64,000 nucleotides of DNA from Virgisporangium ochraceum (GTDB lineage Bacteria; Actinomycetota; Actinomycetes; Mycobacteriales; Micromonosporaceae). Made by a program: the position numbers and the translations under genes. The stretch spans positions 1 through 64,000 of the forward strand of contig NZ_BOPH01000025.1 of NCBI RefSeq assembly GCF_016863655.1. The letters are read 5' to 3'. A model generated the notes under the pieces. It was given only the letters and a program-made list of their open reading frames with translations. It did no database searches and was not told the DNA's origin. Positions within the stretch are counted from its first letter, which is position 1. Each line of letters opens with the position of its first letter. This document shows positions 1-64,000 of this stretch, piece after piece.

Positions 1-26
1 GGCGCGGACGGTCGAGGCCACTGCCG

Positions 27-75
27 GCCCGGCCGGACAAGGCCACCGTCAGCCCGGCCGGGCAAGGCCGCCGTC
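27..75. repeat. Two-copy 25-bp direct repeat
   Basis: Two 24-nt copies (27-50 and 52-75) match at 22 positions with a 25-bp period. They sit in the GC-rich stretch before the first gene. No coding frame is evident; this may be the tail of a repeat or gene that begins outside the window. Confidence 0.4.
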
Positions 76-146
76 GGTGGAGGCCGTCGGGCGTCAGCGG
101 GGCGGTCGAGTCCGTCGACGGGTCGCCGGGCCGATAGGGTTGGAGC

Positions 147-950
147 ATGCGGGCATTGGACTCAGTGCGCGAATGGCCGGTCGAGCAGGCCGCCGTGGTG
201 GTGCTCGACCGTACCGGTGAGATCGCGCGGACGGGCCCTGACGAGCCGATGCCGTGGGCGTCGGTCACCAAGCTGGTCACGGCGCTCGCGGTGCAGATCG
301 CCGTCTCACAGGGTGACGTCTCGCTCGACGAGCCGGCGGGTCCGCCGGGTGCCACGGTGCGGCACCTGCTGGCACACGCGTCCGGGGTGGGGCCGGAGGA
401 CGACAGTGTGCTCGCCCAGCCGGGCAAGCGGCGCATCTACTCCAACCGGGGCTTCGACCTGCTCGGTGAGCTGGTGGCCGAACGTGCGGGAAAGCCCTTT
501 CCCGAGTACCTCGATGCCGAGGTGTTCAGCCCGCTCGGGATGACGCGTACGCGGCTCGACGGGTCACCGGCGCGCGCTGTCACCGGTCCCATCAGCGACC
601 TTGCCGCGCTCGGCGCGGAACTGCTGACACCCACGTTGGCCACCGACCTGCGCGACGAGGCGACCCGGGTGGCGTTTCCCGGGTTGTCCGGGGTACTGCC
701 CGGGTTCGGACGGCAGGCGTCGAACGACTGGGGACTCGGGTTCGAGATCCGCGACGGCAAGAGCCCGCACTGGACGGGTAGCCGCAACTCGCCGGAGACG
801 TTCGGCCACTTCGGACAGACGGGGTCGTTCCTGTGGGTGGACCCGGTGGCCGGTCTCGCGTGTGCCTGCCTGACCGGTACGCAGTTCGGTGAATGGGCCG
901 CGGAGCACTGGCCGCGGCTGAGTGACCTGGTACTTGACGAGCGGGCATGA
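147..950 (+). CDS. Serine hydrolase of the beta-lactamase/DD-peptidase fold
   Basis: This 267-residue protein has the class C beta-lactamase/penicillin-binding signature: SVTK at residues 39-42 (nucleophile Ser39 and Lys42), YSN at 98-100, and a C-terminal GHFGQTGSF segment in place of the KTG box. No signal peptide or membrane segment is visible, and the protein is shorter than typical secreted class C enzymes (about 350-400). It is therefore probably a cytoplasmic esterase or peptidase-like hydrolase rather than an antibiotic resistance enzyme; the substrate cannot be told. A copy of the dispersed palindrome (489-502, one mismatch) lies inside the gene and encodes GKPFP. The cupin gene follows 30 nt downstream and is probably co-transcribed. 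Confidence 0.85.
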   Translation: MRALDSVREWPVEQAAVVVLDRTGEIARTGPDEPMPWASVTKLVTALAVQIAVSQGDVSLDEPAGPPGATVRHLLAHASGVGPEDDSVLAQPGKRRIYSNRGFDLLGELVAERAGKPFPEYLDAEVFSPLGMTRTRLDGSPARAVTGPISDLAALGAELLTPTLATDLRDEATRVAFPGLSGVLPGFGRQASNDWGLGFEIRDGKSPHWTGSRNSPETFGHFGQTGSFLWVDPVAGLACACLTGTQFGEWAAEHWPRLSDLVLDERA

Positions 951-980
951 CCTGGCCCGCCGACGGGTAAGGAGTCGGCC

Positions 981-1370
981 ATGGAGCACTTCACGATCGC
1001 CACTGTTGCCGAGCAGCACGCGGACTTCCGCCGGGTGCTGTGGACCGGCAAGCACAGCCAGCTCGTCATCATGACCGTTCCGCCGAACGGTGAGATCGGC
1101 GAGGAGGTCCACGAGGTCGACCAGATCCTCACGTTCGTGAGCGGCGTCGGTGAGGCGCTGGTCAGCGGCGAGAAGCGGAAGGTCGCTCAAGGTGACCTCG
1201 TGGTCGTTCCCGCCGGCCGCAAGCACAACTTCATCAACACCGGCCCCAATCCCCTGGTGCTGTACACGGTGTACGCCCCGGCCGAGCACGCCGACGGTGC
1301 CGTTCACCGCACCAAGGAGGAGGGCGACGCGATGGAGGAGGCCGGCAAGGACGAGCCGCCCTCGTCCTGA
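981..1370 (+). CDS. Small cupin-domain protein
   Basis: A single conserved beta-barrel cupin of 129 residues. Cupin motif 1 is around EEVHEVDQIL (only one of the usual two His), and motif 2 is PAGRKHNFINTG. The start is set by AAGGAG eight nt before ATG. Cupins of this size bind a metal and act as sugar isomerases, dioxygenases or ligand sensors; the sequence does not discriminate. The acidic C-terminal tail (about 20 residues, EEGDAMEEAGKDE) is likely disordered. It probably shares a transcript with the preceding serine hydrolase and is followed by a hairpin terminator. Confidence 0.85.
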   Translation: MEHFTIATVAEQHADFRRVLWTGKHSQLVIMTVPPNGEIGEEVHEVDQILTFVSGVGEALVSGEKRKVAQGDLVVVPAGRKHNFINTGPNPLVLYTVYAPAEHADGAVHRTKEEGDAMEEAGKDEPPSS

Positions 1371-1373
1371 CAC

Positions 1374-1424
1374 AACGGTTGGTCCTGGGCTCCCGGCGCG
1401 TGCGCATGGGAGTCCAGGACCGTT
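1374..1424. terminator. Bidirectional hairpin between convergent genes
   Basis: GGTCCTGGGCTCCC (1381-1394) pairs with GGGAGTCCAGGACC (1408-1421) with one wobble, and flanking AACGG/CCGTT extends the stem. It lies between the cupin and the convergent isomerase gene and can serve both. Confidence 0.7.
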
Positions 1425-2399
1425 CTACGGTGTGGACGCGGCCGTCGCGGCCCGGAATCCGGCGACCGCCTCGGCCAGCACGTCGGCACCGGGTCGGGCC
1501 CACACCTCCGTGTTGAACACCTCGATCTCGATCGGACCGGTGTAGCCCGACGAGTCCGCATAGGACACCCACGCCGGCAGGTCGATGCAGCCGGTGCCCG
1601 GCATGCCCCGGCCCGTGAGGACGCCCGCGGGCAGCGGGGTGATCCAGTCGGCGAGCTGGAAAGCGCTTACCCTGGGCCCGGCGCGACGCACGAGGGCGGG
1701 CGCCCGGTCGTCCCACCACAGGTGGTACGTGTCGACCACGACGCCGACCTCGCCGACCTCGTGCCGTTCGGCGATCGCCAACGCCTGGTCCAGGGTGCTG
1801 ATCACGCACCGGTCGGAGCAGAACATCGGGTGCAGCGGCTCGATCGCGAGCGTCACACCGACCTCACGCGCGTGCGGCACCAGCCGCCCGATCGCGTCGG
1901 CGACGTGGACCCGCGCGCCGGCCAGGTCGCGTCCGCCCAGCCCGCCGCTGACGAGCACGAGCACCGACGTTCCCAGCGCGGCCGCCTCGTCGATGGCCCG
2001 CCGGTTCTCGTCGTACCAGCCGGCGTCGGCGAAGAACCCGCCCCGGCACAGCGAGGTAACCGCTATCCCGGCGTCGCGCACGAGCCTGGCCGTCTTCTCC
2101 AACCCGTAGTCGGCGACCGGCTCGCGCCACAGCCCGATCCCCGGGACGCCCGACCGCACCAGGGCGTCGACGAGGTCGGGCAACGGCCATCCCTGTGTGG
2201 TCGCCTGGTTGAAGGAGAACCGCGCCAGCCCGGGCGCGCCCTCCACAGGCCGCCCACCGCCGCGGGTCGCGCCGCCGTCGGGCGTTGCTCCGCCGGCGGC
2301 GGGCGTCACGGCACCGCCGCCGACGGGAGCCATGGAGGCGCCGGACGTGGCCTCCGCGGGGGTGGCCGCACCGTCCGCCGCCGGGGTCGCGGTCGTCAC
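1425..2399 (-). CDS. Sugar phosphate isomerase/epimerase (TIM barrel)
   Basis: A xylose-isomerase-like/AP-endonuclease-2 TIM barrel of about 324 residues. Metal-site motifs visible are EPLHP, VDTYHLWW, the QLADW strand and EIEVFNTE near the C-terminus. This family interconverts or epimerises ketoses and inositol derivatives; the substrate is not identifiable. The GTG at 2399 overlaps the TGA of the upstream oxidoreductase (GTGA), implying translational coupling. The first 55 or so residues are an unusual Ala/Gly/Pro/Thr-rich extension absent from typical members, so a start nearer the barrel (for example ATG at MAPVGGG) is possible. A copy of the dispersed palindrome lies at 1658-1671. Confidence 0.85.
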   Translation of the reverse strand: MTTATPAADGAATPAEATSGASMAPVGGGAVTPAAGGATPDGGATRGGGRPVEGAPGLARFSFNQATTQGWPLPDLVDALVRSGVPGIGLWREPVADYGLEKTARLVRDAGIAVTSLCRGGFFADAGWYDENRRAIDEAAALGTSVLVLVSGGLGGRDLAGARVHVADAIGRLVPHAREVGVTLAIEPLHPMFCSDRCVISTLDQALAIAERHEVGEVGVVVDTYHLWWDDRAPALVRRAGPRVSAFQLADWITPLPAGVLTGRGMPGTGCIDLPAWVSYADSSGYTGPIEIEVFNTEVWARPGADVLAEAVAGFRAATAASTP

Positions 2400-3550
2400 C
2401 GCGGAACCTCGAGGCGCGGGACCTCGAGGCGCCGGCCCTCGCGCGCCGACTGCAACGCAAGCTCCGCCAGGCGCACGCCGCGGGCACCGGAGGCGAAGTC
2501 CCAGTGGTACGGACCGTCCTCGGCGACGTGCCGCAGGAACGCCTCCCACTGCGCCTTGAATCCGTTGTCGAACTCGTCGTTGTCGGGCACCTCGGCCCAC
2601 TGGGTACGGAAGGGCACCGAGTTGGGAAGGTCCGGGTTCCAGACCGGCTTCGGCGTCATCGAACGATGCTGGACCCGGCAGTGACGCAGTCCGGCCACCG
2701 CGCTGCCCTCGGTGCCGTCGACCTGGAACTCGACCAGTTCGTCGCGGTACACCCGCACGCACCAGGAGGAGTTGATCTGAGCGACCGCCCCGCCGGCGAG
2801 CTCGAACACCGCGTACGCCGCGTCGTCGGCGGTCGCGGCGTAGGACTCACCCTGCTCGTCGACGCGGGTGTCGATATGGGTCGCCATCGTGCACTGCACC
2901 GACCGCACCCCGCCGAACAGCTCCTCGAGCAGGTAGTTCCAGTGCGGCAGCATGTCCATGACGATGCCGCCGCCGTCGGCCGCCCGGTAGTTCCACGACG
3001 GACGCTGAGCCGGCTGCCAGTCACCCTCGAAGACCCAGTAGCCGAACTCGCCCCGCACCGACAGGATCCGCCCGAAGAACCCGCCGTCGATGAGCCGCTT
3101 GAGCTTGCGCAGCCCCGGCAGGAACAGCTTGTCCTGCACGACACCCGTTTTGAGACCGGCGGCCGCGGCCAGTTCGGCCAGCTCGGTGGCCGCCACGGCC
3201 GTCTCCGCCAGGGGCTTCTCGGTGTAGATGTGCTTGCCGGCCTCGATCGCCTGCCGGATCGCCTTCTCGCGACCCGACGTTACCTGTGAGTCGAAATATA
3301 TCGATACGTCCGGGCGGGCCAGCGCGGCGCCCAGGTCGGTGGACCACTCGGTGAGCCCGTGCCGGGCGGCGATCTCCGCGAGCTTGGCCTCGCTGCGACC
3401 GACCAGGACGGGTTCGGGCCAGAGTGTCCCGTCGCGGGTGGGCAGGCCACCCGCCTCGCGGATCGCCAGTAGCGAGCGCACCAGGTGCTGGCGGTACCCC
3501 ATCCGCCCGGTGACTCCGTTGAGCACGATGCCGATCGACCGGCGCGTCAT
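2396..3550 (-). CDS. Gfo/Idh/MocA family NAD(P)-dependent oxidoreductase
   Basis: The 384-residue protein has an N-terminal Rossmann region (residues 1-125), the signature EKP at 111-113, and a C-terminal beta-sheet domain with GGGIVMDMLPHWNY containing the family catalytic His. Such enzymes oxidise or reduce a ring or side-chain hydroxyl of sugars and inositols. It is the first gene of the operon with the isomerase; together they resemble two-enzyme sugar interconversion modules. SD AAGGGAG lies at 3564-3558. The LacI-type operator 3582-3597 sits 32 nt upstream of the ATG, so repression by the divergent LacI protein is likely. The C-terminus ends in an exact LEVPR-LEVPR duplication from a 15-bp tandem repeat at 2403-2432. 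Confidence 0.9.
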   Translation of the reverse strand: MTRRSIGIVLNGVTGRMGYRQHLVRSLLAIREAGGLPTRDGTLWPEPVLVGRSEAKLAEIAARHGLTEWSTDLGAALARPDVSIYFDSQVTSGREKAIRQAIEAGKHIYTEKPLAETAVAATELAELAAAAGLKTGVVQDKLFLPGLRKLKRLIDGGFFGRILSVRGEFGYWVFEGDWQPAQRPSWNYRAADGGGIVMDMLPHWNYLLEELFGGVRSVQCTMATHIDTRVDEQGESYAATADDAAYAVFELAGGAVAQINSSWCVRVYRDELVEFQVDGTEGSAVAGLRHCRVQHRSMTPKPVWNPDLPNSVPFRTQWAEVPDNDEFDNGFKAQWEAFLRHVAEDGPYHWDFASGARGVRLAELALQSAREGRRLEVPRLEVPR

Positions 3551-3581
3551 CCCATTGCTCCCTTGGATCCCACATTCCTAG

Positions 3582-3597
3582 AGGAAAGCGCTTTCCT
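3582..3597. promoter_or_regulatory. LacI-family operator (perfect 16-bp palindrome)
   Basis: AGGAAAGCGCTTTCCT is a perfect dyad with the central CG typical of LacI/GalR operators. It is in the divergent promoter region between the Gfo gene and the LacI gene (start 3677). The only exact copy of the dispersed 14-mer in the window is here. A near-identical site is at 6144-6159, upstream of the pectate lyase. Confidence 0.75.
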
Positions 3598-3676
3598 GGG
3601 GAGGCTAACGGATCGGGCCGGGGCCGACAAGGTCGGGCGTCTACACTGCTGCCACACCGCACGGAAGGGCACTAGA

Positions 3677-4729
3677 TTGGCGCGCCCAGACGACGAGTCG
3701 TCAACCAATGTGACGCTGGCCGATGTGGCCCGGCGCGCGCGGGTCTCCCCCGCCACCGCGTCCCGGGTCATCAACGGCAGCACCAAACCCGTCGCCGACG
3801 GTCTCCGCGAGCGGGTGCTCAAGGCCGTCGCCGAACTCCGGTACGTGCCCAACGCGCACGCCCAGAACCTCGCCCGTGCGCAGCGCAGCGCGGTGGGCGT
3901 CATCGTCCACGACGTGTCCGACCCGTACTTCGCCGAGATCACCCGCGGCCTGCAGCGGATCGCCTCGTCCTACGGTCAGCTCCTGGTGATCTGCAACAGC
4001 TACCGTGACCCGCAGCGCGAGCTCGAGTACGTGGCGCTGCTGCGGGCGCAGCAGGCCGGCGCGCTGGTGCTCGCCGGGTCGGGCTACCACGACGCCGAGT
4101 TCACCAAGCAGCTCAATGGCCAGCTCAAGGCCTACGCCGAGACCGGTGGCCGGGTGGCCGTGATCGGCCGGCACGAGCTCGTCGGGGCGGCCGTGCTGCC
4201 CGACAACACCGTGGGTGCCTACGCGATCGGCCTCGCGGTGTTCGGCAACGGGCACCGCCACGTCGGCGTGATCGCCGGTCCACGCAACCTGACCACGACC
4301 ACCGACCGGCTCACCGGCATCCGGAACGCGGCGCATGAGAGAGGTGTTCCGCTTCCGGCCAGGCGGATCGTCTACGCCGACTTCACGCGGGACGGCGGAG
4401 CCAAAGCCGCGTACGACCTCCTGAACGACCATCCCGAGATCACCGCGATCGTCGCGTTGAACGACTCGATGGCCGTCGGAGCGCTGTCGGTGCTGCGCCA
4501 GCGCGGTCTCGACGTGCCCGGTCAGGTGTCGGTCACCGGGTTCGACGACATGCCGATCGCCCGCGACGTCACCCCGTCGCTCACCACCGTCCGGTTGCCG
4601 CTCGTCGAGATGGGCGAGCGGGCGATGTCGCTGGCGCTGGGCGGAACGCCGATCGACCACGTCGAGAACGCGTACTCCGAGGTGGTGATCCGCGAGAGTC
4701 TCGCCGCGGCGCCCGACATGACGAGGTGA
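3677..4729 (+). CDS. LacI/GalR family transcriptional regulator (pectin/sugar module)
   Basis: A 350-residue repressor. The helix-turn-helix VTLADVARRARVSPATASRV and the hinge helix QNLARAQR are followed by a periplasmic-binding-protein-like core (YFAEITRGL, GHRHVGVIAGP, VSVTGFDDMPIA). The TTG at 3677 is preferred because GGAAGG lies seven nt upstream; a GTG about 33 nt further in is the alternative. It diverges from the Gfo/isomerase operon and is convergent with the pectate lyase gene. The palindromes at 3582-3597 and 6144-6159 are its likely operators, so it probably represses both directions and itself until a sugar or uronate binds. A TACACT -10-like hexamer is at 3642-3647. Confidence 0.9.
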   Translation: MARPDDESSTNVTLADVARRARVSPATASRVINGSTKPVADGLRERVLKAVAELRYVPNAHAQNLARAQRSAVGVIVHDVSDPYFAEITRGLQRIASSYGQLLVICNSYRDPQRELEYVALLRAQQAGALVLAGSGYHDAEFTKQLNGQLKAYAETGGRVAVIGRHELVGAAVLPDNTVGAYAIGLAVFGNGHRHVGVIAGPRNLTTTTDRLTGIRNAAHERGVPLPARRIVYADFTRDGGAKAAYDLLNDHPEITAIVALNDSMAVGALSVLRQRGLDVPGQVSVTGFDDMPIARDVTPSLTTVRLPLVEMGERAMSLALGGTPIDHVENAYSEVVIRESLAAAPDMTR

Positions 4730-4762
4730 GTGCTGGAGAGCCCCGACGGGCTCTCCAGCACT
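4729..4762. terminator. Perfect bidirectional terminator hairpin
   Basis: A 15-bp perfect stem, AGTGCTGGAGAGCCC (4729-4743) with its complement at 4748-4762, and a CGAC tetraloop. It begins in the LacI stop codon and lies between convergent genes. Confidence 0.85.
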
Positions 4763-4773
4763 CGACGTACGGC

Positions 4774-6129
4774 CTACAGCTTTCCGGCGCCGGCCTGGGC
4801 GCCGACCTTCGCCGGCACCGCGGCGGTCGGGTCGACCCCCGCGCCGCGCAGTACAGGTACCCAGCCCGCGTCGGTGCCGAGGTCCGGGTCGTGGGTGGCG
4901 TTGTACTCGGCGAGCAGGCTGACGGGAACGGGCTTTCCTGAGCCGACCCGGGCCAGCGTGCCGATCTCGGTCATCGCGGTGCCGCCCCAGTCGTAGACGA
5001 ACTCGTCGAGACCGAGGTCGGCGCTGCGCAGCAGGAAGTTGTTCTCGGCGTAGAGCGCCGACTGCACGCCCACGCCCCACGAGTAGGAGAACGGCTCCTC
5101 GTCGGTCTGGTAGAAGAAGTTGTTGTACAGGTCCACCTGGCCGAAGCGGACCCGCGGCGCACGCTGCCCGACGTTGGCGAACCGGTTGTGGTGCAGGGTC
5201 ACGCGGAGCTTGCCGACGTCGACGCCGGGCGTGTTCGTCGATCCGATCAGCATCGTCTTGTCGTGCTCGAACAGGTTGTTCCAGCTCGCCGTGACGTAGT
5301 CGGAGCCGCGGATGATGTCGAAGAGCCCGTCGTGCACCTGGTAGGGCCGGCCGAAGTACACCGGCTGCGCGCTGTCCTGGTTGTCTCCGTCGGTGAACGT
5401 GTTGTGGTCGACCCACACGTTCGTCGCGGCGGTGAGCGTCAGCGTGTCGTGCAGCGAATTCCAGTTGCCGGCGTCGCCGTCGGTCGGCGTCCACGCCGGG
5501 AAGCAGTCGTAGGCGTCCTCGAGGGCGACGTTGCGGAGGATCACGTTGCTCACCCGGTCGAACATGATGTTCGCGCCGGTGATCGTCGCCGAGCGACCGA
5601 GCCCGATGATCGTGGTGTTCGAACCGACGAAGATGCGGATCCGCGCGGTCTGGTTGGCCGCCGAGCGGACCCGGGCCTCCTCCAGCGGCCCGCTGGGCGC
5701 GACCCGACCCCAGGTCGCGGGGTCGTAGGCGGCCAGGTACGCGTCGAGGCTGTACCCGGGGTCGGCGTAGTCGTCGCAGGCAAGCGCGTTCCCGGCGTCG
5801 TCGACGTTGGCGTCGATGTGACCGGTGACGAACACGATCTTCGGTGTGGCGTTCAGGCGGTTGGTGGCGTTGTCGCCGCCGAGCGCCGCGATGAGGCTGG
5901 CCCGGTCGGTGGCCACCCGGATGTCGGCCTGCGCGGCGGCCGATCCGCCGGTGGTGCCGGTGCCGGCCGACCCCCAGCCGTCACCGGCCGGGAGGGTCTG
6001 ACGGGCGAGGGCGAGGGCCCCGGCGGTGACCGTCGGAGCCGCCGCGGCGGTGGTGAGGGGAACGGCGGTGGTGACGGCCAAAGCCGTTGCTGCACAAGCG
6101 GTAGCGGCCACTAATGTGCGGAGACGCAT
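4774..6129 (-). CDS. Secreted pectate lyase, polysaccharide lyase family 1
   Basis: The 451-residue precursor has a Sec signal peptide (MRLRT, an Ala/Val-rich core, cleavage near TAAAAP, residues 28-32). Parallel beta-helix PL1 signatures are present: NTTIIGLG (171-178), WVDH (239-242), HDGLFDIIRGSD (266-277) and RAPRVRFG (323-330), which carries the catalytic and substrate-binding arginines. PL1 enzymes cleave polygalacturonan by Ca-dependent beta-elimination outside the cell, giving 4,5-unsaturated oligouronides, the substrate class of the divergent GH88 gene. The ATG at 6129 follows AGGAG by five nt. An operator for the neighbouring LacI protein lies 15-30 nt upstream of the start. Confidence 0.92.
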   Translation of the reverse strand: MRLRTLVAATACAATALAVTTAVPLTTAAAAPTVTAGALALARQTLPAGDGWGSAGTGTTGGSAAAQADIRVATDRASLIAALGGDNATNRLNATPKIVFVTGHIDANVDDAGNALACDDYADPGYSLDAYLAAYDPATWGRVAPSGPLEEARVRSAANQTARIRIFVGSNTTIIGLGRSATITGANIMFDRVSNVILRNVALEDAYDCFPAWTPTDGDAGNWNSLHDTLTLTAATNVWVDHNTFTDGDNQDSAQPVYFGRPYQVHDGLFDIIRGSDYVTASWNNLFEHDKTMLIGSTNTPGVDVGKLRVTLHHNRFANVGQRAPRVRFGQVDLYNNFFYQTDEEPFSYSWGVGVQSALYAENNFLLRSADLGLDEFVYDWGGTAMTEIGTLARVGSGKPVPVSLLAEYNATHDPDLGTDAGWVPVLRGAGVDPTAAVPAKVGAQAGAGKL

Positions 6130-6143
6130 GGGGGCTCCTATAT

Positions 6144-6159
6144 AGGAAAGCGCATTCCT
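6144..6159. promoter_or_regulatory. LacI-family operator upstream of pectate lyase
   Basis: AGGAAAGCGCATTCCT differs from the perfect operator at 3582-3597 by one base. It lies in the 112-bp divergent region between the pectate lyase and GH88 genes, close to the lyase ribosome-binding site, where a bound repressor would block transcription. Confidence 0.7.
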
Positions 6160-6241
6160 GAGGTACCGTGACACGCCCCGGGGTTCGAGGTCAACGTTCC
6201 CGGTGTGCAGTTTTGTTGCAGTGCGACAGGGAGGCTCCACA

Positions 6242-7600
6242 GTGGAGATCGACGAGAAGCTGACCCCCACCGACCTGCTGCCGAAGATCGACAGGCTGTG
6301 GGCGGCCTCCGGCGGGAAGATCGAGTCCATCGAACAGACGTGCCCGCCGTCCGAGGGCGCGCCCGTGTTCACCGTCGACGGGCGTTACACCGCCCGGGGT
6401 TGGACCGAGTGGACGGAGGGCTTCCGGTACGGCGCGGCGCTGCTGCAGTTCGACGCCACCGGCGACGAACGGTTCCTCACCATCGGTCGCGACGCGACGT
6501 TCGAGCGGATGGCGAGCCACGTCAGCCACGTCGGCGTCCACGACCACGGTTTCACGAACGTCAGTACGTACGGCGCGCTGCTGCGGCTGCTCCACGAGGG
6601 CCGGGTCGAGGGCGACCGCGCCGCATACGAGATCGCGCTCAAGGTCAGCGGCGCGGTGCAGGCGGCCCGGTGGCGCACCACCGCCGACGGTACCGGCTAC
6701 ATCTACTCGTTCAACGGGCCGCAGTCGTTGTTCGTCGACACGATCCGGTCGTGCCGGGCGTTGGCGATGGCGCACCAGCTCGGCCACGTGCTGATGGGCG
6801 AGCAGGACAAGCCGGTCTCGCTGCTCGGGCGGCTGGTCGAGCACGCCGCGAACACCGCGAAGTGGAACATTTTCCACGGGACCGGCCGCGACCGCTACGA
6901 CGTCCGCGGGCGCACCGCCCACGAGTCCATCTTCAACGTCAACGACGGCGCCTTCCGCTGCCCGTCGACCCAGCAGGGGTACTCGGCGTTCACCACCTGG
7001 ACGCGCGGACTGGCGTGGGCGATGGCCGGCTACCCCGAGCTGCTCGAGTGGGTCGCCACCCGCTCGGACGAGGAGCTGGAGACCGTCGGCGGACGGGAGA
7101 GCGTCACCGCGATGATGCTCGACGCGGCGACCGCGACCTGCGACTTCTACCTCGCCAACACACCCACCGACGGGGTGCCGTACTGGGACACCGGTGCGCC
7201 CGGGCTCGCCGCGATGGGCGACTACCTCGACCGCCCGGCCGACCCGTTCAACGACCACGAGCCGGTCGACTCGTCGGCGGCCGCGATCGCCGCGCAGGGC
7301 CTGCTGCGACTGGGCCGCTACCTGGGTGACGCGGGAACGAAGTACTGGCAGGCCGGCCTGACGGTGTGCGACACCCTGTTCGGCGAGCCGTATCTCAGCA
7401 CCGATCCGTCGCACCAGGGGCTGCTGCTGCACTCGGTCTACCACTGGCCGAACGGCTGGGACCACGTGGCGCCGGGACAGCGCGTTCCCAACGGGGAGGC
7501 CTGCATGTGGGGCGACTACCACCTCCGGGAGGTGGCGCTGTACGTCGGGCGCGTGGCGCGGGACGAGCCGTACTACACGTTCTTCGGCGGCTCCCGGTGA
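6242..7600 (+). CDS. GH88 unsaturated glucuronyl/galacturonyl hydrolase
   Basis: A 452-residue cytoplasmic (alpha/alpha)6-barrel enzyme. Family landmarks are HDHGF (100-104, catalytic Asp101), FVDTIRS (Asp166), [10 protein letters not shown] (254-263), DSSAAAI and the C-terminal [13 protein letters not shown]88 enzymes hydrate the 4,5-double bond of unsaturated uronides made by polysaccharide lyases, releasing a 4-deoxy-keto uronate. The GTG start at 6242 is set by AGGGAGG seven nt upstream. It diverges from the pectate lyase gene and overlaps the SDR start by four nt (GTGA), so lyase, hydrolase and reductase form a degradation route. No signal peptide is seen, so action is intracellular after uptake. 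Confidence 0.9.
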
Positions 7601-8436
7601 GCGCCGGGGAAAGCGCTGTCCCCGTGGGCCCGGCGAGCGCGGAAAGCGCTGTCCCCGTGGAGCGGCAGCGGCCCGTCGCGCTGGTCACCGGGGCGTCGCG
7701 CGGGATCGGGCGCGGGGTGGCCCTGGCGCTGGGCGGTGCCGGCTACGACGTCGTGGTCAACTACGTGCGCGACGCCGACGCGGCCGGCAAGGTAAGCGCT
7801 TCCCTGGCCGAGCTCGGCGTGCGGGGCCACGTCTCGCGGGCGGACATCTCGGTGGCCGCCGACCGGGAGCGGCTGGTGGCCGACGTCTACGACACGTTCG
7901 GCCGGCTCGACCTGCTGGTGAACAACGCCGGCGTGGGGCCGAAGGTGCGCGCCGACATCCTGGAGGCGTCGGAGGAGTCCTTCGACCACATGATCGGCGT
8001 CAACCTGCGCGGTCCGTACTTCCTGACCCAGCTCGTCGCCAACCGGATGGTGGTGCGCGACCGCAGCGGCGTCCCCGCACCGAAGATCGTCATCATCTCG
8101 TCGATCAGCGCGTACACGGCGAGCGCCAACCGGGGCGACTACTGCGTGGCCAAGGCCGGCCTCGCGATGACGGCCAAGCTGTTCGCGGCGCGGCTCGCCG
8201 GTCACGGCATCAACGTCTACGAGATCCGGCCGGGCATCATCGAGACCGACATGACCGGACCGGTCCGCGACCGGTACGACGACCTCATCCACAACAAGGG
8301 CCTGACACCGATCGCCCGCTGGGGCGTGCCCGAGGACGTCGGGCGGGCGGTGGTCGCGGTTGCCACGGACCTGTTGCCGTTCAGCACCGGTCAGGTGATC
8401 GACGTGGACGGCGGGTTCCACCTCCGGACGCTCTGA
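7597..8436 (+). CDS. Short-chain dehydrogenase/reductase (FabG/KduD-like)
   Basis: A classical SDR of about 279 residues with cofactor motif TGASRGIG (31-38), NNAG (109-112), active-site Tyr182-X3-Lys186 (YCVAK) and Ser near 169. Coupling to the GH88 gene by GTGA suggests it acts on the released deoxy-keto uronate or a later intermediate, in the manner of KduD; this is an inference from position. The first 22 residues are odd: ESAVPV occurs twice, encoded by two copies of the dispersed palindrome (7608-7621, 7641-7654). Alternative GTG starts at 7624 and 7658 would remove part of this. A third copy lies at 7791-7804. Confidence 0.88.
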
Positions 8437-8442
8437 GCAACC

Positions 8443-8490
8443 GGTTCCCGCCCCGCTCCGCGCGGAGCGGGGCGGGGCGGGGCGGGAACC
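8443..8490. terminator. GC-rich terminator hairpin between convergent genes
   Basis: GGTTCCCGCCCCGCTCCGC pairs with GCGGAGCGGGGC and GCGGGAACC, with a short GGGGC expansion in the right arm. It separates the SDR gene from the end of the uronate operon. Confidence 0.75.
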
Positions 8491-8492
8491 GC

Positions 8493-9623
8493 CTACGCGA
8501 GCCGGTGCTCGTACGTCGTCGCCGGCGCCGTCCACGGGAACGCGGTTTCCGAGAACAGTGCTCCCGCCGCCGCGGCAGCGGCCACCGCCGGCTCGACGCC
8601 GTCGATGGCCAGGCCGCCGTCGTGCGACACGAGGAACCGTGGGTCCACCGGGACGGGCGGGGGTGCGGCGACCACCGCCTCCAGCACCGCGGTGAAGGCA
8701 CGCGTGCGTTCGAGCTCGGCCCGCAACGGCACCTCCGGGTCGTCCCGGTGCGCCAACAGGTTCAGTAGCAGGTCCTCGCGTCCCGGGACGAGGGTCCAGC
8801 CGGCGCCCGGCAACCGGAGCCGGTCCGTCGGGTACTCGAGCACGGCGCTGCCGGCGCTGCCGGTCACCGTGATGTCGCCCGCGCGGAACTGGCGGGACGC
8901 GAGCGTCACCGCCACGGTGAGGCGGCGGTCGTTGGGGAACGTGAGGCGCACGCATCCGGTGTCCTCGACCTCGATCTGCCCGGCCCGGTACCGCTGCACC
9001 TCGGCGAGCACCGGAGCGCCCCATCCGGCCCCGGCGGCGACCGCCAGGCCCTGCATCACGGCGTGGGCGAACGCGTTGAGCAACGCGCCGTCTATCACCG
9101 GACGGCCGTCGAGAATGCGCTTTCCCGACCACGGTGAGCGGACCCAGTACGCCGGCGGCCGCCACCACGTACCGGCCACGCCAATCGCCTCGACCTCACC
9201 CAGAACTCCGGCGGCGATCCCGTCGACCAGCCGGGCGAGGGCGGCCGACCCGAGCGCCTGGAAGTTCACCTGGACCGGCAGCTTCGCCTGCTCCGCCTCG
9301 AGCGCCAGTGACGCGTGCTCGGCCAGCGACGCCACCGGCGGCTTCTCGAGCAGCACGTCGTATCCGGCGCGCAGCACGTCGCGCGCGATCGGCAGGTGGG
9401 TGTGCGGCGGCGTGCAGATGACCACCGCGTCGGGCCCGGTCGCCGCCAACATGTCGGTGTGGTCGGTGAACACCGCAACGCCGTCGAGCGGGGCGTCGGG
9501 GTCCTGCTGCGGCGGACGCACGTCGCTGACGGCGCACAGGCGGAGGCCCGGCGTCCGCTCGATCAGCCGGCGATGCCAGAGACCGTGCCCGGACGCACCG
9601 ATCAGGGCGACGGCCCGGTTCAT
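8493..9623 (-). CDS. Gfo/Idh/MocA family oxidoreductase, last gene of uronate operon
   Basis: A 376-residue NAD(P)-binding protein starting MNRAVALIGASGHG, with EKP at 93-95 and a C-terminal domain in which the usual GGG-D-H motif is replaced by DGALLNAFAHAV. It overlaps the preceding dehydrogenase gene by ATGA. Its place in the operon suggests a role in uronate or sugar-acid metabolism; the substrate is unknown. It carries the only dispersed-palindrome-like site of the five-gene operon (9112-9125, two mismatches). Confidence 0.87.
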   Translation of the reverse strand: MNRAVALIGASGHGLWHRRLIERTPGLRLCAVSDVRPPQQDPDAPLDGVAVFTDHTDMLAATGPDAVVICTPPHTHLPIARDVLRAGYDVLLEKPPVASLAEHASLALEAEQAKLPVQVNFQALGSAALARLVDGIAAGVLGEVEAIGVAGTWWRPPAYWVRSPWSGKRILDGRPVIDGALLNAFAHAVMQGLAVAAGAGWGAPVLAEVQRYRAGQIEVEDTGCVRLTFPNDRRLTVAVTLASRQFRAGDITVTGSAGSAVLEYPTDRLRLPGAGWTLVPGREDLLLNLLAHRDDPEVPLRAELERTRAFTAVLEAVVAAPPPVPVDPRFLVSHDGGLAIDGVEPAVAAAAAAGALFSETAFPWTAPATTYEHRLA

Positions 9624-11116
9624 GAGGAGGACACCTCCGCCAGGACCGCGGGAACCCCGCCCCGGGCCAGCACGGTGAGCCAGTGCTCGACCAGGCCGCG
9701 CACCTCGTCGTCGCCGGCCAGCTCCGCGGGGAACACCGCGTCGATCGCGAACAACGCGGCTGCCAGCTCCGACGGCTTGTCGTCCACTGAGGACACCGCC
9801 CCCCGCAGCCGGTCGGCCAACGGATCGTCGAGCGGCAACGCGGTGCCGTCGTCGGCGTAGCCCCGCACGAACCGCATCCACGCGGCGAGCACGAGACAAC
9901 CCCATACGGGACGGGCGCCCGCGGCCCGGCGGTCGACGAGCGTGCCGATCAGCCGCTGCGGGAGCTTCTGCGACCCGTCCATCGCGACCTGCAGGGTGCG
10001 GTAGCCGAGCGCCGGGTTGGCGAACCGCTCGCGCACGGTGCGGCCGTAGGCCTCGACGGACACGCCCGGCGGCGGCACCAACGTGGGCGCGATGTCCGAC
10101 CCGATCAGCCGGTCGAGGAACGCGTCGATCCCGGGCAGGTGCAGCACCTCGTCGATCGGACCCACACCGGCCAGCGCACCGAGGTACGCGAGTGCACTGT
10201 GGACACCGTTCAAAGTCCGCAGTTTCAGGCTTTCCCACGGCCGCGCATCGTCGGTGAGCACCACGCCGGCGTGCTCCCACGCGGGGCGGCCACCCGGGAA
10301 CTCGTCCTCGACCACCCACTGCGCGAACGGCTCGGCCGCGACCGGAACCAGGTCGGCGACGCCGAGCGCGCGGAGAGCCGACGCGCGTGTCGCGTCGGTG
10401 GTCGCGGGCACGATGCGGTCGACCATCGTGCCGGGGAACGACACCGCACCGTCGAGCCACGCCCGGGCCCGCTCCCCCGCCGGCCCGGGCACCTCGGCCA
10501 GTGCCGCCTCCAACAGGGCCCGCGTGCGGCGCCCGTTCGACGGAAGGTTGTCGCAGCTGACCACCGCGATCGGCGCGCCGGTCGCCGCACGCGCCAGCAG
10601 ACCGCGGGCCAGCAGACCGGGGACCGTGCGCGGCGGGCGGTCGGTGACCACGTCGGCGCGCACCTCGTCGTCGATGCGGGGAACGCCGCTGACAGGGTCG
10701 AGCCGGTAGGCCTTCTCGGTGACGGTGAGCGTCACCATCCGGATGGCCGGGTCGGCCAGGCGCGCGACCACCGCCAGCGGGTCGGCGGCGGCGTGCATCA
10801 GGTCGACGTGCACCCCGAGCGTCCGCGGCCGCACCGACCCCGGGCCGACGGTCAGCACGCTGTAGAGCCGGTCCTGCGCGGCCAGCGCGTTCAGGATGTC
10901 GACCGAGCGCGGCGCGACACCCACGATGCCCCAGTCGCCGCCGGCCGCTACGATCGCGTCTTCGATGTAGACGGCCTGGTGCGCCCGGTGGAACGCGCCG
11001 AGGCCGAGGTGGAGGATGCCGGCGCCGACGCCGCCGTCGAGCAGGGGCCGGGCCGCGTCGGGCAGCAGGTCCACAGTGGACCTGCCCAGCCGGGCGACCG
11101 CCGCGTCTACCGCCAT
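9620..11116 (-). CDS. Mannitol dehydrogenase family: fructuronate/tagaturonate reductase-type
   Basis: A 498-residue polyol dehydrogenase of the long-chain family. The N-terminal NAD-binding region has GILHLGLGAFHRAHQAVY (33-50), and the active-site K-x4-N-x2-H is at Lys298, Asn303 and His306 (KLRTLNGVH). The length matches UxuB/UxaB and mannitol 2-dehydrogenase (about 480-500). Next to a uronate isomerase gene, reduction of D-fructuronate or D-tagaturonate to mannonate or altronate is the likely reaction; mannitol or arabinitol oxidation cannot be excluded from sequence alone. The ATG at 11116 overlaps the upstream stop by 10 nt. Confidence 0.87.
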   Translation of the reverse strand: MAVDAAVARLGRSTVDLLPDAARPLLDGGVGAGILHLGLGAFHRAHQAVYIEDAIVAAGGDWGIVGVAPRSVDILNALAAQDRLYSVLTVGPGSVRPRTLGVHVDLMHAAADPLAVVARLADPAIRMVTLTVTEKAYRLDPVSGVPRIDDEVRADVVTDRPPRTVPGLLARGLLARAATGAPIAVVSCDNLPSNGRRTRALLEAALAEVPGPAGERARAWLDGAVSFPGTMVDRIVPATTDATRASALRALGVADLVPVAAEPFAQWVVEDEFPGGRPAWEHAGVVLTDDARPWESLKLRTLNGVHSALAYLGALAGVGPIDEVLHLPGIDAFLDRLIGSDIAPTLVPPPGVSVEAYGRTVRERFANPALGYRTLQVAMDGSQKLPQRLIGTLVDRRAAGARPVWGCLVLAAWMRFVRGYADDGTALPLDDPLADRLRGAVSSVDDKPSELAAALFAIDAVFPAELAGDDEVRGLVEHWLTVLARGGVPAVLAEVSSS

Positions 11117-12390
11117 GCCGGACCGTCCGGGAACGAGAACTCGGCGATGGAGGCGGGCTTCATCGCGACGCTGTACCCGGGGGCGGTCGGCAGCCGGTAG
11201 CGGCCGTTGCGCACCGAGACCGGATCGACGAAGTGCTCGTGCAGGTGATCGACGTACTCGACCATCCGGCCGTCGAGCGAGGTACCGACCCGCAGGTAGT
11301 CGAAGATCGCCAGGTGCTGCACGTACTCGCACAGCCCGACGCCGCCGGCGTGCGGACACACCGGCACACCGAACTTGGCCGCCATCAACAGGATCGACAG
11401 GACCTCGTTGACACCGGCCACGCGGCACGCGTCGACCTGGCAGACCCGGATCGCCTCGGCCTGCAGCAACTGCTTGAAGATCACCCGGTTCGCCGCGACC
11501 TCGCCGGTGGCGACACGCGTGAAGGGCAGCGCACGGGCGATCCGCGCGTGCCCCAGGACGTCGTCGGCGTGGGTCGGCTCCTCGATCCAGTACGGGTCGA
11601 ACTCTGCGAGGCGCTGCATGTTGGCGATCGCCTCGTCGACGTCCCAGATCTGGTTGGCGTCCATCATCAGCAGCGTGTCGGGGCCGACCTCCGAACGGAT
11701 CAGCCGGGCCCGCCGGATGTCGTCCTCGATGGGACCGCCGACCTTCATCTTGACCGCGCGCCACCCCTCCTCGTACGCCGTCCGGCTCAGGGAGCGGACC
11801 TTGTCGTCGGGGTAGCCGAGCCAGCCGACCGAGGTGGTGTACGACGGGAAGTCGTGCTCCTCGAGGAACGCGAGCCGCTCGGCGTACCCGTCGCGTCCCT
11901 TGTCCAATATGGACCGTGCCTCGTCGGGGGTGAGGGCGTCGCTGATGTGGTGGAAGTCGATCGAGGCGACCAGTTCCTCGGTGTCCATCTCGGCGAGGAA
12001 GCGCCACATCGGCTTGCCGGCCAGCCGGGCGCGCAGGTCCCAGACCGCGTTGACCATCGCGCCGGCCGCCATGTGGATGACGCCCTTCTCCGGGCCCAGC
12101 CAGCGCAGCTGGGGATCAGCCGTCAGCGACCGGAAGAAGGCGACCTGGTCCAGGTCGTCCAGCGACAGCCCCACCAGGTGGTGCGAGAGCGCACGGACGG
12201 CACCGCAGGTCAGCTCGTTGCCGCGCCCGTTCGTGAACGTCAGGCCGGAGCCGACGACGCCCGAGTCGGTCCGCAGCTCGACGTACGTCGCCGAGTAGTC
12301 GCCGCGGTTGATGGAGTCGGAGCCGTCGCCCGCCTCCGCGGTGGGGAACCGCACGTCGTGCACGTCGACGGCCGTGATCGTGGTCGCCAT
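11107..12390 (-). CDS. Enolase-superfamily sugar-acid dehydratase, L-fuconate dehydratase type
   Basis: A 427-residue member of the mandelate racemase/enolase fold. It shows FTNGRGNE (52-59), the K-x-K motif Lys214/Lys216, metal ligands Asp244 (MDANQ), Glu270 (IEEP) and Glu297 (TGE), the base His347 (CPHAGG) and EYVDHLHEHF near the end, all characteristic of L-fuconate dehydratases. The family removes water from aldonic acids to give 2-keto-3-deoxy acids. In this operon it replaces the mannonate or altronate dehydratase normally found beside UxaC and UxuB, so its real substrate may be the aldonate made by the neighbouring reductase. After GEV the usual HCQN is replaced by AANR. Confidence 0.88.
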   Translation of the reverse strand: MATTITAVDVHDVRFPTAEAGDGSDSINRGDYSATYVELRTDSGVVGSGLTFTNGRGNELTCGAVRALSHHLVGLSLDDLDQVAFFRSLTADPQLRWLGPEKGVIHMAAGAMVNAVWDLRARLAGKPMWRFLAEMDTEELVASIDFHHISDALTPDEARSILDKGRDGYAERLAFLEEHDFPSYTTSVGWLGYPDDKVRSLSRTAYEEGWRAVKMKVGGPIEDDIRRARLIRSEVGPDTLLMMDANQIWDVDEAIANMQRLAEFDPYWIEEPTHADDVLGHARIARALPFTRVATGEVAANRVIFKQLLQAEAIRVCQVDACRVAGVNEVLSILLMAAKFGVPVCPHAGGVGLCEYVQHLAIFDYLRVGTSLDGRMVEYVDHLHEHFVDPVSVRNGRYRLPTAPGYSVAMKPASIAEFSFPDGPAWR

Positions 12391-12392
12391 GG

Positions 12393-13829
12393 TCAGCCTT
12401 CCAACCGGAACACGTTCTTGGGCAGGTGGTAGGCGAGGTCGGCGATCGTCTGCGCGGCCTCGTCGAGCGGGAGCCGGTCCTCGGCGACGAGCCGGGCCAG
12501 GAACGCGGCGTCGATGCGGCGGGCCACGTCGTGGCGCACCGGGATGGAGCAGAACGCGCGGGTGTCGTCGACGAACCCGGACGTGTTGTAGAAGCCGGCC
12601 GTCTCGGTGACCGTCTCGCGGAACCGGCGCAGACCCTCCGGGGAGTCCAGGAACCACCACGGCGCACCGAGGTAGACCGCCGGGTAGCCGCCGGCGAGCG
12701 GAGCCAGCTCGCGGGTGAACACCGTCTCGTCCAACGTGTACAGGACGAGCCGGAACCGGGGATCGTTGCCGAACCGGTCGAGCAGCGGCATCAGGCCGCG
12801 CACGTAGTCGGTGGCCGTGGGGATGTCGCCGCCGACGTCGCGGCCGTGGGTCGTGTGCAGCCACCGGTTGTGGTTGCGGGTGGCGCCGGGGTGCAGCTGC
12901 ATCACCAGACCGTCCTCGACGGACATCTCGGCGAACGCGACGAGCATATGGGCTCGGAACGCCTCGGCGTCGACCGCGTCGGCGGTGCCGTTGAGCCCCT
13001 TCTCGAACAGCACCGCGGCCTCGTCGCGGCTGAGGTCGAGGGTCAGTGCGGTCGGGTGTCCGTGGTCGGAGGACGTGGCGCCCGCGGCGATGAACGCCTC
13101 CCGGCGCGACCGCAGCGCGGACAGGAAGCCGTCGTAGGTCGTGGTGTTCTCGCCCGTGAGGGCGCCGAGCGCGGCGACCCGGGCCGGCCAGCCGGCCCAC
13201 TCGAAGTCGACCAGGTCGTCGGGACGGAACGTGGTGACCACCCGGTCGCCCCAGCCGTCGGCCTTGAGCCGGGCGTGCGACTCCAGCTTGTCGAGCGGGT
13301 ACTCGGTCGTGGCGAGCAGCTCGATGTTGAACCGCTCGAACAGCGCGCGCGGCCGGAAGTCCGGTTTGGACAGTCGCTCGGAGATCGCGTCGTAGACCTC
13401 GTCGGCGTTGCCCCACCCGGCCGTTCCACCGGCACGCAGCGGCGGCACGTCGAACACGTCGCTGAACACCCGCTCCAGCCACATCCGCGACGGCGTGCCG
13501 CGGAACAGGTGCCAGTTGGCGGCGAAGCGGCGCCAGATCTCCCGGCCGTCGGTCTCCACCTCGATGTCCGGGTCGGCGCCGGGAAGCGTCGCCACGCCGA
13601 GCTTCGACGGCGGGATGCCCTGGCTGAGCAGCATCCGCGTGACGTAGTGGTCGGGCACCACGATGAGCCGGGCCGGATCGCTGAACGGCGCGTCGTCGGC
13701 GAGGAGCGCCGGATCGACGTGGCCGTGCGGCGAGATGAGCGGCAGCGGCGCCGCGACGGCGTACAGTTCGCGCGCGATCGAGCGCTGGGTGGGGTCGACC
13801 GGGAAGAGGTGGTCGCTGTCGGTCTTCAC
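12393..13829 (-). CDS. uxaC: Uronate isomerase
   Basis: A 478-residue amidohydrolase-superfamily protein (E. coli UxaC has 470). Signatures are SPHGHVDP with His35-x-His37, the RMWLERVF region, QLHPGATRNHN and APWWFLDSP. UxaC interconverts D-glucuronate with D-fructuronate and D-galacturonate with D-tagaturonate, the entry step of hexuronate catabolism in the cytoplasm. The GTG at 13829 overlaps the TGA of the upstream Gfo gene. Only two bases separate its stop from the start of the enolase-type dehydratase. It is the clearest marker that this operon handles uronates released from pectin or glucuronides. Confidence 0.93.
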   Translation of the reverse strand: MKTDSDHLFPVDPTQRSIARELYAVAAPLPLISPHGHVDPALLADDAPFSDPARLIVVPDHYVTRMLLSQGIPPSKLGVATLPGADPDIEVETDGREIWRRFAANWHLFRGTPSRMWLERVFSDVFDVPPLRAGGTAGWGNADEVYDAISERLSKPDFRPRALFERFNIELLATTEYPLDKLESHARLKADGWGDRVVTTFRPDDLVDFEWAGWPARVAALGALTGENTTTYDGFLSALRSRREAFIAAGATSSDHGHPTALTLDLSRDEAAVLFEKGLNGTADAVDAEAFRAHMLVAFAEMSVEDGLVMQLHPGATRNHNRWLHTTHGRDVGGDIPTATDYVRGLMPLLDRFGNDPRFRLVLYTLDETVFTRELAPLAGGYPAVYLGAPWWFLDSPEGLRRFRETVTETAGFYNTSGFVDDTRAFCSIPVRHDVARRIDAAFLARLVAEDRLPLDEAAQTIADLAYHLPKNVFRLEG

Positions 13830-15178
13830 GAAGGGGTCTCCACAAGCAGGTCGGCCACCCGCACGCGCTGTCCGGTGGCGATGGAACGGTTCGCGGCCAG
13901 GCCCACCAGGAGCGCCTGCGCGCCCTCCCGTTCGGTGGCCCGGCGGCCGAGCGGGTCCGGCGGCTGGTCGGGCCGCAGCAACGCGGCCAGCATGCGCGAG
14001 TCGGCCCCGCCGTGGCCGTGCCGGCTGTGCCCGGTGATCGGCACCTCCCGCGGCGGTTCCCAGAACGGCCTTACCAGGACCCGGATCCAGCCGTTCTCGG
14101 CGGCGGCCTCGACACCGTGCAGCGCCGCCGACTTGCCCTTCACCTCGCCCGCGAGGGTCGGCGCCACATGGTCGTTCTCCACGACCTCGACCTCCAGACG
14201 CCCGCGACTGCCGTTGAACCCGATGCGGTAACCCTCCCACGGCGAGTACGCGGTGAGGTGGTAGGTCATCGTCGCGCCGGTGGAGTAGTCCACGAGCACC
14301 GCCATGTCGTCCTCGATCGTCACACCGGGCGCGAACACGTTCTGGTCGCGGCGGTAGCCGTCGTGGGCCTCGGCGTCGAGGTACAGCTCGCGCAGCGCGG
14401 GCTGCGCGGCCAGGTGCAACGCGAACGGGTCGTCGCGGGCCGCGTCGGCGCCGTGCGCGCGGTCGTAGGGCCGCGCGTAGCCGTGCCGTCCGCCGGCGTC
14501 CGGGCCGTAGAAGGACAGGCGACCGGACCCGGAGACGGTGACCGGCTGCGCGTCGAGCCACCAGTTCACAAGGTCGAAGTGGTGGCTCGCCTTGTGCACC
14601 AGCAGCCCGCCGGAGCTGGCCTTGTCACGGTGCCACCGGCGGAAGTAGTCGGCGCCGTGCCGCACGTCGAGCAGCCATTCGAAGTGCACCGAGGCGATCT
14701 CGCCGACCACGCCCGACGCCAGCAGTTCGCGCACCGTCTCGTGCACCGGGTTGTAGCGGTAGTTGAACGTGACGGTGACCGAGCCGGGGTTCTCCCGCGC
14801 GGCGGCCAGTACCCGCCGGCACTTCTCCTCGTCGGTCGTCATCGGCTTCTCGACGATCACGTCACAGCCCGCTTCGAGGGCGGTGACGATGTACCGGTCG
14901 TGCGTCGCATCCACTGTGGACACCACGACGGCGTCGACCCGCTCCTTCGCGAGCATCGCCGCGAAGTCGTCGGCGGCGTACGTGGGCACGGGCGCCGCGC
15001 CGAACTCACCGAGGCGGCGGTTGTGCGCGGCCATCCGGTGCGGGTTGGTGTCGGCCAACCCGACGAGCTCGACGACGTCGGAGTGGTCGACGGCGATCGC
15101 CGACGTGTACATCTCGGCCCGGGCGCCGGTGCCCACGATCGCGAAACGCCGGCGCACAGCGGGGTCGGCGGGGGGCAT
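13826..15178 (-). CDS. Gfo/Idh/MocA family oxidoreductase, first gene of uronate operon
   Basis: A 450-residue protein with Rossmann motif VGTGARA (15-21), EKP at 110-112 and a catalytic region HKASHHFDLVNWW. It belongs to the longer Gfo/Idh/MocA group with an extended, Arg/His/Tyr-rich loop around residues 235-270 (YDRAHGADAARDD). A strong SD (GAGGAGGAG) precedes ATG 15178. It is the promoter-proximal gene of the five-gene uronate operon; the minus-strand promoter and operator are at 15262-15308. The substrate is unknown. Confidence 0.88.
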   Translation of the reverse strand: MPPADPAVRRRFAIVGTGARAEMYTSAIAVDHSDVVELVGLADTNPHRMAAHNRRLGEFGAAPVPTYAADDFAAMLAKERVDAVVVSTVDATHDRYIVTALEAGCDVIVEKPMTTDEEKCRRVLAAARENPGSVTVTFNYRYNPVHETVRELLASGVVGEIASVHFEWLLDVRHGADYFRRWHRDKASSGGLLVHKASHHFDLVNWWLDAQPVTVSGSGRLSFYGPDAGGRHGYARPYDRAHGADAARDDPFALHLAAQPALRELYLDAEAHDGYRRDQNVFAPGVTIEDDMAVLVDYSTGATMTYHLTAYSPWEGYRIGFNGSRGRLEVEVVENDHVAPTLAGEVKGKSAALHGVEAAAENGWIRVLVRPFWEPPREVPITGHSRHGHGGADSRMLAALLRPDQPPDPLGRRATEREGAQALLVGLAANRSIATGQRVRVADLLVETPS

Positions 15179-15261
15179 TGCTCCTCCTCGATGCGGAGTG
15201 ACACGGGTCGGCGCCGGGCCGACACGGAGCGGCACGACGGCGGGGGGCGGCCCGCCGGGCA

Positions 15262-15308
15262 GCAAACGTTTGCAGCGAACTATCAACGACCACCACCCGG
15301 TCCGTCAA
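15262..15308 (-). promoter_or_regulatory. Promoter and LacI-type operator of the uronate operon
   Basis: On the minus strand TTGACG (15308-15303) and GATAGT (15284-15279) are separated by 18 nt, a good vegetative promoter. The perfect palindrome GCAAACGTTTGC (15262-15273) covers the expected start point, the right place for a LacI-family repressor. Confidence 0.7.
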
Positions 15309-15381
15309 CGGTTCAGGACAGAAAGTCCATTAAGCGGTAGTTTCCCCCACTGTTCAGATGTAACCGTCAGGCATCGACCCG

Positions 15382-15411
15382 TTGACATGGACGCAACCGT
15401 TTGCATTAATA
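15382..15411 (+). promoter_or_regulatory. Promoter and operator of the second LacI gene
   Basis: TTGACA (15382-15387) and TTAATA (15406-15411) are spaced by 18 nt. GCAACCGTTTGC (15393-15404), one base from the palindrome at 15262, fills the spacer, so the LacI protein probably represses its own gene and the ABC genes behind it. Confidence 0.72.
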
Positions 15412-15435
15412 GCTCCACTCATGAGGGAGGCTGTG

Positions 15436-16485
15436 GTGCCGGTCACCATCCGAGATGTCGCCCGGGCGTCGGGCGTGCACGTGTCCACCGTCTCCCGTAC
15501 CTTCTCCGCGCCCCACCTGGTGAACCCGGAGACGCGCGACCGTGTGCTCGCCTCGGCCGAGGAGCTGGGCTACCGGCCCAACCGGGCCGCGCGGGCGCTC
15601 ATCACCGGGCGCACGCACAACCTCGGCCTGATCGTGGCCGACATCGCCAACCCGTTCTTCCCACCACTCATCAAAGCGGCCGAGAGTCAGGCGCGGCTGC
15701 GCGACTATCACGTGTTCATCGCCGACACCAACGAGGATCCGGTCGTCGAGGCGGAGGTCGTCCAGGCCCTCGCCAAACAGGTCGACGGGATCCTGTTGTG
15801 CAGCCCGCGCATGAGCAACGATCTCATCGAGCAGTCTCGACGGGTCGTTCCGCTCGTCGTGGTCAACCGGCTCGTCGACTCGATTCCGTCGGTCGTGATG
15901 GATGTCGGCCAGGGCGCGCGCCGCGCCATGGAGCACCTCGTCGAGCTCGGTCACAAGCAGATCGCGCTGCTCGCCGGTCCCAGAGGCTCATGGACCAACC
16001 GCGAGATCCGCCGCGCCGCGGCCGCGACGGCACGCGGCGCCGGCGCGACCCTGCAGGTGATCGGACCCAACCAACCCAACCAGGACGCCGGATCGGCTGC
16101 GGCCGAACAGGTTCGCCGCGCCGGTGTCACCGCCGTGCTCGCCTACAACGACCTGTTGGCGTTCGGCCTTCTCGACGGGCTCGAACGCCTCGGTGTCGAT
16201 GTGCCGGGCGAGCTGAGCGTCGTCGGGATCGACGACACGCTCGCGCGGTTCGCCCGCCCCAGACTGACCACGGTCGCCACTCCGGCGGCGGCCGCGGGTC
16301 GGGCGGCCGTCGACATGCTTCTGCAACATGACGACGACCGCCGTACCACCGCACAGGTCACGCTGCAGACCGAACTGGTCGTACGCGCCTCCACCGGCCC
16401 GGCCCCGCATCGCCCTGCGGGACCGGCCGGCGCGACCGCCGGCGCTACCGCCAACTACGCGGTCGCTGGCCATCTCAAGGAGTAG
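15436..16485 (+). CDS. LacI/GalR family regulator of the uronate operon and ABC transporter
   Basis: A 349-residue repressor with HTH VTIRDVARASGVHVSTVSRT, hinge NRAARALITGRT and a sugar-binding core (LIVADIANPFFP, IALLAGP, LSVVGIDD). GTG 15436 is chosen because AGGGAGG ends five nt upstream; the ATG at 15421 would overlap that site. Two palindromes of the GCAAACGTTTGC type flank the divergent promoters and differ completely from the operators of the first LacI protein. The gene reads into the ABC transporter with a four-nt gap. The last 30 residues (Pro/Ala/Gly-rich) extend beyond the usual family length. Confidence 0.9.
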   Translation: MPVTIRDVARASGVHVSTVSRTFSAPHLVNPETRDRVLASAEELGYRPNRAARALITGRTHNLGLIVADIANPFFPPLIKAAESQARLRDYHVFIADTNEDPVVEAEVVQALAKQVDGILLCSPRMSNDLIEQSRRVVPLVVVNRLVDSIPSVVMDVGQGARRAMEHLVELGHKQIALLAGPRGSWTNREIRRAAAATARGAGATLQVIGPNQPNQDAGSAAAEQVRRAGVTAVLAYNDLLAFGLLDGLERLGVDVPGELSVVGIDDTLARFARPRLTTVATPAAAAGRAAVDMLLQHDDDRRTTAQVTLQTELVVRASTGPAPHRPAGPAGATAGATANYAVAGHLKE

Positions 16486-16489
16486 ATCG

Positions 16490-17848
16490 ATGTCACCCGG
16501 AAACCCACCCCTCACGAGAGTCACGAGACCCGTGCAAGATCACGGTACAACCTCCCGCCGTCGCCTGCTATCGCTCATGACGGCGTTCGCCGTAGCCGTT
16601 CCGCTGACCCTGACCGCCTGCGGAGGCGACGACGACAAGAAGGCGTCGGCAGACCCCAACCGGAAGATCGAGCTCCAGGTCTTCTGGTGGGGTGGCGCGA
16701 AACGCGCCGAGAACACCCAGAAGGTGCTCGATCTCTACACCCAGAAGCACCCGAACGTGACGTTCAAGGTCGAGCAGCAGCCGAACGCGGGCTACTACGA
16801 CAAGTTGGCCACCCGCGCGGCCGGCGGCAACGCGCCGGACATCTTCCAGCTCGACGACGGCGGGCTCGCCGAGTACGCCCAGCGCAACGTCACCCTGGAC
16901 CTGACGAAGTACGTCAAGAGCAACGCGATCGACACCAAGGACATCCCCAAGGGGCTCGTCGAGTACGGCGTCGTGAACGGTAAGAACGCCGCGGTTCCGG
17001 CCGCGCAGAACACTCCCGGCATGATCTACGACAAGACCGTGCTGCAGCAGTACGGGCTCGCGGAGCCGAAGATCGGCATGTCGTGGGAAGAGATCATCAG
17101 CCTGGGCGAGCAGCTGTCGCAGAAGAGTGGCGGCAAGGTCCAGGGCATCATGGACCCGAGCGCCGACTACAAGGCGCTGTGGCTCTGGCTGCGGCAGCAG
17201 GGCAAGGAACTGTACACATCGGACGGTAAGGTCGCGGCGACCACCGAGGATGTGAAGAAGTGGTTCGACATGTGGGCCGACGCCCGCGCCAAGAAGGCCG
17301 TTCCGACGGCCGACCTGGTGCACACCGCCAACACCGGTGACGTCACCAAGCAGCTCGTCGTCACCGGGCAGGCCGGCACCGCGTTCATGTGGTCCAACCA
17401 GCTCGCCGAGCTGCAGAAGAGCACCAAGAACAGCCTGGGGCTCACCGCCTACCCCGGTAACCCGAGCGGCCAGTTCGCCCGCGCCTCGTTGTACTGGGCG
17501 GGTTCGCGCACCACGAAGGAAGCGGACACGGTCGCCGACGTCCTCAACTTCATGGTGAACGACCCGGAGGCCGCGAAGATCCAGGGCGTCGAGCGGGGTC
17601 TTCCGGCGAACCTGAAGAACCGCGACATCGTCGCGCCGTCGCTGACGGAGCCGGAGAAGGTCACCGTCGCGCTGGAGGGTGAGCTGAACTCGAAGTTCGG
17701 CAAGGCCCCGCCGGTGCCGCCGAAGGGCCACGTGAAGCTGCGCGCCGAGCTGATCACCGCAGCCGAGCTGGTGCAGTACGGCAAGGCGAGCACGCAGGCG
17801 GCCGCCGAGGAGTTCATGTCCAAGGCGAAGGCCGCTGTCGGCAGCTGA
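16490..17848 (+). CDS. Sugar ABC transporter substrate-binding lipoprotein
   Basis: A 452-residue family 1 extracellular binding protein. It has an N-terminal signal with TSRRRLLSL (Tat-like twin arginine) and lipobox LTAC, placing the lipidated Cys at 44. The mature part starts with acidic GGDDDKK, then the usual LQVFWWGGAKRAENTQKVLDLY and NAPDIFQLDDGGLAEYA motifs. SD AAGGAG straddles the stop of the LacI gene. With the two permeases downstream it forms a CUT1 importer, probably for uronides or other pectin-derived oligosaccharides given the regulator; the ligand cannot be read from sequence. Confidence 0.9.
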   Translation: MSPGNPPLTRVTRPVQDHGTTSRRRLLSLMTAFAVAVPLTLTACGGDDDKKASADPNRKIELQVFWWGGAKRAENTQKVLDLYTQKHPNVTFKVEQQPNAGYYDKLATRAAGGNAPDIFQLDDGGLAEYAQRNVTLDLTKYVKSNAIDTKDIPKGLVEYGVVNGKNAAVPAAQNTPGMIYDKTVLQQYGLAEPKIGMSWEEIISLGEQLSQKSGGKVQGIMDPSADYKALWLWLRQQGKELYTSDGKVAATTEDVKKWFDMWADARAKKAVPTADLVHTANTGDVTKQLVVTGQAGTAFMWSNQLAELQKSTKNSLGLTAYPGNPSGQFARASLYWAGSRTTKEADTVADVLNFMVNDPEAAKIQGVERGLPANLKNRDIVAPSLTEPEKVTVALEGELNSKFGKAPPVPPKGHVKLRAELITAAELVQYGKASTQAAAEEFMSKAKAAVGS

Positions 17849-17853
17849 GTCAC

Positions 17854-17890
17854 GGTGCCGGCCGGGGTCCCCGCGATCCCGGCCGGCACC
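17854..17890 (+). terminator. Intercistronic hairpin after the binding-protein gene
   Basis: A perfect 13-bp stem, GGTGCCGGCCGGG (17854-17866) with CCCGGCCGGCACC (17878-17890). Such stems after binding-protein genes give more binding protein than permease by stabilising the upstream mRNA or by partial termination. Confidence 0.65.
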
Positions 17891-17907
17891 ACACGTAGGG
17901 GGTTTGC

Positions 17908-18861
17908 GTGGCCACCACCACACAGCTGCGTCCCGAGGCACCCGCTGAGAAACCGGCATCCCGCCGCCCGTCGAAGTGGCGCGAAGGCATCGCCGGTTAT
18001 GTCTTCCTCAGCCCGTTCCTGCTGGGGCTCATGGGAATCACCGCGATTCCCATGCTGTACTCGCTGTACCTGAGCTTCACCAACTACGAACTGCTGGGCC
18101 GGACGTCCGACTGGATCGGCTTCGAGAACTACATCGAGCTGTTCACCAACGACCCGCAGTTCTGGCACGCCGTCCAGGTGACGCTCGTCTTCGCGCTCGT
18201 CGCCGTGCCGCTGAAACTGGCGGTGGCGCTGGGCGTCGCGATGCTGCTCAACCGCGAACGGCGCGGCACGGGGCTGTTCCGCGGCCTGTTCTACCTGCCG
18301 TCGTTGCTCGGCGGCAGCGTCGCGATCGCCATCATCTGGCGGGCCATGTTCGACCGCGACGGGGCGTTCAACAGCCTCCTGGCGTTCTTCGGCGTCGAGG
18401 GCAAGCCGTGGGTCAACGACCCCGACTGGGCGCTGGAGACGTTGATGCTGCTGGCGATCTGGCAGTTCGGCGCGCCGATGGTCATCTTCCTCGCGGGGCT
18501 GAAGCAGGTGCCGCAGGAGCTGTACGAGGCCGCGGCGGTCGACGGCGCGGGAGCGTGGCGGCGGTTCCGCAACATCACGCTGCCGATGCTCTCACCGGTG
18601 ATCTTCTTCAACCTGGTGCTCGAGACCATCAACGGCTTCCAGGGCTTCACGTCGGCGTTCGTGCTCAGCGACGGCACGGGCGGACCGACCGACTCCACGC
18701 TCATGTACACGCTCCAGCTGTACAACCGGGGATTCACCGAGTTCGAGATGGGTTCCGCGTCGGCGATGGCGTGGGTGTTCCTGTTGAGCATCGGCCTCAT
18801 CACCGTCGCGCTGTTCAGCACCGGACGCATGTGGGTCCACTACGCCGACGAGGAGGGCTGA
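17908..18861 (+). CDS. Sugar ABC transporter permease (MalF/UgpA type)
   Basis: A 317-residue inner-membrane protein with six predicted segments beginning IAGYVFLSPFLLGLMG. The EAA loop contacting the ATPase is ELYEAAAVDGAGAWRRF-. GTG 17908 follows AGGGGG. It is followed one base after its stop by the second permease. No ATPase gene lies in the operon, so a shared MsiK-type ATPase encoded elsewhere must energise it. Confidence 0.92.
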   Translation: MATTTQLRPEAPAEKPASRRPSKWREGIAGYVFLSPFLLGLMGITAIPMLYSLYLSFTNYELLGRTSDWIGFENYIELFTNDPQFWHAVQVTLVFALVAVPLKLAVALGVAMLLNRERRGTGLFRGLFYLPSLLGGSVAIAIIWRAMFDRDGAFNSLLAFFGVEGKPWVNDPDWALETLMLLAIWQFGAPMVIFLAGLKQVPQELYEAAAVDGAGAWRRFRNITLPMLSPVIFFNLVLETINGFQGFTSAFVLSDGTGGPTDSTLMYTLQLYNRGFTEFEMGSASAMAWVFLLSIGLITVALFSTGRMWVHYADEEG

Positions 18862-18862
18862 G

Positions 18863-19807
18863 ATGGGACAGGCAACGACGCGGCTGCCCGTACCGCAGCA
18901 GCCGCGCGCGTCGGGCGGGCCCGGGCACCGTCGCCAGGCGAACCGGGAGGAGCTGCTGCGCAAGCGGCGGCAGACGGAGCTGACCAAGAGCGTGTTCCGG
19001 TTCATCGCGATCGTGGCGGTGCTGGCGGTCGTGCTGTACCCGCTGCTGTGGATGCTCGGCACGTCGTTCAAGTCGCCCACCGAGGTCAACAGCAGCAACA
19101 GTCTGCGGCCCGAGGAGTTCTGGCCGCAGAACTACCCCGACGGCTGGAAAGCGCTTCCCAGCGTCACGTTCGGCCGCTTCTTCCTCAACAGCACGGTGAT
19201 CGCGCTGGCGACCGTGGTGGGCAACTGCGTGTCGTGTCTGGTGGCGGCGTACGCGTTCGCGCGGTTGCGGTTCCCGTTGCGGGGACTGTGGTTCGCGCTG
19301 ATGATCGCGACCCTGCTGCTGCCCAGCCACGTGCTGATCGTGCCGCAGTACATCCTGTTCAACTACTTCGGCTGGATCAGCACGCCGCTGCCGCTGATCG
19401 TGCCGAAGATCCTGGCCACCGAGGCGTTCTTCATCTTCCTCATGGTGCAGTTCATGCGCGGCATCCCGCGCGACCTCGACGAGGCCGCGAAGATCGACGG
19501 GTGCAGCCCGTACGGGGTGTTCTGGCACATCATCCTGCCGCTGTCGAAGCCCGCGCTGGTCACCACCGCGATCTTCTCGTTCATCTGGACGTGGAACGAC
19601 TTCTTCACCCAGCTGATCTACCTGTCGGGTGGGGAGAACCTCACGATCCCGGTCGGCCTGCGGATGTTCCAGGACTCCGGCGGGCAGAACTCGATCGGTC
19701 CGATGTTCGCGATGTCGGTACTCTCGCTGCTACCGGTGTTCCTGTTCTTCGTGGCGTTCCAGCGGATGCTGGTGCAGGGCATCAACACGTCCGGGCTGAA
19801 GGGCTGA
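18863..19807 (+). CDS. Sugar ABC transporter permease (MalG/UgpE type)
   Basis: A 314-residue permease with a long basic N-terminal cytoplasmic tail (about 45 residues) and the EAA loop DLDEAAKIDGCSPYGVFW. The C-terminus QGINTSGLKG is typical of MalG-like proteins. It works as a heterodimer with the preceding permease. A copy of the dispersed palindrome (19146-19159) lies in its coding sequence. Confidence 0.92.
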   Translation: MGQATTRLPVPQQPRASGGPGHRRQANREELLRKRRQTELTKSVFRFIAIVAVLAVVLYPLLWMLGTSFKSPTEVNSSNSLRPEEFWPQNYPDGWKALPSVTFGRFFLNSTVIALATVVGNCVSCLVAAYAFARLRFPLRGLWFALMIATLLLPSHVLIVPQYILFNYFGWISTPLPLIVPKILATEAFFIFLMVQFMRGIPRDLDEAAKIDGCSPYGVFWHIILPLSKPALVTTAIFSFIWTWNDFFTQLIYLSGGENLTIPVGLRMFQDSGGQNSIGPMFAMSVLSLLPVFLFFVAFQRMLVQGINTSGLKG

Positions 19808-19811
19808 CACC

Positions 19812-20405
19812 ATGGCCGAACGTGCCGCACGGCCCCGGACCGACTGGCGGGAAGGGCTCACCGTCGCCGCCGACCTCGCGCTGATCGGTATCGGGGTCAC
19901 GGTGGCATCCCTGCCCCTGCTGACCGCCGGTGCCGCGGTGCGGGCGGGTTCGGTGGCCGTGCGACACGTCGTCGACGGCGACCGCGTTCCGTCCTTTGTG
20001 GACCTGTGGCGCGTGTTCCGGCGCGCGTTGGCACCCGGGGCGGTGGCGACCGTCGTGGTCCTGGCCGTCGCCGCCCTACTGGCCGTCGACGTCGCGGTGC
20101 TGTCGAGCGGACGCGTGCCCGGCGGCACGGTCGTCCTGGCGGCGACCGTGGTGCTGGCGGCCACCCTCGCGGCGCTGGCCGCCCTCACCACCGTGCGGCT
20201 GGGCCGTGCGTCCGGAGACTCCTGGCGGGCCGCGTCGAAATGGGCGTTCGCCGCGGCCCGCCAGGCACCCGGCGCGGCGCTGGCGACGGCCGGCGTAGTC
20301 GCGCTGACGGCGGCGATCGCGTTTCTGGTGCCGGTCACCGCGCCGCTGCTCGTCGGCTTCGCGCTGTTCGCGCTGCACGTGGTGACCCTCCGCTTCGTGC
20401 GGTAA
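19812..20405 (+). CDS. YesL-like (DUF624-type) membrane protein
   Basis: A 197-residue protein with about five hydrophobic segments after a short basic N-terminus. The pattern LTVAADLALIGIGVTVASLPLLTAGAA resembles YesL/DUF624 proteins that accompany sugar ABC transporters in rhamnogalacturonan and related operons. It starts four nt after the permease stop, so it is part of the transporter operon. Its function is unknown. The stop codon lies within a copy of the dispersed palindrome (20401-20414). Confidence 0.75.
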   Translation: MAERAARPRTDWREGLTVAADLALIGIGVTVASLPLLTAGAAVRAGSVAVRHVVDGDRVPSFVDLWRVFRRALAPGAVATVVVLAVAALLAVDVAVLSSGRVPGGTVVLAATVVLAATLAALAALTTVRLGRASGDSWRAASKWAFAAARQAPGAALATAGVVALTAAIAFLVPVTAPLLVGFALFALHVVTLRFVR

Positions 20406-20443
20406 GCGCTTTCCGCTGAGCGGATCTACGTGCACTGAGGGTG

Positions 20444-20471
20444 TTGAAACCTGTCTCTGTGGGCCTAGACT
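20444..20471 (+). promoter_or_regulatory. Vegetative-type promoter for the GMC/ALDH pair
   Basis: TTGAAA (20444-20449), a 16-nt spacer and TAGACT (20466-20471) lie about 75 nt before the GTG start. The spacing and sequence fit a primary sigma factor promoter. Confidence 0.55.
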
Positions 20472-20546
20472 GCGCCAATCGCGACGCTGCCCCGCCAGGC
20501 GGTCCGTCCGGCTACGGCGCCGCCTGCCCACAGGGAGGATCCGCCC

Positions 20547-22535
20547 GTGACCGACATCCTCACCGAGAACCAGACCGGGGTGCTCCGCGCCCTCTGCGAC
20601 ACTGTGGTCCCCGCGATCGACCGGCCCGACGACCCCGACGGGTTCTGGGGTCGCACGGCCACCGACGTCGGTGCCGACGGCGGTGTCCTGTTCGTGTTGT
20701 CGACCATGCCGGCCGAGCAGCGGGCCGCGCTCGGCGGGCTGCTCGACGTCCTCGGAAGCCAGGGCTTCGTCGGCGCCTCCCAGGAGTCGCGCGAACAGAT
20801 CCTGGCGACGCTGTCCCTCGCGTCGACGCTGGCCGCGGCCGGGATCCGGTCGCTGATCAGCCTGATCCTCTTCGTCACCTACGGCATGCCGGACGGCTCG
20901 GGCGGCAACCCGAACTGGGCCCATCTCGGCTATCCGGGTCCGATCTCACCGCCACCGGCGCGGGAAAAGGCTTTCCAGCCGCTGCGACCGACCGGCGCCG
21001 ACCTCGACCTCACCGCCGACGTGGTGGTGGTCGGGTCCGGAGCGGGCGGTGGCCTGATCGCGGGACGCCTCGCCGACGCGGGCGCGAACGTGGTGGTGCT
21101 CGAGGCCGGCCGCTACCGGAACGAAGCCGACTTCGCCCAACTGGAGGTGTTCGCCTACCTCAACTCGTACTGGCGAGGCAGCCCCACCCCGACCGGCGAC
21201 CTCAACGTCACGGTGATGGCGGGCAGCGGCCTGGGCGGCGGCACGGTCATCAACTGGACGAACTGCCTGCGCACCAAGGACTGGGTGCGCCGGCAGTGGG
21301 CCGCCGAGCACGGCCTGTCCGACGTCGCCACCGAGGCCTTCGACCGGCACCTCGACGCGGTGTGGCAGGAGCTGTCGGTCACCGACAAGTGCTCCGAGCT
21401 CAACGGGCCGCAGCAGGCCATGCGTCGCGGTGCGGAGGCGCTGGGATGGTCGTTCGCGACTGTCAACCGCAACTGGGACGAGTCGCGGCACGACCCGGCG
21501 ATGGCCGGCTACCTCGGCTTCGGCGACCAGTCGGGGGCGAAGCGGTCGACGCTGAAGGTCTATCTGGAACCGGCTGTCGCCGCGCACGGAACCCGCGTCG
21601 TCGACGGTTGCCACGTCGAGCGCGTGCTCGTCGAGGGGGGTCGGGCCGCCGGGGTCACCGGCCGGTGGTTGGCGGAGGACGGCAGCGCCTCCGCGACCGT
21701 GACCGTGCGCGCGCCGGTCGTGGTGATCGCCGCGGGTGCGCTGGAGTCCCCCGTGATCCTGCTCCGCTCCGGCATCGGTGGACCGGCCGTCGGGGACTAC
21801 CTGCGGCTGCACCCGTGCACGGTCACCATGGGCGACTACGGCACCGACCTGAAGGCGTGGTGGGGTGCGCCGCACGCCGGGCTGGTCAACGAGTTCGCCA
21901 ACGTCGAGGACGGGTACGGCTTCCTCGTCGAGGGTGTGCAGTACACGACCGGGCTCGGCGCGTCGTCCGTCCCGTTCACCACCGGTCTCGCGCACAAGGA
22001 GGCGATGACCGACTACCGCAACTCGGCGTCGTTCATCGGCCTGGTGCGCGACCACGGACACGGCCGGGTGACGCTCGACGCCAACGGCGGCACGGTGCCG
22101 TGGTACTCGATGACCGACGAACGCGACGTGCGGATGATGCGGAAAGCGCTTGCCGCGCAGATCCGGCTCCACCACGCCGCGGGTGCGCGGGGCATCCAGG
22201 TGCTCGCCGCCGGCCGGCCGTCATGGCGGTACGGCGACGACCTCGAGGCGTTCATCGCGCGGGTGCAACGGATCCCGCTGCGCGGCGGTGGGGCGACGCT
22301 GTTCTCGGCGCACCAGATGGGCAGCTGCCGCATGGGCGACGACCCGGCCACCAGCGTCGCCGATCCGCGCGGCGAGGTGCACGACACTCCGGGCCTGTGG
22401 ATCGGCGACGCGTCGGCGTTCCCGACCCCGTCCGGTACCAACCCGATGATCACGATCATGGCCCTGGCGTCCCGGACCGCGGAGAACATCGCGGCCTCCC
22501 TGGGCGCCCGCACGGAGGAGGTGGCCCGCTCATGA
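20547..22535 (+). CDS. GMC-family FAD-dependent oxidoreductase with N-terminal helical domain
   Basis: A 662-residue flavoprotein. Residues 1-140 form an all-helical region resembling the gluconate 2-dehydrogenase subunit 3-type domain. FAD-binding GSGAGG follows at 163-168. GMC signatures are [25 protein letters not shown] and [15 protein letters not shown], the last carrying FAD and active-site contacts. The layout resembles long-chain alcohol oxidases, so oxidation of an alcohol to an aldehyde is likely. GTG 20547 follows GGGAGG by eight nt. It overlaps the aldehyde dehydrogenase gene by ATGA, giving an alcohol -> aldehyde -> acid pair. Two dispersed palindromes (20963, 22141) lie inside. 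Confidence 0.88.
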
Positions 22536-23968
22536 CGTCCACTCAAACTCTCGTCGATCGGGAAAGCCTTTTCCTGAACGGCGAATGGGTGCGCCCCGCG
22601 AGCGGCGAGACCATCGACGTGGTGAACCCGACCACCGAGGAGGTCATGGCGCGGGTGCCGGCCGGAACGGCCGAGGACGTCGACCGCGCGGTCGCCGCGG
22701 CGCGGGTGGCGTTCGACGGATGGGCCGCGACGCCGTTGGCCGACCGGGTCGCGTTCTGCACCGCGGTGTCGCTGAAACTCCAGGAACGCCAAGGGGAACT
22801 GGCCGACCTCATCGCGCGCGAGATGGGCTCGCCGCTGCCGTTCGCGATGGGCGTACAGACGGCGTTGCCGGTGGTGTCGTTCGCGGCGGTCGAGCGGCTC
22901 GTCGACGACCTGCCGTGGGAGGAGCGGCTCGGCAACTCGCTGATCGTGCGGGAGCCGGTCGGTGTCGTGGGTGCGATCACGCCGTGGAACTATCCGCTGC
23001 ATCAGGTCGCCGCGAAGGTCGCACCGGCGCTGGCCGCCGGGTGCACGGTCGTGGTGAAGCCGAGCGAGGTGGCGCCGCTGACCGCGTTCGTCCTTGCCGA
23101 GATCATGGCCGAGGTCGGGCTTCCGCCGGGTGTCTTCAACCTCGTGACCGGCTACGGCCCCGTCGCCGGGGAAGCGCTTTCCGCGCACCCGGGCGTCGAC
23201 ATGATCTCGTTCACCGGGTCGACGCGGGCCGGTCGGCGGGTGAGCGAGGTCGCGGCGGCCACGGTCAAGAAGGTGGCGCTCGAACTCGGCGGCAAGTCGG
23301 CGAACATCATCCTCGACGACGCCGACCTCGAGCGGGCCGTCGCCGACGGCATCGCCAAGTGCTACATCAACTCGGGACAGACGTGCTCCGCGCTCACGCG
23401 CATGCTGGTCCCCCGGGCGAGCCTGCCGGCGGTCGAGCGGATCGCCGCCGCTGTCGCCGGACAGGTCCGCGTCGGTGACCCGTTCGCCGGCGACACGCGG
23501 CTCGGGCCGCTGGTGTCGGCGGTGCAGCGCGACCGGGTCCGGGAGTACATCGCCCGCGGACCGGCGGAGGGCGCCCGGCTGGTGTGCGGCGGCGCCGAGC
23601 CGCCCGCGGACCAGCCGCGCGGCTACTTCGTCCAACCGACGGTCTTCAGCGACGTCACCCCCGACATGACCATCGCCCGCGAGGAGATCTTCGGCCCGGT
23701 GCTCGTGCTCATCCCCTACGAGGACGAGGACGACGCCGTCCGGCTGGCCAACGACACCGAGTACGGCCTCGCCGGCGGGGTCTGGTCGGGTGACCGGGAA
23801 AGGGCTGTCCGCGTGGCCCGCCGGCTGCGCACGGGGCAGGTGGAGATCAACGGCGCGGCGTTCAACCCGTTGGCACCGTTCGGCGGGTACAAGCAGTCCG
23901 GCCACGGCCGCGAGCTGGGCCCGTACGGTGTGCTCGAGTTCACCCAGGTGAAGGCGATACAACTCTAA
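22532..23968 (+). CDS. NAD(P)-dependent aldehyde dehydrogenase
   Basis: A 478-residue ALDH. It shows [10 protein letters not shown] (149-158), general base Glu251 ([10 protein letters not shown]), nucleophile Cys285 (NSGQTCSA), [10 protein letters not shown] and the C-terminal [15 protein letters not shown]. Translational coupling to the GMC oxidoreductase makes oxidation of the aldehyde formed by that enzyme the likely job; the chain length or nature of the substrate is unknown. Three dispersed palindromes (22561, 23169, 23797) occur within the gene. Confidence 0.93.
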
Positions 23969-24049
23969 GGTGACGCACTCAGCTGCCGCTCAGCCGGATC
24001 GGGCACACTGGACCACCGGGTGTTCGCAGATCTCGAGGGGGCGCGGCGG

Positions 24050-25162
24050 ATGGCAACAAGATGGCGGCTGGTTGCCGGGGTCGCCGCCGGTGGCGCACTG
24101 GCGGCGGCCACGGCGTGGGCGTTGCGGGAGGTCGTCGAGTCGTTCGGCGAGCGCAGGCGCCTCGACGACGATCCCCGCGTCGCGGGCTCGCCCCAGTTCC
24201 GGGAAGGCGTTTTCCACAACACGGTTCCGGCCGCGCTCGTGCCACCGGGCGCGGCCGGCCGGATCGCCCGGGAGATGCTGTTCGGCAAGCAGAAGCGGCA
24301 CCCGACCGGTGCGGTGCCGCTGCGCACCACCGATCTCGACGCCCCCGACCCCGACGGCGCGTACGTCACCTGGTACGGGCACTCCTCCGCGCTGATCGAG
24401 ATGGACGGTCGCCGGGTGCTGTTCGACCCGGTCTGGAGTGAGCGGTGCTCTCCCTCCCGGCTCGTCGGGCCGCGGCGCCTGCACCCGCCGCCGGTCCCGC
24501 TGGGCATGCTGCCGGCGCTCGACGCGATCGTGATCTCCCACGACCACTACGACCACCTCGACCTCCCGACGGTGCGCACGCTGGCCCGCGAGCACGACGC
24601 GCCGTTCCTGGTGCCGCTCGGTGTGGGCGCCCACCTGCGGCGGTGGGGCATCCCGGCCGACCGGGTCATCGAGCTCGACTGGAACGACCGCGCCGAGATC
24701 GGTGGTCTCACGTTCATCGCGACCGCCGCCCGCCACTTCTCCGGCCGGGGGTTCAGCCGCAACCGGACGCTGTGGGCGTCCTGGGTCCTGGCCGGCCGGT
24801 CCGCGAAGATCTTCTACACCGGCGACTCGGGCTACTTCGACGGCTACGCCGCCATCGGCGCCGAGCACGGCCCCTTCAACGCGACGTTGATGCAGATCGG
24901 CGCGTACGGCGACGCCTGGCCGGATATCCACATGACCCCCGAGGAGGGCGTGGCCGCCCACGTCGACCTCCGCGGTGACGTGCTGATCCCCCTGCACTGG
25001 GCCACGTTCAACCTGGCCCTGCACGACTGGGCCGAACCGGCCGACCGGGTGTGGCGGGAGGCGAAGGCGCGGGGCGTGCGCCTGACCGTGCCGCGGCCAG
25101 GCCAGCGGGTCGACGTTGCGGACCCGCCAGCGGTCGACGGGTGGTGGCAGGAGGTCGCCTGA
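24050..25162 (+). CDS. MBL-fold metallohydrolase (NAPE-PLD/UlaG-like), N-terminally anchored
   Basis: A 370-residue protein. A hydrophobic N-terminus (LVAGVAAGGALAAATAWAL) likely anchors it in the membrane. The metallo-beta-lactamase core follows, with HSS at 111-113, the metal site SHDHYDHLD (163-171), FYTGDSGYFD and IPLHWATFNLA. This architecture matches bacterial NAPE-phospholipase D-like hydrolases; the substrate is not known. ATG 24050 is used because CGAGGGGGC lies about eight nt upstream; a GTG at 24020 would add ten residues. One palindrome-like site lies at 24202-24215. Confidence 0.85.
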   Translation: MATRWRLVAGVAAGGALAAATAWALREVVESFGERRRLDDDPRVAGSPQFREGVFHNTVPAALVPPGAAGRIAREMLFGKQKRHPTGAVPLRTTDLDAPDPDGAYVTWYGHSSALIEMDGRRVLFDPVWSERCSPSRLVGPRRLHPPPVPLGMLPALDAIVISHDHYDHLDLPTVRTLAREHDAPFLVPLGVGAHLRRWGIPADRVIELDWNDRAEIGGLTFIATAARHFSGRGFSRNRTLWASWVLAGRSAKIFYTGDSGYFDGYAAIGAEHGPFNATLMQIGAYGDAWPDIHMTPEEGVAAHVDLRGDVLIPLHWATFNLALHDWAEPADRVWREAKARGVRLTVPRPGQRVDVADPPAVDGWWQEVA

Positions 25163-25166
25163 GCGG

Positions 25167-25369
25167 CCCGTCTTGCGGCGTGGCCGTCATGCGGCGTGGC
25201 CCGCCCGTACGGCGTGGCCCGCCCCTACGGCGCAGCCCGTCATGCGGCGCGACCCGTCATGCGGCGCGACCCGTCATGCGGCGCGACCCGTCATGCGGCG
25301 CGACCCGTCATGCGGCGCGGCCTGTCTTACGGCGCGGCCTGTCTTACGGCGCGGCCCGTGCGCGGCGAC
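25167..25369. repeat. 17-bp tandem repeat array
   Basis: About twelve units of CCCGTCATGCGGCGCGA. Five near-perfect copies start at 25236, 25253, 25270, 25287 and 25304, followed by two CCTGTCTTACGGCGCGG variants and preceded by more degenerate units. There are no spacers, so it is not a CRISPR. The 17-bp unit is not a multiple of three, so frames drift and coding is unlikely. It fills the gap between convergent genes. Confidence 0.85.
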
Positions 25370-25421
25370 CGCTGCGCGCGGGCCTCGATTGTGCGGCGCT
25401 CCGCGTCGGCCTCGTGGGCCG

Positions 25422-25805
25422 CTACTCGCTGACCCACAGGCAGAACGGGTGGCCGGCCGGGTCGAGCCAGACCCGGACGTCCTTCTGTGGCTGGAACTCG
25501 GCCAGCGTCGCGCCCAGCGCGCGGGCGTGCTCGCCGGCCGCGTGCAGGTCGCGTACCTCGATGTCGAGGTGCAACTGCATCTGCTGATCTCCCGGGCGAC
25601 CCGGCCACACCGGCCGGACGTGGTGCTCCTCCGTCTGGAAGGACAGCCGCGTGCCGCCGCCCGGCGGGCCGATCGTCACCCAGTCGGACTCGTTGGTGCG
25701 GATCTCGTAGCCCAACAGTCCACAGTAGAACCGGGCCAGTTCGCGTGCGTCGGGTGCGCCGAGCACGGTGGCGGTGAGCTCGGTCCACGGTCGTTCGTCG
25801 GTCAT
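25422..25805 (-). CDS. VOC (glyoxalase/bleomycin resistance) family protein
   Basis: A 127-residue protein with two beta-alpha-beta-beta-beta halves: TATVLGAPDARELARFYCGLLG in the first and HLDIEVRDLHAAGEHARALG in the second, ending DPAGHPFCLWVSE. The likely metal ligands are a His in QLHLDIEV and a Glu near the C-terminus. VOC proteins include dioxygenases, glyoxalases and antibiotic-binding proteins; the specific role is unknown. The start ATG 25805 has only a weak SD. Confidence 0.85.
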   Translation of the reverse strand: MTDERPWTELTATVLGAPDARELARFYCGLLGYEIRTNESDWVTIGPPGGGTRLSFQTEEHHVRPVWPGRPGDQQMQLHLDIEVRDLHAAGEHARALGATLAEFQPQKDVRVWLDPAGHPFCLWVSE

Positions 25806-25902
25806 GGAGCCGATGCTAGGTGCGGTCGGTCCGGTCCGCTCGGTGGCCGAGGCGAAGGCGTCCGGGCCGGGCGCGGGGGCGGCAAGCGCTTTCCGGGACC
25901 GC

Positions 25903-26757
25903 TCAGATCGTGATCCAGGTGGCCACACTCTGCGCCACCAGCTCTGCGTCCGGTGTGTAGAGCGCGGCTGTGGCAAAGCGCTTGCGGCGGTCGGACCCGG
26001 TCGCGGCGGCGACCACGACGAGCGGTTCACCGCGGACCGGCGCGCGGTGCGGCACCATGGTCAGGCGTCCGAGAAGCGCTTTCCCGCCGCCGGTGAGGTG
26101 CACGAGGCCGGTCGGGCAGTCGAGAGCGGCCCAGAGGTAGCGCAGGGGCAGGTCGCCGAGCGCGGACGGCGGAGCCCAGACCCCGGCGAAGGCGGCAGCA
26201 CCGACACCGGCGGAGCCACCCGTCGCCACAGCACCGCCTCCGCCGGATCCGCCCGTCGCGACGGGGCCGATCGTGATGTGGAGGCCGCCCTCCCGGTCGG
26301 GGCCGCACACGTAGCAGGTCGGGAACGGGGTCCGCACGCACACGTCCGGCGAGCCGGCGTGGCGGGCGGCGGCCAGCGGGACGAACGCGGGCGGCGGAAC
26401 GAGAGCGGCGCGCTCCTCGGCGGTCAGCAGCCTCGCCTGGACCAGCGCGCCGTCACCGGACCGGTCCGGACCGGCTGGGGAAGCGCCGTCACCGGCTGGG
26501 TCCACGCCTACGAGGAAAGCGCTGTCCCCGGACCGTTCGCCACGGATCGGCGTGTCCAGCGGAACGGGTGCGCGCAGTGTCACCTCCACGGCGGTGCCCG
26601 GCGGCGTGTCGGGCCCGGTCAGCAGGCCGGCGGCCAGGCCGCAGGCCCAGCCGCCGTTCGTCATCCCCGGAGGCCCCTCGTAGTGCCGGGCAACGCGGAT
26701 CTCGACCCCGGGCAGGGTGTCGGTCGTCGCCGACGCGACGGAGGAGGCGGTACGCAT
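25903..26757 (-). CDS. Hotdog/acyl-CoA thioesterase-like protein with repeat insertions
   Basis: A 284-residue protein with a double-hotdog-like outline: HYEGPPGMTNGGWACGLAAGLL early on, and RYLWAALDCPTG then VVVAAATGSDRRKRFATAALYT late, like actinobacterial thioesterase-superfamily proteins that carry a FPTCYVCGPDR segment. Two low-complexity insertions interrupt it: a Gly/Asp/Ser/Ala/Pro stretch around residues 75-105 and a GGS-rich stretch around 165-188. The first is encoded by DNA holding a copy of the dispersed palindrome (26514-26527) and a decayed copy (26478). Further copies are at 25881 (just downstream), 25973 and 26071. Catalytic function is unproven. Confidence 0.65.
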   Translation of the reverse strand: MRTASSVASATTDTLPGVEIRVARHYEGPPGMTNGGWACGLAAGLLTGPDTPPGTAVEVTLRAPVPLDTPIRGERSGDSAFLVGVDPAGDGASPAGPDRSGDGALVQARLLTAEERAALVPPPAFVPLAAARHAGSPDVCVRTPFPTCYVCGPDREGGLHITIGPVATGGSGGGGAVATGGSAGVGAAAFAGVWAPPSALGDLPLRYLWAALDCPTGLVHLTGGGKALLGRLTMVPHRAPVRGEPLVVVAAATGSDRRKRFATAALYTPDAELVAQSVATWITI

Positions 26758-26795
26758 GGGCGTGAACGCTACAACGCCCGTGAGCAGGGATGCGA

Positions 26796-27422
26796 TCAGA
26801 AAGTCGACTGGCCGGTCCCGTACGCGGCCAGCCAGACGCGCACCGCCTCGTCGGCCCAGCGCCTCAGCTCGGTCCCATCGTGGTCCTCGCGCACGGCGAA
26901 CATCGCCTCGTTCAACGGGATCGACAGGATCAGGTAGTTCAGGTGCTGCGCGGCGAGCAACGGGTCGGGCGCGCGCACGAGTCCGCGTTCGGACAGCCGC
27001 GTGATGATCCGGGCCAGCGTCGCGTGACCGCGTTCGGGCGCGCCGCGGTGCCAGGCGCGGGCGAGGTCGGGAAAGCGTCGCGCCTCACCGATGATCATGC
27101 GGCGCAGCTGGACCAGATGGGGTGCGGTCACGCCGGCGATGTGCTCGCGGGCGAAGGCGCGCAGGTCCCGCGGCAGGTCCGTGGACGCGGCGAGCGCCTC
27201 GACGCGCTCGGACCCGGCCCGTTCGGCCGCGGCGATCGCCTCGGCGCAGACCGCGTCGAAGAGCGTCTGCTTGTCGGCGAAGTGGGCGTACACGGTGACC
27301 TTCGAGGCCCCGGCCCGGGCTGCCACGCGGTCCATGCCCGCACCCAGGAAACCGTTTTCCAGGAACTCGTCGAGGGCGGCGGCGAGGATCGTCTGACGTT
27401 TCCGCTCTTTCCGCACCGCCAA
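26796..27422 (-). CDS. TetR family transcriptional regulator
   Basis: A 208-residue repressor. The N-terminal HTH is ILAAALDEFLENGFLGAGMDRVAARAGASKVTVYAHF, with a TetR C-terminal ligand domain. The TTG at 27422 (or GTG at 27416) lies inside the palindromic operator, so its mRNA is probably leaderless or nearly so. It diverges from an alpha/beta hydrolase gene with 22 bp between start codons, and very probably controls that gene and itself in response to a hydrolase substrate. A palindrome-like site is at 27347-27360. Confidence 0.9.
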   Translation of the reverse strand: MAVRKERKRQTILAAALDEFLENGFLGAGMDRVAARAGASKVTVYAHFADKQTLFDAVCAEAIAAAERAGSERVEALAASTDLPRDLRAFAREHIAGVTAPHLVQLRRMIIGEARRFPDLARAWHRGAPERGHATLARIITRLSERGLVRAPDPLLAAQHLNYLILSIPLNEAMFAVREDHDGTELRRWADEAVRVWLAAYGTGQSTF

Positions 27423-27443
27423 ACTGTACTGTACTGTTCAGTT
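27422..27443. promoter_or_regulatory. TetR operator between divergent start codons
   Basis: AACTGTACTGTACTGTTCAGTT is an imperfect 22-bp dyad (18 of 22 positions symmetric) that fills the whole gap between the TetR and hydrolase starts. Repressor binding here would cover both transcription starts. Confidence 0.72.
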
Positions 27444-27444
27444 C

Positions 27445-28254
27445 ATGTATACCGTCAGCTCCCGCGACGGCACGCGCATCGCGTACGAGCGCGCCGGGTC
27501 CGGTCCCACGGTGATCCTCATCGACGCGGCCGGGCACTTCCGTGCGAACAGTGCGTTGGGCGGACTGGCGGACCGGCTCGCGAAGGACTTCACCGTCGTC
27601 CGTTACGACCGACGGGGACGCGGCGACAGCACCGACACGCCGCCCTACGCCCCGCACAGGGAGGTGGAGGACGTGGCCGCCCTGATCGACGTGTCGGGTG
27701 GTTCCGCCGCGCTGTACGGGTTCTCGTCCGGGTGCCTGGTCGCCCTGCACGCGTCGGCGGCCGGGTTACCGGTGCGCCACCTCGTCCTCATGGAGCCGCC
27801 GATCGAACCGGGGTCGCCGGAGGGCACCGCCGCGCAACGGGAGTTCACCGCGCACCTGTCGGCGCGTTCGGGCGCGGACGCGGTGGAGTTCTTTCTCGCC
27901 GGCATCGGCATACCCGACGACGTCCTCGCCGGCATGCGCGGCACCGCACACTGGGACGCCATGGTCTCCGTCGCGTCGACGCTCGTCTACGACAGCATGC
28001 TCAGCGAGGCCACCGACGCGGACCTGCTGCGTCGCGTGCGGACGCACACACTCGTGCTCGACAGCACCGGCAGCAGCGACGACCTGACGGGCATGGCAGC
28101 CACCGCGGCCGCCCTGCTTCCGAACGCGACGGCGAGGAGCCTGCCCGGCGAGTGGCACGGTGTCCCGGCGGACACTCTCGCACCGGCGGTAAGCGCTTTC
28201 CTCTCGGGTCCGACGGTGGAGTCGGGCGCCGGCTCAGTCGGGCAGACCGGGTAG
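27445..28254 (+). CDS. Alpha/beta hydrolase
   Basis: A 269-residue single-domain hydrolase. The nucleophile elbow is GFSSG with Ser94, the likely acid is in VLDSTGSSDD, and the catalytic His is in GEWHGVP near residue 243. Arg-rich YDRRGRGDS follows strand 4, as in the haloperoxidase/esterase group. No untranslated leader is available between the operator and ATG 27445, so the transcript is probably leaderless. It is regulated by the adjacent TetR. Its last 21 nt overlap the convergent phosphatase gene. A palindrome copy lies at 28188-28201. Confidence 0.88.
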   Translation: MYTVSSRDGTRIAYERAGSGPTVILIDAAGHFRANSALGGLADRLAKDFTVVRYDRRGRGDSTDTPPYAPHREVEDVAALIDVSGGSAALYGFSSGCLVALHASAAGLPVRHLVLMEPPIEPGSPEGTAAQREFTAHLSARSGADAVEFFLAGIGIPDDVLAGMRGTAHWDAMVSVASTLVYDSMLSEATDADLLRRVRTHTLVLDSTGSSDDLTGMAATAAALLPNATARSLPGEWHGVPADTLAPAVSAFLSGPTVESGAGSVGQTG

Positions 28255-29235
28255 CGCGAGCCCCAGGGCGGCGGCCAGGTCGGTCGTCGCGCGGGGTGTG
28301 CCGCAGCGCCGGGCGATCGCGGCTGCGTCGAGCCGACCGTTGCGCGCCTGGAACAGCACCGGTGCGGCCGGGTGGCGTCGCAGGTCGTCGACGGTCGAAT
28401 CGGAGGCTACGCGCTGCGCGGCCGTCACGAGCGTCGGCAGAGAGCTCCGCAGCTCCGCGGCCCAGTCGCGGACGGCTACCAGCCATTCCACGCTGGCGGG
28501 ATCGGCTGTCGAGAACCGGATGACCAGCTCGTCGAGCTGGGACCACGTGAGGTCGCGCCACGGCCTGCCCTGGAGAACCGGCAGCTGCCACTGGCGCCGG
28601 ACGACCGACCAGTGGTCGGCGTGTGCCGCGACCGCGTGGATGGTGAAGTCCGGCAGGGACAACGCGGTGAGGTTCCAGCCGTGGCAGGCCCCGGTGTCGA
28701 GGCCGAAGACGCGGCCGTCGCGCACCAGCGGCTCGCGGCCGGTGACGTGGTGACCGAAGACGACCGGCTGGGCATCGGTGTAGTGGTCGTGCCAGTGACC
28801 GTGCGGGAACAGCGCGGCGAGTTCGCGTTCGCCGCTCGTCGATCCGCAGAGGACGGACGGGTTCTGCCCGGCCAGCGGTACCCCGGACACCATCGCGGCG
28901 TGGACGACGCGGACCTGCTCGTTCTCGAAGTAGTACGGCAGCGTCCGCATCCAGTCGACGGTCTCGGCGTACCGGTCACCGAGCTGAAGGCGGGTGATCT
29001 CCTGCGCGTAGGAGAAGATGCCCCGCACGTGCTTGCGTTCGTGGTTGCCCATCACCACGACCGAGTTCGGGCGCTCCCGGAACAGCCCGACCACCTCGCC
29101 GGATGACGGGCCACGGTCGACCAGGTCGCCGACGCTGATGAGCAGATCGTCGGGCCGGAGGGCCACCTTCGCGAGCAGCTCGCGCAGTTCGGCGTAACAG
29201 CCGTGGATGTCGCCGACGATGATGGTGCGCCCCAT
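28234..29235 (-). CDS. PPP-family metallophosphatase (diadenosine tetraphosphatase/protein phosphatase-like)
   Basis: A 333-residue protein with the canonical phosphoesterase motifs GDIHG (8-12), GDLVDRG (36-42), GNHE (63-66), and metal-ligand histidines in VFGHHVTG and DTGACHG. This matches symmetrical ApaH-like or bacterial PP1/2A-like phosphatases. The C-terminal 120 residues are helical and unassigned. Start ATG 29235. It is convergent with, and overlaps the end of, the alpha/beta hydrolase gene. Confidence 0.88.
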   Translation of the reverse strand: MGRTIIVGDIHGCYAELRELLAKVALRPDDLLISVGDLVDRGPSSGEVVGLFRERPNSVVVMGNHERKHVRGIFSYAQEITRLQLGDRYAETVDWMRTLPYYFENEQVRVVHAAMVSGVPLAGQNPSVLCGSTSGERELAALFPHGHWHDHYTDAQPVVFGHHVTGREPLVRDGRVFGLDTGACHGWNLTALSLPDFTIHAVAAHADHWSVVRRQWQLPVLQGRPWRDLTWSQLDELVIRFSTADPASVEWLVAVRDWAAELRSSLPTLVTAAQRVASDSTVDDLRRHPAAPVLFQARNGRLDAAAIARRCGTPRATTDLAAALGLALPGLPD

Positions 29236-29293
29236 GGGGCAGACGGTAGGAGTGGCGCCAACGGTCGACAACGCAATATCGGCGCGCCGGCGC

Positions 29294-30970
29294 TCAGATG
29301 AGGGTGGCGGCCGCCCGTCCGACCAGTCCGACGCCCACGATCAGGACCAGTGACCCCGTCGCCGACGGCATCACCCGGGCGAGCCTGACGGCAAGCGCTT
29401 TCCCGCGCTCGCCGCGCCAGCGGGTCCGGGTCTCCCAGCGGCGCTGCAGGCCGACCAGGGCCAGGCCCGCCGCGGTCAGGGTCCCGGCCATGCCCACGCC
29501 GTAGGCCAGCACCAGCAGGACCCCGAACCAGGTACGGCCGAGGGCGATCGCGCCGAGGAGCACGATCAGGGCGGACGGGCTGGGCACCAGGCCGCCGGCG
29601 ATACCGATGCCGGCGATACCGAGACGGCTGGGGCGGCGCTCGTCGTGCCGATGTCCGTGCGAGTGTTCACCGTGCGAGTGCTCACCGTGCGGGTGCTCAC
29701 CGTGCGAGTGACCGTGCGAATGGCCGTCGTGCGAATGGCCGTCGTGCGAGTGGTCACCGTGGGAATGGTCGTGCGAGTGACCGTCGCGCGAGTGACCGTC
29801 GTGCCCGTGCTCGTCGGTGCGCACGCGGTTGTCGTGGGACGAGCCGCGTCCGCCGCCGTGGGGGTGGGAGTGCGAGTGCCCGTGGCCGTTCAGCCATCCG
29901 TGACCGCTCCCTTTGCGTCGCAGGCCGACCAGCATCGCCACACCGACGCCGACCACCAGGGTCCCACTCGCGACGCCCAACCAGCCCAGCACCGCCTCGC
30001 CGACCAGCCCCGCGAACGTCGTCAGCAGCAGGCCCACCACGAGCACGCCACCGGTGTGGGTCGCGGTCACCACGCCACCGACCGCCACGGCGTCGCGGGC
30101 CCGGCCGCGACGGCCCGCCAGGTACGCCGCCATGATGGTCTTGCCGTGCCCCGGCAGGGCCGCGTGCGCGGCGCCGAGGGTCAGGGCCAGCAGCACGGCC
30201 AGCAGGCCGATCAGCGGGCCCTGCCCGCGCTCCCCCAGGAACGCGTTCAGCTGCCGCTCCCCGGCGCTCACGAGCCGGGTCACCCATGAACCATCGGACT
30301 GACTGTCCCCAGTGGACCCGACGGCGACCGGGGTCGAGGCGCCCGGGGTGACCCGGAGCACCGCCGACCGCACGTCCGGCGGCGAGGACAGCAGCTGCTC
30401 TGGGTACGACCGCAGGTCTCCCCCGCTGCGACTGACCGCCGGCACCGGCGGGTCGACCAGCCGCACTCCGTCGCCGACGGCGGTGATCTCGCGCCAGCCC
30501 ACCCGGTCGAGCATGTACCGGTTGTCCAGGCGGACCACGCGGGAGCGGGACAGATCCGCCGGCGCGGTCAGTTCGCATTCGAGGCGGCTGGTCGGCAGCC
30601 CCGCCGACCCGGCCTGGTAGATGAATGTCGGCCGCTTCAGCGACCACTTGAGCCGGTCGCTGTCGACCGCCACGTCGAGCCTGCCGCTTAGCTCGGTGCA
30701 GGCCCGCTCGGCGTACGCCTGCCGCTCGGCGTCGTCGGCGGTCCCGTCGCCGGAGGTGTCCACAGTGGACTTCTCCTGCACGGTCGGCAGCTCGGCGATG
30801 TCCACCGTCGCGCGGAGGTCGATCCGGTCCGCGCGCAACGTCAACGAGTGGAGCTGGTTGACCGAGAAGTTGTTGATCGGATGTGCCGCCGCCGGCCCGC
30901 CCGGCGTCACCAGTACCAGCCCCGTCCCCAGTCCCAGACCGGTGGCACCGATGGCCAGGATGCGCTTCAT
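29294..30970 (-). CDS. NicO/HupE-like membrane protein with periplasmic domain and His-rich loop
   Basis: A 558-residue protein. It begins with a signal peptide (to about residue 29), then an extracytoplasmic domain starting HPINNFSVNQLHSL with an EF-hand-like DTSGDGTADDAE (about 71-82), then at least six membrane segments of the NicO/RcnA type (GAAHAALPGHGKT is the metal-path motif). Between membrane segments around residues 355-430 lies a cytoplasm- or surface-exposed loop of about 35 histidines in GHSHDGHSHDHS-type repeats, encoded by a 15-18-bp repeating DNA tract (29650-29830). Export or import of Ni/Co or another transition metal is likely. It follows the DUF4331 gene, separated by a hairpin. 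Confidence 0.85.
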   Translation of the reverse strand: MKRILAIGATGLGLGTGLVLVTPGGPAAAHPINNFSVNQLHSLTLRADRIDLRATVDIAELPTVQEKSTVDTSGDGTADDAERQAYAERACTELSGRLDVAVDSDRLKWSLKRPTFIYQAGSAGLPTSRLECELTAPADLSRSRVVRLDNRYMLDRVGWREITAVGDGVRLVDPPVPAVSRSGGDLRSYPEQLLSSPPDVRSAVLRVTPGASTPVAVGSTGDSQSDGSWVTRLVSAGERQLNAFLGERGQGPLIGLLAVLLALTLGAAHAALPGHGKTIMAAYLAGRRGRARDAVAVGGVVTATHTGGVLVVGLLLTTFAGLVGEAVLGWLGVASGTLVVGVGVAMLVGLRRKGSGHGWLNGHGHSHSHPHGGGRGSSHDNRVRTDEHGHDGHSRDGHSHDHSHGDHSHDGHSHDGHSHGHSHGEHPHGEHSHGEHSHGHRHDERRPSRLGIAGIGIAGGLVPSPSALIVLLGAIALGRTWFGVLLVLAYGVGMAGTLTAAGLALVGLQRRWETRTRWRGERGKALAVRLARVMPSATGSLVLIVGVGLVGRAAATLI

Positions 30971-30998
30971 CGTCGTCCCCCATAAGCGTTGTGGGAGC

Positions 30999-31023
30999 GG
31001 GGTGGCGCCGATGGCGCCACCCC
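30999..31023 (-). terminator. Intercistronic hairpin between DUF4331 and NicO-like genes
   Basis: A perfect 11-bp stem, GGGGTGGCGCC (30999-31009) with GGCGCCACCCC (31013-31023), loop GAT. It could partly terminate or stabilise the DUF4331 mRNA. Confidence 0.65.
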
Positions 31024-31035
31024 GCGATCGGTAGG

Positions 31036-32709
31036 TCAGTCGGACGAGCCGGAGTCGGGGACGAGCGCGGCGCGCGGACGCCGCCGCTTGAACCAGAGGA
31101 AGAACCCGAGGGCCGCGAGGACCGCGAGGATCCCCACGCCGCCGGTGGTGACCGCGGCGACGTTCGTCAGGTCACCGGTGTCACCGGGCGCCGCCGCCGC
31201 GGGCGAGCCCGACGGGTCGGCGCCGGCCGGAGCGCCACCGGGAGCGGCAGGGGCGCCGCCGGCGGCAGCGGCGCCCGAGGTGCCACCGCCCTTGTTCACG
31301 GCGCCCACGTTCGGCAGCGCGAGGTACGGGAACGTGTCGCCGAACTGGTTGTCGTTCGCGTCGACCTTGTCACCGGCGGCGAGCGCCTGGACCAACTGTC
31401 CACTTTGGGCAGCGCCGACGACGGCCTGGATCTCGATGTCGACGACGTCGTCGGTGAGCCGGCGACCGTTCGGGAAGCCCTGCAGGTCCTGGGCGAGCAC
31501 ACCGAGCCGGTTCGGTTGCGCGGCGGGCGCGATCCCGAGGTTGAGCCGCAGCTGCTCGGAGGGAACGAACTTCTGCGGGTTGACGTCCATGTTGTTCAGC
31601 TGCGAGTTGAGGTCGGCCTGGATCGGACCGTTCGCCTTGGTGGTGATGCCGGTCAGGAAGATCTCGACCAGGTCGTTGCGCGGCGTCGCCGGTGCCTTGA
31701 CGCCGTACAGCAGCTCGATCAGCCGTGCCAGCTCGGGATCGGTGACCCGGTTGACGACCGCCTGGACCTTCGCGTCCTGGTCGGGCTTGATGGAGTTGAA
31801 CGCGTCCTTCAGGTTCGCCGGCACGACGACCTCGTTCACCAGAGGGTTGCCGAGACGCGAGACCTGAACGCGGTCGCCCGTGACGCCGGACGACGCGCCG
31901 CTGACCCGCACCCGGTTGCGCTCGGTCGTGCTCCACACGCCGATCACCGGGTTGCGCTTCGCGTCACCCTTCAGGGCGACATCCTTGAACGGGACCTGCA
32001 GCGCGATCGTGTTCACGTTGTATCCGGCGACGGTGTCCTGACCGGTCTCGCTCAGGTCGCCGCCGTACAGCAGGTCGAAGACCCGCAGGTCGAGGAAGAA
32101 CGGGTCGTCGGCCTGGCCGGCGAAGATGTTCCAGCCACCGTTGAGCTGCTTGACCGCCTGCTGCCGCAGCGCGTTGTAGTCCGGCATCGACTTCAGCCCG
32201 ACCCGCGACGGGGCGACCGGAGCGTCGGTGATCCGGGTCTTGAACGGCTCGCCGTTGAACGACGACTCCAGCGTGTAGGTCTGGCGGAACAGCAGGTTCT
32301 CGTCGTCGATCGACGTCACCGGGCCGTTGTTGTACAGGAACGTGTTGCCGCCGCGCTTGTCGATGTTCTTGAAGGTCCACCGGAAGATGGCGTCGGCCTT
32401 GGCGTCGCCGTCACTGTCCACATTGACCATATAGACGGCGTCGGTGGCGAACGGGTAGAAGTTCGGCCCGCCGTTGGGCTCGGAGAACGGCTGGAAGTTC
32501 GCGATGAACGAGACGTAGTCGGGCCGCTCGGGGCTCACGAACGCGTACACGTCCGTGTTGTCGACGGCTGGATCGGCCGCGATCAGCGGGGCCTCGCGGT
32601 GGCTCGACGCCACCGAGGTGCCGGGGCCGAGGCCGACCAGCGCGCCGGCCAGCACCAGGCCGAGTGCGCCGATCGCCGCCGGCAACCGGCGGGTCTTGTG
32701 CGCTGTCAT
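31036..32709 (-). CDS. DUF4331 secreted protein with C-terminal membrane anchor
   Basis: A 557-residue precursor. The signal peptide ends near residue 35 and the family hallmark SSHREAPLIAADPAVDNTDVYAF follows at once. The DUF4331 body includes GGPNFYPFATDAVY, VDSDGDAKADA (Ca-loop-like) and FAGQADDPFFLDLRVFDLLYGGDLSE. After about residue 450 come an Ala/Gly/Pro linker, one membrane helix and a basic FKRRRPR tail, so the protein is displayed on the cell surface. The function of DUF4331 is unknown. The paralogue at 34392 lacks the anchor. The gene is upstream of, and probably co-transcribed with, the NicO-like gene. Confidence 0.88.
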   Translation of the reverse strand: MTAHKTRRLPAAIGALGLVLAGALVGLGPGTSVASSHREAPLIAADPAVDNTDVYAFVSPERPDYVSFIANFQPFSEPNGGPNFYPFATDAVYMVNVDSDGDAKADAIFRWTFKNIDKRGGNTFLYNNGPVTSIDDENLLFRQTYTLESSFNGEPFKTRITDAPVAPSRVGLKSMPDYNALRQQAVKQLNGGWNIFAGQADDPFFLDLRVFDLLYGGDLSETGQDTVAGYNVNTIALQVPFKDVALKGDAKRNPVIGVWSTTERNRVRVSGASSGVTGDRVQVSRLGNPLVNEVVVPANLKDAFNSIKPDQDAKVQAVVNRVTDPELARLIELLYGVKAPATPRNDLVEIFLTGITTKANGPIQADLNSQLNNMDVNPQKFVPSEQLRLNLGIAPAAQPNRLGVLAQDLQGFPNGRRLTDDVVDIEIQAVVGAAQSGQLVQALAAGDKVDANDNQFGDTFPYLALPNVGAVNKGGGTSGAAAAGGAPAAPGGAPAGADPSGSPAAAAPGDTGDLTNVAAVTTGGVGILAVLAALGFFLWFKRRRPRAALVPDSGSSD

Positions 32710-32857
32710 GGGGTTCCTCCCGGAGATTCAGCAGCTTGCACACGTACATTCGGGCCGGCGGTTCACAATGATTGGTGAAATCTCGGCGTTGTCGGATGCA
32801 CGTCATCGACCAATCCGCATCGCCGACGGCTACGAACCGGCCGGATACAAACGCAAA

Positions 32858-32882
32858 GGGCCGGCCCACACCGGGCCGGCCC
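32858..32882 (-). terminator. Terminator of the TPR gene
   Basis: GGGCCGGCCC twice (32858-32867, 32873-32882), self-complementary, forms a strong stem. On the minus strand it is followed by a T-rich TTTGCGTTTG, fitting intrinsic termination. Confidence 0.75.
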
Positions 32883-32899
32883 GTGCGTCACCGCCGTCG

Positions 32900-34192
32900 C
32901 TACAGGGTCCCGAGAATCCTGGACGCCTCGGGAGCGTGCCGCACCGAGAAGTGCGGGTTGATGGACAGCGCCATCGACAGGTCGGCCCTGGCACCCGCCC
33001 TGTCGCCCAGCGCGGCCCGGATCACGCCCCGGTGGTAGTACATCAACGCGTTACGGGTACCGAGGCGCAGCGCCCGATCGGCGTAGGGCAGCGCCTCGGA
33101 GTCCTGCCCCGCCATGTGCAGCGACCACGCCAGCGCGTCCGACACCGCGATCGACGGATGCCGCCCGTAGGCCGACCGCGCGGCGGCCACCGCTCCGGGC
33201 ACGTCTCCATGGTCGGCGGCGAACACGGCGAGTTCCGAGTCGACGTCGACCCCGTCGGCCTTCAGCAAGGCCGAGGTCGCGCGCACAAGGTCGTACTGGC
33301 GTTGGGCGCCGGCCCGGTCGCCGGTGGACGCGAGGAGGTCGCCGAGCTCGGCGGCCGGTCCGGGTTGCGGCAGCTTGGCCAGCGACGCCGTGTACGCGGC
33401 GACCGCACCGGCCGTGTCCCCCTTCGCCGCCAGGATCCGGCCGCGCAACGCGAGCAGCGGCGGGTGTCCGGGCAGGCGGCGAAGCCCCTCGTCCACTGTG
33501 GACATCGCCGTGTCCGCGTCACCGTTGTCGAATGCCAGCCCGGCCAGGTGCTCCAGGGCGAACGCGGCGTCGGTCGGTCCGGTGGCCGCGTCGAGGGCGC
33601 GCCGCATCACGTCGCGGGCGTTCACGATGTCGCCGCGCAGCTCGAAGGAGTAGGACGCCCGCGCGTACGACGAGGTGTCCGGACGAAGGTCGACCATCTT
33701 CTGGATGGCCTCGAACGCCTCCTCGTACCGGCCCAGCTCCACCAGCGCGTCGGCCACGACGCCGTGGGTGGCCGCCCGGTACCCGTCGATCGCCAGCGAC
33801 CGGTTGCCGTAGTCGAGCGCGGCCGCGAAGTCGTGCCGCGCGGCGGCGAGCGCACCGTGGCCGGCCAGCGCCACGGCGTTGTCGGTGGCGGGACGCACCG
33901 CCAGCGACCGGTTCAGCGCCTCCTCGGCCCGCGCGTAGTTCGACGGGTCGCCGCTGACCCGCGCCTGCTGCACGTACGCCAGGCCGAGGTTCGCCCAGGT
34001 GATCCAGTCACCGGGCAGCCGGTCGAGCCGGGCACGCGCCGCCTCGATCGACCGGGCGATCTCGTCCACTGTGGACACCGGGGTCGCGGCCGGCTCCCCG
34101 CCGACGGCAGCCGGCCGCGACGGACGCAGCGCGATGCCGCCGACGGCGAGCAGCGCCGCCACGAGCCCGACGATGACCATAACCCTGCGCAT
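32900..34192 (-). CDS. Membrane-anchored or secreted TPR-repeat protein
   Basis: A 430-residue protein with an N-terminal hydrophobic helix (VMVIVGLVAALLAVGGIAL, uncleaved or signal) followed by about ten tetratricopeptide repeats, for example ITWANLGLAYVQQARVSGDP, AVALAGHGALAAARHDFAAAL and LMYYHRGVIRAALGDRAGAR. TPR arrays are protein-binding scaffolds. ATG 34192 follows GGAAGGGG. It sits between the two DUF4331 genes and diverges from the second, which suggests a partner of these surface proteins. Two copies of the second palindrome family lie within it (33491-33503 and 34064-34076, both perfect). Confidence 0.85.
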   Translation of the reverse strand: MRRVMVIVGLVAALLAVGGIALRPSRPAAVGGEPAATPVSTVDEIARSIEAARARLDRLPGDWITWANLGLAYVQQARVSGDPSNYARAEEALNRSLAVRPATDNAVALAGHGALAAARHDFAAALDYGNRSLAIDGYRAATHGVVADALVELGRYEEAFEAIQKMVDLRPDTSSYARASYSFELRGDIVNARDVMRRALDAATGPTDAAFALEHLAGLAFDNGDADTAMSTVDEGLRRLPGHPPLLALRGRILAAKGDTAGAVAAYTASLAKLPQPGPAAELGDLLASTGDRAGAQRQYDLVRATSALLKADGVDVDSELAVFAADHGDVPGAVAAARSAYGRHPSIAVSDALAWSLHMAGQDSEALPYADRALRLGTRNALMYYHRGVIRAALGDRAGARADLSMALSINPHFSVRHAPEASRILGTL

Positions 34193-34391
34193 CGCATTCA
34201 CCCCTTCCCCGACGCACGTGTTCGGGAGAGGTTCGGCGCGGGTGGCCGGCCGGATGGGTCGGACCCGGATTTTCGCCCCGATGGGCCAACGTGGCACCGG
34301 ATCTCCGTCCGCCACCGGCGGTACGGGCGAACGAGCGGTCGACGGTGCGCCCGTCGCGCCGCCGTACCACCCAGCCCACGATGGGAGTTCC

Positions 34392-35810
34392 ATGTCCACA
34401 ATCCGTCGGCCGGCCCGACAACGCGTGCTCGCCGCCGCATTCGCGGTGGCGGTCACCGGTGCCGGCCTCACGACCCTGGGACCGGGGTCCTCGCTGGCGT
34501 CCAGTCATCGCGAGGCGCCCCTGGTCGCCGGTGAGCCGAGGCTCGACAACACCGACGTCTACGCGTTCGTGAGCCCGGACGCGCCCGACACGGTGACGCT
34601 GGTGGCCAACTGGGTGCCGCTGCAGGAACCCAACGGCGGCCCCAACTTCTACGCCTGGGCCACCCAGGTCGCCTACGACATCAACATCGACAGCGACGGC
34701 GACGCCCGGCCGGACATCACCTACCGGTGGACGTTCGAGGACCGCTACCGCAACAAGAACACGTTCCTCTACAACACCGGCCCGGTGACCAGCCTCGACG
34801 ACCCCGACCTGAACTTCCGGCAGTTCTACGACCTGGAGCGGATCACGCCGTCGGGAACGACGAAGCTGCTCGACGACGCGCCGGCCGCACCGTCGTTCAC
34901 CGGACCCGCGTCGTTCCCGAACTACGGCACGGTCTCCGACGCGGCGATCAGGCCGTTCGGAAGCAAGGGACGCAGCTTCGCCGGCCAGGCCGACGACCCG
35001 TTCTTCCTCGACCTGCGCGTGTTCGACCTCCTGTACGGGGGCGACCTCAGCGAGATCGGGCAGGACACGGTCAAGGGCTACAACGTCAACACGATCGCGC
35101 TCCGCGTGCCGAAGACCGACCTGGCGTTGAAGGGTGACCCGACGCGCAACCCGGTGATCGGCGTGTGGAGCACCACGTCGCGGCAGCGCGTCGAGGTCGT
35201 GCTGCCCGATAACACGCGCCTCATGTCCGGCGGCCACCAGCAGGTCTCGCGCCTGGGGATGCCGCTGGTGAACGAGGTCGTGATCCCGGTCGGACGCAAG
35301 GACGAGTTCAACGCCACGAAGCCGCAGGACGACGCGAAGTTCCTGCCCTTCGTGACGAACCCCGAGGTGCCCCGCCTGGTGCAGCAGCTGTACATGATCC
35401 CGGCACCGGCGACACCCCGGAACGACCTGGTGCAGGCCTTCCTCACCGGGTTCTGCAAGGCGTGTGGACCGGTGCAGGCGGACCTCAACTCGCAACGGCT
35501 GAACAAGGACGTGGACCCGGCCAGGTTCCGCCCGAGCGAGCAGCTGCGCCTCAACATGTCGATCGCGCCGAGCGCCGACCCCAACCGGCTCGGTGTGGTC
35601 GGCGGCGACCTCGCCGGCTTCCCGAACGGACGCCGGCTCGCCGACGACGCGCTCGACGTGACCCTGCAGGCCGCCGAGGGCGTGCTGCTTCCGGGTCACC
35701 CGGCCGCCGTCGACGGTCTCGGTGACGGCGTGAACGCCAACAACGTGCCGTTCCGGCAGCGCTTCCCCTACGTGGCGCTGCCGAACACGGTGGCTGTCAA
35801 CACGCAGTGA
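34392..35810 (+). CDS. DUF4331 secreted protein, soluble paralogue
   Basis: A 472-residue precursor with a signal peptide to about residue 36, then SSHREAPLVAGEPRLDNTDV, GGPNFYAWATQVAYDINIDS, IDSDGDARPD and FAGQADDPFFLDLRVFDLL. It is clearly paralogous to the protein at 31036-32709 but lacks the C-terminal linker and membrane helix, so it should be released. It has two Cys near CKACGP that the anchored paralogue lacks. ATG 34392 follows GGGAG. The 199-bp divergent region to the TPR gene presumably holds both promoters. Confidence 0.9.
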   Translation: MSTIRRPARQRVLAAAFAVAVTGAGLTTLGPGSSLASSHREAPLVAGEPRLDNTDVYAFVSPDAPDTVTLVANWVPLQEPNGGPNFYAWATQVAYDINIDSDGDARPDITYRWTFEDRYRNKNTFLYNTGPVTSLDDPDLNFRQFYDLERITPSGTTKLLDDAPAAPSFTGPASFPNYGTVSDAAIRPFGSKGRSFAGQADDPFFLDLRVFDLLYGGDLSEIGQDTVKGYNVNTIALRVPKTDLALKGDPTRNPVIGVWSTTSRQRVEVVLPDNTRLMSGGHQQVSRLGMPLVNEVVIPVGRKDEFNATKPQDDAKFLPFVTNPEVPRLVQQLYMIPAPATPRNDLVQAFLTGFCKACGPVQADLNSQRLNKDVDPARFRPSEQLRLNMSIAPSADPNRLGVVGGDLAGFPNGRRLADDALDVTLQAAEGVLLPGHPAAVDGLGDGVNANNVPFRQRFPYVALPNTVAVNTQ

Positions 35811-35816
35811 GTCCCC

Positions 35817-35849
35817 GGCCCCCGGCGTCCACCGTGGACGTCGGGGGCC
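35817..35849 (+). terminator. Terminator hairpin containing a copy of the second palindrome
   Basis: GGCCCCCG (35817-35824) pairs with CGGGGGCC (35842-35849). The inner part GTCCACCGTGGAC (35827-35839) is a perfect copy of the second dispersed palindrome. It lies just after the DUF4331 stop. Confidence 0.7.
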
Positions 35850-35869
35850 ATCCCACGTCGGAGGTCTCC

Positions 35870-36469
35870 ATGAAGGTCCGCGCCGTCGCCGTGAAGGTCC
35901 GCACCGTCGGCGTCGTTCTGACGGTCGTCGCCGCCGTGGTGGTCGTCGTGGCGGCCGCCGTCGACGGGCCGCGTCGCCCGCCGCTCGAACTGCCCGCGGC
36001 CAGCGCTTTCCCGGCGGGGCCGTGCCGGGAGGTGGCCGACCCGGTGCTGTCGCTGGGACGGTTCACGTACGAGAACACCGGCGCGGAGCGCCTGCCCGCG
36101 CGGGCGTATCCGTTCCTGCGCCAGCGCGCCGAGCAGTTGGCAGCGGTCCGCGACAAGGTGAACGTGCCAGGCGGCACTCCACCAGGCAGCACTTCACCAG
36201 GCAGCACTTCACCAGGCAGCGCTTCACCAGGCAGCGCTTCACCAGGCAGCGCGGTGACAGGAGGCGCAGTGACAGGCGGCGGAACACCCACTGCCACTCC
36301 GAGCGCGGATCCCGCGCAGCAAGCGCTTTCCCCGCGTATCGACCCCGTGCTCACCGCCATCGGTTTCCTGCGTCTGCGGCCCGGTAGGGCATACGACCCG
36401 GCGCTCCTCCGCGACCTCGAGGACGCGCGGTCCGCACTCCAACGCGCGTGCGTCAGCAGGCGTGACTGA
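35870..36469 (+). CDS. Small signal-anchored protein with PGSTS repeats
   Basis: A 199-residue protein not recognised as a known family. It has a Lys/Arg-containing N-terminus, one hydrophobic segment (VGVVLTVVAAVVVVVAAAV) and an extracytoplasmic part with one Cys near the start (PAGPCREVADPV) and one near the end (QRACVSRRD), perhaps a disulfide. In the middle a 15-bp tandem repeat encodes PGSTS/PGSAS units (about residues 100-128), a flexible linker. ATG 35870 follows GGAGG. It is downstream of the soluble DUF4331 gene and may belong to the same surface system. Palindrome copies are at 35998 and 36318. Confidence 0.7.
   Translation: MKVRAVAVKVRTVGVVLTVVAAVVVVVAAAVDGPRRPPLELPAASAFPAGPCREVADPVLSLGRFTYENTGAERLPARAYPFLRQRAEQLAAVRDKVNVPGGTPPGSTSPGSTSPGSASPGSASPGSAVTGGAVTGGGTPTATPSADPAQQALSPRIDPVLTAIGFLRLRPGRAYDPALLRDLEDARSALQRACVSRRD
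36166..36255 (+). repeat. 15-bp tandem repeat inside the small anchored protein gene
   Basis: Six units of ACCAGGCAGCACTTC, the first and last degenerate and the middle four nearly identical. It is in frame, five codons per unit, so copy number can vary without a frameshift. Confidence 0.85.
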
Positions 36470-36565
36470 GCGCCGGGCATTCATTCATCGGCGGAGCGTT
36501 TGTGTGGACCCACTGTTCTGGCACGCTCTTGGTACCTGAACGCCCAGAGCCAGGCGGAGGTGCCC

Positions 36566-37480
36566 GTGTCGACCCGGTTGGGCACGATTCACGAACGCAC
36601 GATTCACGAACGTCGGTGGACCGCTGGTGCGGAGGTCCTGCTCGGCGAGTACGCGTTCCTCCTGCGACAGCAGGTCGAGGAGCGCACCGCGACCGACCGG
36701 TCCTGGGTGTGGAGGGAGGCCGACGCGACCCCGATCGCCACCACCGTGGCGGCCGGCGTCCGCGTGCGGTTGCGCCAGGTGGTGCTGCGGCGGCTGAGCC
36801 GCCACGGCGCACAGCTGCGTGACGGGCTGGGTGCGCAGGCCGACCTTCTGTCCACCATGGACGGTGCGTACGGGCTGCCCCATCTCGTCGGGCGCCACGA
36901 CGACGGTGGGCGCACCACGCTCGTCACCACGTTGGCCACCGCCCCGGCGTGGCGCGACGGGTACGGGCCGGGCCGGCGACCGCTCGACCGGCTGACCGCG
37001 GCGGCCGCCCTGGCGGCCGCAACGGCGTTGTGCGGCGCCCTCGGCGACCTGCACCGCCTCGGATACGCCCACCGCGCCCTGAGCCCCGACACGGTGCTGC
37101 TGCTCGACCGGTACCGCATCGGCACCCCCCGCGACCTCGGCCTGGCCGGTTTCCGCGCGGCGCCGGGCGAGGGTCCCGACGGATACCGCGCACCGGAGCA
37201 GGTGGAGCCGGCGGACCCGCGCATGGGTGTCACCGGTCGACGGCCCGGACCGGCGACCGACATCTACCAGGTGGCGGCGCTGATCTACCACACGCTCACC
37301 GGCCGCCGCGCCGGACCGGCGCCGAACCCGCCCATCCGCGCCGCGGTAAGCGGTTTCCCGTCGGCCGTCGACGCCGTGATCACCAGCGCCCTGTCCATGG
37401 ACCCGCGCCGGCGACCGTCGAGCATCGGAGCCCTCGCGGAGGCGTTGACCCTGGCGCGTACCACGCTCGTCGCCGCCTGA
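36566..37480 (+). CDS. Catalytically dead Ser/Thr protein kinase (pseudokinase)
   Basis: The 304-residue protein keeps the C-lobe outline of bacterial Hanks-type kinases: HRALSPDTVLL in place of HRDxxxxN, YRAPEQ in place of APE, and DIYQVAALIYHTLTG for helix F. The catalytic Asp is Ala171 and the metal-binding Asn is Thr. There is no DFG (DLGLAGF instead) and no glycine-rich loop or obvious VAIK lysine, so phosphotransfer is not expected. No membrane segment is present. GTG 36566 follows GGCGGAGG. The N-terminus carries a TIHER-TIHER duplication from an exact 15-bp tandem repeat (36583-36612). It probably has a scaffolding or regulatory role. Confidence 0.75.
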   Translation: MSTRLGTIHERTIHERRWTAGAEVLLGEYAFLLRQQVEERTATDRSWVWREADATPIATTVAAGVRVRLRQVVLRRLSRHGAQLRDGLGAQADLLSTMDGAYGLPHLVGRHDDGGRTTLVTTLATAPAWRDGYGPGRRPLDRLTAAAALAAATALCGALGDLHRLGYAHRALSPDTVLLLDRYRIGTPRDLGLAGFRAAPGEGPDGYRAPEQVEPADPRMGVTGRRPGPATDIYQVAALIYHTLTGRRAGPAPNPPIRAAVSGFPSAVDAVITSALSMDPRRRPSSIGALAEALTLARTTLVAA

Positions 37481-37611
37481 CAATCCCGTGCCGGAGCGGC
37501 ATTGATTCGAATCACGCGGGTCCGGGTACGGTTCTGGACGGCACGGCCGTCGCCGCGGCCATAGGGTTGGCGGGGACACACGGGACGAGAATCGCGAGCA
37601 CGGAGGTCGCC

Positions 37612-37956
37612 ATGTTCGGACGCACCAGCAAGACCGCAAAGGCACAGGAGATCGCCGAGGACGCCTGGGACGCCCTCGTCTCCACCTGGGAGTCGGCCCG
37701 CGACCGCACCGGCGACCTGGTGGTCGACACGGGTGACCGGGTCGGTTCGGCGAAGGACGAGGCGTGGCGCCGCGCCGGCAACGCCCTCGACGCCCTGGCC
37801 GGGCGCAGCCCGAGCAGGCCGTGGGCACTGGTCTTCGCGGCTGTCGCCGCCGGTGCCGCCCTGGGCTGGGTCGCCGCCACGGCGATCGGTCGCCAGTCGA
37901 GCCTGCCGGCCTTCGACGCCGAGACCGAGCCGAGCGACCTCCCGACCACGAGCTGA
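37612..37956 (+). CDS. Small single-membrane-pass protein, uncharacterised
   Basis: A 114-residue protein with an amphipathic helical N-terminal half (EDAWDALVSTWESARDRTGDL), one hydrophobic segment (WALVFAAVAAGAALGWVAATAI) and a short acidic C-terminal tail. It resembles small DUF883/YtxH-like actinobacterial proteins only in outline. SD GGAGG lies six nt before ATG 37612. Codon use matches its neighbours, so the gene is probably real. It is followed by a strong hairpin. Confidence 0.7.
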   Translation: MFGRTSKTAKAQEIAEDAWDALVSTWESARDRTGDLVVDTGDRVGSAKDEAWRRAGNALDALAGRSPSRPWALVFAAVAAGAALGWVAATAIGRQSSLPAFDAETEPSDLPTTS

Positions 37957-37961
37957 CGGCA

Positions 37962-37992
37962 GCCTCGAGCCGGCACGGCGCCGGCTCGAGGC
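37962..37992 (+). terminator. Terminator hairpin
   Basis: GCCTCGAGCCGG (37962-37973) pairs perfectly with CCGGCTCGAGGC (37981-37992). The rest of the 250-bp gap to the next gene contains an 18-bp direct repeat, GGCCGCCCAGGTCAAGGG, once near 37998 and once near 38049. Confidence 0.75.
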
Positions 37993-38209
37993 CACAGGCC
38001 GCCCAGGTCAAGGGGGCCGCCCAGTCCAAACAGGCCAAAGAGGCCACCGGCCGCCCAGGTCAAGGGCGGCGAAAGGTCGGGCACCGAGCGCAAACCATCC
38101 CGTATGCAGCCTTAGGACCCGTGGCGAACCAGCCGGTAGCAAATTTGTGATCTAACGAAGCCCTGGTGGGGGCACCGCTGACAACCCGCTGTTGCTAGGG
38201 TGTGCGGCC

Positions 38210-38473
38210 GTGAGCATGTATCCACCACCTGGCGGCGGCTACGCCGGGCAAGTTTCCGACAAGAGCAAGCTGGTCGCCGGCCTGCTGGGCATCCTCCTGG
38301 GCGGCTTCGGCGCCGGACGCTTCTACACGGGCCACACCGGCATGGCGATCGGACAGATCGCGGCCACGTGGCTCACCTGTGGTCTGGGTGGCCTGTGGCC
38401 GCTCATCGACGGCATCCTGATCCTGGTCAAGGGCGGTACCGACGCGCAGGGTCGAATCCTCCGCGACCAGTAG
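38210..38473 (+). CDS. TM2-domain membrane protein
   Basis: An 87-residue protein with a Pro/Gly/Tyr N-terminus and a TM2 domain: two membrane segments (LVAGLLGILLGGFGAGRFY and IGQIAATWLTCGLGGLWPLIDGILIL) with the family GRFYTGHTGMAIGQ turn and WPLIDGI. The function of bacterial TM2 proteins is unknown. GTG 38210 lies nine nt after TAGGG; ATG 38216 is the alternative. Confidence 0.85.
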   Translation: MSMYPPPGGGYAGQVSDKSKLVAGLLGILLGGFGAGRFYTGHTGMAIGQIAATWLTCGLGGLWPLIDGILILVKGGTDAQGRILRDQ

Positions 38474-38526
38474 CATCCGCGGTTCCGGCGGCTCATGGGG
38501 ATGATCCGCCGGTTCCCAGTTCCACT

Positions 38527-38555
38527 CGGCCGACCGGCGCCATGCCGGTCGGCCG
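38527..38555 (+). terminator. Terminator hairpin after the TM2 gene
   Basis: CGGCCGACCGGC (38527-38538) pairs perfectly with GCCGGTCGGCCG (38544-38555) with a five-nt loop. Confidence 0.7.
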
Positions 38556-38613
38556 CCTGACTTTGGCGCCCTGATCGGGCACATCCGATCGGGCGCACCG
38601 GAACGAAGGCCGC

Positions 38614-40752
38614 ATGTCCGGTTCAGCTCGCGTGAAGCCGCTGGTCGCGTCGGGTCCGGCTCGCCCGACCGCGGCCGCGGCCGGTTCGGCCCGCGTGACG
38701 GCGCTGGTCGCGGCCGGGTTCGCGCTGGTCGCCGGCGCCGGCATCGGGCTGGCGGCGATCGCCGGCTTCGGAGCGGCGCCGGGCGGCGTCGGGGCCGTCC
38801 TCACGCTCGCGGTCGCGTCGGGGTTGGGCTGGGCCGCCGCCCCGCTGGTCCGCGCGGCACACGCGGCCGCGCGTGGCACCGCCCCACCCACCGTCGGACC
38901 GGCGGAAAGCGCCACCAGAGCGGACAGCGTCACCAGGGCGGAACGCGCGGGACCGGCAGGAAGCGCGGAGAAACCAGAAGGCGCAACGGGACCCGCCACG
39001 AGCACCCCCGATCTCGCGGAACGCGCACCGGCGAAGGTCCCCCGCTCCCACCGCCGCCCCTCGTTGGCGTCGCCGGTGCGCACCGCCGTGGTGGCGGGCG
39101 CCGTCGTCCTGCTCGGGCTGGTCTGCTGGCTGCACCCCGGCGAACCCGGCCGCGTCCTCTTCGGGCTGGCCCGCGCGACCGTCGGACTCGTCGTCTACGC
39201 GCTGCCGCTCGTGCCGTTGCTCGCGCTCGTGCCCACCGGCCCGCGCACGCCCGTCGCGTGGGTGGCGCTCTGGCGGGACAGGAAAGCCCTCGCCCTCGGC
39301 CTGTCGGCGGCCCGGCTCGTCCGTGACGCGGTTCTCGGGCGGGCCGCCGGGCTGGTGCTGGCCACGGTGGCGGTGCTCCACCTGCTCCGCGGCCGGCCGG
39401 GGCTCGAGGACAGCGCTTACCAGCTCGCCGGCGGGCTCCTCGGGATCGTCACGGCCACGCCGCTGTCCGGGCTGCTCTCCCCCGCGGGCGCGTTCGGGGT
39501 GCTGGTGGCGGTCGTGGCGAGCGTCGCGACGGTGACCGCCGGGCGCCTGTACCGCCCGCTCGGGCGCTACCCGGCGCTGGCCGTGCTCGTGCTGCTCGTG
39601 CTCGCGCCGCTCGGCGCGGGTGGGGTGTCGAACCGGGTCGGCTACCGGCACTTCCTCGGCGCCGACGGCGACCGCGTGGTCGTGATCGCCGGCCTGTCGC
39701 CGCACCACCGGCACGAGACGTACGACGCCGGCGTCGGCCTCGCCGACCTGCCGGGGCCCCTGCACCCGGTCCTGAGAAAGGGCTTTCCCGTGGCCGACCG
39801 CGACGACGGCGCGCGCGTCGCGGCGGCCCTCGCCGACCCCGCGAAGGCCGCCACCGACGGCTTCCCCGACGGCGGGCTGACGCTGCGCACCGGCGAGTGC
39901 TTCAGCTTCGTCGGCGGCACGTCGAACTTCCGGTACACGGTGCCGTGCAACGGCGAGCACACCGGCGAGGTCTTCTACGTCGGGCGGCTGCCGTTCGCCC
40001 GGGACCCCGGCGCCGAGGTCCGCACGGCCGCCGCCCGCGGCGCCTGCGAGAAGGCCTACGGCGGGTACCTCGGCGCCCCGTACGGCACGTCGTACCTGCC
40101 GATCGAGCCGCCCGTCGTGCGGCGCGACGAGGCCGCGCCACACCGGCGCGACCTCGTCGCCTGCCTGTTCGCCGCGCTGGGACCGTGGCCGCTCAAGGGC
40201 ACCCGCACGGTGGCGACGCTGCAGCAGCCGCTCGACTGGTCGCCCGGCCCGGGCTGCGCCGTCGAGGCGGGCCTGCGGTTCACCGCGGCGCAGCCGGCAC
40301 AGGTCTGCGTGGCGCCCGGACGGGCGGTCACCGCGGCCGGCACCGCGCCGATCGTCATCGACGCCGAGTTCCAGCCGGTCGGGCGGGGCGCCGGAAGCGG
40401 ACGGGTGGGCGTCGCGTGCGTCGGGGCGGACGCGGCCTCCGGCTACTACGCCACGGTCGGCGGCGACGGCGTCCTCACGCTCGTGAAGCGGCAGGGCAGC
40501 GCGCAGGCGTCGTTGGGCGCCGCGGGGAAAGCGCGTTCCTCTCCGAGCCCGCAGACCGCGGTCACCCAGGTTCAGCTGACCTGCCGGCCGGAGGGGACAG
40601 GGGTGCAGGTCGTCGCCTCCGCGGGGAAGGGCCGCGAGATCACCCTGACCGACGCGCAGGGCATCACGACGATCAGCCCGCGGCTCGTGGTCGAGTCCGT
40701 CGAGGCCCCGGTGACCGCGGCGGTCACCCTGTTCACCGCCAGGGTCGTCTGA
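38614..40752 (+). CDS. Large membrane protein with FtsK-like N-terminal helices and septum-formation-type domain
   Basis: A 712-residue protein. Residues 25-80 contain two membrane segments, then a low-complexity Ala/Glu/Thr/Arg stretch (about 85-150). A second group of helices between 155 and 350 resembles multi-pass bundles. After about residue 420 an extracytoplasmic domain has GECFSFVGGTSNFRYTVPCNGEHTGEVFYVGRLP, the signature of septum-formation (PF13845-type) domains of actinobacterial membrane proteins, with further paired cysteines. A beta-rich C-terminal region (about 540-712) is unassigned. Palindrome-like copies occur at 38904, 39281, 39408, 39775 and 40526, the densest of any gene here. 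Confidence 0.75.
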   Translation: MSGSARVKPLVASGPARPTAAAAGSARVTALVAAGFALVAGAGIGLAAIAGFGAAPGGVGAVLTLAVASGLGWAAAPLVRAAHAAARGTAPPTVGPAESATRADSVTRAERAGPAGSAEKPEGATGPATSTPDLAERAPAKVPRSHRRPSLASPVRTAVVAGAVVLLGLVCWLHPGEPGRVLFGLARATVGLVVYALPLVPLLALVPTGPRTPVAWVALWRDRKALALGLSAARLVRDAVLGRAAGLVLATVAVLHLLRGRPGLEDSAYQLAGGLLGIVTATPLSGLLSPAGAFGVLVAVVASVATVTAGRLYRPLGRYPALAVLVLLVLAPLGAGGVSNRVGYRHFLGADGDRVVVIAGLSPHHRHETYDAGVGLADLPGPLHPVLRKGFPVADRDDGARVAAALADPAKAATDGFPDGGLTLRTGECFSFVGGTSNFRYTVPCNGEHTGEVFYVGRLPFARDPGAEVRTAAARGACEKAYGGYLGAPYGTSYLPIEPPVVRRDEAAPHRRDLVACLFAALGPWPLKGTRTVATLQQPLDWSPGPGCAVEAGLRFTAAQPAQVCVAPGRAVTAAGTAPIVIDAEFQPVGRGAGSGRVGVACVGADAASGYYATVGGDGVLTLVKRQGSAQASLGAAGKARSSPSPQTAVTQVQLTCRPEGTGVQVVASAGKGREITLTDAQGITTISPRLVVESVEAPVTAAVTLFTARVV

Positions 40753-40755
40753 CCG

Positions 40756-42399
40756 TCAGACGCTGGCCCACACCGTGGTGTCGCCGGGCACGGTGCCGCC
40801 GGGCCCGATCGGTCCGCTCGACAGCAGCGGCCAGGCGCCGTCGGGCAGCCGCACCGGTTCGGTGCCCGTGTTGGCGACCACCAGCGTCGACCCGTTCCGG
40901 ACCGAGAGCACCGCTCCCGCGTCGGGCCCCAGGATCGTCAGCTCCCCCAGTCCCAACCCGCGTTCACGGCGCAGCCGCAGCGCCGCGCGGTACAGCTCCA
41001 GCGTGGAACCGTCGACACCGCGCTGCCGGTCGGGCGCGAGCTCGCCGTACGCCGGCGGCTGCGGCAGCCAGCTCGCGCCCGTCGGCGAGAACCCGTACGC
41101 CGGCGCGTCGGACCGCCACGGGACCGGCACCCGGCACCCGTCGCGGCCGCGGGACGTGAACGACGACCGCCGCCACGTCGGGTCCTGCCGGACGTCGTCG
41201 GGCAGCGTGGTGTGCTCGGGCAGGCCGAGCTCCTCGCCCTGGTACAGGTACGCCGCACCGGGCAGCGCCAGCATCAGCAGCGTCGCGGCCCGCGCGCGGC
41301 GCAGGCCCAGCTCCGCGTCGGGCTGCGGGTCGTCGGCGCCGACCCCGGTCCGCGGCGCCTCATCCGTCGGAAAGCCCAGGCGGGACGCGTGGCGCACGAC
41401 ATCGTGGTTCGACAGCACCCACGTCGTCGGGGCTCCCACGCCCGCACCCGCCGCCAGCGAGCGCGCGATGAGCGGGCGCAGGGCGTCGGCCTCCCACGGC
41501 GCCAGCAGGTACTCGAAGTTGAACGCCTGGTGCATCTCGTCGGGGCGCACGTACCGGGCCAGCCGCTCCGGCGGCTCGACCCACGCCTCGGCCACCAGGA
41601 TCCGGTCGGGCCCGTACGAGTCGAGCACCGACCGCCACTCGCGGTAGATGTCGTGGACAGTCTCCTGGTCCCACATCGGCGGCGCCTCGGCATGCGGGTC
41701 GAAGACGACCGGACCGCTGCTGCCGCCGGCCCAGTCGATCCGGTCGAGCTGCTTCACCAGCCCGTGCGCCACGTCGACCCGGAACCCGTCGACCCCGCGG
41801 TCGAGCCAGAACCGCAGGATGTCGTCGAACTCGGCGCGCACCGCCGGGTGGTCCCAGTTGAAGTCGGGCTGACGGACGTCGAACAGGTGCAGGTACCACT
41901 GGCCGGGCCGGCCGTCGGGCTCGGTGATCCGGGTCCACGCCGGGCCGCCGAAGACGCTGGCCCAGCCGCCCGGCGGCTCGTCACCGCCGGGCCCGCGGCC
42001 GTCCTGGAACACGTACCGCTCACGCATCGGGTGACCGGGACCCCCGGCGACGGCCGCCCGGAACCACTCGTGCTCGTCGGAGCTGTGGTTCGGCACGAGG
42101 TCGACGATGATCCGCAGCCCCAGTTCCTTCGCCCGGGCCACCAGCTTGTCGAAGTCGCCGAGCGTGCCGAAGAGGGGGTCGACCGACCGGTAGTCGGCGA
42201 CGTCGTAGCCCGCGTCGGCCTGCGGCGACGGGTAGAACGGCGACAGCCAGACGGCGTCGACGCCGAGATCGGCCAGGTGGTCGAGGCGGGAGGCGATGCC
42301 CGGCAGGTCACCGAACCCGTCGCCGTCGGAGTCGGCGAACGAGCGCGGGTACACCTGGTAGATGACGGCGCTGCGCCACCACTCGTCGTTGGTGCCCAT
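40756..42399 (-). CDS. GH13 alpha-glucosidase/oligo-1,6-glucosidase-like enzyme
   Basis: A 547-residue cytoplasmic GH13 enzyme. Catalytic residues are readable: nucleophile Asp209 in GFRVDVA, acid/base Glu271 in LVAEAWV and Asp333 in SNHDVVRH. WWRSAVIYQVYPRSF opens the barrel, and GDLPGIASRLDHLADLGVDA is typical of the GH13 alpha-glucosidase subfamilies. The start ATG 42399 is chosen because homologous proteins begin at this point. It lies upstream of an alpha-glucoside-type ABC operon on the same strand, so it probably hydrolyses the imported maltose- or trehalose-like sugar. Confidence 0.92.
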   Translation of the reverse strand: MGTNDEWWRSAVIYQVYPRSFADSDGDGFGDLPGIASRLDHLADLGVDAVWLSPFYPSPQADAGYDVADYRSVDPLFGTLGDFDKLVARAKELGLRIIVDLVPNHSSDEHEWFRAAVAGGPGHPMRERYVFQDGRGPGGDEPPGGWASVFGGPAWTRITEPDGRPGQWYLHLFDVRQPDFNWDHPAVRAEFDDILRFWLDRGVDGFRVDVAHGLVKQLDRIDWAGGSSGPVVFDPHAEAPPMWDQETVHDIYREWRSVLDSYGPDRILVAEAWVEPPERLARYVRPDEMHQAFNFEYLLAPWEADALRPLIARSLAAGAGVGAPTTWVLSNHDVVRHASRLGFPTDEAPRTGVGADDPQPDAELGLRRARAATLLMLALPGAAYLYQGEELGLPEHTTLPDDVRQDPTWRRSSFTSRGRDGCRVPVPWRSDAPAYGFSPTGASWLPQPPAYGELAPDRQRGVDGSTLELYRAALRLRRERGLGLGELTILGPDAGAVLSVRNGSTLVVANTGTEPVRLPDGAWPLLSSGPIGPGGTVPGDTTVWASV

Positions 42400-42489
42400 C
42401 GGCCAACTGTAGGCGGCAACCTGTCGCAGCCCCGCGCCCGTCGGTAAATTGAGAGGACACCCGCCCAGGTCACGCATGGATAGGTCGAC

Positions 42490-43125
42490 ATGGACGACGA
42501 CCGGCACCTCGAGATAACCCCCGTCACCGTCACCGTCCTCCCGGCGGAACTACCGGAGGACGAACGGGAGGGCGCGGCCGACGCACCGCCGCCGCCCGAC
42601 CGCACCGTCCTGAGGCTGAAGATCGCGTTGGCCGCGGCGGTCGCCGTGGCCGTGGCGCTGGCCGGCGCCCTGTTCTACGTGCGGCACCAGTCGGAGGCGG
42701 AACGCGCGGCCACCGAGGCGATCGCGGCCTACACCAGGGCGTGGAACGCCCACGACTACGCCGCCGTCCGTAAGGCGATGGCGGGCAACGGCACCTTCGC
42801 GGCCAGCGACGCCCTCGACCGCGGCACCCTCTTCACCGCGTACATCGGCCCCGAACTGGAACGCGTCCTGGGCAAGCTCTTCGAAGCCGGCGTCCACCTG
42901 GAGACCCCCGGCACGGTCACCATCGCCGGCGACGACCCCACGAGGGCCTCCATCGCCCAGCAGTTCAGCTACACCGTCTACGGCCTGTCCGTCCAGGAGC
43001 ACGGCATCTCCCACTACACGCTGGGCCCCATCAGCGAGGACAACCGCAAACTCGTGGTGGTCCAACACGTCTTCTGGCGCCCGAGAACCCCAGGCAACCC
43101 CTCCATGCTCTGGATCCTCGAGTAG
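42490..43125 (+). CDS. Membrane-anchored SnoaL/NTF2-like protein
   Basis: A 211-residue protein. The first 45 residues are acidic and Pro-rich (cytoplasmic), one membrane helix follows (IALAAAVAVAVALAGALFYV), and the outer domain begins EAIAAYTRAWNAHDYAAVRKAM, a typical NTF2/SnoaL opening, ending HVFWRPR. Such domains often act as mammalian cell entry-associated or ligand-binding modules; no catalytic role is apparent. It is divergent from the GH13 gene and followed by a very long hairpin. Confidence 0.75.
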   Translation: MDDDRHLEITPVTVTVLPAELPEDEREGAADAPPPPDRTVLRLKIALAAAVAVAVALAGALFYVRHQSEAERAATEAIAAYTRAWNAHDYAAVRKAMAGNGTFAASDALDRGTLFTAYIGPELERVLGKLFEAGVHLETPGTVTIAGDDPTRASIAQQFSYTVYGLSVQEHGISHYTLGPISEDNRKLVVVQHVFWRPRTPGNPSMLWILE

Positions 43126-43196
43126 AAGAAACAACCCCGTCCCACCACCTCCAAGCTCAAAGAGCGCGGGGGGCGGGACCGGCCGCAACCACAAGA

Positions 43197-43276
43197 GGGC
43201 TCCGGGGGCGGAGTGACCCGCGACGGCATAAACGCTGTGAAATCTGCCGTCGCGGGGCACTCCGCCCCCGGAGCCC
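43197..43276. terminator. 32-bp inverted repeat between convergent genes
   Basis: The left arm (43197-43228) and right arm (43245-43276) pair at 31 of 32 positions around a 16-nt loop. It lies between the NTF2-like gene and the end of the ABC operon. It may act as a bidirectional terminator, but its length and near-perfection exceed the other terminators here and would also suit a small mobile palindrome. Confidence 0.75.
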
Positions 43277-43293
43277 CCCACGTGAAAGAGCAA

Positions 43294-44208
43294 CTACCCC
43301 TTCAGACCACCGGCCAGAAGACCACGGACGAAGTACCGCTGCAGAGCCAGGAACACCACGACCGGCACGATGATCGACACGAAGGCACCAGCCGACAACA
43401 GGTGCCACGCGTTGCCACGCGTACCACTGAGGTTGGCGAGCGCCACCGTGATCGGTGCCGTCTCGGGGCCGCCACCGGCGAAGGTCAGCGCGACCAGCAG
43501 GTCGTTCCAGGTCCACAGGAACTGGAAGATGCCGAACGCCGCCAGCGCCGGGGTGAGCAGCGGCAGCAGCACGCGGAAGAAGATCGCCACGTGACCGGCG
43601 CCGTCGACGCGTGCGGCCTCCAGGAGACCCGGCGGGATCTCCTTCATGAAGTTGTGCAGCAGGAAGATCGCCAGTGGCAGGGCGAACGTCGAGTGCGAGA
43701 GCCACACCGGCCAGAACGTGCCGCTCAGGTCGAGGTCGACGAACAGCGACAGCAGCGGGAGCAGCGTGACCTGGATCGGCACGATCTGCAGCGCGAACAC
43801 GGCGATGAACAGGAGGTCACGTCCGGGGAACTTCACCCACGCGAAGATGTACGCCGCGAACGTCGCGAGCACCAGGGGGATCAGTACCGAGGGGATGACG
43901 ATGACGAACGAGTTGACGAAGTAGCTGCCGAGCGCCGACTGGCCCTCGGCGGCGAGCACCGTCTGGTAGTTCTTGAACGAGACCTCGGGGTCGGTGAAGA
44001 ACGTCCACCAGCCGGAGTTGGCGATGTCGGCCTGCGGTCGGAACGACGAGACGGCCAGGCCGAACGTCGGAATCGTCCAGACGATCGCGATCAGCAGCGC
44101 CACGATCGACGCGACCGGGTTGGTGAGCTTCTTCTTGGCCTTGCTCGAGGCGGTGACCGGCGCAGCCACCGGCGGCGTGGTGGTGGTCGGAAGACTGGCG
44201 GTGCTCAT
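43294..44208 (-). CDS. Alpha-glucoside-type ABC permease (MalG family)
   Basis: A 304-residue permease. It has a Thr/Pro/Lys-rich cytoplasmic N-terminus (about 32 residues), six membrane segments, the EAA loop GLLEAARVDGAGHVAIFF and the terminal RGLLAGGLKG. The motif WTWNDLLVALTFAGG is typical of AglG/ThuG-like permeases. It overlaps the upstream permease gene by ATGA and is the last gene of the operon. Confidence 0.92.
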   Translation of the reverse strand: MSTASLPTTTTPPVAAPVTASSKAKKKLTNPVASIVALLIAIVWTIPTFGLAVSSFRPQADIANSGWWTFFTDPEVSFKNYQTVLAAEGQSALGSYFVNSFVIVIPSVLIPLVLATFAAYIFAWVKFPGRDLLFIAVFALQIVPIQVTLLPLLSLFVDLDLSGTFWPVWLSHSTFALPLAIFLLHNFMKEIPPGLLEAARVDGAGHVAIFFRVLLPLLTPALAAFGIFQFLWTWNDLLVALTFAGGGPETAPITVALANLSGTRGNAWHLLSAGAFVSIIVPVVVFLALQRYFVRGLLAGGLKG

Positions 44209-45173
44209 CGTGCCTCCGATGCCCGGAGCTGCCGGATGTTGTATACGACGATCGGGATCACCAGGATGAACAGCAGCACCGCGAGGGCGGCGCCGAGGCC
44301 CTGGTTGTCGGCCCGGAAGCTCTGGCTGTAGAACTCGTTCGCCACGACGCTGGTGTCGAAGTTGCCACCGGTCATGGTGCGCACGATGTCGAACACCTTC
44401 AGGGTACCGATACCGATCGTGGTGAGGACCACCACGACGGCCGGCCGGATGCTCGGCAGGGTGACGAACCGGAACATGCCCCAGGCGGTGACGCCGTCGA
44501 GCCGCGCGGCCTCGATCACGTCGTCGGGGATCGCCTTGATGGCCGCCGAGAGCACGGTCATCGCGAAGCCGGCCTGGATCCAGATCATGACTACCACGAG
44601 CAGCAGCGTGTTGAGCGGCGACTCGAGGAGCCAGTTCTTGGGCTCGCCGCCGAACCACACCACGATCTGGTTGAGCAGACCGATCTGCTTGATGTTCCCC
44701 TGGTCGGGCCGGTACTCGTACATGAACTTCCAGATGATCGCCGCGGCGACGAACGAGATCGACATCGGCAGGAAGATGACGGCCTTCGCCAGCGACTCGA
44801 TCCGGGCCTTGTCGACGAGGATCGCGTACAGCAGCCCGATGCCGGTGGCCACGAACGGGGTCACGAGGACCCAGATGACCGTGTTCCGCAGCACCGTGAG
44901 CTGATCGCTCGACGTGAAGATCGTCTGGTAGTTGTCGAACCCGATGAAGGAGGTACCCGGGGCGTCGTAGAACGAGTTGATGATCGTCAGAACACCCGGA
45001 TATACCAGACCCACCGCCAGCATCAGTACCACCGGCAGCAGGAACAGCAACGCAACGACCCGGTCGCCACGCCGCCCGCCGAACCGCGACGCGATCAGCA
45101 GGATGACCGCCATCACCGCGGCGAAGATCGCCAGCGCGATGAACATGTCCATGAATTTCTCAGCGGTGGTCAC
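44205..45173 (-). CDS. Alpha-glucoside-type ABC permease (MalF family)
   Basis: A permease of about 322 residues with an extra N-terminal hydrophobic segment before VALLFLLPVVLMLAVGLVYP, typical of AglF-like proteins that have seven or more helices. The EAA loop is DVIEAARLDGVTAWGMF. SD AAGGGAGG (45193-45186) best serves GTG 45173, though the GTG at 45185 is immediately adjacent to it. A long hairpin separates it from the binding-protein gene upstream. Confidence 0.88.
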   Translation of the reverse strand: MTTAEKFMDMFIALAIFAAVMAVILLIASRFGGRRGDRVVALLFLLPVVLMLAVGLVYPGVLTIINSFYDAPGTSFIGFDNYQTIFTSSDQLTVLRNTVIWVLVTPFVATGIGLLYAILVDKARIESLAKAVIFLPMSISFVAAAIIWKFMYEYRPDQGNIKQIGLLNQIVVWFGGEPKNWLLESPLNTLLLVVVMIWIQAGFAMTVLSAAIKAIPDDVIEAARLDGVTAWGMFRFVTLPSIRPAVVVVLTTIGIGTLKVFDIVRTMTGGNFDTSVVANEFYSQSFRADNQGLGAALAVLLFILVIPIVVYNIRQLRASEAR

Positions 45174-45220
45174 GCAGACCGTCACCTCCCTTACGTCTTG
45201 TAAGTCCCCCGCAGGGGCGC

Positions 45221-45264
45221 GGGACGGCCGGGTGCACCCGTTTCCGGATGCGCCCGGCCGTCCC
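45221..45264 (-). terminator. Intercistronic hairpin after the binding-protein gene
   Basis: Two 20-nt arms (45221-45240 and 45245-45264) pair with two wobbles around a TTTC loop. As in the other ABC operon here, it sits between the binding-protein gene and the permeases, where it would favour binding-protein expression. Confidence 0.7.
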
Positions 45265-45334
45265 GTTCTACCCCGAGTTGATCAGCAGCGAAATAGCTAC
45301 TCAGCCTTCTTTGTCAGCTGATCGCCCGGCCCTG

Positions 45335-46702
45335 CTACTTCGGCCAGGCCGCTTCGATGTTGTCGACCGTGGCCTGGGTGCTCTGGCCGGTGATCCAGGC
45401 CGTGGCCTGCTTCCAGAACGCGTTGGAGCCCACCGCGGCCGGCATCAGGTCGGAGCCGTCGAACCGGAACACGGCGTTCGGGTCCTGCAGCAGCTGCAGC
45501 GACAGCTTGTCGATGTCGGTGCACTTGCACTCGCCGATCTTCAGGCCCTTGTTGGCGCTGACCACGGTGCCGCCGAGCTTGGACTTGACGTTCGCCCAGG
45601 TGTCGGTGGACATGTAGTACTGGAACGCCTTGACCTCGGGACGGTCGGCGAACGCGGTCACGAACTCGCCACCGCCGAGCACCGGCTTGTCGTTCGCGGT
45701 CTTACCCGGCAGGAAGAACGCGAAGACCTGGCCGTCCTCGGCCACCGTGGTGCCCGGGGTCCAGTTGGCGGCGTAGAAGCTCGCCATGCGGTACAGGGAG
45801 CAGTTGCCCTGGAGGATCGGCAGACCGGCGTCCTGGAACGTGGTGGTGGCGATGCTCTTGACGTCGCCGAGACCACCGTTCATGTACTTGTCGTTCTTCA
45901 GGTACTTGCCGGCCTCGTCGAGCGCGGCGCGCGGACCCGCGGAGTTGAAGGGGATCTCGTGCTTGACCCACTTGTCGTACTCCTGCGGCCCGGACAGCCG
46001 CAGCATCATGTCCTCCATCCAGTCGGTCACCGGCCAGCCGGTGGCCTCACCGGAGCCGATGCCCGCACACCACGGCTTCTTGCCCTTGGCCGCGATGTCG
46101 TCCGAGAGCTTCTGGAGCTCGTCGAGCGTGGTGGGGACCTTCCAGTTGTTGTCCTTGAACTCCTTCGGCGAGTACCAGACCAGCGACTTGACGTTGGCAC
46201 TCATCGGCGCGGAGTAGAACTTGCCGTTGACGGTGCCGTACGCCTTCCAGTCCTTGGCCCAGAACTTGTCGACGTTCTCGACAACCTCCGGCGGGGCCTC
46301 CTTGACCGTGCCCGTACCGACGAGCTGGGCCAGCAGACCGGGCTGCGGGACGATCGCGATGTCGGGCGCGTTGCCGGCGCGGGCACGCACCAGGATCTGC
46401 GTCTCGAAAGCCTTGTCACCCTCGTACTTGATGGTGACGCCGGTGCACTCCTCGAACGGCTTGAAGGAGTTGATGTAGGCGGTGTCCTCCGGCGTCACGA
46501 TGCCGGTGTAGAAGCTGACCGTCTTGCCCTTGAGGTCACCGAACTTTTCGTATGGACCGCAATCGATACTTCCGGTCTGCGCAGGCTCGTCTTCGCCCGT
46601 GCTACCGCATGCCGCCATCGATACCACTAGGCCGAGCGCGCTGGCCATCGCAGCTGCGACGCGCATCTTGGCGCGCCCCGGCCGGGTGGAGCGTAGGGAC
46701 AT
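45335..46702 (-). CDS. Alpha-glucoside-type ABC substrate-binding lipoprotein
   Basis: A 455-residue binding protein. A basic N-terminus and hydrophobic core end in lipobox SMAAC with lipidated Cys32. The mature chain contains FYTGIVTPEDTAYINSFKPF, NAPDIAIVPQPGLL and GTVNGKFYSAPM, as in AglE/ThuE-like proteins of the CUT1 group. There are extra Cys near the C-terminus (GECKCTD). First gene of the operon. No ATPase gene follows, so a shared MsiK-like ATPase is expected. With the downstream GH13 enzyme it forms an uptake-and-hydrolysis unit for alpha-glucosides. Confidence 0.9.
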   Translation of the reverse strand: MSLRSTRPGRAKMRVAAAMASALGLVVSMAACGSTGEDEPAQTGSIDCGPYEKFGDLKGKTVSFYTGIVTPEDTAYINSFKPFEECTGVTIKYEGDKAFETQILVRARAGNAPDIAIVPQPGLLAQLVGTGTVKEAPPEVVENVDKFWAKDWKAYGTVNGKFYSAPMSANVKSLVWYSPKEFKDNNWKVPTTLDELQKLSDDIAAKGKKPWCAGIGSGEATGWPVTDWMEDMMLRLSGPQEYDKWVKHEIPFNSAGPRAALDEAGKYLKNDKYMNGGLGDVKSIATTTFQDAGLPILQGNCSLYRMASFYAANWTPGTTVAEDGQVFAFFLPGKTANDKPVLGGGEFVTAFADRPEVKAFQYYMSTDTWANVKSKLGGTVVSANKGLKIGECKCTDIDKLSLQLLQDPNAVFRFDGSDLMPAAVGSNAFWKQATAWITGQSTQATVDNIEAAWPK

Positions 46703-46803
46703 GTCCCCGTCCTTTCCGTCATCTCCCGGAGCCGCACACGAGAGACCGCACGCAGTACTCCGGGTAAACACTTCGCCATCAGTCAAGGCGGTCGCCTGGA
46801 TCC

Positions 46804-46850
46804 GGGCAATGCTTATCGTTTGATCGACTCGGTAACGATTTCGTATTGCC
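46804..46850. promoter_or_regulatory. Nested dyad upstream of the alpha-glucoside ABC operon
   Basis: Outer arms GGGCAAT (46804-46810) and ATTGCCC (46844-46850) enclose inner arms ATCGTT (46815-46820) and AACGAT (46834-46839). It lies in the 270-bp gap between the sortase stop and the binding-protein start. It may be a regulator site or a terminator for the sortase transcript; no clear promoter hexamers were found nearby. Confidence 0.45.
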
Positions 46851-46972
46851 CCGGCAACCGCGATTTGACCTCGATCTCCCGCACAGTACAGGTCATTAGC
46901 GGCCCGGTTGGTTCGTCCGATGCCGTTCCGGCAGATCGGTACGCGGGCGTTATCGGGGTAAGTGCCGTGGCC

Positions 46973-47635
46973 CTATGAGGCAGCCACCGCGTAGACGACG
47001 ATGTTGTCCTCATATGACCGCCGACTGCGGTCGAAGGTGCCGCCACAGGTGATAAGCCGCAGTTCCGGCACGGGCGCGGGCCGGTAGACCCGCTCTGTGG
47101 GGAACTGGTTCTTGGGGTACCGCTCGCTGGCCACCACCCGGAACGGGATCCACTGGTCGCCGCGGGCCACCTCGACCACGTCGCCGGCCTTCAGGTCCCG
47201 CAACCGGTAGAACACGGCCGGGCCGGCCTCCGAGTCGACATGGCCGGCGATCACGGCCGGGCCGATCTCGCCCGGCGCGACCCCGGCGGCGTACCAGCCG
47301 GCCTTCCCGAAGTCGACCGGACCCTGCAGCACCCCGGCGGCGTCGACGGCGAGGGACTCCAGCGGGCTGTCGACGCCGATCGACGCGATGCGCACCCGCG
47401 TGGGCGGCGGCAGCTGGACCGGCTCGGTGGCCGGCGCCGCCTCGATCGTCAGCGGGCCGGGAGACGCCGAGGCGGAGGCACCCGGTTCCGCGGCGGTCGC
47501 GCCCCGGCCGTCGTCGCGCCGCAGCACGACCGCGCCGCCCGCGACGAGGCCGACGACGACCACCACGGCCAGCGCGATCAACAGGTTGCGGGTGCCGGAC
47601 CGGTGCCGGATGACCCGCCAGTCGGCCCCGGTCAC
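46973..47635 (-). CDS. Class F-like sortase
   Basis: A 220-residue transpeptidase. An N-terminal membrane anchor (LLIALAVVVVVGLVAGGAVVL) is followed by a Pro/Ala linker and the sortase barrel with catalytic His132 (AGHVDS), Cys197 (LITCGG) and Arg near 205 (RSRRSYEDNIVVYA). The compact catalytic domain and absence of an obvious TLVTC motif fit the actinobacterial class F group. GTG 47635 overlaps the stop of the DUF4397 gene, so the DUF4397 protein is the probable substrate or partner. Confidence 0.88.
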   Translation of the reverse strand: MTGADWRVIRHRSGTRNLLIALAVVVVVGLVAGGAVVLRRDDGRGATAAEPGASASASPGPLTIEAAPATEPVQLPPPTRVRIASIGVDSPLESLAVDAAGVLQGPVDFGKAGWYAAGVAPGEIGPAVIAGHVDSEAGPAVFYRLRDLKAGDVVEVARGDQWIPFRVVASERYPKNQFPTERVYRPAPVPELRLITCGGTFDRSRRSYEDNIVVYAVAAS

Positions 47636-48489
47636 CGCTGCCGCGGCCTCCTCACGCGCACCGGCACCGTGCGGCGCCGGACGACCACCAGCGCACCGGC
47701 GGCCACCACCAGACTCACCAGCATCACGGCGACCGTCGACACCCACGGGAACGGCGCGCTGCCGCCGGCTCCGGTGTCGACGCCGCCCAGCGGAACCTGG
47801 GCGCCGGCGCGCGCGTCGACGCGCACCTCGACCGTGAGGCCGCCGTTCTTCCCGTCGAGCACCAGCACAGAGTAGACGCCACCGGCGGCGCAGTTGGCCG
47901 CGACCTCAGTGGCGTTCGTCGATCCGCTCGGCTGCAGCTTCAGCGGCCACTTCCCCGGCTCGACCTCCCGGTAGTCGGTGGTCGTGGCGAACGCCGCGCC
48001 GGTGGCGATGGTCGTTCCGGTGGTCGCGACCGAGACGTCGAGCTGGGGCGCGCGCACCGACGCGTTGACCACCCGCACCTTGGCCTTGCCCGCCGAGGGC
48101 AGCTTCAGGTCGTCGTTGATCACCCGCAGGCCGAGGTCGGCGAACCGGCCGACCCCGGCGACGGTGTACGCGCCGCCGGCCACGACGGTGACGCTGGTGC
48201 TCAGCACCGGCTGGCTCGACTCGGCCGCGCCGACGTTGCGCATCGCCACCGAGTAGGTGCCGCTGTCGAGCGGCATGTACGTCGAGACCGTGCCGTAGCC
48301 GACCGCCGGGAACTTCCGCGGGGCGCCGCCGGCGACCGAGCTCAGGTACACGTCGACCGCCGGGGTGTCGGGCGACAGGTGGGCGAGCCGGACATATCCC
48401 ATCGTGGCCGCGTGCGCGGGCGCCGGCAGGAGCACGACGGCGGGCGCGGCGAGGACGAGCGCTAACCAGGTTCGGACGGCCTTCGGCAT
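47632..48489 (-). CDS. DUF4397 secreted protein, membrane-anchored
   Basis: A 285-residue precursor. The signal peptide ends near AHAAT (about residue 28). Two DUF4397 beta-sandwich repeats begin YVRLAHLSPDTPAVDVYL and KVRVVNASVRAPQLDVSVA. A linker, one membrane helix (VAVMLVSLVVAAGALVV) and an Arg-rich tail follow. This is sorting-signal architecture but without a recognisable LPXTG-like pentapeptide (PLGGVDTG precedes the helix). Translational coupling with the sortase gene supports a sortase-linked surface role. Confidence 0.85.
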   Translation of the reverse strand: MPKAVRTWLALVLAAPAVVLLPAPAHAATMGYVRLAHLSPDTPAVDVYLSSVAGGAPRKFPAVGYGTVSTYMPLDSGTYSVAMRNVGAAESSQPVLSTSVTVVAGGAYTVAGVGRFADLGLRVINDDLKLPSAGKAKVRVVNASVRAPQLDVSVATTGTTIATGAAFATTTDYREVEPGKWPLKLQPSGSTNATEVAANCAAGGVYSVLVLDGKNGGLTVEVRVDARAGAQVPLGGVDTGAGGSAPFPWVSTVAVMLVSLVVAAGALVVVRRRTVPVRVRRPRQR

Positions 48490-48636
48490 GGCGACCCCCA
48501 GGGGGAACGGGTAATCGAGCCTCTCGGCGATGGGTCTACCGGTGCCGCTACACCCCGTCAAGCCGAGCGGTGCGAGATCACCCGTTGTGTATGTAACGAT
48601 CTACCCACGGCGCCCGACAACTGGCGGATCGAGGGG

Positions 48637-51261
48637 CTAAACCGGGCGTCGGTGCAGTTCGAGGATCAGATCGACGACGAGCGCTGTCCAGCCGGTCTGG
48701 TGGGAGGCACCCAGTCCGGCACCGGTGTCGCCGTGGAAGTACTCGTAGAACAGGACCTGGTCGCGCCACAGCGGGTCGGTGAACGGCCCCGTCGATGGCG
48801 CGGAGGGTCGGCGTCCGTCGCTTCCGACGGTGAACAGGCCGATGAGACGCCGTGAGAGGTCGTCGGCGACGCCGGTGAGCGTCGCCCGCTCCCCCGAGCC
48901 GCTCGGGTACTCCACCAGCAGCGTGTCGCCGAAGAACTCGGCGTACCGACGCAGCGCGTCGATCAGGATGTAGTTGACCGGCAGCCAGATCGGCCCGCGC
49001 CAGTTGGAGTTGCCGCCGAACAGCCCGCTGGTCGACTCCCCCGGCTCGTAGCCGACGGTGAAGTCGCTGCCGCCCAGGTGCACGGTGAACGGCTCGTCCA
49101 GGTGGGCGCGCGACAGCGTGCGCAGCCCGAAGTCGCTGAGGAACTCGTCGGCGGAGAGCATCCGGGTGAGCACGCGCAACAGCTGTCCCGTGCCCACCAT
49201 CGACAGCAGCCGCAGGTCGCGTCCGCCGTGCGACCGGCGGGCGCCCAGGATGTCGGTGTAGGCGGGCCGGTTGGTGAGGAACCAGCGCAGCCGGTTGGCG
49301 AGGTCGGGCAGCTTGCGCAGCAGCCGCGTCGGGATGGTCACGGCCGCCGCGAGCGGCAGCAGCCCCACCACGGAGCGGATCTTCAACGGGACCCGGTGCC
49401 CGTCGGCCGTGCGCAGCACGTCGTAGAAGAACGCGTCGTCGTCGTCCCACAGCCCCGACGCTGAGGCCGCCTCGGCGATGTAGGCGAAGTGCTCGAAGAA
49501 CTTGGTCGCCAGGTCCTCGTAGACGGGGTCGCGGTCGGCGAGGACCACCGCGATCTCCATCAGGTTCAGCGCGTACATCGCCATCCAGGCGGTGCCGTCG
49601 CTCTGTTCCAGCACGCCCGCGACCGGCAGCGCCGCCGAGCGGTCGAACGGTCCGACGTTGTCCAGCCCTAGGAAGCCGCCCTCGAACACGTTGTTGCCGC
49701 TGGTGTCCTTGCGGTTGACCCACCACGTGAAGTTCAACAGGAGCTTGTGCATCATGCGTGCGAGGAACGCGTGGTCGCGCCCGCCGTCGAGCTCGAACAC
49801 GCGCAGCGCCGCCCACGCGTGCACCGGCGGGTTGACGTCGCCGAACGCCCACTCGTAGGCCGGGATCTGCCCGTTGGGGTGCATGTACCAGTCCTGGAGC
49901 AGCAGCAGGAGCTGGCTCTTGGCGAAGCCGGGGTCGACCCGCGCGATCGACACGCAGTGGAAGGCCAGGTCCCAGGCCGCGTACCACGGGTACTCCCACG
50001 GGTCGGGCATCGAGATGACCTCGTGGCTGGTCATGTGCCACCAGTGGCTGTTGCGGCCGTACTGCCGGCTCGCGGGCGGCGGCTCACCGGCGGGGTCGCC
50101 GGCGAGCCAGCGGGCCACGTCGAAGTGGAAGAACTGCTTTCCCCACATGAGCCCGGCCACCGCCTGTCGGAGGACCAGGGCCTCGTCTGAGGAGGCGCCC
50201 GCCGGAACGTGCGTCTCGTAGAAGGCGTCGGCCTCGCGCCTGCGCGCGGCCATGACCCCGGCGAACCCCTCTCCGAGATCGAGGTCGGGTCCGTCGGGCG
50301 CGAGCGTCAGGCGGAGGCGGACCTGCGTCTGTTGGCGCGCTTCGACGGTGAGGACGTAGTGGAGCGCGCCCTTCGTACCGACGCCGTCGGGGTTCACGGA
50401 GTCGGCGCCGTGCACGAGGTGGTCGTTGAACCCGTCCTTGGGGTGGGGCGAGCGGCCCGGCGTGTTCCACAGCCGCCGGTTGTTGGTCTCGTTGTCGCAG
50501 AAGAGGTGACCCGGCCGGCCGTCGCCGGCGAGCACCAGTCTCCCCAGCTCCTTGTGCTCCGCGACGAGAGCACTGCTCTTGCCGCGGATCTCGGGGACGT
50601 AGTCGCGGCCCGGCAGGCCCCACGCCCAGGTGTTGCGGAACCACAGCTGCGGGAGGAGGTGCAGGGTGGCCTTCTCGGGCCCACGGTTCTCGACGGTGAG
50701 CGTCATGCACAGGTCGGTGGGACCGGCCTTGGCGTAGTCGACGGTGACCGCCCAGTACCGGTCGTCGTCGAAGACGCCCGTGTCGGCGAGCTCGTACTCC
50801 GGCTCGTGCCGGCCCCGGGCGGCGTTGGTGCTCACCAGGTCCTGGTACGGGAACGCCCGCTGTGGATAGTGGTAGCGCCAGGTCATCCACGAGTGCGTCG
50901 GCGTGGAGTCGAGGTACCACCAGTACTCCTTGGCGTCCTCGCCGTGGTTGCCGCCGTCGCCGTCGAGGCCGAACATCCGCTCCTTGATGATCGGGTCGAC
51001 GCCGTTCCACAGCGCCAGCCCGAAACAGAAGATCTGCCGCTCGTCGCAGATCCCGGCCATGCCGTCCTCGTTCCAGCGGTAGGCGCGGGAGCGGGCGTGG
51101 TCGTGCGGGAAGTAGTCCCAGACCGTGCCGTACTCGCTGTAGTCCTCGCGCACCGTTCCCCACGCCCGCTCGCTCAGGTACGGACCCCAGGCGCGCCAGG
51201 CGGCGGCGCCCGCATCGGCGTCGGCCAGCCGGCGCGCCTCTGCCTGGGCGCTTCCGATCAT
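48637..51261 (-). CDS. GH63-like glycoside hydrolase (MGH1-type, glucosidase)
   Basis: An 874-residue cytoplasmic protein of the mannosyl-oligosaccharide glucosidase fold: an N-terminal beta-sandwich (about 1-330) with [18 protein letters not shown], and a C-terminal (alpha/alpha)6 barrel with [38 protein letters not shown] and [16 protein letters not shown]; the Asp and Glu residues in the last two are the likely catalytic acids. Bacterial members include glucosylglycerate and related hydrolases. It is divergent from a GT4 glycosyltransferase, suggesting turnover of a shared glucoside; the substrate is not established. Confidence 0.87.
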
Positions 51262-51601
51262 GGATCAATTGTGGGGCCGGCCTGTTACGGATCGATGCGC
51301 GGGCCGGCGGGACCCCAGTTTTCGCACGGACCGGAAATCCGCCCTTCGGGGACGCGCGAGTTACTTCGAGGTACCGATTCGCGTCTGGCAGAATGAGGTC
51401 TCGGCTCACCACCGCCGGCGTTCAGGTGGTCTTCCACCGGGCTTTACGTCGCGGAAATGAGAATTGCACCGGCGTTAATGGCCGCGCGGCAGACTGCGGT
51501 ACGAACACCGGCAACACCAACAACCACACGGTCCCCTTCCGGGAGCGTGATTTGTTGCTGGGCGCGTTTGGTAGTGGATCAACCCGGGAAGAGGCGGCCT
51601 C
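51262..51601. other. 340-bp divergent intergenic region
   Basis: This gap separates the GH63-like and GT4 start codons and is less GC-rich than the flanks. It should hold both promoters, but no convincing hexamer pairs or operators were found. No ORF with actinobacterial codon bias is present. Confidence 0.5.
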
Positions 51602-52909
51602 GTGCAGATCACCACCACCGACCACGGCCGTAAACGGGCCCGCATCCTGATGCTCTCCTGGGAGTACCCGCCGGTCGTGGTGGGCGGTCTCGGCCGGCAC
51701 GTGCACGCGTTGTCCACCGCGCTCGTCCGGGCCGGCCACGAGGTCACCGTCGTCACCCGCCACGCCCCCGGCGCTCCGCTCGAGGAGTACGCCGAGGGCG
51801 TTCGTATCGTCCGGGCGCCGGAGGACCCGCCGCTGTTCCCCCTCGACCCGGCGAACATGCTCGCGTGGACGATGGCGTTCAACCACACGCTGACCCGGTC
51901 GGCGCTGCGCGCCGCGGAGAACGGCGAGTACGACGTCATCCACGCGCACGACTGGTTGGTCGCGCACACCGCCGTCACGTTGAAGGAGCACCTCGATCTG
52001 CCGCTGGTGGCGACGATCCACGCCACCGAGGCCGGCCGCCACCAGGGCTGGCTGCCCGAGCCCATGAACAAGGCGATCCACAGCGTCGAGTGGTGGCTGG
52101 CCCACGAGGCGTGCCGGGTCATCGTCTGCTCCGAGTACATGCGGTGGGAGGTCAACCGGCTCCTCGACATCCCCACCGCGCGCATCGAGGCGGTGGCCAA
52201 CGGCGTCGACGTCGGAGCGTTCCAGGCCTCGGCCCGCGCCGTCGTCGCCGCACGGGCCCGGTTCGCCGGCACCGGACCGATGGTCGGCTTCGCCGGCCGG
52301 CTCGTGTACGAGAAGGGCGTGCAGGACCTGCTGGCCGCGGTGCCGCGGCTCGCCGCCGAGCACGACGGGCTCCGCGTGGTCCTCGCCGGCGACGGCCCGT
52401 ACAGGTCGGAGCTGGTCGACGAGATCCGCAGGCACCGGCTGCAGAACACCGTCTCCTTCACCGGCTTCCTCGGCGTGGGCCAGCTGCCCGCGGTGATGGC
52501 AGCCACCGACGCGATGGTGGTGCCGAGCATCTACGAGCCGTTCGGCATGGTGGCGCTGGAGGCGGCCGCGGCCGGCGCCCCGCTCGCCGTCGCGAGCACG
52601 GGCGGGCTGGCCGAGATCGTCCAGCCCGGCGAGACCGGCGTGACGTTCCCCGCCCAGGACCCCGACTCGCTGGCGTCGGCCGTCGGGTCGCTGCTCGCCG
52701 ACGAGCCGTTCGCCCGCCGGGTCGCCACCCGCGCCAAGGCGATGGTCGGCGAACGCTACGGCTGGGCCCGCATCGCCGACCAGACGGCGGCGGTCTACGC
52801 CCGCGCCGCCGGCGAGGCACCGGCGTTCGCCGCCGAGCGGACGGCCGCCGAGATGGAGTTCGGCCGTCCCTCGATCGTGGTGCCCGACGGGAACCTGCTG
52901 GCGGTCTGA
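51602..52909 (+). CDS. GT4-family glycosyltransferase (GlgM/GlgA-like)
   Basis: A 435-residue GT-B enzyme. The N-terminal glycine loop SWEYPPVVVGGLGRHVHALS matches actinobacterial glycogen synthase/alpha-maltose-1-phosphate synthase-like proteins. YDVIHAHDWL, the C-domain start MVGFAGRLVYEKGVQDLL and the nucleotide-sugar-binding EPFGMVALE (E-x7-E) complete the fold. It probably transfers glucose from an NDP-glucose donor. GTG 51602 follows GAAGAGG. Divergence from the GH63-like hydrolase suggests a linked alpha-glucan or glucoside cycle. Confidence 0.9.
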   Translation: MQITTTDHGRKRARILMLSWEYPPVVVGGLGRHVHALSTALVRAGHEVTVVTRHAPGAPLEEYAEGVRIVRAPEDPPLFPLDPANMLAWTMAFNHTLTRSALRAAENGEYDVIHAHDWLVAHTAVTLKEHLDLPLVATIHATEAGRHQGWLPEPMNKAIHSVEWWLAHEACRVIVCSEYMRWEVNRLLDIPTARIEAVANGVDVGAFQASARAVVAARARFAGTGPMVGFAGRLVYEKGVQDLLAAVPRLAAEHDGLRVVLAGDGPYRSELVDEIRRHRLQNTVSFTGFLGVGQLPAVMAATDAMVVPSIYEPFGMVALEAAAAGAPLAVASTGGLAEIVQPGETGVTFPAQDPDSLASAVGSLLADEPFARRVATRAKAMVGERYGWARIADQTAAVYARAAGEAPAFAAERTAAEMEFGRPSIVVPDGNLLAV

Positions 52910-53113
52910 GAATTCCCCGTGAGCCTTGTGAGTTAAGTATCCGATTAGCTGGTGGCCGGCGCGTTGATCGGCTTGTACCGTTGAGCACAAGCCGGCGTGG
53001 GACAGTGTCCCCGGGCCTCAACTGAAAACAGCATTCGCGGAATACCGTTCGGCTGGAGCCGCGTCTCGCAACTCGCCGCGAGGCGACCGCCACGTCGGCC
53101 TAATACGTGGCAG

Positions 53114-53147
53114 AAGGGCCCCGGAACCACCTGGTTCCGGGGCCCTT
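53114..53147. terminator. Very stable terminator hairpin
   Basis: AAGGGCCCCGGAACCA (53114-53129) pairs perfectly with its complement (53132-53147). It lies about 200 bp after the GT4 stop. The 52910-53113 stretch before it has no convincing gene; it could be a long 3-prime region or an unrecognised small RNA ending in this terminator. Confidence 0.75.
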
Positions 53148-53177
53148 CCCCTGTGTCCGCGATGGTTCCGAGCCGCG

Positions 53178-53255
53178 CGCCGATCTTGCACTCGTGGCCG
53201 CGTCTTTGTCGCGCTATGTCCCGCTTTCTCGGGGGCCACACCTGCAAGATCGGCG
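53178..53255. repeat. 78-bp imperfect palindromic element
   Basis: GCCGATCTTGCA (53179-53190) pairs perfectly with TGCAAGATCGGC (53243-53254). After a 3x3 internal loop, GTGGCC (53194-53199) pairs with GGCCAC (53234-53239). The shape is that of an intergenic REP- or MITE-like element; it lies beside the strong terminator and has no coding content. Confidence 0.6.
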
Positions 53256-53286
53256 GGTGGACTGCCCCGGCGCGCGGGGGTCCGGG

Positions 53287-53919
53287 TCAGGCCGTGGGGC
53301 TGAGCTCGGGGAGAAGGGTGCCCAGGGCGTCGCGGATCTGTTCCATGGCCTCGTCGGCCGTGAGCGTGGAGCGGGCGGCGTCGGGGGCGCTGCCCGAGAC
53401 GAAGCTCCACCGGTCGTCGGCCTCGACGGACACGGTCACCCACGCGTTCTGGACCTGGGCCGAGTGCGCCGTGAAGCTGGCGACCGCGGGGCGGTGCGCG
53501 TCGAGGAACGGGCGGGCCAGCTGGAGCAGCGGCTCCCGCCGGTCGACGGCCGGGTCGACCCCGGTGACGTCGAAGCAGCGGTACGCCCGCGGCGCCAGCA
53601 GGAACCGCACGATGCCCGACTCGAACAGCAGCGCGCCGTCGGCCGTCTGGTCGGCGACGAGGCCGACCTGCACGCAGATGCGGGGCCGGGCCAGGCCCTC
53701 GGTGATGGCGACCAGCTCCGGCGCGAGCTCCACCTGCTGCCCCTGCCCCGGCGCCACCAGGTGACGCAGCAGCAGCGACCCGAGGCCGGCCGCGATCACC
53801 GGCTCGGTGCGGTCGGCGTCGGTGAAGCCGAGCAGGTCCGGTGCCGGCGAGCCGCTGGTGCCGCTCACCGACAGCAGGAATGCCAGCTCGGCGGCGGTCA
53901 GGCTGATCCGGTCGGTCAT
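53287..53919 (-). CDS. Uncharacterised cytoplasmic protein
   Basis: A 210-residue soluble protein without signal peptide or membrane segment and with no family recognised with certainty. It opens with a helix (ISLTAAELAFLLSVSG), contains alternating beta segments (PRICVQVGLVADQ, IVRFLLAP, WVTVSVEADDRWSF) and ends with a helix (ADEAMEQIRDALGTLLPEL). The outline faintly resembles EspG-type ESX chaperones, but no ESX genes are nearby. SD GAGGAG precedes ATG 53919. Codon bias is normal, so the gene is likely real. Confidence 0.7.
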   Translation of the reverse strand: MTDRISLTAAELAFLLSVSGTSGSPAPDLLGFTDADRTEPVIAAGLGSLLLRHLVAPGQGQQVELAPELVAITEGLARPRICVQVGLVADQTADGALLFESGIVRFLLAPRAYRCFDVTGVDPAVDRREPLLQLARPFLDAHRPAVASFTAHSAQVQNAWVTVSVEADDRWSFVSGSAPDAARSTLTADEAMEQIRDALGTLLPELSPTA

Positions 53920-54179
53920 GTCGCTCCTCGACGCTCGGCGGGACGCGCTGCTCCGGCGTCCCGGTTCCGCCAGGCTCAACGCCGGACCGCCGAACGGGTC
54001 GCGCCCAGGTGCCGATTTCGGCGCGGGCGCGTGGATCACGTCGCCTTGAACGTCCTAGGAGGCTAGGCTGGTTCCCCTGCGGACTCCGGCCGGCCACCGG
54101 CCGGACGGCACCGGCCGGAAAGCCGGCCAACCTCGTCGAACCGGGCACGCCGGCCCAGCGTCCTTCATATTCTCGACAC

Positions 54180-55442
54180 GTGGCTCAGGGAACCGACCTC
54201 GCGACCAACGAGCAGACCCGGCTGGAGGCGCTCTCCCGGTACGGCCTGCTCGACGCCCTCCCCAACCCGGATCTGCAGTCGGTCGTCGACCTGGCGGCGT
54301 TCCTGTGCGGGGTCCCCCACGCCGTCGTCAACATCATCGACGCCGATCACCAGCGGCAGCTGGCCGCCGCCGGCTTCGAACCCGGCGTGGTCAACCGGTG
54401 CGACTCGATGTGCACGGTCACGATCGAGGAGAGCGAGCCGGTGCTCGTCCCCGACGCCACCCTCGACCCGCGGTTCAACACCAACCCGTTCGTCACCGGA
54501 GCGCTCGACAACGTCCGGTTCTACGCCGCCTCGCAGCTGCGCGAACCCGGCGGCGAGACGCTCGGCACGCTGTGCGTCTTCGACAACCAGGTCCGCGACC
54601 TGACCCCGGAGCAGCGCGACGGCCTCGACAAGCTGGCCCGCATGGTGATGGACGTGCTGGAGCTGCGCCGGCACGCCGAACTGCTCCACGAGGCGCTGCA
54701 CGAGGTGCGCACCACCAGCAACGAGCTGCTCCGGTCGAACGCCGCGTTGCGCGACTTCGCCGGCCAGGTCAGCCACGACCTGAAGAACCCGCTCACCGGC
54801 ATCCTCGGGTTCGTGGCCTCGGTGGCCGACCTGCCCGCGGTCGCCAACAACGCCGACGCCCGCTCCGGCCTGGAACGGGCGTTGAGCTCCGCCACCCGGA
54901 TGTGGCGCATGATCGAGGACGTGCTGTCGCACGCGTCCGCCGGCAGCCGGCAGGACCTGCAGCGCGTCCCGCTGGCCGAGGTCGCCCGCTTCGTCATCGA
55001 CGACCTCGAACCGACGATCAACGCCGCCGGCGCCAAGGTGACCGCCGTGAACCTGCCGGTCGTGATCGGCGACCCGACCCAGCTGCGCGCGCTGCTGCAG
55101 AACCTGGTGAGCAACGCGGTCAAGTTCCGCCGCACCGACGTGCCGTGCATCGTGCACATCTCGGCCGAGGAGGACGTCCACGGGTGGACGCTGTCGGTCG
55201 CCGACAACGGCATCGGCATCCCGGCGTCCGACCGCGAGCGCGTCCTCGAACTGTTCACCCGGCTCCGCCCCGACATCGAGGGGTCCGGGATCGGGCTGGC
55301 CACCGTCCGGCGCATCGTGGCGGCGCACCAGGCGTCGCTGGAGATCGACGACACCCCCGGCGGCGGCACCACGATCTACGTGAACCTCCCCCGCCGCCGG
55401 GCCACGCTCGCTCCCGAACTGGCCGCGGCCACCGCGGCCTAA
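54180..55442 (+). CDS. Soluble GAF-domain histidine kinase (orphan)
   Basis: A 420-residue cytoplasmic sensor. The N-terminal GAF domain (about 25-165) has VNIIDADHQRQLAAAGFEP, CDSMC and GTLCVFDNQVRDLT, a linker helix follows, and the HisKA box is QVSHDLKNPLTG with phosphoacceptor His199. The ATPase domain has Asn312 (NLVSNAVKF), DNGIGIP (342-348) and GSGIGLATV. No response regulator is adjacent, so the partner is elsewhere. GTG 54180 has no SD, and the first 30 residues match the start of related GAF kinases; upstream GC-rich hairpins (54090-54140) may be in its leader. Confidence 0.88.
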   Translation: MAQGTDLATNEQTRLEALSRYGLLDALPNPDLQSVVDLAAFLCGVPHAVVNIIDADHQRQLAAAGFEPGVVNRCDSMCTVTIEESEPVLVPDATLDPRFNTNPFVTGALDNVRFYAASQLREPGGETLGTLCVFDNQVRDLTPEQRDGLDKLARMVMDVLELRRHAELLHEALHEVRTTSNELLRSNAALRDFAGQVSHDLKNPLTGILGFVASVADLPAVANNADARSGLERALSSATRMWRMIEDVLSHASAGSRQDLQRVPLAEVARFVIDDLEPTINAAGAKVTAVNLPVVIGDPTQLRALLQNLVSNAVKFRRTDVPCIVHISAEEDVHGWTLSVADNGIGIPASDRERVLELFTRLRPDIEGSGIGLATVRRIVAAHQASLEIDDTPGGGTTIYVNLPRRRATLAPELAAATAA

Positions 55443-56038
55443 CGGATGTAGGTCGCGACCAGGGTGGCGTCCGTCGGGGTCACCCTGATCTCGGCCGTCG
55501 CCAGGTCGGGGTGACCGAGCCAGCGCATCCGGACCGCGTCGGGCCGGCCCTCGAACACGGGCGGCCAGCCGCCCATCGGGGTGAAGTCGTCGATGACGAG
55601 CGTGCCGCCCGGGCGCAGCCAGTCGGCCGGGTCGAGCGGTTCGTCGGTCCCCTTGCCCTGCCCGCCTCCGTCGAGCACCAGCAGGTCGAACGGTGCGCCG
55701 GGCAGGTCGCGCCAGTCGCCGGTCACCACGGTGACGCCCGAGATGCCCGCCATCAGCGAGCGCACCTCGGCGGCGCGGTCGGGGTCGCGCTCGATGCTGG
55801 TCAGGCGGGCGTCGGGGTGGGCGCCGGACCTCAACCAGGCGAGGCCGACGCCGTAGCCGGTGCCGGTCTCGCCGATGCTGCCGGCGCCGACACCGTGCGC
55901 CAGCAGCCGCAGGAGCTCGCCCTGCTCGGGCCGGCACGAGTAGGCGAAGCCGCACCGGCGGGCCAGCTCGACCGCGGCCGCCACCAGCGGCGGCAGGCCG
56001 GTGCGTCCGGAGTAGGCGTCGGTGCCCGTCAGGCTCAC
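55439..56038 (-). CDS. SAM-dependent O-methyltransferase-like protein
   Basis: A 199-residue class I methyltransferase. The SAM-binding glycine motif is GSIGETGTGYGVGLAWL, the acidic loop is LTSIERDPDRAAEV, and LVLDGGGQGK and TLVIDDFTPMG form the later strands, as in catechol O-methyltransferase-like YrrM proteins. The GTG at 56038 overlaps the TetR stop (GTGA). It converges on the histidine kinase gene with a four-nt overlap of the stops. It is probably controlled by the co-transcribed TetR. Confidence 0.85.
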   Translation of the reverse strand: MSLTGTDAYSGRTGLPPLVAAAVELARRCGFAYSCRPEQGELLRLLAHGVGAGSIGETGTGYGVGLAWLRSGAHPDARLTSIERDPDRAAEVRSLMAGISGVTVVTGDWRDLPGAPFDLLVLDGGGQGKGTDEPLDPADWLRPGGTLVIDDFTPMGGWPPVFEGRPDAVRMRWLGHPDLATAEIRVTPTDATLVATYIR

Positions 56039-56673
56039 CCGAACAGTCCGTGGTGGAGCGTGTCGACGAGCCACTCCTGGAACCGGTCCCAGGTCCAGCC
56101 GCGACGCGTGACGAGCCGGTCGATGACGTCGGGACCGGCGAGCGTCCACAGGAGGTCGGCGCCCTCGGTGACCGTGAGCCCCGGACGGAGGCCGAACCGC
56201 TCGTCGAGCGAGCGGACGAGGCTTCGCGTGCCGTGGAGGCGCTCGGACTCGATGGTCTCGACGAACGCGCGCAGGTCCGGGTCACCCGCGGCGGCCTGGG
56301 CCATGGCGGCCTGCACCAGCGGACCGGTGCGGGTCCACAGCACCTGGGCCGCCCCGGCGTAGGCGACAAGCGCGGCCCGCGGGGACGCCGCGTCGACGAC
56401 GCGCTGCAGCTCGGGACGCGCGGCCATCGGGATCGGCTCGTCGTCGCCGGCGAGCGTGACGTCGTAGACGGTCTTGAACAGCGTCGCCTTGCCACCGACC
56501 AGGTTGTAGACGGTCTGCGGGCTCACCTCGGCGCGGCCGGCCACCGCGTCGAGCGTGGTGCCGACGTAGCCGTCGGTGAGGAACAGGTCGCGGGCGGAGT
56601 CGAGGATGCGCAGCCGGGTACGGCGGGTCTTCGCCAGCCGGACGGGGCTGTCGTACCGGCGGGTCTCCGCCAC
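56035..56673 (-). CDS. TetR family transcriptional regulator
   Basis: A 212-residue repressor. HTH region RILDSARDLFLTDGYVGTTLDAVAGRAEVSPQTVYNLV, then a helical ligand domain. It heads a two-gene operon with the methyltransferase. The start GTG 56673 is 118 bp from the divergent AfsR-like gene, with a candidate operator at 56709-56727 between them. Confidence 0.9.
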   Translation of the reverse strand: MAETRRYDSPVRLAKTRRTRLRILDSARDLFLTDGYVGTTLDAVAGRAEVSPQTVYNLVGGKATLFKTVYDVTLAGDDEPIPMAARPELQRVVDAASPRAALVAYAGAAQVLWTRTGPLVQAAMAQAAAGDPDLRAFVETIESERLHGTRSLVRSLDERFGLRPGLTVTEGADLLWTLAGPDVIDRLVTRRGWTWDRFQEWLVDTLHHGLFG

Positions 56674-56708
56674 ACCGTCCCCCTCACGATCTCGTGACCC
56701 GGTTACCG

Positions 56709-56727
56709 CCGGACTATATCGGTCCGG
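56709..56727. promoter_or_regulatory. Candidate TetR operator
   Basis: CCGGAC (56709-56714) and GTCCGG (56722-56727) form an exact dyad around a seven-nt TATATCG spacer that could serve as a -10 element for either divergent gene. Confidence 0.5.
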
Positions 56728-56791
56728 TGCGTGTCCACCCGGTTCCGAGATCGAACGGCGTCACCGGGCTCCGTGAAACAATTCGCAGACG

Positions 56792-59700
56792 ATGGACATT
56801 CGCGTGCTCGGGCCGGTGGAGCTGTGGTCGGCGGAGGGCATGGTGGCTCTCGGCCCGGCCCGGCAGCGCTCGCTGCTGGCCGTGCTGGCGGCCGACGCCG
56901 GCCGGCTGGTCACGCTCGACACGGTCATCGACCGGATCTGGGGCGAGCAGCCCCCGGAACGCGCCCGCGAGACGCTGTACGTCCACATCGCCCGGCTGCG
57001 ACGGGTGCTGGCGGGCGCCGGCGGCGACCGGTCGGGCGTGCTGGTCAACCGGGCCGGTGGCTACGTCCTCGACGTCGATCCCGGCACGGTCGACCTGCAC
57101 CGGTTCGAGGACCTGGTGGCGCGGGCACGCGACGACACCGACGACGCCGGCCGGGCCCGCCGGCTGCGCGAGGCCCTCGGCCTCTGGCGCGGCGTCGCGC
57201 TGGCCGACCTGTCCGGCGGCTGGGTCGAACGCGCCCGCGGCGTCTGGGGACAGCGGCGCCTCAACGCGGCGCTGGCGTGGGCGCACGCCGAGCTGCGGGC
57301 CGGCGACCCCGACCGGCTGACCGGCCCGCTCACCGAGCTGCTCGACGAGAACCCGCTCGCCGAGAACGTGGCCGCCATGCTGATGCGCGGCCTGCACGCG
57401 ACCGGCCGGCGCGCCGAGGCGCTGGACTGCTACTCGCGGATCCGGCAGCGGCTCGTCGACGAGCTGGGCATCGACCCGGGTGCGGAGCTGCAGGAGGTGC
57501 ACCGGCGGATCCTGACCTCCCACGAACCCGCGCCGACCGGGCAGGAACCGGTCGCGCAGGTTCCCCACCAGCTCCCCCTCCCGGTCGCCGGCTTCACCGG
57601 CCGGCAGCTCGAGATCTTCGAGACCGACACCGTGCTCGACCGGGTGGCCGACACCCCGACCGCACCGGTGATCCTCGCGATCACCGGGACCGCCGGGGTG
57701 GGCAAGACCGCGCTCGCGGTGCACTGGGCGCACCGGGTGACCGGGTCGTTCCCCGACGGTCAGCTCTACCTCGACCTGCACGGCTACCACCCCGACCGGC
57801 CGGTCGACCCGGCCGCGGCGCTGGCGGCGTTCCTCCGCGCGCTCGGCGTGGTGCCCGGCACCGTCCCCGACGACACCGACGAGCGGGCCGCCCTGTACCG
57901 CAGCCTTCTCGCGGGCCGGCGCATGCTGATCGTGCTCGACAACGCGTCGTCGGTCGACCAGGTGCGACCGTTGCTCCCCGGCAGCCGCACCTGCTTCGTC
58001 GTGGTGACCAGCCGCGACACGCTCGCCGGTCTCGTCGCCCGCGACGGCGCGCACCGCGTGCGGCTCGACGCCCTGCCCATGGACGACGCGCTGGCACTGC
58101 TCCACGCCACGATCGGCGAGACGGTGGCCGCGGCACCCGCGGTCGCCGCGACGCTGGCGGACCTGTGCGCCCGGCTCCCGCTGGCGCTGCGGGTGGCCGC
58201 CGAGCTCGCCGCCGCACGGCCGGAGATCGGCCTGGCCGACCTGGTCGCCGGCCTCACCGACGAGCGGCGCCGGCTCGACCTGCTCGACACCGGCGACCGG
58301 TACAGCGCTGTCCGGGCCGTGTTCTCCTGGTCGTACCGGCGGCTGGACCCCGCGGCGCGCGCCACGTTCCGCCGGATCGCGCTGCACCCCGGCACCGAGT
58401 TCGACCGGTACGCCGTCGCCGCGCTGCTGGGGACGGACCTCCCCGGGGCCGGTCGGGCGCTGGACACGCTGGCCGGTGCGCACCTCGTCACGCGGGTCGC
58501 GCCCGACCGGTACACGATGCACGACCTGCTCCGCGCGTACGCCCGGGAACTGGCGGTGGACGAGGACGACGAGCCGAGCCGGCGCGCGGCGTCCACCCGG
58601 CTCCTGGACCTCTACCGGTACGCGGCCGCGGAGGCGATGGACCGGATGGTGCCCGCCGAACGCCACCGCCGCCCGTCGGTCGACCCGCCGGACGGGCCCG
58701 TTCCGGACCTGTCCGCGGCGCCAGAGGCGAAGGCGTGGCTGGAGACCGAGCGGAGCAACCTCGTCGCCGCCGTGACCGACGCGGCCGACCACGGGTGGCC
58801 GCGGCACGCCGTCGACCTCAACCTCATCATCTGGCGCTTCCTCTACGTCGGCGGCTACGACGCCGAGACGCTCGCCCTCAACGCCCGGGTCCTGGAGCTG
58901 ACCGCGGAGCTCGGCGACCGCACACACCGGGCGCAGCTGTTCAACCAGGCGGGCGCCACCTGGTCGCGCCGGGGCGAGCCCGAACGCGCCATCGAGTCCA
59001 TCACAATGGCGCTGGAGGAGGCGCGCGGCAGCGGAGACCGGCGCAACGAGCTGCGCATCCTCGCCAACCTCGGCATCTGCCACGCCCGCGTCGGCCGGTA
59101 CCGGCAGGCCGTCGAGACGTTGACGACCGTGGCGGAGATGTCCGACGAGCTCGACGAGCGCATGGGCGGCGCGCAGGCCCTGGCCAACCTCTCGGAGATC
59201 TACCGGCTCCAGGGGTACCACCGCGAGGCGGTCGAGACCGGCGCCCGCGCGGTGTCGATGTACCGCCGGTCGGGCGAGCGCATCGGGCTCGGCATGGTGC
59301 TGAACAACCTCGGGCTGGCCCGCGTGGAGCTCGGCCACCTCGACGCCGCGGTCACCGATCTCCGGGAGGCCCTCCTGATCCACCGGGAGTTCGGCAACCG
59401 CGACAGCGAGGGCACCGCCCTGAACGGGCTCGCGCTGGTGCACGCGGGTCGGGGCGAGACCGCCGAGGCGATCCGGCAGCACGAGCGGGCACTCGCGATC
59501 TACCGCCGCACCGGCAACAGGAGCCGGGAGCACGACGGGCTGATCTGCCTCGGCGACACGCTGCGGCGCAGCGGAGCCACGGCCCGGGCGGAGTCCTGCT
59601 ACCGGTCCGCGCTCGAGCTCTCCCGCGCGGGCGGCGACCGTCGCGACCAGGCGCGTGCGCTCGTCGGCCTGGCCGAGGTGGCCGCCGCGGCGGGTGACGT

Positions 59701-59815
59701 CGACCCGGCCGGGGCGTACTGGCGCGAGGCGCTCGACCTCTACACCGCGCTCGGTGTCCCCCAGGCGGTCGACATCCGCCGGCAGCTGCGCGCGCTGCGC
59801 GCTGAGCCGGGCTGA
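56792..59815 (+). CDS. AfsR/SARP-like BTAD-NB-ARC-TPR regulator
   Basis: A 1007-residue multidomain regulator. It contains a winged-helix OmpR-type DNA-binding domain (1-95, ending LVNRAGGYVLDVD), a BTAD helical repeat domain (about 100-245) and an NB-ARC STAND ATPase with Walker A GTAGVGKT (299-306) and Walker B LIVLDNAS (Asp383). A winged-helix region follows, then C-terminal TPRs (about 700-1000) including AQLFNQAGATWSRRGEPERA and MVLNNLGLARVELGHLDAAV. Such proteins activate transcription after ATP-driven assembly, often in secondary metabolism; no biosynthetic cluster is seen here. ATG 56792. Confidence 0.92.
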   Translation: MDIRVLGPVELWSAEGMVALGPARQRSLLAVLAADAGRLVTLDTVIDRIWGEQPPERARETLYVHIARLRRVLAGAGGDRSGVLVNRAGGYVLDVDPGTVDLHRFEDLVARARDDTDDAGRARRLREALGLWRGVALADLSGGWVERARGVWGQRRLNAALAWAHAELRAGDPDRLTGPLTELLDENPLAENVAAMLMRGLHATGRRAEALDCYSRIRQRLVDELGIDPGAELQEVHRRILTSHEPAPTGQEPVAQVPHQLPLPVAGFTGRQLEIFETDTVLDRVADTPTAPVILAITGTAGVGKTALAVHWAHRVTGSFPDGQLYLDLHGYHPDRPVDPAAALAAFLRALGVVPGTVPDDTDERAALYRSLLAGRRMLIVLDNASSVDQVRPLLPGSRTCFVVVTSRDTLAGLVARDGAHRVRLDALPMDDALALLHATIGETVAAAPAVAATLADLCARLPLALRVAAELAAARPEIGLADLVAGLTDERRRLDLLDTGDRYSAVRAVFSWSYRRLDPAARATFRRIALHPGTEFDRYAVAALLGTDLPGAGRALDTLAGAHLVTRVAPDRYTMHDLLRAYARELAVDEDDEPSRRAASTRLLDLYRYAAAEAMDRMVPAERHRRPSVDPPDGPVPDLSAAPEAKAWLETERSNLVAAVTDAADHGWPRHAVDLNLIIWRFLYVGGYDAETLALNARVLELTAELGDRTHRAQLFNQAGATWSRRGEPERAIESITMALEEARGSGDRRNELRILANLGICHARVGRYRQAVETLTTVAEMSDELDERMGGAQALANLSEIYRLQGYHREAVETGARAVSMYRRSGERIGLGMVLNNLGLARVELGHLDAAVTDLREALLIHREFGNRDSEGTALNGLALVHAGRGETAEAIRQHERALAIYRRTGNRSREHDGLICLGDTLRRSGATARAESCYRSALELSRAGGDRRDQARALVGLAEVAAAAGDVDPAGAYWREALDLYTALGVPQAVDIRRQLRALRAEPG

Positions 59816-59857
59816 TAAGCCGGGCTGATAAGCCGGGCTGGGGAGCCGGGCTGGGGA
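59806..59857. repeat. Four-copy 13-bp tandem repeat over the AfsR-like stop
   Basis: Two units of GCCGGGCTGATAA (59806, 59819) and two of GCCGGGCTGGGGA (59832, 59845). The gene stop TGA lies in the first unit, so several in-line stop codons follow it. Confidence 0.85.
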
Positions 59858-59858
59858 G

Positions 59859-60806
59859 CTACAGCGGCAGCACGCAGGACGGTCCCGTCATGGGCAGCGG
59901 CCGGCCGAACGGCGTCGGCACGCCGTCGTCGAAGGAGAACGCGACGACCTCGCCGCCGCGCTCGTTCGCGACGTACACGCGCCGCCCGTCGGTGGTCAGC
60001 ACCAGGTCGCGCGGGAAGTCGCCGCACGGGTACGTGGCCAGCAGCTCCAGGTCGGTGGTGAACACCGCGATGCTGTCGTGGAAGCGGTTCGCGACGAGCA
60101 CGAAGCGCCCGTCGGGCGTCACGCGCACCGCCGACGGGTGGTTCGCCATCGCGACGCCGGCCGGCAGCGTGGAAACGGTGTCGCCGAGGGTCACGACGCC
60201 ACCGGCGAACGTCGCGGCGGTGAGCGTCGAGTGGAGCTCGTTGACCACGTAGACGCGGTCGTCGTCGGGGTGGAACGCCAGGTGCCGCGGACCGGCGCCG
60301 TACGGCTGCGTGGCGACGTGGTGCTCAGCGAGCCGGCCGTCGGCGAACGCGTACGTGGTCACCGTGCCGAGGCCGAGGTGCACCGCGAGGACCCACTCGC
60401 CGGTGGGGTCGGGGTGGATCCAGTGCGCCGACGCCTTGCCGGTGTCGAGCACGTGTGACGGCGCACCGAGCGTGCCGTCGCCGGCCACCGGATGGACGGT
60501 CAGCTCACCGGTTCCCCAGTGCGCGGTCAGCACGTGTCCATTGTGGACGGACAGGTGGCACGGCGAGCCGCCGCCGCTGGGCACGTCGCCGAGCGGCGTC
60601 AGCGTTCCGTCCGCGGCGATGGCGTACGCGCTCAGCCGGCCCTCGTCGAGCTCGTGCAACGCGTACAGGAACCGGCCGTCGGGCGACGGCGCGAGGTACG
60701 TCGGGTTGCCCGCACACTCCACAGTGGACTGCACGGCGAGGCCGTCGTCGGTCTCCCGGGCGGTCGCGATCACGCCGGGTGCGGAGTACCCGCTGAGATA
60801 GATCAC
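59859..60806 (-). CDS. Lactonase-like seven-bladed beta-propeller protein
   Basis: A 315-residue protein of the 6-phosphogluconolactonase (YbhE)/3-carboxymuconate cyclase fold. Recurrent blade motifs include PTYLAPSPDGRFLYALHE, GPRHLAFHPDDDRVYVVNE, PSAVRVTPDGRFVLVANR and FPRDLVLTTDGRRVYVANE. Hydrolysis of a sugar lactone is plausible. No signal peptide is seen. Its start overlaps the stop of the metallophosphoesterase gene by ATGA. One copy of the second palindrome lies at 60536 and another at 60717. Confidence 0.85.
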   Translation of the reverse strand: MIYLSGYSAPGVIATARETDDGLAVQSTVECAGNPTYLAPSPDGRFLYALHELDEGRLSAYAIAADGTLTPLGDVPSGGGSPCHLSVHNGHVLTAHWGTGELTVHPVAGDGTLGAPSHVLDTGKASAHWIHPDPTGEWVLAVHLGLGTVTTYAFADGRLAEHHVATQPYGAGPRHLAFHPDDDRVYVVNELHSTLTAATFAGGVVTLGDTVSTLPAGVAMANHPSAVRVTPDGRFVLVANRFHDSIAVFTTDLELLATYPCGDFPRDLVLTTDGRRVYVANERGGEVVAFSFDDGVPTPFGRPLPMTGPSCVLPL

Positions 60807-61636
60807 GACGGGTCAGCGTACGGCAGGATCTGCCGCGGACCGGGCGGGGCACCGAACCGGCGCCACTCGCGCGGGTAGCCGACCGACACCTCCTCGAACC
60901 GCACGCCGTCGTACCACGTGGTGCGCGGGATGTGCAGGTGCCCGTAGACCATGCAGACGGTGTCGTAGCGCGTGTGCCAGTCGGCGGTGTGCTCGGTGCC
61001 GCACCACAGCGCGAACTCGGGGTAGCGCAGCACCCGGGTCGGCTCCCGCACCAGCGGGTAGTGGTTGACGAAGATCACGCGGGCGCCGGCTTCGAGGGAG
61101 TCGAGGCGCTGCCGGGTGGACGCGAGGCGCGCGGCGCACCACGCGTCGCGGCTCGGGTAGGGGTCGGGAAAGAGGCGGTACTCGTCGGTGCAGATGACGC
61201 CGGCGTTGCGCGCGACGTCGAGCGCCTCCTCCTTCGTGGAGGTGCCCGCCGGACGGAACGTGTAGTCGTAGCCGATGAACAGCGGCACGATCGTGATCCC
61301 GTTCCACCGCACGTACGGGTCCTCCGGTGTCACCACGCTGAGGCCGCGGCACACCTCGACGAGCCGGTCGTACCGGCCGACGCCGCGCACCTGCTCGGCG
61401 TCGTTGGTCTGGGTCCACAGCTCGTGGTTGCCCGGCGCCCACACGACCTTCGCGAAGCGGTCGGCCAGCAGGGAGAGCGTCCACTCGACGTCGGCGACCC
61501 GTTCGGCGATGTCGCCGGCCACGAGCAGCCAGTCGTCGGGGTGACCGGGCCGCAGCGTCTCGGCGTGCGCCCGGTTCTCCGCGTAGGTGACGTGCAGGTC
61601 GCTGATCGCCAGCAACCTGCCCGCCACCGCGTCCAC
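60803..61636 (-). CDS. Calcineurin-like metallophosphoesterase
   Basis: A 277-residue protein. Metal-binding motifs are ISDLH (Asp13, His15), GDIAE (Asp42), GNHE (69-72), VNHYP and GHLH near residue 238. Its phosphodiester substrate is unknown. GTG 61636 starts two nt after the FKBP stop, and it is coupled to the lactonase-like gene downstream, forming a three-gene operon from 62016 to 59859. Confidence 0.88.
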   Translation of the reverse strand: MDAVAGRLLAISDLHVTYAENRAHAETLRPGHPDDWLLVAGDIAERVADVEWTLSLLADRFAKVVWAPGNHELWTQTNDAEQVRGVGRYDRLVEVCRGLSVVTPEDPYVRWNGITIVPLFIGYDYTFRPAGTSTKEEALDVARNAGVICTDEYRLFPDPYPSRDAWCAARLASTRQRLDSLEAGARVIFVNHYPLVREPTRVLRYPEFALWCGTEHTADWHTRYDTVCMVYGHLHIPRTTWYDGVRFEEVSVGYPREWRRFGAPPGPRQILPYADPS

Positions 61637-61638
61637 GG

Positions 61639-62016
61639 TCAGTTGACCCCGACCAGGTCGACCACGAAGATCAGCGTCTCACCGGGCTTGATCACGCCAC
61701 CGGCGCCCCGGTCGCCGTAGCCCAGGTGCGGCGGGATGGTCAGCTTGCGGCGCCCACCGACCTTCATGCCGGCGACCCCCTGGTCCCAGCCCTGGATGAC
61801 CTGGCCGCCGCCGAGTCGGAAGTCGAACGTGTCGTTGCGGTTCCACGACGAGTCGAACTCGCGGCCCGTCGAGTGCGACACCCCGACGTAGTGCACGATC
61901 ACCTGCTGCCCCGGGCGGGCTTCCGGTCCATCACCGACGGTGATGTCCTCGATGACGAGATCGGCGGGCGGCGGGCCCGCGATGGGTCCCACGTCTGGCT
62001 TCTGCATGGAACCCAT
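61639..62016 (-). CDS. FKBP-type peptidyl-prolyl isomerase
   Basis: A small cytoplasmic FKBP of 122-125 residues. It has VIVHYVGV, GREFDSSWNRNDTFDFRLG, VIQGWDQGVAGMKVGGRRKLTIPPHLGYGDRGAGG and LIFVVDLVGV, covering the complete active site (Tyr, Asp, Phe, Val-Ile and Trp positions). Either ATG 62016 or ATG 62007 can start it. It probably acts as a general folding helper; its linkage to the phosphoesterase gene may be only transcriptional. Confidence 0.92.
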   Translation of the reverse strand: MGSMQKPDVGPIAGPPPADLVIEDITVGDGPEARPGQQVIVHYVGVSHSTGREFDSSWNRNDTFDFRLGGGQVIQGWDQGVAGMKVGGRRKLTIPPHLGYGDRGAGGVIKPGETLIFVVDLVGVN

Positions 62017-62038
62017 CCTGCCCTACGGGCCGCCGCCA

Positions 62039-63331
62039 TCAGCGCAGCAGGTCGCGGCGGTCGGCCAGGAACGCCTCGACGGCCGCCACGAACCGGTCGC
62101 ACTCCGCGTCACCGACCGCGAGCGACAGGGCCACCATGCCGCGCCGGGCCACGTGGACGCCGCGCTCGAGGAGGTCGAGAAAGAGCAGCTCACCGAGTCG
62201 CGGGTCGGCCCGGTCGGCCTCCGCGGCGTTCGTCGGCGGCCGCGCCGTGAAGTGGACCGCGAACATGCTGCCGATCCCGGTGACGTGCACCGGCAGGCCG
62301 GCGGTGAGCGCGGCCAGCCGCTCGCGCAGCGCGTCGCCCCGCGCATTCAGCGCGACGGCCGCCTCGGGCGTGTACACCTCGGTGAGCCCGGCCAGCCCCG
62401 CCGACATCGTCAACACGTTGTTGTTGAACGTGCCGGGGTGCGCCACGGCACCGGGACGCGTCGGGTCGAACCGCTCCATCACGTCGCGCCGGCCGCCGAA
62501 CGCGCCGAACGACATGCCGCCGCCGATGTACTTGCCGATCGTGGTGAGGTCGGGCGCGATGCCGAGCTGCGCCTGCCGGCCGCCCGCCGACAGCCGCGAG
62601 GTCATCACCTCGTCGAAGATCAGAAGACTATGGGACCGGGTGGCGGCGCGCCGCAGCGCCGACAGGAACTCCGCGGTGCCGGGGATGCAGCCGCCCGAGC
62701 CGAGCACCGGCTCCACCAGCACCGCGGCGGTGTCGTCGTCGACGAGGTCGGCGGCGGCCGGGTCGTTGTAGGTGGCGACGACGAACTCGTGCGGCAGGTT
62801 CAGCGGGTCGCCGCGGCCGCCGTGGAACGACAGCACGCTGCCGTGGTAGCCGCCGTCGAAGACCAGCACCTTCCGGCGTCCCGTATGCAGTGTCGCCGTG
62901 GCGAGCGCGAGCGTGTTCGCCTCGGTGCCCGAGTTGGTGAACCGCAGCAGCTCCATCGACGGGAACCGCCGCTGGATGGCCGCCGCGAACGGGCCCTCGA
63001 CCATCGTGTGGCCCGACAGGTTGACGCCACCGTCGAGGGCCCGGCGGACCGCCGCGAGGAGCACGGGGTGCGAGTGGCCGTAGAGCCCGGCGGTGTACTC
63101 GCCGACCAGGTTGATGTACTCGTGGCCGTCGGCGTCCCAGATGCGGCAGCCGTCGCCGCGCACGATCCCGAGCGGGAACGGCGGGTGGTACAGGACCGTA
63201 CGGGTGTTGCCACCGGGAAGGGCGGTGGCGGCCGCCTCGAAGCGCTCGCGGCTCCTCGGGTTCCTTCCGGCGTACCGCCGCCGCGCCTGCGCGACCGCTG
63301 TGTCCAAGACCGCAGTGTCGAGCCTGCTCAC
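62039..63331 (-). CDS. Class III PLP-dependent aminotransferase (glutamate-1-semialdehyde mutase-like)
   Basis: A 430-residue PLP enzyme. N-terminal LPGGNTRTVLYHPPFPL resembles GSA aminomutases. FTNSGTEAN, FDGGYHGS, IFDEVMTSR (Asp240, Glu241) and TIGKYIGGG with Lys267 form the cofactor site. HemL proper has extra conserved features, so this is more likely a HemL-like transaminase of secondary or amino-sugar metabolism. GTG 63331 leaves only 24 bp to the divergent LLM oxidoreductase start. Confidence 0.87.
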   Translation of the reverse strand: MSRLDTAVLDTAVAQARRRYAGRNPRSRERFEAAATALPGGNTRTVLYHPPFPLGIVRGDGCRIWDADGHEYINLVGEYTAGLYGHSHPVLLAAVRRALDGGVNLSGHTMVEGPFAAAIQRRFPSMELLRFTNSGTEANTLALATATLHTGRRKVLVFDGGYHGSVLSFHGGRGDPLNLPHEFVVATYNDPAAADLVDDDTAAVLVEPVLGSGGCIPGTAEFLSALRRAATRSHSLLIFDEVMTSRLSAGGRQAQLGIAPDLTTIGKYIGGGMSFGAFGGRRDVMERFDPTRPGAVAHPGTFNNNVLTMSAGLAGLTEVYTPEAAVALNARGDALRERLAALTAGLPVHVTGIGSMFAVHFTARPPTNAAEADRADPRLGELLFLDLLERGVHVARRGMVALSLAVGDAECDRFVAAVEAFLADRRDLLR

Positions 63332-63342
63332 GAACGCGAGTC

Positions 63343-63348
63343 TACGAT
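63343..63348 (+). promoter_or_regulatory. -10 element of a leaderless LLM oxidoreductase transcript
   Basis: TACGAT ends seven nt before GTG 63356. With only 24 bp between divergent starts and no SD, the transcript most likely begins at the start codon. Confidence 0.5.
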
Positions 63349-63355
63349 CAACGAC

Positions 63356-64000
63356 GTGGAATTCGGAGTGGGCTACTTCCCGACGCACGACGGCATCGGA
63401 CCGGCCGAACTGGCCAGGCTGGTCGAGGAGCGGGGCCAGGAGTCGCTGTTCTTCGCCGAGCACACGCACATCCCGGCCAGCCGGGAGAGCCCGTGGGGCG
63501 GCGGGCCGGTGCTGCCGCAGAAGTACTGGCACTGCTACGACCTGTTCGTCGCGGTCACCGCGGCCCTGACCGCGACGACCCGCCTACGGGTCGGCAGCGG
63601 CGTGTGCCTGGTGGTCGAGCGCGACCCGATCACCACCGCCAAGGAGGTCGCCAGCGTCGACCGGATCTCCGGCGGCCGGTTCGAGTTCGGCGTCGGCGCC
63701 GGCTGGAACCGCGAGGAGATGGCCAACCACGGCACCGACCCGCGCACCCGCATGGCGCTCATGCGCGAACGCGTCGAGGCGATGAAGGCGATCTGGACCA
63801 GCCACGAGGCGTCCTACGCGGGCGAGTTCGTGAGCTTCGACCGGATCTGGCAGTACCCGAAGCCGGCCCAGCGGCCGCACCCGCCGATCCTCGTCGGCGG
63901 CGAGGGTGCGACCGTGCTCGACCGGGTGCGGGCGTTCGGCACCGCCTGGTTCCCGAACTACAACGGTTCGGAGGCGTTCCGCGACCGCATCGTCGAGGCC
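63356..64000 (+). CDS. LLM-class F420-dependent oxidoreductase, truncated by window edge
   Basis: 215 codons are visible with no stop before the window ends. The start VEFGVGYFPTHDGIGPAELARLVEERG, LFFAEHTHIP, RLRVGSGVCLVVERDP, the signature SGGRFEFGVGAGWNREEM, and ILVGGEG are typical of luciferase-like F420-dependent oxidoreductases (TIGR03619 type). These proteins use F420 or flavin to oxidise or reduce small molecules; the substrate is unknown. GTG 63356 has no SD and is probably leaderless. Confidence 0.9.
   Translation, partial: MEFGVGYFPTHDGIGPAELARLVEERGQESLFFAEHTHIPASRESPWGGGPVLPQKYWHCYDLFVAVTAALTATTRLRVGSGVCLVVERDPITTAKEVASVDRISGGRFEFGVGAGWNREEMANHGTDPRTRMALMRERVEAMKAIWTSHEASYAGEFVSFDRIWQYPKPAQRPHPPILVGGEGATVLDRVRAFGTAWFPNYNGSEAFRDRIVEA

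Follow-up and report, generated by a model that had tools for sequence, protein, structure and literature searches.

A LacI-type operator core repeated in one ~189-kb chromosome segment of Virgisporangium ochraceum, a possible region-specific chromosome mark

In the genome of the soil bacterium Virgisporangium ochraceum, we have found that about 100 imperfect 14-bp copies of a LacI-type operator core are packed in a single segment of ~189 kb, the flanks of which are nearly empty of such sites. This distribution suggests that the target of a sugar regulator has turned into a marker of a chromosome region; namely, a LacI-type operator would have been reused as a region-specific mark, through which a LacI-family reader marks or folds the ~189-kb domain. 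We propose this reading tentatively, from sequence comparison and from analogy with known site sets, and put its chance of being right at a little under even. The window (the whole stretch of DNA analysed, 64,000 nucleotides) is contig 25 of the 11.4-Mb draft genome. In this genome the motif occurs as two populations, which are 16-mers at promoters and one domain of imperfect 14-mers; the features of the window are collected in Table 1.

Table 1. Operators, genes and dispersed array sites in the window
Feature	Positions	Strand	Remarks
Right-hand part of ~189-kb domain	1..40752		rest is contig 24; edge after the 40526 site
Dispersed site GGAAAGCCCTTTCC	489..502		intragenic
Dispersed site GGAAAGCGCTTACC	1658..1671		intragenic; conserved in V. 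aurantiacum
Gfo/Idh/MocA oxidoreductase	2396..3550	-	divergent from LacI; Pfam
Perfect 16-bp operator AGGAAAGCGCTTTCCT	3582..3597		0 mismatches; divergent promoter oxidoreductase/LacI; base-identical in V. aurantiacum
LacI-family regulator	3710..4729	+	Pfam LacI (PF00356) 1.8e-15, Peripla_BP_3 (PF13377) 8.1e-30
Secreted pectate lyase	4774..6129 (other start 6081)	-	Pfam PF00544 2.1e-44
Dispersed site GGAACGGGCTTTCC	4925..4938		inside pectate lyase; absent in both relatives
Dispersed site GGCAAGCGCGTTCC	5779..5792		intragenic
Operator AGGAAAGCGCATTCCT	6144..6159		1 mismatch; upstream of pectate lyase; conserved in V. aurantiacum
Gene divergent from pectate lyase	6242..7600	+	without Pfam match
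Dispersed site GGACAGCGCGTTCC	7475..7488		intragenic
Dispersed site GGAAAGCGCTGTCC	7608..7621		intergenic
Site GGAAAGCGCTGTCC	7641..7654		segment missing from V. aurantiacum
Dispersed site GGTAAGCGCTTCCC	7791..7804		intragenic
Dispersed site GGAACGCGGTTTCC	8537..8550		intragenic
Dispersed site AGAATGCGCTTTCC	9112..9125		intragenic
Dispersed site GGAAAGCGCTTCCC	19146..19159		intragenic
Dispersed site GGTAAGCGCTTTCC	20401..20414		at gene end
Dispersed site GGAAAAGGCTTTCC	20963..20976		intragenic
Dispersed site GGAAAGCGCTTGCC	22141..22154		intragenic
Dispersed site GGAAAGCCTTTTCC	22561..22574		intergenic
Dispersed site GGGAAGCGCTTTCC	23169..23182		intragenic
Dispersed site GGAAAGGGCTGTCC	23797..23810		intragenic
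Dispersed site GGAAGGCGTTTTCC	24202..24215		intragenic
Dispersed site GGCAAGCGCTTTCC	25881..25894		intergenic
Dispersed site GAGAAGCGCTTTCC	26071..26084		intragenic; not in V. aurantiacum
Dispersed site GGAAAGCGCTGTCC	26514..26527		intragenic
Dispersed site GGAAACCGTTTTCC	27347..27360		intragenic
Dispersed site GGTAAGCGCTTTCC	28188..28201		intragenic
Dispersed site GGCAAGCGCTTTCC	29390..29403		intragenic
Dispersed site GGCCAGCGCTTTCC	35998..36011		intergenic
Dispersed site AGCAAGCGCTTTCC	36318..36331		intergenic
Dispersed site GGTAAGCGGTTTCC	37345..37358		intragenic; not in V. aurantiacum
Dispersed site GGACAGCGCTTACC	39408..39421		intragenic
Dispersed site AGAAAGGGCTTTCC	39775..39788		intragenic
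Last dispersed site GGAAAGCGCGTTCC	40526..40539		intragenic; domain's right edge

Promoter operators of a pectin regulon

According to Pfam, the LacI protein of the window carries a LacI HTH and a sugar-binding domain. The only exact copy of AGGAAAGCGCTTTCCT in the window lies between the oxidoreductase gene and the LacI gene, and the one-mismatch copy lies between the pectate lyase gene and the divergent gene at 6242..7600, which we take to be possibly an unsaturated uronyl hydrolase. A motif scan and the gene positions thus confirmed what a first-pass annotation had noticed, i.e., one exact and one single-mismatch copy at the LacI and pectate-lyase promoters. The same annotation started the LacI gene at an alternative codon, TTG at 3677. 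In the window as a whole, 21 places match the 16-mer with ≤3 mismatches, compared with 0.02 expected from shuffles.

The palindrome had also been read as the operator of this very LacI protein, and two lines of sequence evidence support that assignment: sites of the AGG(A/T/C)AA(G/A)CGCTTTCCT type are found upstream of the LacI orthologues of relatives, and perfect copies elsewhere in the genome are located at promoters of pectin degradation. Indeed, an operator-like site with ≤2 mismatches is present in 64 of the 80 LacI-orthologue loci of the family, mostly directly upstream of lacI. The operators at these loci usually have A...T outer bases, as do seven of the eight perfect genomic operators outside the domain. 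Also, the AAnCGnTT core is of the LacI/GalR type, though cores of this kind may be recognised by further LacI proteins of Actinobacteria as well.

The promoter population amounts to ~10 perfect or near-perfect 16-mers, which are dispersed singly at the promoters of pectate lyase, rhamnogalacturonan lyase and pectinesterase genes. At all ten loci examined outside the domain, a PL1, PL3, PL11, pectinesterase, GH3 or MocA gene adjoins the site; the perfect 16-mers there, together with several one-mismatch copies, adjoin two pectate lyase families, rhamnogalacturonan lyases, pectinesterase, GH3 and an oxidoreductase. Judging from their neighbours, the sites at 3582 and 6144 and these outside copies are one classical LacI pectin regulon, and the LacI protein is likely the regulator of pectin utilisation. 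While ~30 LacI-type proteins are encoded in the genome, just one close match to the DNA-binding domain is found per genome, and the next-best domain is only 55% identical to that of this LacI. The set of enzymes with promoter operators (pectate lyases, rhamnogalacturonan lyases, pectinesterase) is that of actinobacterial LacI pectin regulons; such a regulon of ~10 promoter sites, however, leaves ~100 intragenic copies in one region unexplained.

A dense array with sharp edges

In this study, a 14-mer with ≤2 mismatches to the core GGAAAGCGCTTTCC is regarded as an array site. Contig 24 has 68 of these sites and the first 40.5 kb of the window 32, where the copies of the core comprise one perfect, 14 one-mismatch and 17 two-mismatch sequences. 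No site with ≤2 mismatches was found in 43 kb beyond the site at 40526; as for the flanks, contig 23 has a single site over its entire length, and contig 26 has five, the first of which lies beyond 37 kb. Because contigs 23-24-25-26 are collinear with contigs 13-14-15-16 of V. aurantiacum, the array therefore forms one ~189-kb segment with sharp edges, composed of contig 24 and positions 1-40540 of the window.

We compared the motif with 139 palindromes of the same composition, made by permuting the half-site (140 palindromes with the motif): in ~190 kb, the motif has 100 matches with ≤2 mismatches, whereas the controls have 0.8 on average and 8 at most. The sole strongly over-represented palindromic octamer of the segment is AAGCGCTT (44 copies vs 0.6 expected; 51 vs 0.8 in the V. 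aurantiacum segment), which was found three times when 183 kb of flanking DNA and of other contigs were sampled. A short site is hence strongly over-represented in a single chromosome region, since 36 imperfect 14-mers with one perfect half fall in contig 24 and the first 41 kb of the window (0.19 Mb), as against only seven in the other 11.2 Mb. Perfect 14-mers are distributed in the opposite way, with eight of the nine outside the domain and one inside (Fisher p = 6.6e-5). Throughout the 11.4-Mb genome, 107 16-mers were found with ≤3 mismatches, and 10 in a reverse-read control. The "hundreds" of genomic sites suspected in the first-pass annotation thus shrink to these 107, and the global or nucleoid factor that it considered does not fit copies that fill one sharply bounded domain instead of the genome.

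Almost all of the array sites (99/100) are imperfect, one half being perfect in most, and just eight of the 100 have both A...T outer flanks. When the array sites are aligned, the information is limited to 14 bp and no longer element is seen. REP, RPE or another mobile palindromic element was rejected on this ground and also because, at most sites, alignment with the orthologous gene shows no insertion.

In terms of genes, 82% of the array sites are intragenic, and their positions within genes are uniform (KS p = 0.43). Noncoding DNA holds 18% of the sites vs 9.7%, a mild enrichment (p = 0.007) that leaves room for some regulation. The genes of the domain are unrelated, with functions in purine catabolism, acyl-CoA metabolism, phosphatases, selenocysteine insertion (SelA, SelB, SelD-like), transporters and pectin; the ~100 sites do not, therefore, stand at promoters of related genes as those of a regulon would. 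The observation that the copies exceed the need of a regulon and are mostly intragenic, made already in the first pass, holds well. We saw no correlation of array-site density with local conservation or GC, and the functional class of site-free gaps in the domain followed no clear pattern.

Selection on the array and its origin

The closest named relatives are V. aurantiacum and V. aliadipatigenens; the former shares the domain, in which it has 113 sites. Among the sites with a gap-free alignment, 71 of 84 are retained in V. aurantiacum, compared with 34 of 99 control palindromes, and the base changes at retained sites are within the tolerated positions. We then examined codons that encode the same amino acid in both species, considering that A/T-ending codons are rare in this DNA of 71% GC. 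A/T-ending codons were kept in 108 of 119 cases (91%) within the sites but in 937 of 2879 (33%) elsewhere (odds ratio 20, p = 1e-38), which shows that the array sites are under purifying selection on their DNA sequence within genes.

Some sites have fully turned over, ~12 in each direction, with 4-10 motif mismatches in 14 bp and ordinary flanks. At the 4925..4938 site, the two relatives agree with each other across the second half, which points to a likely recent gain. Species-specific sites showed no significant correlation that would indicate compensating gain and loss in shared 5-kb bins.

A high count of the motif is confined to two of the 355 genomes of the family, namely this genome (61 oriented matches) and V. 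aurantiacum (78), the others having ≤26. In the two contigs of V. aliadipatigenens that were read, 47 of the 175 domain proteins were found; the contig with domain orthologues has one copy of the motif, a promoter operator between the oxidoreductase and pectate lyase genes. V. aliadipatigenens, as well as other members of the family, thus has promoter operators without the array, from which it follows that the promoter operator predates the array. This order is the reverse of that in the first-pass proposal, in which operators had been recruited from an abundant repeat. By the same comparison, the ~100 copies of the 14-bp core arose by base substitution within the domain genes, in the lineage that V. 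aurantiacum shares with this genome. A horizontally acquired island was also considered and rejected; V. aliadipatigenens has orthologues of a considerable share of the domain genes, in a different arrangement and free of array sites. The LacI DNA-binding domain of V. aliadipatigenens is nearly identical, and its comparison revealed no change by which the two species with the array stand apart. LacI alone, therefore, does not explain the origin of the array.

Possible reader and role of the array

A LacI-family protein would bind the array sites, and the most likely reader is the LacI of the window, because it is the sole close DNA-binding-domain match in the genome and is encoded inside the domain. 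With many dimers on the array, the region might be marked or folded, perhaps through bridges between sites, in the way of the site sets matS, SlmA and Noc. Gene-by-gene control of transcription seems less likely for the array, given the unrelated functions of the domain genes and the even distribution of the sites over gene bodies.

Several known systems resemble the array in part. In the Ter macrodomain of E. coli, matS, the 13-bp target of MatP, is present in 23 copies in 800 kb (PMC3330122; PMC3116907) and is likewise a short palindrome that is repeated in one chromosome region and defines a domain; the array differs in having ~100 copies of 14 bp in ~189 kb, i.e., >10 times denser, with a LacI-type core and a lineage-restricted occurrence. 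SlmA, a TetR-family nucleoid occlusion factor, recognises dispersed palindromes mainly in coding regions with a regional distribution (PMC3116907), and its sites are similar to ours in being of a transcription-factor type, mainly coding and regional. Unlike the array, which fills one small region and leaves the rest nearly empty, SlmA sites are spread over the greater part of the chromosome, with Ter left out. E. coli GalR is a metabolic regulator of the LacI/GalR family and has been proposed to restructure the chromosome via distant sites (PMC5110547), but the novel sites reported for it lie upstream of genes, and a dense intragenic array has not been proposed for them. HIP1 (GCGATCGC) is a short dispersed palindrome at high frequency in cyanobacteria (PMC4390886); it is, however, an 8-mer of whole genomes associated with orphan methyltransferases, and not a 14-mer in one domain. 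An earlier description of such an array was not found in the open-licence literature. As to other identities, a terminus mark was rejected, as contig C113, outside the domain, carries the sole dif-like match; so was an origin mark or parS/ParB centromere (GTTTCACGTGAAAC), as parS is on C16/C17 and the motif is unrelated.

Alternatively, the pectin LacI might bind only the promoter operators, and the array might be read by a different protein, for example a second member of the LacI family, whose 14-bp target is nearly the same. This is rather unlikely, but it has some support: most array sites are without the A...T outer bases typical of the operators, which would allow for a different reader or for weaker binding, the genome offers ~30 LacI-type proteins, and the absence of the array from a third species with the same LacI fits a lineage-specific reader. 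On the other hand, the core consensus of the array and its tolerated changes closely match the operators of this LacI family, there is a single close DNA-binding domain per genome, and no dedicated candidate was found within the domain.

Slightly less probable is regional control of transcription, in which intragenic operators act as roadblocks and keep the block of genes low until breakdown products of pectin appear. Roadblock repression is known for LacI-type proteins, the domain contains several catabolic clusters (pectin, purine, acyl-CoA), and the mild noncoding enrichment would also agree with such control. Nonetheless, the domain includes the selenocysteine genes and unrelated enzymes, the positions of the sites along genes are uniform, and the second LacI/ABC sugar operon of the same pectin cluster (9.6-18.8 kb) is without a site.

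We consider it very improbable that the array is tolerated noise or results from some mutational or conversion mechanism by which a short palindrome multiplies locally. In its favour, intragenic PhoB sites in E. coli are reported to be unconserved noise (PMC10294691), and the turned-over sites look block-like, with 4-10 differences per 14 bp in well-aligned surroundings. Against it, retention far above controls and the kept rare codons contradict unconserved intragenic noise, changes at retained sites are confined to tolerated positions, and there is no longer repeat unit and no indel at most sites. Equally improbable is a titration of LacI close to its gene, for which the array would be a store of weak sites that adjusts how the pectin regulon is induced; although most array sites are 1-2 mismatches from the operator and lacI is within the domain, ~100 sites over 189 kb would be excessive, titration needs no regional limit, and relatives with the same regulon manage without the array.

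In conclusion, the array is read here, tentatively, as a region-specific chromosome mark derived from a LacI-type operator. The fuller version of this reading, in which a carbohydrate-responsive LacI repressor and ~100 selected intragenic operators have been co-opted as a region-specific, nutrient-linked chromosome organiser of the macrodomain type that evolved within one genus, is possible but rather doubtful. Only a few region-specific site sets of the matS kind are known, and how they arose is poorly understood; here two species have the array and one does not, and the operator is still used in all three, so that the path to the array can be followed at the level of single bases. With rare codons held in place, the array also counters the PhoB-based view of intragenic sites as unconserved noise. 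If a metabolic repressor reads the array, nutrient sensing would be directly linked to chromosome layout.

Distribution of the motif within and beyond the domain

Sites, that is, matches to the 14-bp LacI-operator-like palindrome core with at most two mismatches, were found inside genes of the selenocysteine cluster on contig 24, which lies within the site-dense domain. Despite its position within the same domain, the operon of the second LacI gene and the ABC sugar transporter in the pectin cluster was devoid of the motif. Past the point where the main domain ends on its right-hand side, five sites were grouped at 37.8-52.3 kb of contig 26 of the V. ochraceum assembly G000 (stretches L029 and L030). 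Provided that contig 26 adjoins contig 25, this small second cluster would be placed ~80 kb further on.

Repeats in the window

The DUF4331 protein gene and its inverted partner look like diverged copies of one gene; the inverted pair flanks a TPR-protein gene, and the arms of the inverted repeat are 71-82% complementary. Two tandem repeats were also noticed, together with a near-perfect inverted repeat that is probably a terminator.

Features in the window and on contig 24
Feature	Location	Strand	Remark
SelD-like, tRNA-Sec, SelA, SelB	L023 (contig 24 stretch) 3571-7863; contig 24, 143.6-147.9 kb		
Second LacI, ABC sugar transporter operon	window 9620-18800		
17-bp tandem repeat	window 25211-25376		CGGCGCGACCCGTCATG, ~7 copies; intergenic
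DUF4331 protein gene	window 31036-32709	-	first copy
Second copy	window 34425-35810	+	
15-bp tandem repeat	window 36152-36271		CCAGGCAGCACTTCA; noncoding
32-bp inverted repeat	window 43197-43276		16-base loop; intergenic

Site turnover between species

Approximately 42 sites were specific to V. aurantiacum (L042-L054, the stretches covering its equivalent domain) versus 29 specific to V. ochraceum. The positions of the domain sites thus turn over between the two species, while their total count stays similar.
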